NCBI GenBank assembly: GCA_902522015.1
Contig: CABYTX010000011.1
Coordinates: forward strand, 1-34,356
DNA length: 34,356 bases
Source of the DNA: an uncultured Alphaproteobacteria bacterium
GTDB lineage: Bacteria; Pseudomonadota; Alphaproteobacteria; HIMB59; GCA-002718135
Reading direction: 5' to 3'
Each line of letters begins with the position of its first letter. Position 1 is the first letter of the stretch. Under the pieces are notes generated by a model, which worked only from the letters and a program-made list of their open reading frames with translations, did not search any database and was not told where the DNA came from. The translations under genes and the position numbers were made by a program. Shown here piece by piece: positions 1-34,356 of the stretch.

Positions 1-1498
1 AATTGGACAGTTTGGTGTCGGTTTTTATTCCTCATATATGGTTGCGGATAATGTTGCAGTGCTTTCTAAAGATGCTGAAAATGAAGAAACAAATCTTTGG
101 TCTTCCAATGGAAAAGAAAACTATACCATAGAAGAAGCTCAAAAAGATAAAAGAGGCACTTGTATAACTCTAAATATAAAGAAAGATGCTGATGAGTTTT
201 TAGATTCATTTCGTTTAAGATCAATTATAACAAAATACTCAAATTATATTCCTTTTCCAATTTATCTTAAGGACCTTGACGACAAAGAAAAAGAAGAAAA
301 AATAAATGAAGGTAGTCCATTATGGCTAAAGGATAAAAAAGATATAAAAGAAGAAGATTATAAGCAATTTTATAATAATATTTCATTTAATTTTGATGAT
401 CCCTTAAAAACTATTCATTATAACGCTGAGGGTGTTATTAGTTATAAGGCTTTGCTTTATTTTCCTACAAATCAACCTATGGATTTATTCAATGCTGATA
501 GGAAAAATAAAATAAAATTATATGTTCAAAAAGTTTTTATCACTGATGATTGTGAAGACATAATTCCTAATTGGTTGCGTTTTATTCCAGGAGTAGTCGA
601 CTCACAAGATATTTCTCTCAATATAAGTAGAGAAATGCTTCAAAATAATCCTATTATTACAAAAATAAAAAAAGGTATTACAAATAAAATTTTAAGTGAA
701 ATTGGTAGTTTAGCTAAGAAAGAAAAGGATAAATTTGAGATATTTTGGAATAATTTTGGTCCGGTTCTAAAAGAAGGCTTATACGAACATAATGATCATC
801 ATGAAAAAATCCTACCGCTATTAAAATTTGAAAATTCTTTAAATGATAAAAAAATATCTCTTGAAGAGTACACTAAATTAATGGCTAAAGATCAAAAAGA
901 AATTTATTATTTTGCCAATACTGATAAGGATCATATTAAGAACTCTCCTCAATTAGAAGTTTTCACTGATAAAAAGATACCAGTATTGTTTATGGTTGAT
1001 GCAGTGGATGAGTTTTGGATACAAAATGTAAATAAATTTAAAGATTTAGAATTTAAATCAATAACCAAAGGTAAGGTTGATGTTTCAAAAGTTGGTGAAA
1101 AATCGAATAAGAAATACGAAGATAAAAAAGAAATAGATAGTAAAATCAATGATTTAATTAACATACTTAAAACAGAGCTAAAAGAGACTATATCTGATGT
1201 TATTGTATCTGAGAGATTGACCAAAAGCCCAATTCTGCTTGTTGCTGAAGAAACTGGGATGGATATAAATATGGAAAAACTGATGAAAATGCATAATCAA
1301 AAAACTCCTGTTTCAAAAAAGATACTTGAAATTAATCCAAACCATCCAATGATTGTAAATTTATCTCAAAATTTAACAAAAATTGACCATAAAAAAGCTT
1401 CAAATTTAATTTTAGATCAAGCTAATATATTAGATGGTAACATTCTCTCAAATCCATCTGCTTACTTAGAAAATTTAACTGAAATTTTTATTAAATAA
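1..1498 (+). CDS. htpG: Molecular chaperone HtpG (Hsp90), 5'-truncated by window start
   Basis: Cytosolic ATP-dependent Hsp90 chaperone. The reading frame is open from base 2 and begins inside the conserved N-terminal ATPase segment IGQFGVGFYSSYMVAD, so the ORF-track start at base 38 is an internal Met and not the true start. About 498 residues are visible. Full HtpG proteins are near 620-640 aa, so roughly the first 100-130 residues lie upstream. Other family landmarks are the middle-domain segments DLFNADRKNKIKLYVQKVFI and GVVDSQDISLNISREMLQ, followed by a C-terminal dimerisation region. The last 8 bases overlap the 3' end of the convergent serA gene, so no terminator fits between them. The identification is secure; only the N-terminus is missing. 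Confidence 0.97.
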   Translation, partial: IGQFGVGFYSSYMVADNVAVLSKDAENEETNLWSSNGKENYTIEEAQKDKRGTCITLNIKKDADEFLDSFRLRSIITKYSNYIPFPIYLKDLDDKEKEEKINEGSPLWLKDKKDIKEEDYKQFYNNISFNFDDPLKTIHYNAEGVISYKALLYFPTNQPMDLFNADRKNKIKLYVQKVFITDDCEDIIPNWLRFIPGVVDSQDISLNISREMLQNNPIITKIKKGITNKILSEIGSLAKKEKDKFEIFWNNFGPVLKEGLYEHNDHHEKILPLLKFENSLNDKKISLEEYTKLMAKDQKEIYYFANTDKDHIKNSPQLEVFTDKKIPVLFMVDAVDEFWIQNVNKFKDLEFKSITKGKVDVSKVGEKSNKKYEDKKEIDSKINDLINILKTELKETISDVIVSERLTKSPILLVAEETGMDINMEKLMKMHNQKTPVSKKILEINPNHPMIVNLSQNLTKIDHKKASNLILDQANILDGNILSNPSAYLENLTEIFIK

Positions 1499-2429
1499 CT
1501 GAATTTATAATTTTATTATTATTAAAAAATTCAACAAATTGATTAGCAACCATTTCTGCTACAACTATTTGTGCTTCATCAGTGGAGGCAGCAATATGTG
1601 GAGTTAAAATTATATTATCTAAATTATAAAAACCACTATCTTCTAAAGGTTCATTTTTAAAAACATCTAATGCAGCGCCTTTAATTTCTTTTTTTTCTAG
1701 AGCATTTTTAAGGTCATCTTCATCAACTAAGTTACCTCTAGCAGTATTGATGATTATACAATTTTTTTTCATTAGTGATAGATGATTTTTATTCATAATC
1801 GGGTTGCCATCTTTATTGGGTTTACAGTGAAAAGAAATTATATCCGAATATTTAATAATCTCATCGATAGAACAAGAATTATATTCAGGATAGTTATCCT
1901 TAATTGTTTCAAAGTATGAAGAAAATATTGAAACGTGCATTCCCAAGGCATTAGATATTTCTGCAACTCTTTTACCTACGTTACCAAAACCTATGATACC
2001 AATTTTCTTACCTTTAATTTCATTTCCTTTTAATTTCTTTTTTTCCCAAAGACCCTTATGAGTTGTCTCATTGGCAACAGTAATTTTTCTTTGCAATGCA
2101 AAAATTAAACCAATTGTGTGTTCTGCTGTAGCATTTGTATTTCCTCCTGGTGTATTCATTACGATAATATTTTTATTTTTAGCAGCTTCCACATCAACAT
2201 TATCTACCCCTGCTCCTGCCCTACCTATAATTTTTAAATTTGAAAGAGAATCAATTAAATCTTTTCGCACTTTAGTTGCAGAACGAATGATTAAACCATC
2301 ATAGTTATCAATTATTTTTTTTAATTCTTCAGGTGATAAGTTTGTTTTTGTGTCAACTGAAATGTTATTCTGTATTAAAATTTCAGATGCAATATTATCT
2401 AGTGAATCTGATATTAGTACTTTAGGCAT
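1491..2429 (-). CDS. serA: D-3-phosphoglycerate dehydrogenase, short form
   Basis: NAD-dependent oxidation of 3-phosphoglycerate to 3-phosphohydroxypyruvate, first step of the phosphorylated serine pathway. From Met MPKVLISD the protein is 312 aa. The Rossmann motif is GFGNVG (about 148-152). The D-2-hydroxyacid dehydrogenase catalytic set is Arg231 in NTARGNL, Glu260 in KNEPL and His278 in TPHIAAS. It ends after the catalytic domain and lacks the ACT/regulatory tail of 400-530-aa forms, so classical serine feedback through that domain is not expected. I chose the start at 2429 and not the ORF-track 2462, because homologues begin near MxKVLI and this ATG sits in ATGCCTAA, overlapping the serC stop by 8 bases (translational coupling). 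Last gene of the trpB2-DUF1015-serC-serA unit. Confidence 0.93.
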   Translation of the reverse strand: MPKVLISDSLDNIASEILIQNNISVDTKTNLSPEELKKIIDNYDGLIIRSATKVRKDLIDSLSNLKIIGRAGAGVDNVDVEAAKNKNIIVMNTPGGNTNATAEHTIGLIFALQRKITVANETTHKGLWEKKKLKGNEIKGKKIGIIGFGNVGKRVAEISNALGMHVSIFSSYFETIKDNYPEYNSCSIDEIIKYSDIISFHCKPNKDGNPIMNKNHLSLMKKNCIIINTARGNLVDEDDLKNALEKKEIKGAALDVFKNEPLEDSGFYNLDNIILTPHIAASTDEAQIVVAEMVANQFVEFFNNNKIINSVI

Positions 2430-3585
2430 TTTTAGATTTAATTTCTGAATAAGCCCAATCAATCCAAGGTAAAACTAATTCTACATCTGAAGTTTGAACC
2501 GTGCCTCCAGCCCATATTCTAAAAGAAGGTGGCGCTTTAGGATATCCATTACAATCAAATCCAACATTATTATCAGAAAGTAATTTACATATATCAGCCA
2601 TTACTGCTCTTTGACCGCTTTCATCTTTATTAGTAAACCAGTCTTCAATAATTTTAAAAGTTATTCCAGTGTTTGAAATATAATTATCATCTTTAATTTC
2701 AGATAAAAAAGTGACCCAATCTCTTTCATTTATCCATTCTCTAATTTTTTGTAAAGAATTCTGAGATTTAGTAATTAATGAATCTAAGCCTCCTTGAGAA
2801 GAAACCCAATTTAATGAATCAATGATATCTTCAACACATATCATTGACGGTGTATTTATTGTGTTTCCTTCGAATATACCTTTTATTAATTTCTTATTTT
2901 CAGCTAATCTAAATAATTTTGGAACTGGCCAACTTGGCGTAAAACTTTCTAATCTTTCAACAACACGTGGAGAAATTGCAATCATTCCATGAGCTGCCTC
3001 TCCTCCGAGTATTTTTTGCCATGACCAAGTTATAACATCACATTTATTATAATCTATAGGCATACCAAAGATTGCTGAAGTAGCATCACAAATGGTTAGC
3101 CCTTTTCTGTCATCAGGTATCCAATCTCCATTAGGTACTTTGACACCAGATGTTGTTCCATTCCAAGTAAAGATAACATCATTATCAAAATTGACTTTGG
3201 TTAGGTCAGGTAGTCTGCCGTAGTTTTCTTCATGAATATTTAAATTATCTAATTTTAATTCGCTGATTGCATCGATTACCCAATCTTTACCAAAATTTTC
3301 CCAAGCAAGAATATCAACTCCCGTTTTACCTAATAGGCACCACATAGCAGCTTCTAAAGCACCAGTATTTGATCCAGGCATGATACCCAATAAATAATCA
3401 TCAGGTAATTTAAGAATATCTTTAGATTTATCTATTGCTTCTTTTAATCTTGCTTTACATTCAACAGATCTGTGAGATCTACCAGTTAAAGCTTTACTCA
3501 AAACAGAAATGTCCCAGCCTGGTCTTTTTGAAGTTGGTCCACTTGAAAAATTTGGATTGTTAGGTTTAGTATTAGGTTTATTCAT
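2422..3585 (-). CDS. serC: Phosphoserine aminotransferase (alphaproteobacterial/archaeal type)
   Basis: PLP-dependent class V aminotransferase. It transfers an amino group from glutamate to 3-phosphohydroxypyruvate to give O-phospho-L-serine. It is 387 aa, normal for this SerC subtype. The N-terminus NFSSGPTSKRPGW and the loop IMPGSNTGALEAAMW match the family, ICDATSAIFGMPID carries the PLP-contacting Asp, and Lys191 in SWQKILGGEAAHG should be the Schiff-base lysine. The start overlaps the DUF1015 stop by 4 bases and the end overlaps serA by 8, so all three are probably one translationally coupled message. No phosphoserine phosphatase (serB) is visible in the window. Confidence 0.95.
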   Translation of the reverse strand: MNKPNTKPNNPNFSSGPTSKRPGWDISVLSKALTGRSHRSVECKARLKEAIDKSKDILKLPDDYLLGIMPGSNTGALEAAMWCLLGKTGVDILAWENFGKDWVIDAISELKLDNLNIHEENYGRLPDLTKVNFDNDVIFTWNGTTSGVKVPNGDWIPDDRKGLTICDATSAIFGMPIDYNKCDVITWSWQKILGGEAAHGMIAISPRVVERLESFTPSWPVPKLFRLAENKKLIKGIFEGNTINTPSMICVEDIIDSLNWVSSQGGLDSLITKSQNSLQKIREWINERDWVTFLSEIKDDNYISNTGITFKIIEDWFTNKDESGQRAVMADICKLLSDNNVGFDCNGYPKAPPSFRIWAGGTVQTSDVELVLPWIDWAYSEIKSKNA

Positions 3586-4796
3586 ACATTTTTTTCAAAC
3601 TCATAAACTACTAAGCCATCTAAAGGTTTTGGATCAAACCATGTTGATTTAGGAGGCATAGTCAAATTTTTATTTGCGACTGTAATAACATCACTTATTG
3701 AAGATGGGAAGATAGAAAATGCCACACTGTCATTATTTTCATCGACTTTTTTTTCTAAAGCTTCCAAACCATGGCATCCGGCAATAAATCTTATTCTTTC
3801 ATCATTATTAACATCAGATATATTTAAATGTTTTTTGAAAATAAAATTGTTTAAAATATTAATATCTAGCGTATCAACAAAATTATCAGTTTTTAATTCA
3901 GTTATAAAATGTAATGAATACCACTTTTTTTCATGATACATTCCAAATTGTTTATTAGATTGAGGTTTGAAAGGATTTTTTTCTTTTTTTATTTCGAAAT
4001 TTTCAGAAAGAATGTCTAAAAAATTTTCTTCACTTAAACCATTTAAATCTTTAACAACTCTATTATAATCAAATATTTTAGCCTCATCACTTGGAAACGC
4101 CGCTATCATAAAATCTTCTTGTAAAATATTTTTATTATAATTTAATTCACCAATAATTTTCATTGCACCCATTCTATGGTGTCCATCAGCAATATAAAAA
4201 TTATCTACCTCATTTATAAACAATGAAGATAGCTTTTTGATGAAAGTTTCATCAGAGACACACCAAAGTTTATGAATAGATTTATCAAAACTTTCAAAAT
4301 CATAATCTGGAGTATTTGATATTATAGAGGATAATAAATCTTTTATCTTATTGTTTTTTTTATATACCACATAAATAGGACCAATTTGTGTTTTTATATT
4401 TAGCATTTGCTCTGCTCTTTCTCTCATCCTTGTTTCATAAATTTTTTCATGTGCTTTAATTTTTTCATCTACGAAATCTGATATTTTAGAAAGAGATAAA
4501 AAACCTAGTTGAGTATGGCCTTTAAATTCAATTTGATAAATGTAATAAAATAATTCTTTATCTTTTTTAATTACGTCATTTTCTTTCATTTCATTAAAAT
4601 GTGATTTAGCTTCTAAGAGAGTATCTGCTTCTTTTAATTGCCCAACAGGATTCAAAATTTTTAAATAATTCCAATAATTATTTTTTTTAAATATTTCTAT
4701 ATTTTCAATACTTAAATGATCAGTAGAGGGAGCAATTAAATTTTTTGCATCTTCGTTGTAAGGACGTGTTCCTTTAAAAGGTTTAATTTCAACCAT
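3582..4796 (-). CDS. DUF1015 family protein in the phosphoserine operon
   Basis: The protein has 404 aa and no signal peptide or membrane segment, so it is probably cytosolic. It looks full length for DUF1015. The opening VEIKPFKGTRPY, the segment HEKIYETRMRERAEQM followed by IGPIYVVY, and the motif YIADGHHRMGAM (D205-G-H-H-R209) are the usual family landmarks. Biochemical function is not established as far as I know. The DGHHR motif resembles the one in ParB/sulfiredoxin-fold proteins, which include free-serine kinases of the SerK/SbnI type. Placed between trpB2 and serC, with a 4-base overlap into serC, it is most simply read as a serine or phosphoserine metabolism protein. That role is inference; the family assignment is firm. 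Confidence 0.85.
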   Translation of the reverse strand: MVEIKPFKGTRPYNEDAKNLIAPSTDHLSIENIEIFKKNNYWNYLKILNPVGQLKEADTLLEAKSHFNEMKENDVIKKDKELFYYIYQIEFKGHTQLGFLSLSKISDFVDEKIKAHEKIYETRMRERAEQMLNIKTQIGPIYVVYKKNNKIKDLLSSIISNTPDYDFESFDKSIHKLWCVSDETFIKKLSSLFINEVDNFYIADGHHRMGAMKIIGELNYNKNILQEDFMIAAFPSDEAKIFDYNRVVKDLNGLSEENFLDILSENFEIKKEKNPFKPQSNKQFGMYHEKKWYSLHFITELKTDNFVDTLDINILNNFIFKKHLNISDVNNDERIRFIAGCHGLEALEKKVDENNDSVAFSIFPSSISDVITVANKNLTMPPKSTWFDPKPLDGLVVYEFEKNV

Positions 4797-4842
4797 AATA
4801 AAGAAACAACTTTAATTAAATAAAAAAAAATTTAAACTTAAA

Positions 4843-6207
4843 TTACGCTACTTCTGGTATTTGAGAAATAGATTTACCTATTCCATCATCATCAATAACA
4901 TCATCAGCCATTGATCCATTTAGATAATCATCATAAGCTGACATATCAAAATATCCATGGCCACATAAATTAAAGAGAATAGTTTTTGACTCGCCTTTTT
5001 CTTTACATTCTAAAGCTGCATCAATAGCACCTTTGATTGCATGGTTTCCTTCTGGAGCAGGAATAATTCCTTCTTGTTTTGCAAAGGTTAACCCAGCTTC
5101 AAAACAATCTTTTTGACCGTAAGCCTTTGCTCTCATCAGACCTAACTCATATAAGTGGCTTAAATGATAAGACATGCCATGGTACCTTAATCCGCCAGAG
5201 TGATTAGCAGGCGGTAAGAAATCAGATCCAAGGGTATGCATTTTAATTAATGGAGTCATTTTTGCCATATCACCATGATCATAAGCATACTTACCCTTAG
5301 TAAATGAAGGACATGATGCAGGCTCGCAACCGATTATATCAATTTTTTGACCACCTCTTAACTGTTGTCCTAAAAATGGAAACATTAATCCAGAAAGATT
5401 ACTACCACCACCTGTGCAGCCAACAATAATATCAGGATAATCTCCAGCCATCTCCATTTGCATAATAGCTTCATTACCATTTATAGTTTGATGCATTAGA
5501 ACGTGGCCTAAAACACTTCCAAGTGAGTATTTTGCTTTACCTCCACTTTTAACAGTTGCTTCTATTGCTTCTGATATAGCTATTCCTAAACTACCAGGGT
5601 TATCAGGATTTTCTGATAATAACTTGTTACCAAAGTCAGTTAAATTAGATGGACTAGCGTGACAGTTAGCACCGAACGATTGCATCATTAATTTTCTGTA
5701 AGGTTTATGATCAAAACTAACCTTAACCATGAAAACTTCTATATCTATACCAAAGATTTGACCTGCAAAAGCTAATGAACTTCCCCACTGACCTGCACCC
5801 GTTTCAGTAAAAATTTTACTAATTCCTTCTTCTTTATTAAAAAATGCTTGCGGAACTGCAGTATTTGGTTTGTGACTTCCTGTTGGACTAACACCTTCAT
5901 ATTTGTAATAAATTTTAGCTGGAGTATCTAAAAACTTTTCTAACCTTCTTGCCCTAAATAAAGGAGAAGGTCTCCATTGTTTGTATACTTCTCTTACTGG
6001 CTCAGGAATTTCTATTTCTCTTTCGGTAGAAACTTCTTGCATAATTAAACTCATTGGAAATAAAGGAGCAAAGTCATCAGGACCAGCTGGTTGTTTAGTT
6101 CCAGGGTGTAATGGAGGTGGTGGTGGACTTGGTAAGTCTGCATTAATATTATACCAAAACTTTGGTGCTTTATTTTCTTCAAGTAAGTATTTAATTGAGT
6201 CGCTCAT
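4843..6207 (-). CDS. trpB2: TrpB2-type tryptophan synthase beta-like protein
   Basis: PLP enzyme that condenses an activated serine with indole to form tryptophan. It is 454 aa, longer than canonical TrpB1 (about 400). It carries the TrpB2-specific N-terminus LPSPPPPPLHPGT and the segment EIPEPVREVYKQWRPSPL. Lys113 in SPTGSHKPNTA should be the PLP lysine, TETGAGQWG (from about 134) holds the catalytic-loop Glu, and GCTGGGSN (263-270) binds the PLP phosphate. Characterised archaeal TrpB2 enzymes prefer O-phosphoserine over serine and act without TrpA. That fits this gene leading an operon with serC and serA. It is separated from the DUF1015 gene by 46 bases containing an A/T tract. The start ATG at 6207 is the only reasonable one. 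Confidence 0.92.
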   Translation of the reverse strand: MSDSIKYLLEENKAPKFWYNINADLPSPPPPPLHPGTKQPAGPDDFAPLFPMSLIMQEVSTEREIEIPEPVREVYKQWRPSPLFRARRLEKFLDTPAKIYYKYEGVSPTGSHKPNTAVPQAFFNKEEGISKIFTETGAGQWGSSLAFAGQIFGIDIEVFMVKVSFDHKPYRKLMMQSFGANCHASPSNLTDFGNKLLSENPDNPGSLGIAISEAIEATVKSGGKAKYSLGSVLGHVLMHQTINGNEAIMQMEMAGDYPDIIVGCTGGGSNLSGLMFPFLGQQLRGGQKIDIIGCEPASCPSFTKGKYAYDHGDMAKMTPLIKMHTLGSDFLPPANHSGGLRYHGMSYHLSHLYELGLMRAKAYGQKDCFEAGLTFAKQEGIIPAPEGNHAIKGAIDAALECKEKGESKTILFNLCGHGYFDMSAYDDYLNGSMADDVIDDDGIGKSISQIPEVA

Positions 6208-6305
6208 AATAAAAGTATATTGGACTATAAAAAATTAAATTACAACCATAAATGAAATACCTTAACTTCAAAAATGTGTCTATTTTTATTGCTGTTTTAT
6301 TAGTA

Positions 6306-7223
6306 TTATATGTTTTTTACGGATATTTTACTCATTGATCTTTTTTGCCCAACAAACAGACCAATAAAAACTAGAATAATTCCAACTATAGAACTAAACA
6401 CTATTTGTTCAGAAAGAAATATAAATCCCCATATTAATGCAAAAACAGGAATTAAATAGGCAACATAAGACAAGAAAACCGGACCAGATTGTTTAACTAT
6501 ATGATAGCGCATATGAAATGCAATAGCTGTTGGAAAAACACCTAAATAAATAATAGAAATTAAAGAAATCTTATTAATATTATTCTCATAATTAATAAAA
6601 TCATAAAATAAAAAAGGTAATGATATTATCGCTCCAAATAATGTAGCAAAAGTAGTAATTGAAATAGGGCTTAATTTCTTTAATTTATTATAAGCAGCAA
6701 TATTTGAAATCATATAGCCAAATGCAGCTATAATCACAAAAATTTTTGCTAAAGTACTAATGTAGTTTTCATCTTGAAAATTAAATTTACTTATATCTAA
6801 AATAAAAATAATACCGACAAAACCTATAATTATTGATAAAAATTTAACCCAAGTAAACTTATCGTCTGAAGTTAAAACATGAGACATTAGTAATGTTATT
6901 AAGGGACCAACCGACATTAATAACCCTGCAGTAGAAGAAGGAATGTATTGTTCAGCCCAACTAATAAGATAAAATGGTAAAAAATTTCCAGTAATGCCAA
7001 TAAAAGAAAGAATTAAAACTAAATCGAGATTTAATTTAGGATGATTGTTATATGAATAATATAAAATAATTAAGAATATTGATGCTATAATTAATCTTAA
7101 GGAAGCAATACTTGTAGGCGTAAAACTAGAAAGACAAATTTTAATAACAAAAAAAGAAGATCCCCAAATAGCAGCTAAAATTACAAGAAGTATTAAATTA
7201 TTTGATACTAATTTGTTTAACAA
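6306..7223 (-). CDS. EamA/DMT-superfamily transporter
   Basis: Inner-membrane protein of 305 aa with about ten hydrophobic helices arranged as two EamA repeats. The first repeat opens with the typical AAIWGSSFFVIK and contains SWAEQYIPSSTAGLLMSVGPLITLLMSHVL. The second includes YLIPVFALIWGFIFLSEQ and the closing helix GIILVFIGLFVG. EamA members export metabolites or amino acids, but substrates cannot be read from sequence. It starts 3 bases after the stop of the 99-aa gene upstream on the same strand, so the two are probably co-transcribed. The 98 bases between its stop and the trpB2 start hold no convincing hairpin, only a doubtful 28-codon ORF on the plus strand. Confidence 0.9.
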   Translation of the reverse strand: MLNKLVSNNLILLVILAAIWGSSFFVIKICLSSFTPTSIASLRLIIASIFLIILYYSYNNHPKLNLDLVLILSFIGITGNFLPFYLISWAEQYIPSSTAGLLMSVGPLITLLMSHVLTSDDKFTWVKFLSIIIGFVGIIFILDISKFNFQDENYISTLAKIFVIIAAFGYMISNIAAYNKLKKLSPISITTFATLFGAIISLPFLFYDFINYENNINKISLISIIYLGVFPTAIAFHMRYHIVKQSGPVFLSYVAYLIPVFALIWGFIFLSEQIVFSSIVGIILVFIGLFVGQKRSMSKISVKNI

Positions 7224-7226
7224 AAA

Positions 7227-7526
7227 TTAGATTTTGTTTTTTGGTTGTGGAATTTCGATGTTTTCTGAAGGTTTCATAAATTCATCTCTTCTGCCATCCC
7301 AAAGATAATCCGCATAATCAAATTCTGTAATCATTCTATCTGATCGTTCAAATGTTAAACCGTATTTCCTACAATAACTAGCAAATTCTTCAGCGTTATC
7401 TATTGGTAAATTTTCTACAGTCCATTTTCTGGAACTTCTATCAAATTTAAAACCGTTTTTTTTGAACCAATCTCTATGATAGTATGAGTCTCTACCAAAA
7501 GCTGAAAAAGTTATTTTTTTTGACAT
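7227..7526 (-). CDS. Hypothetical protein, 99 aa
   Basis: I do not recognise this as a named protein. It is a soluble, charged and aromatic-rich protein with no signal peptide. The segment RDWFKKNGFKFDRSSRKWTV (about 18-36) has the pattern of small domains in which an alpha-helix (here DWFKKNG) precedes a strand ending x-W-x-V, as in DUF5710-like modules. That resemblance is by eye only. The C-terminus WDGRRDEFMKPSENIEIPQPKNKI looks disordered. Start ATG at 7526. It lies 3 bases upstream of the EamA gene on the same strand and is divergent from the rhodanese gene across 109 bases. It is likely real given its codon use and context. Confidence 0.75.
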   Translation of the reverse strand: MSKKITFSAFGRDSYYHRDWFKKNGFKFDRSSRKWTVENLPIDNAEEFASYCRKYGLTFERSDRMITEFDYADYLWDGRRDEFMKPSENIEIPQPKNKI

Positions 7527-7635
7527 AATGATATGCGCTCATACATTAAAAACTAAGAAATAACAAATTTAATTTTTAAAATTAATTTTATTTAAAATAG
7601 TAGAAATTTAGTAGTATTTATAATAAGATAATTTT

Positions 7636-7968
7636 ATGGATCTTTACAGTAGTAGTGAAATAACAGTTCATCAGTTAAATGAACTAAAGCAAGATGACAA
7701 AAAAATTCAAATTATAGATGTAAGAGAGGATACTGAAAGAGATCATGCACACATTAAAGGTACAATACATATGAAACTTTCAGAAATTGCAAAAAGATAC
7801 ACTGAATTAGATAAGAAAAAAAATATTTTTGTAATGTGTCATACCGGTACAAGAAGCCAAGCTGTATGTAAATGGCTTAAAGCACAAGGTTATAATCATT
7901 GTGTTAATGTACTTGGCGGAATAGACGCATGGGCTGCTTTAATTGACAGAAATATAAGAAGATATTAA
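7636..7968 (+). CDS. Single-domain rhodanese-like protein
   Basis: Small cytosolic sulfurtransferase-type protein of 110 aa consisting of one rhodanese domain. It shows IIDVREDTERDHAHIKGTIHMKLSEI at the start of the domain and the active-site loop CHTGTRS with the persulfide-forming Cys68. The domain closes with VNVLGGIDAWAALID. A six-residue loop is typical of sulfurtransferases and not of Cdc25-like phosphatases. The sulfur acceptor is unknown, and single-domain rhodaneses serve many pathways. The 109-base upstream region is shared with the divergent 99-aa gene and is extremely A/T-rich. The stop overlaps the stop of the 62-aa gene on the other strand by 4 bases. Confidence 0.92.
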   Translation: MDLYSSSEITVHQLNELKQDDKKIQIIDVREDTERDHAHIKGTIHMKLSEIAKRYTELDKKKNIFVMCHTGTRSQAVCKWLKAQGYNHCVNVLGGIDAWAALIDRNIRRY

Positions 7969-8153
7969 GAAATACTCTCTAAGTACAAACCTAGAAAAAT
8001 AATAATTACACTAACTAAAAACATTATTATCCTGAACAGGATTTCAATAAAAAGATTAAATCTTATTCTTTTTTTTATAATTAGTTTGTATAGGGGATTA
8101 CTAATTGATAGAGAAATTAATAGTATCCCAATAATAATAACTAACCAATGCAT
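7965..8153 (-). CDS. Small two-helix membrane protein, 62 aa
   Basis: Unrecognised family. There are two hydrophobic segments, LVIIIGILLISLSI (about 4-17) and IIMFLVSVIIIFLGLYL (about 42-58). They are separated by a basic stretch with KLIIKKRIRF, so a two-pass inner-membrane microprotein with a positively charged loop is plausible. It fills exactly the gap between the rhodanese stop (4-base overlap) and the nitroreductase start, where its ATG and the opposite ATG share the six bases ATGCAT. In a genome this compact the precise fit argues that it is real, but an AT-rich random ORF with hydrophobic bias cannot be excluded. Confidence 0.55.
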   Translation of the reverse strand: MHWLVIIIGILLISLSISNPLYKLIIKKRIRFNLFIEILFRIIMFLVSVIIIFLGLYLESIS

Positions 8154-8825
8154 AAAGTTAAAAAATACATAGCTGAAGATTTAAAATTTTCAAATCAAAC
8201 TATCAAAGAAATGAAGATTAATTCAAAAAAATTTTATTATAAAATTATAGAAAGAAGAAGCATACGTGAATTTTCAAAAGATAAAATCGATATAAATATT
8301 ATAAAAAATGCGATCTTATCTGCAGGATCAGCTCCAAGTGGAGCAAATCTTCAACCTTGGCATTTTGTAATAGTAAAAAATAAAAACGTAAAAAAGAAGA
8401 TTAGAATAGAAGCAGAAAAAGAAGAAGAAAATTTTTATAAGTACAAGGCTCCTAAAGAATGGTTAGAAGCATTAACTCCTTTAGGAACTGATGAAAATAA
8501 AAAATTTATTGAAAATGCACCTTATTTAATAGCTATATTTGAGAAAAAATTTTCAGTTTCAAAAAATAAGAAAATAAAAAATTATTATGTAAAAGAGTCG
8601 GTCGGTATAGCTACTGGTATATTAATTACTTGTTTACATTTTTCTGGCTTAGCAATGTTAACACACACGCCAAGCCCAATGACATTTCTTAATAAAATTT
8701 TGAAAAGACCTAGTAATGAAAAACCATTTGTTTTACTTATTGTTGGACGACCAGATAAAGATGTAAAAGTTCCAAAGTTTGCAAGACAAAAGAAAAAGTT
8801 TGAGGAAATTACTTCAATTTTTTAA
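8148..8825 (+). CDS. Nitroreductase-family flavoprotein
   Basis: FMN-dependent oxidoreductase of the nitroreductase fold, 225 aa. FMN-binding landmarks are IIERRSIREFSKD (about 33-45) and SAPSGANLQPWHFVIVKN. The later segments VGIATGILITCLHFSGLAMLTHTPSPM and KPFVLLIVGRP match the subgroup that contains iodotyrosine-deiodinase-like and BluB-like reductases. The physiological substrate cannot be told. The ORF-track start is kept because this subgroup usually has 30 or more residues before RRS. An alternative ATG at 8211 (MKINSKKF) would give a shorter protein that still contains the domain. The start codon is shared with the opposite 62-aa gene and the stop overlaps the phosphoribosyltransferase stop by 4 bases. 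Confidence 0.88.
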   Translation: MHKVKKYIAEDLKFSNQTIKEMKINSKKFYYKIIERRSIREFSKDKIDINIIKNAILSAGSAPSGANLQPWHFVIVKNKNVKKKIRIEAEKEEENFYKYKAPKEWLEALTPLGTDENKKFIENAPYLIAIFEKKFSVSKNKKIKNYYVKESVGIATGILITCLHFSGLAMLTHTPSPMTFLNKILKRPSNEKPFVLLIVGRPDKDVKVPKFARQKKKFEEITSIF

Positions 8826-9325
8826 CCAAGTTCTTCTGGTTTCATAGTTTCATAAACCTCATAAGGCATATGTATCCAAGGAGAATCTTCTAAATAATCA
8901 ACATAATAATTTGGTTTAAACGAAGATACTGACTTATAAAACAAAACTCCAGTTCTTATTGGTTCATCTATATAAAAACCATAAGTATGATTTAACCAAT
9001 CAATACTTTTTTTAAGAGTAATTCCAGAGTCTGCCAAATCATCTACTATTAAAACTTTTGATCCAATGTTAGGGCTTGTTTTTGCTAAATCTCTTGAAAA
9101 TGTGATTGCACCTCTTTTATTTTTTACTCCCTCACCTTTATATGATTCAACAGAAAGAATTGCTAAAGGAACATCGAATATTCTTGCCATTACATCCCCT
9201 ACTCTCATACCTCCTTTTGCGATACATACAACCTGATTAAATTGCCATCCATCCTTATGAATTTGTTTTGCTAAATCTTCTGTTTTACTTCTATATTCGT
9301 CCCAACTAATGTGTAAATCAGACAT
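8822..9325 (-). CDS. Purine-type phosphoribosyltransferase (Gpt/Hpt-like)
   Basis: Type I phosphoribosyltransferase of 167 aa. The PRPP-binding motif is VLIVDDLADSGITL, with the two acidic residues and the phosphate loop. The pyrophosphate loop region CIAKGGMRVGDVMARIF and a C-terminal YYVDYLEDSPWIHMPYE resemble bacterial xanthine/guanine/hypoxanthine phosphoribosyltransferases (COG2236-like). Expected reaction: purine base plus PRPP to the nucleotide. It follows the BMP-binding-protein gene on the same strand after 67 bases containing a short GC-richer hairpin, and is preceded by an AAGGAAG ribosome-binding sequence. Context suggests salvage of imported bases, in competition with the degradation enzymes upstream. 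The exact base preference is not readable. Confidence 0.87.
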   Translation of the reverse strand: MSDLHISWDEYRSKTEDLAKQIHKDGWQFNQVVCIAKGGMRVGDVMARIFDVPLAILSVESYKGEGVKNKRGAITFSRDLAKTSPNIGSKVLIVDDLADSGITLKKSIDWLNHTYGFYIDEPIRTGVLFYKSVSSFKPNYYVDYLEDSPWIHMPYEVYETMKPEELG

Positions 9326-9351
9326 AAATCTTCCTTTTAAATTAAGAATTA

Positions 9352-9379
9352 AACCTCTCCCTTTAAAAGAGAGAGGGTT
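9352..9379 (-). other. Hairpin between the BMP-protein and phosphoribosyltransferase genes
   Basis: AACCTCTC pairs with GAGAGGGTT around a TTTAAAA centre, with one bulged base. It is one of the few G/C-containing hairpins in an intergenic space here. On the transcribed strand it is not followed by a run of U, so it is unlikely to be a complete intrinsic terminator. It could instead protect the 3' end of a binding-protein message, which is usually the most abundant one in an ABC operon. This role is inference. Confidence 0.4.
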
Positions 9380-9392
9380 ATAAGAATTTTAA

Positions 9393-10460
9393 TTATTGTG
9401 GTACTTCGCCGTCAATACCTTGAACATAAAAGTTCATTCCAAGTAACATTCCATCAGGTGCTACTTCACCTTCAGGAACCACAAGCTCACCAGCTTGATT
9501 GTAAATTGGACCCGTGAAAGGATGAATAGTTCCATCTTTAATTCCAACTTCCATATTTACTGCTTCTTGAATTAAACTTGCTGGCATAAGTTTAGTATTA
9601 TATGGTGACATTACAACCATACCTTTATCCATACCATCCCAAGTATCACCAGAAGACCAAGTGCCGTCCACAACAGCTTTTGCTCTTTCAGCATAGTAAG
9701 GGCCCCAAATATCTTCAATTGAAGTTAAATGTGCATCAGGACAAAATTCTTCTTGGTTTGAAGCTTGACCAAATGCATAAACACCAGCTTTTTGAGCAGC
9801 TTGGCAAGGAGCATATGTATCAGTATGCTGAACAATTATGTCAGCTCCTTGATTAATTAATGTATTAGCTGCATCAGCTTCTTTACCTGGGTCGTACCAA
9901 GTAAATACCCAAATAATTTTCATTTTGATATCTGGATTTACTTTTGAAGCCGCTAAATAAAATGCATTAATTCCTCTTACAACTTCAGGAATAGGGAATG
10001 AAGCTATATAACCAATAGTATTAGTTTCAGTCATATGACCGGCAATATGCCCTTCAATCATTCTACCTTCGTAAAATCTAGCTGAATACGTTGCAACGTT
10101 ATCTGCTTGGATATACCCAGTAGCGTGTTCAAATTTTATATCAGGAAAATCCTTAGCTACTTCATGTGTCTGATCCATATAGTTGAAAGACGTTGTAAAG
10201 ATTAAATCATGTCCTGAGTCTGCTAGTTTTCGGATTGCTCTCACTGCATCTGCGTTTTCAGGAATATTTTCAAGATAAGTGGTAGTAATAGAGTCACCAA
10301 GTTGGCTCTCCATATATTTTCTACCTACATCATGCATATATGTCCAACCATGATCACCTGGAGGACCTATGTATATAAATCCAACTTTTTTAGGGTCTGC
10401 ATATGCTGAACCAAATGCAAATACCAAAAAAGTAGATAAAAAAGTTATTATTCTAATCAT
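9393..10460 (-). CDS. BMP-family ABC transporter substrate-binding protein (purine nucleoside/base)
   Basis: Periplasmic solute-binding component of 355 aa. The N-terminus MIRIITFLSTFLVFAFGSAYA is a classic Sec signal peptide with an AYA cleavage site and no lipobox Cys, unlike many Gram-positive members. The mature protein begins DPKKVGFIYIGPPGDHGWTYMHDVGRKY, which is the PnrA/Med/Bmp domain. Further landmarks are TTSFNYMDQTHEVAKDFPDIKFEHATGY and IVQHTDTYAPCQAAQKAG. BMP proteins with NupOPQ-type partners carry purine nucleosides. Here every neighbour is a purine gene, so a purine nucleoside or base is the expected ligand. It is separated from the permease by 106 bases and has its own strong ribosome-binding site. 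Confidence 0.93.
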   Translation of the reverse strand: MIRIITFLSTFLVFAFGSAYADPKKVGFIYIGPPGDHGWTYMHDVGRKYMESQLGDSITTTYLENIPENADAVRAIRKLADSGHDLIFTTSFNYMDQTHEVAKDFPDIKFEHATGYIQADNVATYSARFYEGRMIEGHIAGHMTETNTIGYIASFPIPEVVRGINAFYLAASKVNPDIKMKIIWVFTWYDPGKEADAANTLINQGADIIVQHTDTYAPCQAAQKAGVYAFGQASNQEEFCPDAHLTSIEDIWGPYYAERAKAVVDGTWSSGDTWDGMDKGMVVMSPYNTKLMPASLIQEAVNMEVGIKDGTIHPFTGPIYNQAGELVVPEGEVAPDGMLLGMNFYVQGIDGEVPQ

Positions 10461-10465
10461 TTTAA

Positions 10466-10473
10466 CCTCACCT
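10466..10473 (-). promoter_or_regulatory. Strong Shine-Dalgarno for the BMP binding-protein gene
   Basis: On the minus strand AGGTGAGG lies 5 bases before the ATG. Most other starts in the window have weak or no Shine-Dalgarno because they overlap the previous gene. A strong site here fits the need for excess binding protein over membrane subunits. Confidence 0.7.
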
Positions 10474-10487
10474 GCTAATATAACGAT

Positions 10488-10501
10488 TACTCAGCTATAT
10501 A
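10488..10501. promoter_or_regulatory. Candidate second operator copy upstream of the BMP gene
   Basis: On the minus strand TATATAGCTGAGTA matches 11 of 14 positions of the perfect palindrome TATTTAGCTAAATA found in the puuE-hiuH divergent region, including the central TAGCT. It lies in the only sizeable intergenic gap of the leftward arm, about 28 bases before the BMP start. High A/T content makes chance similarity a real possibility. Confidence 0.25.
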
Positions 10502-10566
10502 CTTAATATAAACAAAAGGGTTTGATCAATAATTCTATATGTTTATAGAAAAAAAAAAGTGGATAT

Positions 10567-11436
10567 TTATCTGCCTTTATAAAAAGGAATAGTTAATGAA
10601 GCTGGTGCGCTTAGTTTTATTCTTAATTTATTACTAGAAATTAACACTAATACTATAATAGTTGCAACATATGGCGCCATGCTAAAAAATTGACCAGGGA
10701 ATCTTAAACCTAAAGCCTGAAGATTCATTTGAAGAATAGTTACGCCTCCAAATATATAAGCTCCAATAAGTACTCTTTCTGGTTTCCAAGTTGCAAATAC
10801 AACTAAAGCTAATGCTATCCATCCTCGTCCAGCTGTCATACCCTCTTGCCACATTGGAGCATAACAAATTGAAATATATGATCCTGCAAGAGCACACATA
10901 GAACCTCCAAATATAATTGATAAAAATCTAATTTTAATAACGCTATATCCTAATGCATGTGCAGAATTATGAGATTCCCCTACTGCTCTTAAAATCAAAC
11001 CAGCTTTAGTTTTGTAAAAAAAATAACTAACCAAAAAAACAATTAAGAAAGAAAATATAACAAAAAACCATGGTGACAGACCATCAATTGGTGTTCCAAT
11101 ATATTGTTTGCCAAGCATCGAACTCAGCCCTATTCCAAATATAGTTAATGCTAATCCTGTAGCAATTTGATTTGACATTAAAAATAGAACTAGAAAAGCA
11201 AATAAACCAGACATGATAATTCCTGATAATATAGATACAAAAAAAGCTAAAAAATAACTTCCAGTAATTACTAAGATAATAAAAGCTGACACTGCTCCTA
11301 CCAACATCATTCCTTCTACACCTAAATTTAATACTCCAGATTTTTCTGTAACTAACTCACCTATACCAGCAAAAACTAGAGGTGTTGTTGCAATTAAAAC
11401 AATTTGTAATATTCCAAGTATTAAATCTAAATTCAT
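10567..11436 (-). CDS. ABC transporter permease (NupQ-like)
   Basis: Inner-membrane permease of 289 aa with roughly eight or more hydrophobic helices, belonging to the branched-chain/ribose permease family (BPD_transp_2). The stretch ATTPLVFAGIGELVTEKSGVLNLGVEGMMLVGA is characteristic of the second permease of BMP-type nucleoside importers such as NupQ. LRAVGESHNSAHALGYSVIKIRFLSIIFGG is the cytoplasmic coupling segment that contacts the ATPase. The start overlaps the preceding permease stop by 4 bases (ATGA-type coupling). The paired permease, ATPase and binding protein are all present, so the importer is complete. Confidence 0.92.
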   Translation of the reverse strand: MNLDLILGILQIVLIATTPLVFAGIGELVTEKSGVLNLGVEGMMLVGAVSAFIILVITGSYFLAFFVSILSGIIMSGLFAFLVLFLMSNQIATGLALTIFGIGLSSMLGKQYIGTPIDGLSPWFFVIFSFLIVFLVSYFFYKTKAGLILRAVGESHNSAHALGYSVIKIRFLSIIFGGSMCALAGSYISICYAPMWQEGMTAGRGWIALALVVFATWKPERVLIGAYIFGGVTILQMNLQALGLRFPGQFFSMAPYVATIIVLVLISSNKLRIKLSAPASLTIPFYKGR

Positions 11437-12515
11437 AATAATTTTTTGTAAGTTAATTTATAGTTAATTAGTAATTCCGCACCTAATAAATAAAATAAAA
11501 CCAAACCCTGAAATATAAAACCTACCGCTGAAGGTATTTGTAAAAATAATTGTGCATCTTCAGCACCAAGATAAGTAAGAGCGATAACTAAAGAAGCAAA
11601 AATAATACCAATTGGGTGAAGTCTACCTAAAAAAGCAACAATAATTGCAGTAAATCCATAATTTGGGGAAATATCTCTATATAGTAATCCAATTGGGCCA
11701 GATACTTCAGCTAAACCTGCAATACCTGCAAAAGCGCCACAAATTGCAAAAGCAAAAAAAACTAAAGTTGTTTGATTAAAACCAGCATATCTAGCAGCTT
11801 TGGGGCTGTAACCGGATACTTTTAATTGAAAGCCAAAAATAGTTTTTGAAAATATAAACCAAGATACAAAAATTAAAAATAGCGTTATAATTAGTCCAAA
11901 GTGCACCCTCAAACCATCAAATAATAGAGGCATTCTTCCAGATTCACTAAATGGTCTTGATTTAGGAAAACTATAACCAAATGGATCTTTCCAAGGTCCC
12001 ACTACTAAATAATCTAAAATAAATAAAGCAACATAAACTAACATTAAACTTGTTAAAATTTCATTTGTATTAAATTTTGTTTTTAAAATAGCAGGAATTA
12101 AACCCCACAATGCTCCTCCGATTGCTCCTGCAAAAATCATTAATGGCAACAACCAGAAAGCATTTGTATCATGAAATAATATTCCAATACCTCCACCAAA
12201 AATTGCTCCCATTGTAAGTTGTCCTTCAGCTCCAATATTATAAATATTATTCTTAAAACAATATGAGAGACCAATTGCAATTAAGGCTAAAGGAGTTGCT
12301 TTTACAAACAATTCAGAAATACCGTAGGTTGAAGAAATAGGTGAAATAAAAAATGTATACAATGCATAAACTGGATCAAAACCAAGAAGAACAAAAATAA
12401 TTGAACCTGTAATTAAAGTTAAAACTATTGATATTATAGGAACAAAAAAATTCATTAAACCCGAACTTTGTGAGCGAGAAACTATAGAGGGAAATAAACT
12501 ATTCATTTTTTCCAC
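11433..12515 (-). CDS. ABC transporter permease (NupP-like)
   Basis: Inner-membrane permease of 360 aa, the longer first permease of a BMP-type nucleoside importer. Landmarks are PLALIAIGLSYCFKNNIYNIGAEGQLTMGAIFGG (about 90-125), the coupling helix LKVSGYSPKAARYAGFN, and the conserved GFTAIIVAFLGRLHPIGIIFASL. The start at 12515 overlaps the ATPase 3' end by 17 bases. A second in-frame Met lies a few residues inside (MEKMNSLFP), at 12506, which would leave an 8-base overlap. The choice does not change the product. Confidence 0.92.
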   Translation of the reverse strand: MEKMNSLFPSIVSRSQSSGLMNFFVPIISIVLTLITGSIIFVLLGFDPVYALYTFFISPISSTYGISELFVKATPLALIAIGLSYCFKNNIYNIGAEGQLTMGAIFGGGIGILFHDTNAFWLLPLMIFAGAIGGALWGLIPAILKTKFNTNEILTSLMLVYVALFILDYLVVGPWKDPFGYSFPKSRPFSESGRMPLLFDGLRVHFGLIITLFLIFVSWFIFSKTIFGFQLKVSGYSPKAARYAGFNQTTLVFFAFAICGAFAGIAGLAEVSGPIGLLYRDISPNYGFTAIIVAFLGRLHPIGIIFASLVIALTYLGAEDAQLFLQIPSAVGFIFQGLVLFYLLGAELLINYKLTYKKLL

Positions 12516-14004
12516 CCATCAATAATCCTAATTTTTCTATTTCTATTTCACTAGTTTTAAAAGGTTTGGATAAATTACCATCATAAATAACAGATATTTT
12601 ATGAGTAATTTCAATCAATTCATCTAAATCTTGAGAAATAACAATTATAGACGTTCCATTTTGAGATAATTCTATCAAAGACTCTCTTATAGAATGCTCA
12701 GCGCCAGCATCTATCCCCCAAGTTGGATGTGAAATAATTAATATTTTTGGCTTAGATGATATTTCTCTACCAATGACATATTTTTGTAAATTTCCTCCGG
12801 ACAAGCTTGATGCTTTAGCATCATTACCAGGAGTAATAACTTTAAATTCATTAATTACATTATTCGCAAAATCATCAACGTTATTTTTCAATATTATGCC
12901 ATTTCTAATAAAATTATTTTTTGGAAATTGACTCAAAAGAATATTTTCAGACAAACTTAACTCAGGTACTGCACTATGACCCAATCTATTCTCCGGAACA
13001 AAAGAAATAGATAAATCTCTTCTTTTTTGTGGCCCATACTTTTCAATTTTTTTATTATCAAAAGTAATTGATCCAGATTTAATATTTATATTTTCTCCTG
13101 TTAAAATATCCATTAATTCTGATTGTCCATTACCAGCAACTCCAGCAATACCATAAATTTCACCCACTCTAACTTGAAAAGAAATATTTTTAAGATCTGT
13201 TAAAAATGGATCATTAAAGTCACATGAAATATTTTTTACTTCAAAGTTAACTTCGTCTTTTATATGTCCATAATTAGTTTTTAAGTCATCTAATTTTTGT
13301 CCTAGCATTTTTGTTGCAAGTGTTTTTGCAGTTTGATTTGCAGTACTTGAAGTATCTATAATTTCACCACTTCTCATTATAGTAACTGTATCACATATTG
13401 ATATTACTTCTTCGAGTTTATGAGTGATATATAATATTGTACGACCTTCTTTGACGAGTGCATTTAATGTTACAAATAAACTTTCAACTTCTTGTGGTGT
13501 TAAGACTGAAGTTGGTTCATCCATAATAAGTATCTGAGGGTCTTGTAATAAAATTCTTACAATTTCTACACGTTGCTTTTCTCCAGCTGATAAAGCAGTA
13601 ATTGGAGCATCTAAATCTAAGGGAAGATTATATCTTGCGCTTATATTTTCTAGCTTATTTTCTAAATCTGAATAAGACATCTTTTCATCAATTCCTAAAA
13701 TTAAATTTTCTTTTACTGATAAAGAATCAAATAAAGAAAAATGCTGAAATACCATTCCTATTCCTTGTTTCCTTGCTTCTGCTGGGGAATTAACTTTAAA
13801 TTCCTTATTATTTAATTTAATATTTCCTTGATCTGGTTCTAAGAGACCATATAGAATTTTTACCAACGTAGATTTCCCTGCTCCATTTTCTCCTAAAATT
13901 GCATGAACTGCATTTTTTTTAATATCAAAAGTAACCTTTTTATTTGCAATTACTCTTGGAAAAGATTTTGTAATATTTTCTATTTTTAATATTGTATCAC
14001 TCAT
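12499..14004 (-). CDS. ABC transporter ATPase with two nucleotide-binding domains (NupO-like)
   Basis: Duplicated ATPase of 501 aa for the BMP-type importer. The first domain has Walker A GENGAGKST (38-46), signature LSAGEKQRVE and Walker B ILIMDEPTS. The second domain keeps the signature LSGGNLQKYVIGRE, but its Walker A is replaced by GVAGNGQSE and the Walker B region reads ILIISHPTWGIDAG. Loss of the second P-loop lysine is usual in sugar and nucleoside importers of this class, where only one site is fully catalytic. The start overlaps allA by 8 bases, which ties transport to the ureide-degradation genes in one message. Confidence 0.95.
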   Translation of the reverse strand: MSDTILKIENITKSFPRVIANKKVTFDIKKNAVHAILGENGAGKSTLVKILYGLLEPDQGNIKLNNKEFKVNSPAEARKQGIGMVFQHFSLFDSLSVKENLILGIDEKMSYSDLENKLENISARYNLPLDLDAPITALSAGEKQRVEIVRILLQDPQILIMDEPTSVLTPQEVESLFVTLNALVKEGRTILYITHKLEEVISICDTVTIMRSGEIIDTSSTANQTAKTLATKMLGQKLDDLKTNYGHIKDEVNFEVKNISCDFNDPFLTDLKNISFQVRVGEIYGIAGVAGNGQSELMDILTGENINIKSGSITFDNKKIEKYGPQKRRDLSISFVPENRLGHSAVPELSLSENILLSQFPKNNFIRNGIILKNNVDDFANNVINEFKVITPGNDAKASSLSGGNLQKYVIGREISSKPKILIISHPTWGIDAGAEHSIRESLIELSQNGTSIIVISQDLDELIEITHKISVIYDGNLSKPFKTSEIEIEKLGLLMGGKNE

Positions 14005-14491
14005 AATTTAATTCAAAAATTTCTGATTGTTCAAAATTATAAATCTCAATATTATTATCCGCATCTTTTTTATCAATGGTAATATATTTTTCATTCTCAA
14101 GAGATATTAGAGGAAAATGCCATACTTTGGGATTAAAATTTATACCATCACCACCGCTTACTTTGAATATTTCAATTAAATCAATTTTAGGTTTGTTACC
14201 TATTGGAGCAACTAAAACTAAAAAACCTGTAGCATTAAACGGAAGAAATACTTGAGAACTAAAGGGGTGATTTTCTAACATGTTAATTTTTAATGGAAAG
14301 TTTCTTTTCTTTGCCTGAAAAATATTTAATCTAGATCTTTTGTCATCACCAATTATTTGAATATTTGCTAAATCAAAAAAACTATCGGTTGTATCTTTAT
14401 TAATACTTTCATAATTTTTATTAGATGTTGTAATTAAATCACCATAATTTTTGAAATTCTCTTTACTGATATTCTGTATTTTATAGTTCAC
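13997..14491 (-). CDS. allA: Ureidoglycolate lyase
   Basis: Cupin-fold enzyme of 164 aa that splits (S)-ureidoglycolate into glyoxylate and urea, the last step of the pathway here. Landmarks are FPLKINMLENHPFSSQVFLPFNATGFLVLVAPIG (family pattern E-x-H-P-x-S-Q-x-F-x-P) and GDGINFNPKVWHFPLISLE, which matches the conserved GVxxxxxxWHxPL motif. The length is normal for AllA. It starts inside the allantoicase stop (4-base overlap). The alternative, an ammonia-releasing ureidoglycolate hydrolase, is a different family. Sequence divergence is high, but position directly after allantoicase makes the call firm. Confidence 0.9.
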   Translation of the reverse strand: MNYKIQNISKENFKNYGDLITTSNKNYESINKDTTDSFFDLANIQIIGDDKRSRLNIFQAKKRNFPLKINMLENHPFSSQVFLPFNATGFLVLVAPIGNKPKIDLIEIFKVSGGDGINFNPKVWHFPLISLENEKYITIDKKDADNNIEIYNFEQSEIFELNYE

Positions 14492-15465
14492 AAAAACTTT
14501 CCAATTGCCCTGATCCGTGAAATACCACCGTCAGGATAAATATTTAACTTCAAATAATTTATTTTTTTAATCTGTTTAGTTGAATTAATTTTTAATGATG
14601 AATTAGGTTTAAGATTTTTATTTTTTATCAAAAATTTCCAATTTTTGCTTTCATGTATTAATTTGCTTATATTTATATTTTTTATTGAATAAAGACCTTG
14701 TACTGAGCAATGAGACGGATAATTACCTTTAAAATAATGAGTTTCAATATTAAACTTTTCAATTAAACCAGGTTTGCCAAGTTTAATTATAACCCAGTCA
14801 TATCCTGATCCTCTTCTTCTTTTAGTTTCCCAACCATTGCCCATATTTTTAGATTTAAATGGAAGTAGTAAATTTTCTGCCCTTCCAAAATGTTCATCAC
14901 TACATGCCACAATTTTTGAACCATTAAGGATGCTAAGTAAATCAAATTTTTTATTTGGAAATTTTAATTTTGATACATCTAAATTTCCTAATAATTTTAA
15001 TCTTGCAACTCCTCCATCTGGATAGATGTTCAATCTTATGAAATTAAAAACTTTATTATTCTGTTGAGTTTTAAAACCATGAAGATAATTTGGATTAAGT
15101 TTCCTTTTTGATAAAATATTTACCCAATTAAATTTATTTTTTTCAAAATAACAAGCATCAATGCTTGCGTATTCAGGTTGATTGCCATTAAAATAGCTTG
15201 TATCTATTTCAGCATAATTAATTTTACCAGGAAGGCCTAATTTAATAGTGACATAATCATTTCCTTCAATTCTTTTTCTTCTTGTTTCCCATCCATCCAT
15301 CCATTTCCCATTTTTATCATATACTCCTTCTTTAAAAATTGGCTGTTCCTCTTTAAGCAATCTGGATGCTGATCCAAAAAACTGATCAGAAAAACTATGA
15401 ATTTTTGTACCTAAAACCTTACTACATAAGTTTATATAATTTTTTTGAATGTATTTATTATTCAT
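14488..15465 (-). CDS. alc: Allantoicase
   Basis: Hydrolyses allantoate to (S)-ureidoglycolate and urea. The protein of 325 aa consists of two clearly related halves. SFSDQFFGSASRLL with DGWETRRKR and VTIKLGLPGKI in the first is matched by ACSDEHFGRAENLL with NGWETKRRR and VIIKLGKPGLI in the second. Each half ends with RLNIYPDGGVARL or KLNIYPDGGISRI. This internal duplication is the hallmark of the allantoicase family, and the length is normal. The ATG overlaps the uraD stop by 8 bases and the stop overlaps allA by 4. Because it is an allantoicase and not an allantoate amidohydrolase (AllC/HyuC), nitrogen leaves as urea and not ammonia. Confidence 0.94.
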   Translation of the reverse strand: MNNKYIQKNYINLCSKVLGTKIHSFSDQFFGSASRLLKEEQPIFKEGVYDKNGKWMDGWETRRKRIEGNDYVTIKLGLPGKINYAEIDTSYFNGNQPEYASIDACYFEKNKFNWVNILSKRKLNPNYLHGFKTQQNNKVFNFIRLNIYPDGGVARLKLLGNLDVSKLKFPNKKFDLLSILNGSKIVACSDEHFGRAENLLLPFKSKNMGNGWETKRRRGSGYDWVIIKLGKPGLIEKFNIETHYFKGNYPSHCSVQGLYSIKNINISKLIHESKNWKFLIKNKNLKPNSSLKINSTKQIKKINYLKLNIYPDGGISRIRAIGKFL

Positions 15466-15967
15466 TAATTAATTCTGTTAATCTTAATTTTGCAATTTCT
15501 TTTACTTGTAAAATTGAAGTTTTTATTTCTAAGTTTAAATCATTATTCTCTAATCTACTTTTAAATTCTGTTATAATTTCATTTTTATTTTTATTTCTAA
15601 CTGCAAAAATAAATGGAATATTAAATTTATTTTTAAATCTTGAATTTAAATCTTTAAATAAGTTAAATTCTTGTTCTGAACAATCTTTTAAACCAGATCG
15701 ACTTTGTTCTTCATCAGATAATTCAGACAAACCTTTATTTATTTTTATTTTATCGGCTAGATCAGGATGTTTTTTAATTATATTTATTTTAGTTTCTTCA
15801 TCTAAATTATCAAACAACTCTAAAAATATTAATATCATTTCTTTTTTATTTTTAAATGGTCGCTTTTTATCAGCATATTCTGTTATAAATTTAGATTCTT
15901 CATAAATATTTTTAAAAGAATCAATAAATTTTTCAGAGTTATAATTATTAATATCTTCAATTTTCAT
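15458..15967 (-). CDS. uraD: OHCU decarboxylase (2-oxo-4-hydroxy-4-carboxy-5-ureidoimidazoline decarboxylase)
   Basis: Decarboxylates OHCU stereospecifically to (S)-allantoin, third step of urate breakdown. From MKIEDINNYN it is 169 aa, the usual length. The catalytic His67 is in KKHPDLADKI, LSDEEQSRSGL is the second family motif (Glu and Gln around 87-88), and FKNKFNIPFIFAVRNKNKNEI is the C-terminal signature (NxxFGFPFIxxVRG-like). The ORF-track start at 16042 adds 25 residues encoded inside puuE that homologues lack, so I use the ATG at 15967, which overlaps puuE by 11 bases. Another Met at 15982 is possible. Confidence 0.92.
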   Translation of the reverse strand: MKIEDINNYNSEKFIDSFKNIYEESKFITEYADKKRPFKNKKEMILIFLELFDNLDEETKINIIKKHPDLADKIKINKGLSELSDEEQSRSGLKDCSEQEFNLFKDLNSRFKNKFNIPFIFAVRNKNKNEIITEFKSRLENNDLNLEIKTSILQVKEIAKLRLTELINE

Positions 15968-16868
15968 CACTAAAATTTTCATACCAATAATTGGCAATTT
16001 CCTCTCTTTTGCATATCCAAATATCATTATAATCAGAAACATAATTCAAAAATTTTACCAAAGACATAAATCTTCCAGGTCTAGCTATTAATCGACAATG
16101 TAAACCTACACTCATCATTTTTGGTTTATTGAACTCGTTTGCTTCTCTGTATAATGTATCAAATGAGTTTTTTAAGTAATTATAAAAATCCTCACCTGTG
16201 TTAAAACCTTGTAAGGTAGAGAATCTCATATCATTATTATCTAGAGTGTATGGAATAATTAGATGTTTTTTATTTTTTACTTTTATCCAATAGGGTAAAT
16301 CATCAGCATAGGAATCACTATCGTAAATAATATTTGTATTTTCTAAAATTATATTTCTTGTATTTGGGCTTGTTCTACCAGTATACCAACCAGAAGGAAA
16401 ATATCCAAAAATATCTTTAATAATGTTGTTACATTTTATAGTATGTTCTTTTTCAACTTCCTCAGTTATATTTTGATAGTCTATCCATCGATAACCATGG
16501 CTAGCTACTTCATAATTTGATTTAATTATTTGTTCACAAACATCAGGATTTTTTTCTAAAGCCATACCAACGCCAAATATTGTTAAAGGTAATTTTCTTT
16601 TTTCAAACTCATTATGTATTCTCCAAAAACCCCTTCTTGAGCCATACTCATATATTGATTCCATATTCATATTTCTGGCACCTATTATTTGCTTTGCATT
16701 AATTATTTCCGATAAAAAAGTTTCTGATCCTTCGTCACCATTTATTATTGAATTTTCAGCACCTTCCTCATAATTTAGAACAAATTGAAGAGCGAGTTTT
16801 GATTTATTAGGCCAATAAAAGTTAGAGTCATTATTTCCGTAGCCTTTATAATTTCTGTCGTCTTTCAT
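15957..16868 (-). CDS. puuE: Allantoinase of the PuuE (polysaccharide-deacetylase-like) type
   Basis: Hydrolyses allantoin to allantoate. The protein of 303 aa has the NodB-like fold and is unrelated to metal-dependent amidohydrolase allantoinases (AllB). Landmarks are LALQFVLNYEEGAENSIINGD, the segment MESIYEYGSRRGFWRI, the histidine motif ASHGYRWIDYQN, and GWYTGRTSPNTR. SVGLHCRLIARPGRF also fits PuuE. The length is normal. It is the first gene of the leftward arm of the purine cluster, with its start 52 bases from the divergent hiuH start. No clear Shine-Dalgarno precedes the ATG. Confidence 0.95.
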   Translation of the reverse strand: MKDDRNYKGYGNNDSNFYWPNKSKLALQFVLNYEEGAENSIINGDEGSETFLSEIINAKQIIGARNMNMESIYEYGSRRGFWRIHNEFEKRKLPLTIFGVGMALEKNPDVCEQIIKSNYEVASHGYRWIDYQNITEEVEKEHTIKCNNIIKDIFGYFPSGWYTGRTSPNTRNIILENTNIIYDSDSYADDLPYWIKVKNKKHLIIPYTLDNNDMRFSTLQGFNTGEDFYNYLKNSFDTLYREANEFNKPKMMSVGLHCRLIARPGRFMSLVKFLNYVSDYNDIWICKREEIANYWYENFSDEN

Positions 16869-16885
16869 AAAAATGCTTGATTTAA

Positions 16886-16899
16886 TATTTAGCTAAATA
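16886..16899. promoter_or_regulatory. 14-bp perfect palindrome in the puuE-hiuH divergent promoter (candidate operator)
   Basis: TATTTAGCTAAATA is its own reverse complement. It lies in the 52-base space from which both arms of the purine cluster must be transcribed, 17 bases from the puuE start and 21 from the hiuH start. A dimeric regulator could control both arms from here. No regulator gene is in the cluster, and the promoter hexamers are not clear enough to call. Confidence 0.45.
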
Positions 16900-16920
16900 C
16901 TGTATAAACGAATAAGTATT

Positions 16921-17274
16921 ATGTCTAAAGGATATTTAACTACTCATGTTTTGGATACCTATAATGGTAAGCCTGGTTCTGGTATAAAAGGGTCACTTTT
17001 CAAAATTGATGGTGAAAATAAAGTTAAAATTTCAAATTTTATTCTCAATGAAGATGGCAGATGTGATGAACCTATATTAAGTAAAGAGAATTTTATACTT
17101 GGAAAATATGAGTTATTATTTCTTTGCGGGAGTTATTTTAAGGAATTTACAAATCTTGATGAACCATTTTTTCTTGATGACGTAATAATTAGATTTGGAA
17201 TTAACAAAGAAGAGCACTACCATGTACCTCTTCTTATTACCCCGTGGAGTTATTCAACATATAGAGGAAGCTAG
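16921..17274 (+). CDS. hiuH: 5-hydroxyisourate hydrolase (transthyretin-like)
   Basis: Hydrolyses 5-hydroxyisourate to OHCU, second step of urate breakdown. It is 117 aa. The N-terminal motif LTTHVLDTYNGKPGSGI carries catalytic His9, GRCDEPIL carries the substrate-binding Arg, and the C-terminus HYHVPLLITPWSYSTYRGS holds the second catalytic His and the diagnostic YRGS tail that separates the enzyme from transthyretin. No signal peptide is present, so it is cytosolic. First gene of the rightward arm. Its final codons and stop (AGAGGAAGCTAG) double as the ribosome-binding region of xdhA. Confidence 0.97.
   Translation: MSKGYLTTHVLDTYNGKPGSGIKGSLFKIDGENKVKISNFILNEDGRCDEPILSKENFILGKYELLFLCGSYFKEFTNLDEPFFLDDVIIRFGINKEEHYHVPLLITPWSYSTYRGS
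17263..17270 (+). promoter_or_regulatory. Ribosome-binding site deciding the GTG start of xdhA
   Basis: AGAGGAAG lies 3 bases before GTG at 17274, which overlaps the hiuH TAG by one base. It is formed by the codons for the conserved RGS tail of HiuH, so it may be partly coincidental. Still, no in-frame ATG occurs until far inside the iron-sulfur domain. Confidence 0.5.
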
Positions 17275-18689
17275 TGTCTAGAGCGCATGTCGATTTTCTT
17301 CTTTATGAAGAAAAAATTTCTATCAAAGATTTAGACACAGATACAACGGTCTTAAATTATCTTCGAAACAACCATGAGTTAACTGGAACAAAAGAAGGTT
17401 GCGCATCTGGTGATTGCGGAGCATGTACTGCAGTTGTAGGAGAATTAAAAGAGAATAAAATTTCTTATAAAAGTATAAATACTTGTATTACTTTTTTGTA
17501 CTCTCTACATGGCAAGCAATTAATAACGGTTGAACATATAAAAAAAAGTAAACTTCATCCTGTTCAACAATCAATGATTGATAGTGATGGATCTCAATGT
17601 GGTTTTTGTACACCTGGTATTATTATGTCAATGTATAATATGTACGAAAACAAAATAAAACCAACAGAAGAAAATATAGATAAATTTCTTTCTGGAAATT
17701 TATGTAGATGTACAGGTTATCTTCCAATCAAAAACGCAATTAAGAATATGTATAACTATAAAAGTAATAAATTTTCAAAAAGTAAAGTTATTAGATTATT
17801 AAAATCAATTAAGAAAACTGATATTGTTATTAAAAAAAATGATTCTAAGTTTTTCATCCATTATAATTTAAATTCTCTAATCAAAGACTATCAAAAGGTT
17901 AGTAATGGACATTTACTAGTCGGGGGTACAGATCTCGCTCTTGAAGTAACAAAAAAAAGAAATGATTTAAAAAATATTTTTTATTTAGGATTAAATAAAG
18001 ATTTAAATTATATTAAAAATAAAAACAATAATTTACACATTGGATCCGCTACCCCCATAAATGATATTTTACCAATTTTAGAAAATATTTATCCAACATT
18101 TGCTAAAATGTTTGAAAGATACGGATCTGAGCAAATAAGAAATACTGCATCTCTTGGAGGTAACATTGGAAGTGCATCTCCAATAGGTGATAGTTTACCT
18201 GTGTTAATTGCACTCAATAGTAAAATTTTAATTCAAGGAAAAGTTAAAAAAACTTTATTATTGGATAATTATTTTCTCAGCTATCGAAAAACTAAATTAA
18301 AACCTAATGAAATAATTAAAGAAATTATAATACCCATTTATAAAAAAAATATTCTTAAATGTTATAAAATTTCAAAAAGAATAGATGATGACATAAGTTC
18401 TGTTTTCATGGCTATAAATGCTAGAATTGAAAAAAATATTATTAAAGAAATAAAAATTGTTTGTGGAGGTTTGGCAGAAACTCCAAAAATAGCTGAAAAA
18501 GTACAAAAATTTTTATTGAATAAAATATTTAATGAAGAAAATATTAATGAAGCAAAGAAAATTATTAAAAAAGAATTTGATCCAATAGATGATATGAGAG
18601 CGTCAAAAAATTATAGAACTAAAATTAGTCAAAACCTTTTAGAGAGGTTTTTAAATGAAAATAATAAAATTAAATCAACGTTATATTAA
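17274..18689 (+). CDS. xdhA: Xanthine dehydrogenase, iron-sulfur and FAD subunit
   Basis: Small subunit of the XdhAB enzyme that oxidises hypoxanthine and xanthine to urate. It is 471 aa and starts with GTG. The N-terminal ferredoxin-like [2Fe-2S] domain has C43, C48, C51 and C71 (CASGDCGAC...C). The second [2Fe-2S] domain has C109, C112, C144 and C146 (CGFC...CRC). The FAD domain follows, with LLVGGTDLALEV (about 214-225) and NTASLGGNIGSASPIGDSLP (about 290-309), then a CO-dehydrogenase flavoprotein C-terminal domain. All eight cluster ligands are present, so the electron path to FAD is intact. The stop overlaps the xdhB ATG by one base (TAATG). Confidence 0.96.
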   Translation: MSRAHVDFLLYEEKISIKDLDTDTTVLNYLRNNHELTGTKEGCASGDCGACTAVVGELKENKISYKSINTCITFLYSLHGKQLITVEHIKKSKLHPVQQSMIDSDGSQCGFCTPGIIMSMYNMYENKIKPTEENIDKFLSGNLCRCTGYLPIKNAIKNMYNYKSNKFSKSKVIRLLKSIKKTDIVIKKNDSKFFIHYNLNSLIKDYQKVSNGHLLVGGTDLALEVTKKRNDLKNIFYLGLNKDLNYIKNKNNNLHIGSATPINDILPILENIYPTFAKMFERYGSEQIRNTASLGGNIGSASPIGDSLPVLIALNSKILIQGKVKKTLLLDNYFLSYRKTKLKPNEIIKEIIIPIYKKNILKCYKISKRIDDDISSVFMAINARIEKNIIKEIKIVCGGLAETPKIAEKVQKFLLNKIFNEENINEAKKIIKKEFDPIDDMRASKNYRTKISQNLLERFLNENNKIKSTLY

Positions 18690-20962
18690 TGGATAAAATA
18701 TTTACAAAAAATATTGAACATGAAAGTGCAGTAAAACATGTTACTGGAAAAGCAATTTATACTGATGATATATCAGAGCCTAAAAATTTACTTCACGCAG
18801 TAATTGGATACAGTAATTGCAGTAAAGGAGTAATAAATAAAATTGATTATAAAGATGTTTTATCTTCAGAAGGTGTAGTAGACATTATTACTGAAAAAGA
18901 CATTGAAGGTATAAATGATGTTGGGCCAATATTTAAGGGAGATAAAATATTTACTTCAAAAAATATAGAATATTATGGACAACCAATTTTTGCAGTTATA
19001 GCAAAGACCAATAATTTAGCAAAAAAAGCTGCATTAAAAGTAAAAATAGACTTAAAAATATCCAAACCGATCGTTTCAATTGAAGAAGCATTAAAGAAAA
19101 AATCATTTGTTTTAAAACCGAAGAATCTAACTAGAGGAAATATAAAAGATGGGTTTAAAAAATCTGACAACATTCTAAAAGGTAAATTGTATTCAGGTGG
19201 TCAAGATCATTTTTATTTAGAAGGTCAAATTGCAATGACTATTCCACAAGAAGATAATAATTTTTTAGTTTATTCTTCAACACAACATCCATCAGAAACG
19301 CAGCAAATTATCAGTAAAGTTCTAAAACAAAATTACAATAGTATCCATGTGATAGTAAGAAGAATTGGTGGTGGTTTTGGAGGAAAAGAAACACAATCTT
19401 TTTTGTTTGCAGCCATTACAAGCATTGCAGCAAAAAAGTTATCTAAACCAGTAAAGTTAAGAGTCGATAGAGATGATGATATGATCATGACTGGAAAAAG
19501 ACATGATTTTTTATTTGATTATGAAGTAGGTTTTAATAATAGTGGTGAAATACTTGCTCTAAAAGTAATGATGGCATCGAGATGCGGTATCTCTCCAGAT
19601 TTATCAGGAGCTATAAATGATAGAGCCATATATCATATAGATAATGCCTACTTCTTACCAAATATAGAAATTAATTCGTATAGATGTAAAACAAATACTG
19701 TTTCTAATACAGCTTTTCGTGGATTTGGCGGGCCTCAAGGAATGTTTTGTATTGAAAATATAATTGAAAACATTGCTCAAAAATTAAATCGAGAAGCAAC
19801 TGAAATAAGAAAAATTAATTTTTATAAAGATAAAATTAAAAATACTACTCATTATGGGATGAGAATTACTGACAATGTGATTGAAGATATTTTTAATAAA
19901 CTAATTAAGAAATCTAATTACAAAAAAAGAAAAGCAGAAATTAATAATTTTAATAAAAAAAATAAAGTTCTAAAAAAAGGAATAGCAATAACACCTGTAA
20001 AGTTTGGAATATCATTTACAACTACTCATTTAAACCAAGGTGGTGCCTTAGTTCATATCTACACTGATGGATCCATTCATTTAAATCATGGAGGAATTGA
20101 AATGGGTCAAGGATTAATGACGAAACTTGCTTTAGTGGCTTCAAATGAATTTGGCCTTAATTACGAAAATATAAAAATCTCTTCAACAGATACAGAAAAA
20201 GTGCCCAACACATCAGCGAGTGCAGCATCAGCTACAACTGATATAAATGGGGCAGCAATTGTTAATGCTATAAATAATATCAAATCAGGCCTAAATGAAT
20301 TTATATATGATTATTTTAAAACAAATAGCAAAATAAAATATGAAAATAATTTTGTTTATTTTGACAAAAGAAAAATATCTTTTAAAGAATTGATAAATAC
20401 TGCTTACTTAAATAGAATTCCATTGTCATCTTCAGGTTTCTATAAAACTGACAAAATTAATGTAAATACAAAAACACTTCAAGGAAGGCCATTTTTATAT
20501 TTTACTTATGGAGCAGCGGTAACAGAAGTAATCATTGATAAATTAACGGGTGAAAATAAAATTCTTCAAGTAGATATAATTCATGATGTTGGCAATTCTA
20601 TTAATAAGAGAATAGATAAGGGTCAGATTGAGGGTGGTTATATTCAAGGATTAGGTTGGCTCACAACCGAAGAAGTATCTTGGAAATTAAATGGAGAGCT
20701 AACAACTCATAGTCCTTCTACTTACAAAATACCTACTGCCGGTGAAACACCATTAAATTTTAATGTCGAAATATATGATCGTGGTTTTAATAAAGAAAAG
20801 GTTATAAATCGCTCTAAAGCTGTTGGAGAGCCACCATTTATGCTAGCAATTTCAAGTTTTATTGCATTAAAGGACGCAGTATATAATGCCAATAAAGGAA
20901 AAAATTCTGAAAATTTAATTGCACCTGCTACTGCTGAAAATATATTAAAAAGTTTGCATTAA
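18689..20962 (+). CDS. xdhB: Xanthine dehydrogenase, molybdopterin subunit
   Basis: Catalytic large subunit of 757 aa. Landmarks of the molybdenum hydroxylases are GQDHFYLE (171-178, substrate-binding Glu178), IGGGFGGKETQ (from 226), FRGFGGPQG with Arg344, NHGGIEMGQG, and KAVGEPPF with Glu714. The last of these corresponds to the base-catalytic Glu of bacterial xanthine dehydrogenases. The Glu and Arg purine-site pair favours xanthine over aldehyde or CO substrates. A molybdopterin cofactor must be made elsewhere, because no moa, moe or mob gene is in the window. One base separates it from xdhC. Confidence 0.96.
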   Translation: MDKIFTKNIEHESAVKHVTGKAIYTDDISEPKNLLHAVIGYSNCSKGVINKIDYKDVLSSEGVVDIITEKDIEGINDVGPIFKGDKIFTSKNIEYYGQPIFAVIAKTNNLAKKAALKVKIDLKISKPIVSIEEALKKKSFVLKPKNLTRGNIKDGFKKSDNILKGKLYSGGQDHFYLEGQIAMTIPQEDNNFLVYSSTQHPSETQQIISKVLKQNYNSIHVIVRRIGGGFGGKETQSFLFAAITSIAAKKLSKPVKLRVDRDDDMIMTGKRHDFLFDYEVGFNNSGEILALKVMMASRCGISPDLSGAINDRAIYHIDNAYFLPNIEINSYRCKTNTVSNTAFRGFGGPQGMFCIENIIENIAQKLNREATEIRKINFYKDKIKNTTHYGMRITDNVIEDIFNKLIKKSNYKKRKAEINNFNKKNKVLKKGIAITPVKFGISFTTTHLNQGGALVHIYTDGSIHLNHGGIEMGQGLMTKLALVASNEFGLNYENIKISSTDTEKVPNTSASAASATTDINGAAIVNAINNIKSGLNEFIYDYFKTNSKIKYENNFVYFDKRKISFKELINTAYLNRIPLSSSGFYKTDKINVNTKTLQGRPFLYFTYGAAVTEVIIDKLTGENKILQVDIIHDVGNSINKRIDKGQIEGGYIQGLGWLTTEEVSWKLNGELTTHSPSTYKIPTAGETPLNFNVEIYDRGFNKEKVINRSKAVGEPPFMLAISSFIALKDAVYNANKGKNSENLIAPATAENILKSLH

Positions 20963-20963
20963 A

Positions 20964-21794
20964 ATGTATCTCAAAAAGTTAAGTAAAAATATAAATTTTA
21001 ATAGTAAAATAGTTAAAGCTAAAATTATTGAAGTTAAAGGATCATCGCCCAATAGTTTAGATGACATTATATTAATCTCAACTGATACTATCTTTGGAAC
21101 TATCGGTGGCGGAAACTTAGAATATTTAGTTATCGATGAAGCGAGAAAATTAATAGATAGTAATATAGCAAAAAAAGTAATGAATATTCCACTTGGACCA
21201 GGAATTGGACAATGTTGTGGTGGATATGTACAAGTTAAATTAAGCTTACATAATAATTCCAAAGATGCAATAAAAGATGAATATATTTTTAATAATGTAA
21301 AACCTAACTTATATATCTTTGGATCAGGACATATTGGTCAAGCGTTAATTTCTAAATTAGAAAATATTAATTTTAATACTTTTATAATTGATTCAAGAGA
21401 AGATTATTTAAAAATGACAAATATCAAAGATATAAATTATTTACTTTCAAAAAAACCTTGGGAAATTGTATCAAAACTAGAAGATAACTCTTATTTTATA
21501 GTATTAACTCACAGTCATGATTATGACTTAAAAATATTAAATGAAATTTTGAAAAAAAATAATACTTTTGTTGGTTTAATTGGATCTCTTACAAAGAAAA
21601 AAAGGTTTTATAAAAGATTGATTGATAATGGTCACAATAAATCAATAGTTGATAAAATTGAGTGTCCAATTGGAATTGATATTGGTAATTCAAAAGATCC
21701 GAATGAAATAGCTTTCTCAATAATTACACGAATAATATCAATAAAAAATAGCTTGAAGCATTTATCAAATAATAAAATTAAAAAAGTTATATGA
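20964..21794 (+). CDS. xdhC: Xanthine dehydrogenase accessory protein XdhC
   Basis: Molybdenum-cofactor-binding chaperone that helps insert sulfurated cofactor into XdhB. The protein of 276 aa has an N-terminal XdhC/CoxI domain with VKGSSPN, FGTIGGGNLEYLVIDEA and GPGIGQCCGG. A C-terminal Rossmann-like domain contains NLYIFGSGHIGQAL, FIVLTHSHDYDLKIL and GLIGSLTKKKRF. The usual SSPR arginine is Asn here, a divergence to note but not a loss of the fold. It sits directly behind xdhAB as in many proteobacteria and overlaps guaD by 4 bases. Confidence 0.94.
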   Translation: MYLKKLSKNINFNSKIVKAKIIEVKGSSPNSLDDIILISTDTIFGTIGGGNLEYLVIDEARKLIDSNIAKKVMNIPLGPGIGQCCGGYVQVKLSLHNNSKDAIKDEYIFNNVKPNLYIFGSGHIGQALISKLENINFNTFIIDSREDYLKMTNIKDINYLLSKKPWEIVSKLEDNSYFIVLTHSHDYDLKILNEILKKNNTFVGLIGSLTKKKRFYKRLIDNGHNKSIVDKIECPIGIDIGNSKDPNEIAFSIITRIISIKNSLKHLSNNKIKKVI

Positions 21795-22258
21795 CAAACA
21801 TAGATTTTATGAAAAGAGCTATTTTACTATCAATTGATAATGTCAAAAATAATGGAGGTCCTTTTGGATGTGTTATTGTAAAAGATAATGAAATTATTGC
21901 AGAAGGAGTAAATAGAGTAACATTTAATAATGATCCTACTGCTCACGCTGAAATTGTTGCTATTAGAAATGCGTGTCAAAAATTAAATACTTTTAACTTA
22001 GAAGGTTGTGAATTGTATTCCAGTTGCGAACCATGTCCTATGTGCTTGAGTGCGATATATTGGTCACATATAGACAAAGTATATTATGGTAACTCTAGAG
22101 AAGATGCTGCAAAAATTAAATTTGATGACAAGTTTATTTATGATGAACTGGCACTTGAAATGAAAGAGAGAAAAATCCCTATTAGTCAATTATCACGTGA
22201 TGAAGCAATAAAAGCATTTAAAATTTGGGAAAAAGAAGAAAATAAAATAAGGTATTAA
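21791..22258 (+). CDS. guaD: Guanine deaminase (cytidine-deaminase fold)
   Basis: Zinc hydrolase converting guanine to xanthine and ammonia. It is 155 aa and very similar in length and motif order to Bacillus subtilis GuaD: NNGGPFGCVIVKDNEIIAEG, NDPTAHAEIVAIRNAC with zinc ligand His52 and catalytic Glu54, SCEPCPMCLSAIYW with zinc ligands Cys82 and Cys85, and FDDKFIYDEL near the C-terminus. The tRNA adenosine deaminase TadA shares the core, but FDD-x-FIY and the purine operon context support guanine. It starts within the xdhC stop and ends one base before puuD. Confidence 0.93.
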   Translation: MTNIDFMKRAILLSIDNVKNNGGPFGCVIVKDNEIIAEGVNRVTFNNDPTAHAEIVAIRNACQKLNTFNLEGCELYSSCEPCPMCLSAIYWSHIDKVYYGNSREDAAKIKFDDKFIYDELALEMKERKIPISQLSRDEAIKAFKIWEKEENKIRY

Positions 22259-22259
22259 T

Positions 22260-23702
22260 ATGGAATTTTTTCTTAAAATTGTTGCACCAGTTCAATCTTA
22301 TGACTTCCAAACCTTTTTTCATAATTTACTTTTGTCACTACCAGCATCAGCATTATTAGGATTATTATTATTTTTTATCCTTGGGGCATTTTCAGGTTTA
22401 AAATCTAAAGAACAAAGGCTCTATATTGTAATTGCAACCACAATAGTTATAGCTTTTACCGCAGCTTTTTATAATTTAGGAGTTCCAACAGAAACTTTAT
22501 TTGCGGTATATTCTGAGTGGCTACATTTAATTGTTAGATGGGTTCATATAATTGTTGGTGTAGCATGGATTGGAACATCATTTTATTTTAATTGGCTAGA
22601 TAGTAGACTGGAAAGAGATGATCCAGATTTTAAACACCTTGATGGTTATTTGTGGTCTGTTCATTCAGGTGGGTTTTATAGAATTGAAAAATTAAAAGGA
22701 CCTCCTAAAAAACTTCCAAAAGTTCTTCATTGGTTTAAATGGGAGGCGTATGCAACTTGGATAAGTGGTTTTGTGCTACTTATTTTAGTTTATTACTTAA
22801 ATGCAAGCTCTATGATGTTGGGAGCAAGCGGTATTATATTAACACCCTTTCAAGCAATATTAATATCTATATTCTTACTTATAGGATCTTGGCTTCTATA
22901 TGATTATCTTTGTAAAAATGTTTTAAAAGATAATGAACAAACTTTGATTGCAACTGGTGTTTTATTATTTATATTATTAAGTTATTTTTTGACTCAAATT
23001 TATGGATCAAGAGCTGCATACATACATGTTGGAGCAATTATTGGCACCATTATGGCGGCTAATGTTTTTAGAGTAATTATTCCCGCACAAAGAAATCTTG
23101 TTTCATCAGCTGAAAACAAACAAAAGCCAAATTTAAATCTTTCATTAGAAGCAAAAAACAGATCAATACATAATAATTATTTTACACTACCTGTTTTATT
23201 TATCATGATTAGCTCACATTTTTCTTTTACGTATGGGGCTGTAAATAATTGGTTAATTTTAGCTGTTATATCGATAGCTGGCATTTTAACTCGCCATTAC
23301 TTTAATTTAAGAAATAAAAAACAATATAAATTTTGGATTTTACCATCAGCTGGTTTAATCATGTTTTTTTTAATGACTTTAAGTAGTCTTTCAATATTTG
23401 AAAAAAAAGATGCAAATGCATCTCTTTCTTTAGAATTAGTCAGTTTCAATGAAGTACAAAATATAATTAAATACAGATGTGGAACATGTCATGCCAAATA
23501 CCCAACTTTTGAAGGTATTGAAGCGGCACCAAAAGGAGTTGTATATGACACGGCGCAAGATATTGTAAATAATATAAAATTAATCAAAGCTCAGGCTATT
23601 GATGCTGAGATTATGCCTCCGAATAATCTTACTGGTATTACAAAAAATGAAAGAGAGATATTAAAAGTTTGGATTGAGCAAGGTGCAAATATCAATAATT
23701 AA
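22260..23702 (+). CDS. puuD: Membrane-bound urate hydroxylase PuuD with C-terminal cytochrome c
   Basis: Oxidises urate to 5-hydroxyisourate and passes electrons to a c-type haem, so no hydrogen peroxide is made, unlike soluble uricase. It is 480 aa. The N-terminal urate-oxidase membrane domain has about eight helices and includes EWLHLIVRWVHIIVGVAWIGTSFYFNWLDSRL and WSVHSGGFYRIEKL. The C-terminal cytochrome domain has RCGTCH (Cys407, Cys410, His411) and a likely axial Met452 in IMPPNN. The haem domain should face the periplasm. It is last in the rightward arm and completes the step between XdhAB and HiuH. It overlaps the convergent alkA-like gene by 11 bases. Confidence 0.95.
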   Translation: MEFFLKIVAPVQSYDFQTFFHNLLLSLPASALLGLLLFFILGAFSGLKSKEQRLYIVIATTIVIAFTAAFYNLGVPTETLFAVYSEWLHLIVRWVHIIVGVAWIGTSFYFNWLDSRLERDDPDFKHLDGYLWSVHSGGFYRIEKLKGPPKKLPKVLHWFKWEAYATWISGFVLLILVYYLNASSMMLGASGIILTPFQAILISIFLLIGSWLLYDYLCKNVLKDNEQTLIATGVLLFILLSYFLTQIYGSRAAYIHVGAIIGTIMAANVFRVIIPAQRNLVSSAENKQKPNLNLSLEAKNRSIHNNYFTLPVLFIMISSHFSFTYGAVNNWLILAVISIAGILTRHYFNLRNKKQYKFWILPSAGLIMFFLMTLSSLSIFEKKDANASLSLELVSFNEVQNIIKYRCGTCHAKYPTFEGIEAAPKGVVYDTAQDIVNNIKLIKAQAIDAEIMPPNNLTGITKNEREILKVWIEQGANINN

Positions 23703-24309
23703 CTGGAATGGGGTCTAATGATCTCCATAAATACCATGTGGCTTGTGAACTATATGGACTCCATTTTTTATAAAGCAATTTAAGCTTTCTTTCACTTATA
23801 GGAAGTTGAACTTTATAAAGTTTTGAAATGGCTTTTAAAAACCCTAAATCACCTGTTGGAAAAATATTTGAACTTCCATAACTAAACATTAAAAACATAT
23901 GAATAGTCCAATTCCCTACCCCTTTTATTTCAATTAAATTATTATAAATTTCTTCTTCAGAAGATTTATTTATATTTTTTATGAATTTCTTGTTTTGTAA
24001 AAAATATTTAGAAATATTTCTAATATACAAAATTTTTTGTCTTGATAGACCACATTTTCGTAAATCTGTAGTACGTAATTTAGATACAGTTTGTGGTGTT
24101 ATATTTTTTTTAAGTTTAAAAAATTTAGTTTTCATCGAATCAGCTGCAGATACTGATATTTGTTGACCGATTATTGAATTAATTAATGAATGAAAATAAT
24201 TAGAATTTAGATTTAAATATTCATTCCTGTAAGTTTGAATTAATTTCTTCAAAACTTTATCTTTATTTGATAGATAAATCTTACCTTTATTCCAATATTT
24301 AGGTTGCAT
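23692..24309 (-). CDS. alkA: DNA-3-methyladenine glycosylase II-like (HhH-GPD superfamily)
   Basis: Base-excision repair glycosylase that removes alkylated purines. It is 205 aa, the short AlkA form without the N-terminal domain of E. coli AlkA. Landmarks are SLINSIIGQQISVSAADSM, the helix-hairpin-helix LIEIKGVGNWTIHMFLMFSYG, and PTGDLGFLKAI with catalytic Asp154. No iron-sulfur cysteine cluster is present, which separates it from MutY and Nth. It converges with puuD (11-base overlap) and its ATG abuts the ATG of the divergent small gene (CATATG). I see no functional link to purine catabolism beyond adjacency. Confidence 0.9.
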   Translation of the reverse strand: MQPKYWNKGKIYLSNKDKVLKKLIQTYRNEYLNLNSNYFHSLINSIIGQQISVSAADSMKTKFFKLKKNITPQTVSKLRTTDLRKCGLSRQKILYIRNISKYFLQNKKFIKNINKSSEEEIYNNLIEIKGVGNWTIHMFLMFSYGSSNIFPTGDLGFLKAISKLYKVQLPISERKLKLLYKKWSPYSSQATWYLWRSLDPIPVNY

Positions 24310-24498
24310 ATGAATTATTATAACAAATTTAAAAAAATAATATCATACATAAATTTTATTTTTGGAATTTATTTATGGGCTTTAGTAATATATGCAATAT
24401 TAAGGGCTACAGGACTAATTAAAAGATTTGCATTACAAGAACATCTCCTAGGTGAGTATTTATCAATACCTATTAAATTTATTTTAAGTTTATTTTAA
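24310..24498 (+). CDS. Small membrane protein, 62 aa
   Basis: Unrecognised. From ATG at 24310 it reads MNYYNKFKKIISYINFIFGIYLWALVIYAILRATG and so on. There is one clear hydrophobic helix (about 11-31) and a second weaker one at the C-terminus (IPIKFILSLF). The ORF track uses a TTG at 24304, which would overlap the divergent alkA start; the ATG is preferred. It lies 8 bases upstream of an EamA gene on the same strand, so the two may be co-transcribed. No Shine-Dalgarno is visible, as expected for a start that abuts another gene. Confidence 0.55.
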   Translation: MNYYNKFKKIISYINFIFGIYLWALVIYAILRATGLIKRFALQEHLLGEYLSIPIKFILSLF

Positions 24499-24506
24499 TA
24501 AATAAT

Positions 24507-25400
24507 ATGATCTATTATTATTTTATTGCAATGAGTGCTGCACTTTGTTGGGCAGTAGCATCTTTAGTATCGGCAGATGTTACAAGAACTATTGGAGGTT
24601 TAGCCTTTAATCGTCTTAGATTATTTTTTGTATCAATAATGTTAATTACTTACACATTTTATATAAATACTTGGAATACAATTAGTATTGATTACTTAAC
24701 TATTATTATTGTTTCAGGAATTATAGGGATATTTTTAGGTGATACTTTATTGTTTATTGCTTTGCAAAAAATTGGGCCAAGAAGAAATAATATTTTATTT
24801 TCATTAGCTGCTCCTTTTACTGTAGTAATTAATATTTTTTTTCTAAATGAACTTGCTTCAACTATTAGTATTATTGGATGTTTTGTTGTTTTTTTTGGTG
24901 TTGTTTTTGCAATTTCCTATGGAGATAAAAAGGAATCTGAGCATAGATGGGAAAAAGTAGAAGGTTCACTTTATATAGGAATTATTTTATCCATTGGAGC
25001 CGCTTTATGCCAAGCAATTGGATTGGTTATGATGAAACCTATATTATCAGATGGAGCAGATCCAATAGCTTCAGCAGCAATTAGAACTACTATTTCATGT
25101 ATTTTTTTATCATTTACATTTTTTTTAAATTATGAAGTTTTTAATACAAAAGTGAATCTTACATTAAAAATTATTTACCAATCAATTCTTAGTGGCTTTT
25201 TAGGTATGGCCTTAGGTATGAGTTTACTTTTAATCGCATTACAAAAAGCTGATGCAGGTATTGTTGCGACTTTATCTTCAACTAGTCCAATAATGATTTT
25301 ATTTCTTTTGTGGATATTAACAAAAAAAATCCCTTCTATTGGTGCATGGGTGGGAACAATTATTGCAATTTTAGGAACGGGATTAATTTTTATCTATTAA
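24507..25400 (+). CDS. EamA/DMT-superfamily transporter
   Basis: Inner-membrane protein of 297 aa with about ten helices in two EamA repeats. The first begins [34 protein letters not shown] and includes [38 protein letters not shown]. The second begins [20 protein letters not shown] and includes [29 protein letters not shown]. It is a different member from the one at 6306-7223. The substrate is unknown. Its 3' end overlaps the convergent aspS stop by 18 bases, the largest such overlap here. Confidence 0.9.
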
Positions 25401-27149
25401 TTTAATACCTAATTCTTCTAATCGTTCTTTATCGATACTTGCGGGGGCGTCCATCATTAAATCCATAGCTTGTTGATTCATTGGAAATGCTATTACTTCT
25501 CTAATGTTAGGCTCATCAGCAAGTAACATAACAATTCTATCAATACCTGGTGCACTTCCGCCGTGAGGAGGTGCTCCAAATTTTAAAGCATTAAGCATGC
25601 CTGAAAATTTTTCTTCTAAATCTTCTTTAGAATATCCAGCTATATCAAAGGCTTTATACATAATTTCTGGTTTATGATTTCTAATTGCTCCAGAAGATAA
25701 CTCTACACCATTACATACAATATCATATTGAAATGCTTTTATATCAAGAGGATCTTTTTTTTCTAAAGCTTCCATCTCACCTTGAGGCATTGAAAAAGGA
25801 TTATGGCTAAATTGTATTTTATTAGTTTTTTCATCAATTTCATACATTGGAAAATCAACTATCCAACAAAATTCAAAAGAATTTTTATTTAGTAAACTTA
25901 AATCATTACAAATTTTTTCTCTTACTTTACCAGAAAATAATTGGGCCTCTTTTAATTTATCGCATATGAAAAATATTGAGTCATTTTCTTCAAGTTTTAA
26001 TAATAATAATTGATCTTCATTTAAATTCTTTGCAATTGGGCCTTTAAAACTATTTTCTGTAAATGAAATATAGCCTAATCCAGCTGCACCCTCTTCTCTT
26101 GCCCAATTGTTTAATTTATCAAAAAAACTTCTAGGTTGATCGCCAGTATTTTTAACAATTATTCCCTTAACAACTGATCCTTTTTCTATTTGATTACTAA
26201 ATATTTTAAAATTTGAACCTTTAAACACATTTGTATAATCATCTATGACAAGTGGATTTCGTAAATCAGGCTTATCAGAACCGTAAACTTCCATTGACTC
26301 ATTATAAGGTATTCTCCTAAATGGAAACGGACTTACCTTAATTTCATTATTTTTCTTATTTTCATCAAATATTTCAAATAAAACTGGCTCAATAGCGTCA
26401 AACACATCTTCTTGGGTTACAAAACTCATCTCAAAGTCTAGTTGATAGAATTCACCTGGAGATCGATCTGCTCTACTATCTTCATCTCTGAAACATGGAG
26501 CAATTTGAAAATATTTATCAAAACCAGCTATCATTAATAATTGTTTAAATTGCTGAGGTGCTTGAGGAAGAGCATAAAATTTTCCTTGATGTATCCTAGA
26601 TGGAACCAAATAATCTCTTGCTCCTTCTGGAGATGATGAAGTAAGTATGGGAGTTTGAAATTCAACAAAGTTTCTATCAATCATTTTCTTTCTAATGTCG
26701 GATATTATTTTACTTCTTAATATAATGTTTTTGTGTAGTTTATTTCTTCTTAAATCTAAAAATCTATATTTAAGTCTTATCTCTTCACCATATTCAATAT
26801 CAGAATTAACAGGTAGAGGAAGAATTTCAGATTTGGACAACAGATTAAAATCTTCTATTTGAACTTCAATTTCTCCTGTTCTGAGGTTATTATTAATTGT
26901 ATCATTAGATCTTTTAACTACTTCACCAAAAATAGTAATGACACTTTCGTTACTTAATTTACTTATTTGATTAAATAGAGAATGTGTTCCATCGATAACA
27001 CATTGTGTAATTCCATAATTATCTCTTAAATCTATGAATAGTAAATTTCCATGATCTCTAATTGTATCAGCCCAACCAGATAACGTAACTTTTGAGCCTA
27101 AATTATTAATTGATAGATCTGAGCATAAATGTGATCTGTATTTATTCAT
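25383..27149 (-). CDS. aspS: Aspartyl-tRNA synthetase
   Basis: Class IIb aminoacyl-tRNA synthetase of 588 aa, typical bacterial length. The N-terminal OB-fold anticodon-binding domain contains [21 protein letters not shown]. Motif 1 region [23 protein letters not shown] is followed by motif 2 [23 protein letters not shown]. The bacterial GAD insertion follows, then motif 3 [14 protein letters not shown]. Whether it also charges tRNA-Asn (non-discriminating form) depends on gatCAB elsewhere and cannot be told here. It is 13 bases downstream of the hda-like gene on the same strand. Confidence 0.98.
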
Positions 27150-27162
27150 TTTTGAAAGCTAT

Positions 27163-27789
27163 CTATAGTATTTCCTTTATTAATGGTATTGTTAATTGCC
27201 TTTTTTTCTCTAGAGATAAAATATCTAGTTTATTAACAATATCGTCAATAGCTTGGTAACTTCTATCAACTCTACGTAATATAAATTCAAAAATTTCTTT
27301 AGAATTTATTATAAATTGTCTTTCAACTAATGATTTAGTTAATATTGTAAGGAGCATTTCATCATTAGGTTGATCAATTTCGAGATTAGTAAATGTTTTT
27401 AAACGAGAGGATAGATCATGGTATTGAAAATTAATTTCATTAATTTTTTTATTTGAAGTTATTAATATTTTAAAGTTATTTAAAATACAATTATTTACAA
27501 TATGAAAAATATTTTCTTCATTAAAAAAAAGAAAATTGTCAATTAAAATATTTTTTTTTGAATTCAAAATCTCTTTATAATTTTTTTTATATTTAATAGC
27601 ATTATTTTTTTTTAGCCAAATATTTGCAAGATATGATTTTCCAGATTTATTTGGACCATATAAATATGAAAACTTAGAATTATTATTTATTAAATCGTTG
27701 AATGCATAAAAATTTGTTTTATTTACAAAAAAATTTAATTCACTCTGATCATGACTAAATTTATAGTTAAAACTTTTTTGTTTACTCAT
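27163..27789 (-). CDS. hdaA: DnaA-related Hda/HdaA-like protein
   Basis: Protein of 208 aa related to the AAA+ domain of DnaA without the DNA-binding domain IV, as in Hda, which stimulates hydrolysis of DnaA-ATP to limit replication re-initiation. Landmarks are LYGPNKSGKSYLANIW (Walker A 45-52), a weak Walker B in KNILIDNFLFF, ILITSNKKINEINFQYHDLSSRLKT (sensor 1/arginine-finger region) and a lid domain ending FILRRVDRSYQAIDDIVNKLDILSLEKKRQLTIPLIKEIL. The family's N-terminal clamp-binding motif would have to be near the first residues (MSKQKSFNYKF) and is not obvious. It is coupled to the DUF2066 gene by a 4-base overlap, an arrangement seen in other proteobacteria. Confidence 0.88.
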   Translation of the reverse strand: MSKQKSFNYKFSHDQSELNFFVNKTNFYAFNDLINNNSKFSYLYGPNKSGKSYLANIWLKKNNAIKYKKNYKEILNSKKNILIDNFLFFNEENIFHIVNNCILNNFKILITSNKKINEINFQYHDLSSRLKTFTNLEIDQPNDEMLLTILTKSLVERQFIINSKEIFEFILRRVDRSYQAIDDIVNKLDILSLEKKRQLTIPLIKEIL

Positions 27790-28811
27790 TTTAATTTAAT
27801 TGTACATAAATTTGAATTATTAGTTATTTGCAAATTATTTAATTTTAAAACTTTAAATAAAATGTTTAGATTTCCATAAAACTGAATATCGTATTCAATT
27901 TTTTTGAAAGATAATGATTTTATAATTAAATTTTTTATTAATGATACATTTTTTAGATTGCTTTTAACTTCTTTAAGTTCAAGCATATTAAAATAATTAA
28001 TATTACAACTAATACTATTAACAAATTTATTCTGTATTTGATTTATATTTTTCCATATGTTTAAAGTTTCATCTTCAAGAATTTTAAAAAAAATATCTAT
28101 ATCTTTTTTATTATACTTAAGTTTTTTTGAAATAATTTGATCTTCAGAAAATAAAATCAAATCATAATTTACTTCATTATTATTAATTAATTCTGCAATA
28201 ACAATAATGTTTTCTTCTGAATTATATTTTTTAAAAAATTTTTTAATTTTTTCTAAATCTTTATTTATTACATGATTGTTTTGTAAGATAAATCGATCAT
28301 TTATATCCAAGTTTGGAATTTGAAAAAAATTATTATCTTTTAAATTATTAATAAAGTATTTATAATAATTATTATTTTTTGTTAGTAAATTATCATTAAT
28401 TTTATTTTTCTCAAAAATTATTAATAAAAATTTATTGGGATGGTATTCAACATAAGGAATTTTTTTTGACCTGTAAAAATTAATAATTTTATCCTTACTA
28501 AAATTAATTTTAATTTTAGAAATATATTGATTATTTATTATGATTTCGTCAGTAATGATAACATTTTTTATGAAAGTATTGATTAAATCTTCATTTAGAT
28601 ATGAGTTTACTTCCATATAATATTCATTTGTTAGTGATTTTTTTAAAATAGATAATAAACTTTTTACTTTTATTTTATTAATTACTCTAATTTTATCATT
28701 TTCTATATTCGTTGATGTAAATTCAACATTTTGATAAGCTGTTTCGAATAAATTATTTGAATAGACAATATTATTATAAAAAATTATAATAATAAAAATT
28801 AAATACCTCAT
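27786..28811 (-). CDS. DUF2066 family protein, exported
   Basis: A protein of 341 aa with an N-terminal signal peptide (MRYLIFIIIIFYNNIVYS, cleavage after about residue 18), so the mature part is periplasmic or membrane-attached. DUF2066 features visible are the early helical segment, YYMEVNSYLNEDLINTFIKNVI, ISKIKINFSKDKIINFYRSKKIPYVEYHPNKFLLIIF and the later VIAELINNNEVNYDLILFSED. It is extremely Lys/Asn/Ile-rich, as expected from base composition. Function is unknown in the family. Its repeated placement just before hda in proteobacteria is the main support besides sequence pattern. Confidence 0.72.
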   Translation of the reverse strand: MRYLIFIIIIFYNNIVYSNNLFETAYQNVEFTSTNIENDKIRVINKIKVKSLLSILKKSLTNEYYMEVNSYLNEDLINTFIKNVIITDEIIINNQYISKIKINFSKDKIINFYRSKKIPYVEYHPNKFLLIIFEKNKINDNLLTKNNNYYKYFINNLKDNNFFQIPNLDINDRFILQNNHVINKDLEKIKKFFKKYNSEENIIVIAELINNNEVNYDLILFSEDQIISKKLKYNKKDIDIFFKILEDETLNIWKNINQIQNKFVNSISCNINYFNMLELKEVKSNLKNVSLIKNLIIKSLSFKKIEYDIQFYGNLNILFKVLKLNNLQITNNSNLCTIKLK

Positions 28812-28852
28812 TATATTATTGTATAAATTTTTATTTTAATTATTATACCTAT

Positions 28853-28984
28853 ATGGATTACAATAAAGATAATATATCCAAAGATAAGGCACAAACATGG
28901 AAAACTTTTAATAAATTAACAATTTATACAATCATATTTGTTTTTATTATTTTAATAATTATTTTTTCTTTATTTAATTATTAA
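28853..28984 (+). CDS. aa3-type cytochrome c oxidase subunit IV-like microprotein, 43 aa
   Basis: Not in the ORF track because of its size. It reads [27 protein letters not shown] and continues as a single hydrophobic helix to FSLFNY-stop. The pattern of a short polar N-terminus, KxxTWxxFxKL, and one transmembrane helix to the end matches the alphaproteobacterial subunit IV family (COX4_pro_2-like) of about 40-50 aa. It would sit in the inner membrane beside an aa3 oxidase encoded elsewhere. It is divergent from the DUF2066 gene and overlaps the convergent ndk stop by 11 bases, filling the space exactly. Confidence 0.7.
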
Positions 28985-29393
28985 TTATTTCACTTTCATC
29001 AAAGAAAAAATCAATTTCAATTTTTGCATTTTCATCAGAATCAGAACCATGAACAGAATTTTCTTGAATATTTAAAGCATATTTTTTTCTTATTGTTCCA
29101 TCGTCAGCATTTTCTGGGTTTGTAGCCCCCATTATTTCTCGATACTTTTTAACAGCATTCATTCCTTCCAAAACTTGTACTATTACAGCACCAGATGTCA
29201 TATATTCAATCAAATCATTAAAAAAAGGTTTTTCCTTATGGGCAGAATAGAAACCTTCAGCTTTATATTTCGATAGTTTAATTCTTTTCTGAGCAACAAT
29301 ACTCAGATTATTTTTTTCAATAATATTATTTATTGCACCTGTAATATTTCTCTTTGTTGCGTCTGGCTTGATAATTGAAAAAGTTCTATCCAT
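28974..29393 (-). CDS. ndk: Nucleoside diphosphate kinase
   Basis: Transfers the gamma-phosphate between NTPs and NDPs through a phosphohistidine. It is 139 aa, normal length. [16 protein letters not shown] is the family start, and [21 protein letters not shown] carries the phosphorylated His115. The start is unambiguous. The 142-base region upstream is shared with the divergent lptF and contains a perfect 21-bp inverted repeat. Its 3' end overlaps the small subunit IV-like gene. Confidence 0.97.
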
Positions 29394-29424
29394 AATAATC
29401 CTTTATATTAATTTACAATATCAT

Positions 29425-29480
29425 TTAATTTAGTAATTTGATTTTGTCTATATTTTGATAAAATCAAATTACTAAATTAA
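29425..29480. repeat. Perfect 21-bp inverted repeat between ndk and lptF
   Basis: The arms TTAATTTAGTAATTTGATTTT (29425-29445) and its exact reverse complement (29460-29480) flank a 14-base spacer. It lies between divergent genes, so it cannot be a terminator for either. It would form a long stem in the 5' leader of whichever transcript starts upstream of it. I found no second copy in the window. Possible roles are a leader structure, an operator region or the remnant of a small inverted-repeat element. Confidence 0.8.
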
Positions 29481-29535
29481 TTATCTAGATTATATATATT
29501 ATAAGTATTTTTTAATAATTATGAAATAAATTAAA

Positions 29536-30558
29536 ATGATTGCTAGTAAAATAAAATTATACCTATTTAATCAGATATTTAAATATTTTTTCCTTATACT
29601 TTTTATTTTTTTATCAATTGGATGGCTGTTGCAAGTAACAAGATTACTCACAGTAACAAACTTTATTAATATAGATTTTATTCAAATTTTATTACTTTCA
29701 TTTTATTTAATTCCAAATATTTTAACAATAATAATTCCATTTATTTTAATTTTTGGACTACTGTTATGTTTTATAAAACTCAAAAAAGATAATGAATTAA
29801 TAGCTATTTTTTCACTTGGATTTGGGCTTAAACCTTTTAAAGAAACTCTAATTTTTTTTTGTTTTACAATTATTGTTTTTTTTACGATCTTAAATTTTTA
29901 TTTAGCACCCAGTATTTATGAAAAATATAAAGTCAAAGAATACGATTTAAGAAATACATTGGATTTAAATAAAATGGCATTTTCTAATTTTCTTAATTTA
30001 AATAGAACAACAATACTTGATTTTTCAAAAAAAAATAATGAATATCAAGATATTTTCATTAGTTATAAAGATGAAAAAGAAAATATTATTTATGCAAAAA
30101 AAGGAAATATTTTTTTAAATGATAATAAATATAATTTCCAATTAACAAATGGTTTTAAAATAAGTATCAATAATGAAAATGAAATAGAAAGATTAGAATT
30201 TCTAAACTATACTCTTAAAATTGATAATAAAATTATTAATGATGACAAAGTTGTTGATCAAAATACTTTCACTATCATTGATGATTTAAAATCTAAAAAT
30301 TATTTAAATATTTGCTTTAAATTCTTTGATATAATTTTAATTTTATATGTCATTTATTTATTTTATAAAAATAATTTAAAAGAATTAAAACTTGATACTA
30401 ATAATAATATATATTTTTCATTATCTTGTATAAGCATTTTAATAATAAATCAAATTTTAAAAAATTCTCAAATAACTATAATTAATTACTCTTTATTTAT
30501 TTTAATTATAGTGTTTCTGTCTTTATTTTTTACTAATATGAAAAAAAAATATGAATAA
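29536..30558 (+). CDS. lptF: LPS export permease LptF
   Basis: Inner-membrane subunit of the LptB2FG complex that extracts lipopolysaccharide for transport to the outer membrane. It is 340 aa, YjgP/YjgQ family. Three N-terminal helices (to about residue 125) include LTVTNFINIDFIQILLLSFYLIPNILTIIIPF and DNELIAIFSLGFGLKPF, the coupling-helix region that meets LptB. A periplasmic beta-jellyroll domain follows (about 130-240), then three C-terminal helices. It is slightly shorter than E. coli LptF. Assignment of F versus G rests on order (first gene, overlapping the next by 8 bases); the two families are similar. Confidence 0.88.
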   Translation: MIASKIKLYLFNQIFKYFFLILFIFLSIGWLLQVTRLLTVTNFINIDFIQILLLSFYLIPNILTIIIPFILIFGLLLCFIKLKKDNELIAIFSLGFGLKPFKETLIFFCFTIIVFFTILNFYLAPSIYEKYKVKEYDLRNTLDLNKMAFSNFLNLNRTTILDFSKKNNEYQDIFISYKDEKENIIYAKKGNIFLNDNKYNFQLTNGFKISINNENEIERLEFLNYTLKIDNKIINDDKVVDQNTFTIIDDLKSKNYLNICFKFFDIILILYVIYLFYKNNLKELKLDTNNNIYFSLSCISILIINQILKNSQITIINYSLFILIIVFLSLFFTNMKKKYE

Positions 30559-31630
30559 AATAAATAAATATCTATTTATGCTTACAAATAAATATTTAGT
30601 TATAAATTTTTTTATTGTTTCGATTTTTATAATTTTAATTAATCTTTTAGAATTATCTAGAATAATATCAGAAGATAATAAAACTTTTTTTAATTTTCTC
30701 TATCTTTCATTCTTAAAATTTCCATCAATATTAAATGAAATAATTCCATTTGTTACCATCATTAGTGTTTCTTTTCTAATTAGAAATTTAATTAATAATA
30801 ATGAATTTGTGTCTATGAGGAATTTAGGATATTCAATGATTGATATCTTTCTACCAGTTGCTACTGCAATTTTTATAATAGGATTATTATTTTTATTTAT
30901 TATAAACCCAATATCTGTAATAATGGAAACGAGATATGACTCTAAGTTAGAGCACAAAGAAAATAGTTTATATTCAATAAAAATATCTGATAATGAGATG
31001 TGGATCAAAAATGAAGTAGATCAAGAAAGATCAAATTTCATTAACATTAAGAACATAGATTTAAAAGATATGGATGCAAGTAATATCCAAATCTTATTTG
31101 TAAGTAAAGAAACAAATAAATTTATTCTTGCAGAAAAAGGAAAGTTTAAAGATAATTATTTTTTACTAAATGATGTAAAATTTTATGATTTTAAAAATGA
31201 AGAATATAAAAATTTAAAAAATTATAATTTAAAAATTAATTTTAATAAAGAAAATATAATTAATTCTGTTTCAAAGTATAAATTAATACCTTTCTACAAA
31301 TATTTAAGTCATTCAAAAACACTAGAAAAATTTAATTTATATTCTCCAGAAATAGGGTTATATTACTTATCTGAAATATTAAAACCAATTTTTATTGTAG
31401 TGCTAGCTTTTGTAATACTTGGTTTTACAAGTAAGTTTCAAAGGAATGAAAACTTTTTTAAAGTTTTATTTGTTGCCATCTCAATTGGCTTTATTATGTT
31501 CTTAATCAAAGAAATTATATCAAAATTAACTATTTCTTTATCTTTAAATTTTATTCTATCATATTTAATAATTTTTTTAATTCCGTTTATCATAGGACTT
31601 TATCAAATAATAAGAATTGAGAATGATTAA
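30551..31630 (+). CDS. lptG: LPS export permease LptG
   Basis: Second permease of LptB2FG, 359 aa. N-terminal helices include FLYLSFLKFPSILNEIIPFVTIISVSFLIRNLINNNEFVSMRNLGYSMIDIFLP, the conserved coupling segment with the E-x-x-x-x-R-N-x-G pattern. A periplasmic domain follows, and then EILKPIFIVVLAFVILGFTSKFQR and two more helices. LptB, LptC and LptA are not in the window. It overlaps lptF at its start and lptD at its end by 8 bases each, so the three genes are probably translationally coupled. Confidence 0.9.
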   Translation: MNKINKYLFMLTNKYLVINFFIVSIFIILINLLELSRIISEDNKTFFNFLYLSFLKFPSILNEIIPFVTIISVSFLIRNLINNNEFVSMRNLGYSMIDIFLPVATAIFIIGLLFLFIINPISVIMETRYDSKLEHKENSLYSIKISDNEMWIKNEVDQERSNFINIKNIDLKDMDASNIQILFVSKETNKFILAEKGKFKDNYFLLNDVKFYDFKNEEYKNLKNYNLKINFNKENIINSVSKYKLIPFYKYLSHSKTLEKFNLYSPEIGLYYLSEILKPIFIVVLAFVILGFTSKFQRNENFFKVLFVAISIGFIMFLIKEIISKLTISLSLNFILSYLIIFLIPFIIGLYQIIRIEND

Positions 31631-33872
31631 AAATAAAATATTTATTCAAACAAAATATTTATTAATTTTATTTTTTTTGATTATACCTAATTTTAATTTT
31701 GCTAAAGAAATTTTAATTTATGCAGACTCTATATCATATGATGAAGAAGAAAATATAATTGCAAAAGGAAATGCTAAAATATTTCAAGAAAATAAATTAA
31801 TAATTTCAGAATTAATTATATACGATAAAATAAATGAGAAAATTATTCTTCCATTAGAATTTATATTTAAAGATGAAAAAAATAATTATTTTGAAGGTAA
31901 AAATGGTTTTTTTCTTAAAAATTTAAATATTGCTGAATTTGAAGATCCAAAAATTAAATTAAATGATGGTTCAAGAATAATTGGTAAAAAAATTAAAAGA
32001 GACGGTCACATAGATATTATTTCAAAAGGCGTATACTCTCCATGTAATTCAAGAGTTAAAATTGCTAATTTCATTTGTCCAACTTGGCAACTTGAAGGAG
32101 AAAAAATATTACATGATAATAAAAATTTATTTTTATATCAAAAACATTCTAAAATGAGAGTTATAAATACACCAGTTTTTTATATACCTTATATCGTAAC
32201 TCCATCACCTTTAAGAAAGGAAAGAAAATCTGGTTTTCTTTCACCTTCAATATCTTTTAATTTTTTTGATACAAAAACATCTCAATCAACATCTTTACCT
32301 TATTATTTTAATATATCTGAAGATAAAGAACTACTTTTTACACCTATTATTCACTATGGTGGAGGAGTAGATTCATCGCAAAGATTTATATTTGATTATA
32401 ATCAAATTATTTCTGGTGGAAATTTTAGAACTGATTTAACTTTTGACTCAAATTTTGAAGAGCAAAACAATAATAGTTGGCTAAATGATGCAAGTTTAAT
32501 AACTAACTTTGATAAAAATTTAAATGAAAAATATAGAATTAAAATTGACTCAGCTTTACAAACATCAAAAAGTTATATTCAAATTACAAAACCAAACAAT
32601 GAATTAAGTTATACTAACTCCTTGTCAACTAACATTAATTTAGAGGGATTTAATTTAAATAAAATAGATGATTATTTTAAAGTTAGTATGAATTATTATC
32701 AAACAAATCAAAAAAATGAAGATAATAAAATATTACCTATAGTATTGCCTAAATTTAAATATTTTACAGGCTATTCAAATAAATTTGGCAACACATCTTA
32801 TTCTACCTATGATTTTTATAATATTTTTAGAGTAAAAAGTTCATTAATTCATGCTAAGAGGCAGCAAAAAATTTCTCATAAATACAATTTTCAAAAAAGA
32901 AATATTTTTTATAAATCTTTAATTAATTTTGATACTGAAGTATATAATCAAATTTTTAATACTGAAAAAAAACAAATTGATAGCAATAATTATATAACTG
33001 GAACATATTATAGATTATTTCCAATTTTTGGAATATCAAGTGAAACACCTTTTAAATTTAAAAATAATTTCAAAAACCTCACGATAAATCCAAAAATAAG
33101 TTTGATATTAACTCCAGGCATCTCAAACAGTAATAATCTGTCAAATGAGGATTCAACAAATAATGATTTCAGTATAGAAAACATATATCAGTTAAATAGA
33201 TTTAGCGGTAACGATAAAATGGATAACTCAAAGAGAATAACATATGGATTAAATGGCTATACGGAGAGATTTAGATCATCTATTTCACAATCATATGAAT
33301 TTACAGATAATAGTAATTTTCATAGAGAGCAAGGTAACGAAGAAAATTTAAGTGATTTGATAGGCTCATTTCAATATTTAAATCTAAATGAACTATCATA
33401 TAATTTTAGATATGATTTAAGTAATTCTTATTTAAAAAAACAAAATATTGATCTAAATTCAAAAACAATATTTGGTGATTTAAATTTTTCTTATTTAGAT
33501 CAAAATTCTAAAGTTAATAATATAATTTCTAATGATATAGAGACTTTAAACTATTCATTTTTAAGTAGGAAAATTCGAAGATTTTCAAACATTAATATTT
33601 CAGGATTGTATGATTTAAAAAAAGAAATAAATACAGAGTATACTATTGGATATAGTTACTTTGATGAATGTTTTGGAATTAATTTAGATTTTACAAGAAA
33701 ATCATATGAAGAGGATGAATTAAAACCACAGGATTTATTAACATTGATGTTTTCATTTAAGAATATTGGAAGTTATAAGTCTACAAACTTAGCTGTATCA
33801 GAAAATGATAAACAAGAAATAGAATGGGAAAGTTTTGATATTGATAATGATAAATTTGAGAATAATAGATAA
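31623..33872 (+). CDS. lptD: Outer-membrane LPS assembly protein LptD
   Basis: Outer-membrane beta-barrel that, with LptE, inserts lipopolysaccharide. From ATG 31623 it is 749 aa; the ORF-track TTG at 31617 is less likely. There is a signal peptide to about NFNFA, then an OstA-like jellyroll domain with EILIYADSISYDEEENIIAKGNAKI. YSPCNSRVKIANFICPTWQLEGEKI follows, and then a long barrel domain with alternating polar and aromatic strands. Only three cysteines occur: C141 and C152 near the jellyroll/barrel junction and C683 in the conserved DECFGINLDFTRKSYEED near the end. That allows one interdomain disulfide at most, against two in E. coli LptD. Confidence 0.92.
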   Translation: MIKNKIFIQTKYLLILFFLIIPNFNFAKEILIYADSISYDEEENIIAKGNAKIFQENKLIISELIIYDKINEKIILPLEFIFKDEKNNYFEGKNGFFLKNLNIAEFEDPKIKLNDGSRIIGKKIKRDGHIDIISKGVYSPCNSRVKIANFICPTWQLEGEKILHDNKNLFLYQKHSKMRVINTPVFYIPYIVTPSPLRKERKSGFLSPSISFNFFDTKTSQSTSLPYYFNISEDKELLFTPIIHYGGGVDSSQRFIFDYNQIISGGNFRTDLTFDSNFEEQNNNSWLNDASLITNFDKNLNEKYRIKIDSALQTSKSYIQITKPNNELSYTNSLSTNINLEGFNLNKIDDYFKVSMNYYQTNQKNEDNKILPIVLPKFKYFTGYSNKFGNTSYSTYDFYNIFRVKSSLIHAKRQQKISHKYNFQKRNIFYKSLINFDTEVYNQIFNTEKKQIDSNNYITGTYYRLFPIFGISSETPFKFKNNFKNLTINPKISLILTPGISNSNNLSNEDSTNNDFSIENIYQLNRFSGNDKMDNSKRITYGLNGYTERFRSSISQSYEFTDNSNFHREQGNEENLSDLIGSFQYLNLNELSYNFRYDLSNSYLKKQNIDLNSKTIFGDLNFSYLDQNSKVNNIISNDIETLNYSFLSRKIRRFSNINISGLYDLKKEINTEYTIGYSYFDECFGINLDFTRKSYEEDELKPQDLLTLMFSFKNIGSYKSTNLAVSENDKQEIEWESFDIDNDKFENNR

Positions 33873-34356
33873 TATAATATTTGTATTTTTTACTATAATT
33901 TTAATTTTGATATTTAATTCAAAAAATAGTTTTAGTTTAGAGAATAAGATATTATTCAAAATTAATGGAAATGCCTATACTTCATTAGATTATAGAAAAA
34001 GAATTCAATATTTAGATTTTATTGGTACTGATGATAATTTATCAGATGAAAGAATTTTAAAAGATTTAATTTCTGTAAGTCTTTTTTATGAACATTATAA
34101 AAAAATGGGAATAAAAAGTAAATTTGATAAAGAAATTAATGAAATTTATAAAACTGCAAATAATAACAATATTAAAAATAATAAAAAAAATAAATATCAA
34201 ACAAATATAGAAGATATTTATTTTAATATTAAAATAGATTTAATTAGAAAGAATATCTTAGAGGAATTACTTCGTGAAAAAATTGAAAATTTTCAAATTT
34301 CTAATGAAGAGATAAATTTACTTTATAAATATAATATTCAATACATAAATTTTGAA
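33847..34356 (+). CDS. surA: SurA-like periplasmic chaperone, 3'-truncated by window end
   Basis: Missing from the ORF track because the window ends. The frame is open from ATG 33847 to the last base (170 codons). It begins MINLRIIDNIIFVFFTIILILIFN, a signal peptide. The next segment, KILFKINGNAYTSLDYRKRIQYLDFIG, fits the SurA N-terminal pattern (vNg..IT..D...R). The helical segments around EEINLLYKYNIQYINFE resemble the end of the SurA N domain before a parvulin domain that lies beyond the window. The gene order lptD-surA is classical. The start overlaps lptD by 26 bases; an alternative TTG at 33856 would reduce this. SurA folds outer-membrane proteins including LptD. Confidence 0.75.
   Translation, partial: MINLRIIDNIIFVFFTIILILIFNSKNSFSLENKILFKINGNAYTSLDYRKRIQYLDFIGTDDNLSDERILKDLISVSLFYEHYKKMGIKSKFDKEINEIYKTANNNNIKNNKKNKYQTNIEDIYFNIKIDLIRKNILEELLREKIENFQISNEEINLLYKYNIQYINFE

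Follow-up and report, generated by a model that had tools for sequence, protein, structure and literature searches.

The 34,356-nucleotide stretch of DNA analysed here (the window: contig C11 of a 1.03 Mb assembly that is 66% complete) very probably carries, to judge from its sequence, a locus for purine uptake and degradation that belongs to the AEGEAN-169 genus AG-337-I02 and has been inherited vertically within its family. This reading draws on gene content, residues, synteny, prevalence and a derivative that keeps only the importer, all of them observed. AG-337-I02 is the genus name for AEGEAN-169, order HIMB59, alias SAR11 clade V (PMC8692485, PMC12965618), and the organism would belong there by homology; near-identical loci occur in single-cell genomes, AG-337-I02 among them. 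Clusters of this type are known from SAR11 and other Proteobacteria; what is new is the lineage, the near-core status, the importer-only allele and an N-terminal extension of PuuD. No account of the cluster was found in the open-access AEGEAN-169/HIMB59 literature searched: two papers leave purines out of their main text, and a third has only a highly expressed BMP transporter annotated for purine nucleosides; descriptions elsewhere are possible.

The purine block spans 8822-23702, that is, 14,881 bases of which ∼227 are non-coding (Table 1). A preliminary description had placed the named genes in two divergent arms with little intergenic space, and all of them were found in position, the arms lying 52 bp apart. 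The minus arm has the order puuE-uraD-alc-allA-ATPase-permease-permease-BMP-PRT (PRT, phosphoribosyltransferase), and the plus arm hiuH-xdhA-xdhB-xdhC-guaD-puuD. The intergenic gaps measure 67, 106, 52, 1, and 1 bp, and all remaining junctions overlap. Promoter-like matches in the spacer between the arms do not exceed chance expectation in number, and an Rfam search of the window returned no riboswitch or other RNA. Every block gene was identified from Pfam and NCBIfam profiles: XdhA, XdhB, XdhC, HiuH, UraD, PuuE, and Alc passed NCBIfam cut-offs, while PuuD, AllA, GuaD, BMP, the permeases, the ATPase, and the PRT passed those of Pfam only.

Table 1. Features of the purine block, in window positions.
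Feature	Positions	Strand	Evidence
Purine phosphoribosyltransferase (PRT), predicted salvage of imported base	8822..9325	-	PF00156 1.4e-23
BMP-family putative purine-binding protein of ABC importer	9393..10460	-	PF02608
ABC importer permease 2	10567..11436	-	PF02653
ABC importer permease 1	11433..12515	-	PF02653
ABC importer ATPase, double ATPase domain	12499..14004	-	PF00005, two stretches
AllA, ureidoglycolate lyase	13997..14491	-	PF04115 1.4e-36; PDB 2bdr 7e-31
Alc, allantoicase	14488..15465	-	TIGR02961 356 bits, cut-off 277.9
UraD, OHCU decarboxylase	15458..15967	-	TIGR03164 136.9 bits, cut-off 96.25
PuuE, allantoinase	15957..16868	-	TIGR03212 438.4 bits, cut-off 424.6; PuuE 3cl6 1.4e-107
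52-bp intergenic spacer, parts divergent arms	16869..16920	.	gap measurement
HiuH, 5-hydroxyisourate hydrolase	16921..17274	+	TIGR02962 115.9 bits, cut-off 87.45; C-terminal YRGS
XdhA, xanthine dehydrogenase (XDH) Fe-S/FAD subunit	17274..18689	+	TIGR02963 521.4 bits, cut-off 467
XdhB, xanthine dehydrogenase molybdenum subunit	18689..20962	+	TIGR02965 1063 bits, cut-off 849.5
XdhC, XDH maturation factor	20964..21794	+	TIGR02964 226.4 bits, cut-off 161.6
GuaD, guanine deaminase, cytidine-deaminase fold	21791..22258	+	1wkq/1tiy 2e-47, full length
PuuD, membrane cytochrome-c urate oxidase	22260..23702	+	PF06181 4.8e-112

The surroundings of the block were in part named correctly: the nitroreductase is confirmed (PF00881), and "alkA" is real as an HhH-GPD gene (PF00730), its identity as AlkA itself being only putative. 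A small HhH-GPD DNA glycosylase gene at 23692-24309 is convergent with puuD, overlaps it by 11 bp, and adjoins it in all family loci long enough to show this. Farther right, at 27163-28811, a Hda-like gene and the next open reading frame (341 aa, no Pfam match) diverge fast, with identities in close relatives of 51-68% and 43-56%, respectively, compared to 88-95% for AspS. To the right of aspS (27000-34000) the GC content is 15-23%, below the rest of the window.

Enzymes for every step from xanthine to glyoxylate are encoded in the block. Diagnostic residues are intact where they were checked, that is, in XdhB, PuuD, GuaD, and HiuH. XdhB aligns with the XDH of R. capsulatus (1jro, 2.7e-204) at E232, R310, and E730, which we take to be the catalytic residues of the latter, and XdhA has its cluster cysteines. 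GuaD keeps HAE and PCxxC, and the B. subtilis guanine deaminase 1wkq is far closer to it than TadA chains are. UraD matches the zebrafish OHCU decarboxylase 2o70 at 2.4e-19, and its start is likely to be shorter than that of the listed reading frame, which extends to 16042. The complete import-to-glyoxylate route of the preliminary description is thus borne out, with no disabled active site among the residues inspected, and the locus is probably functional as far as its sequence can tell. The adjective "self-contained", also used there, has to be dropped: XDH depends on the molybdenum cofactor, PuuD on the maturation of c-type haem, and the use of urea on urease. The gene moaA lies elsewhere in the window's genome and is found in 87 of the 110 family genomes.

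PuuD (480 aa) combines the DUF989/Urate_ox_N domain with a C-terminal cytochrome c. It keeps CGTCH, followed by Met at +41 and Arg at +54 from the His, as in Agrobacterium fabrum PuuD. The A. fabrum protein has the same architecture, a urate oxidase domain of eight helices followed by a cytochrome c that carries CXXCH and a Met ligand (PMC4562309); unlike it, PuuD of the window's clade has two additional N-terminal helices. These are predicted by a structural model at residues 16-42 and 50-72 (well modelled for ∼21-70) of an extension of ∼78 residues (residues 1-78; 22260-22493), which PuuD lacks in nine genomes of the genus, in the other genera, and among the listed plasmid homologues. A search of the PDB found no sequence relative of PuuD. 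Short (∼204-249 aa) partial Urate_ox_N proteins are encoded elsewhere in some relatives (G002:C27, G008:C21, G009:C47, G001:C9, and others), and they resemble the short DUF989 group described in PMC4562309.

A binding protein, two permeases, and a double ATPase make up a complete BMP-type importer, co-located with the enzymes and conserved in order. The ATPase matches models of B6/sugar-type ABC ATPases below cut-off; the best NCBIfam match of the PRT is xanthine phosphoribosyltransferase, again below cut-off, and its match to purine PRTs in the PDB is 5e-08. The BMP protein matches Brucella 3s99 at 2.5e-127 and AtzT (6pi5) at 1.2e-105. Its pocket, mapped by hand from the printed alignment with AtzT, has W, S, F, E, G, W, H, and D at AtzT positions 45, 97, 98, 165, 169, 194, 218, and 220, and this combination is identical in all 27 sequences compared, distant purine clusters included. 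It is also identical at these eight positions to the pocket of Brucella 3s99, a structure modelled with adenine. AtzT is of the same BMP family and shares S97, F98, E165, and W194 with the window, whereas the other four of the eight positions are changed (Y45W, N169G, N218H, N220D). For AtzT, the Kd is 110 nM with guanine and 2.5 uM with adenine (PMC6834077). The best guess is that the ligand is a purine base; which one is uncertain, because the pocket differs from that of the guanine-binding AtzT.

How would these proteins work together? Substrates, expression, and physiological role are what we infer from the gene set. The ABC importer and its BMP-type protein would take up purine bases, part of which the phosphoribosyltransferase would return to nucleotides. 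GuaD would convert guanine to xanthine; XdhAB, matured by XdhC, would take hypoxanthine and xanthine to urate; and the membrane protein PuuD would turn urate into 5-hydroxyisourate, with electrons passing to its own cytochrome c and not to O2 as peroxide. HiuH, UraD, PuuE, Alc, and AllA would complete the route, which ends in glyoxylate and two molecules of urea. Carbon and reducing power would be gained directly, while most of the nitrogen would be gained only in urease-bearing genomes, urea being released elsewhere. As for ammonia, the yield of one molecule previously given for guanine, hypoxanthine, or xanthine holds for guanine; the other two bases give none.

We can only infer that purines serve as a source of both nitrogen and carbon. 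Nitrogen gain beyond the amino group of guanine requires urease, because all four nitrogens of the ring end up in the two ureas. Urease is found in 65 of 110 family genomes, and its alpha subunit in 63 of the 102 genomes of the genus (62%), including 55 of the 75 that have PuuD. Does the locus, then, mainly supply carbon and energy while the urea goes to neighbours, as has been suggested for most SAR11? This is a tentative alternative that we take seriously while leaning against it. It agrees with the restriction of urease matches to two of the six genera, with three genomes of other genera, each at least 91% complete, that have PuuD and no urease (G103, G108, G109), and with the rarity of urease in SAR11 (∼5%; PMC11698098). 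The frequency of urease in the genus argues in the opposite direction, as does the association of ABC importers with nitrogen harvesting in SAR11 (PMC11698098). Urease was not found in the window's own assembly either, and this negative is uninformative because the 18-kb region that holds urease in G078 has no close match there and is missing from the assembly.

A second possibility is that the importer works mainly for nucleotide salvage and the catabolic genes only clear the excess. This we consider unlikely, even if two observations agree with it. Across genera, the importer proteins are ∼79-83% identical to those of the window versus 56-68% for the catabolic ones, and this greater conservation matches a report that purifying selection in SAR11 is stronger on uptake (PMC12636525). 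Moreover, two genomes, G020 and G092, keep the importer and the PRT without the catabolic genes. Against salvage as the main role, nearly the whole genus retains the catabolic genes in a small genome, and these share one collinear arm with the importer; uptake coupled to degradation remains the preferred reading.

The two importer-only genomes deserve attention of their own. Their order is alkA-(∼95 bp)-ATPase-permease-permease-BMP-PRT-nitroreductase, and none of the ten catabolic genes is left at the site; the interval from alkA to the ATPase is 4402-4495 in G020 (L146, G020:C13) and about 4044-4140 in G092 (L216, G092:C4). Here, salvage is separated from degradation. The ATPases are 67-68% identical to that of the window, and the BMP proteins 94-95%. 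The former value suggested a foreign importer allele, an explanation rejected because both the ATPase and the BMP trees group the two genomes with the window's clade, the ATPase on a long, accelerated branch. The simplest reading is therefore that a common ancestor of the two lost the catabolic genes once. Urease was not found in G092 (88% complete). These genomes provide a natural comparison of salvage and degradation.

As for the history of the block, PuuD occurs in 81 of the 110 family genomes and in all six genera. Within the genus it is present in 75 of 102 genomes, whose mean completeness is 74.1%; therefore, its detection equals completeness. Among the 20 PuuD-negative genomes listed, 19 also lack aspS, which is adjacent and essential. 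Of the 27 negatives in the genus, the state of the locus is settled for all but 13; in the 12 with a readable locus, the cluster is cut by a contig end (ten have a readable left flank carrying a partial cluster, the others being G079 and G089). The preliminary description proposed comparing the flanks on the nitroreductase and alkA sides across relatives, and this comparison places the block at a shared site rather than inserted here and absent there. The ten relatives examined over the whole locus represent five of the six genera, and all have the same neighbours around it. The gene order is also the same save for small differences: G109 is without guaD and nitroreductase, and its right flank differs past eamA. 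The conserved order around puuD extends to the family's named loci. Inverted or rearranged cluster orders in single-cell assemblies (L175, L051, L063) are probably amplification chimeras.

Cluster and flank identities drop in parallel with distance, the GC3 of the block (0.07-0.19) matches that of the flanks (0.10-0.19), and the annotated genes include no integrase, transposase, or tRNA. An XdhB tree, likewise proposed and now built with 64 rows, recovers the family as a single clade with 100% support that falls inside Alphaproteobacteria; no SAR11 XdhB was identified in the class sample. The block is thus vertically inherited within the family. PuuD is absent from all 52 genomes of the rest of the order. 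The more remote origin of the block may lie in an ancient gain at the family base; the tree leaves ancient transfer and loss in the sister family unseparated because of open forks and compositional bias.

Known systems help to place these data. In SAR11 sensu stricto, aerobic purine degradation is encoded within a genomic island (PMC7318151) in about 18-22% of genomes (PMC11698098), and it also occurs in Xanthinipelagibacter and Alipelagibacter (PMC12636525). Compared by gene list and not by gene order, the SAR11 cluster, e.g., that of HIMB083, has the same enzymes according to its authors (deaminase, XDH, PuuD, HiuH, UraD, PuuE, Alc, ureidoglycolate lyase, and PRT; PMC7318151; PMC11698098), and some of the genomes also have an ABC transporter for purines. 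The difference is one of status: in SAR11 the island is accessory, confined to a minority of genomes, and urease is rare, whereas in the window's family the block is near-core at a fixed site and urease is frequent. On plasmids, XdhABC, PuuD, HiuH, and UraD lie near the same BMP/ABC importer in Paroceanicella profunda pD4M1A and, together with PuuE, in Pseudoalteromonas sp. CuT4-3 (NZ_CP142031.1). Both plasmids differ from the window in gene order, in a PuuD without the extension, and in the annotated guaD, whose longer product (∼430-455 aa) gives no match to the window's GuaD of 155 aa; neither Alc nor AllA was found in the plasmid stretches compared.

The suggestion of a recently acquired accessory island, for which the SAR11 precedent and the absence of PuuD from the rest of the order could be cited, is rejected as highly improbable given the shared site, the near-core presence in six of six genera, the matching composition, the lack of mobile genes, and the finding that no catabolism-free site is empty in close relatives, G020 and G092 keeping importer and PRT. 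The block is instead an old trait that is near-core in this lineage.

A broader proposition is that importer, degradation, and urease together form a defining near-core trait of AG-337-I02, from which one subclade became salvage-only by one catabolic loss; on this our judgement is evenly balanced. In the published models, open-ocean cross-feeding of purine and urea revolves around SAR11, a group with patchy degradation and rare urease. If the proposition is true, a second abundant small-genome lineage, near-core for the pathway and usually equipped with urease, would provide these models with a steadier sink from purine to ammonia.
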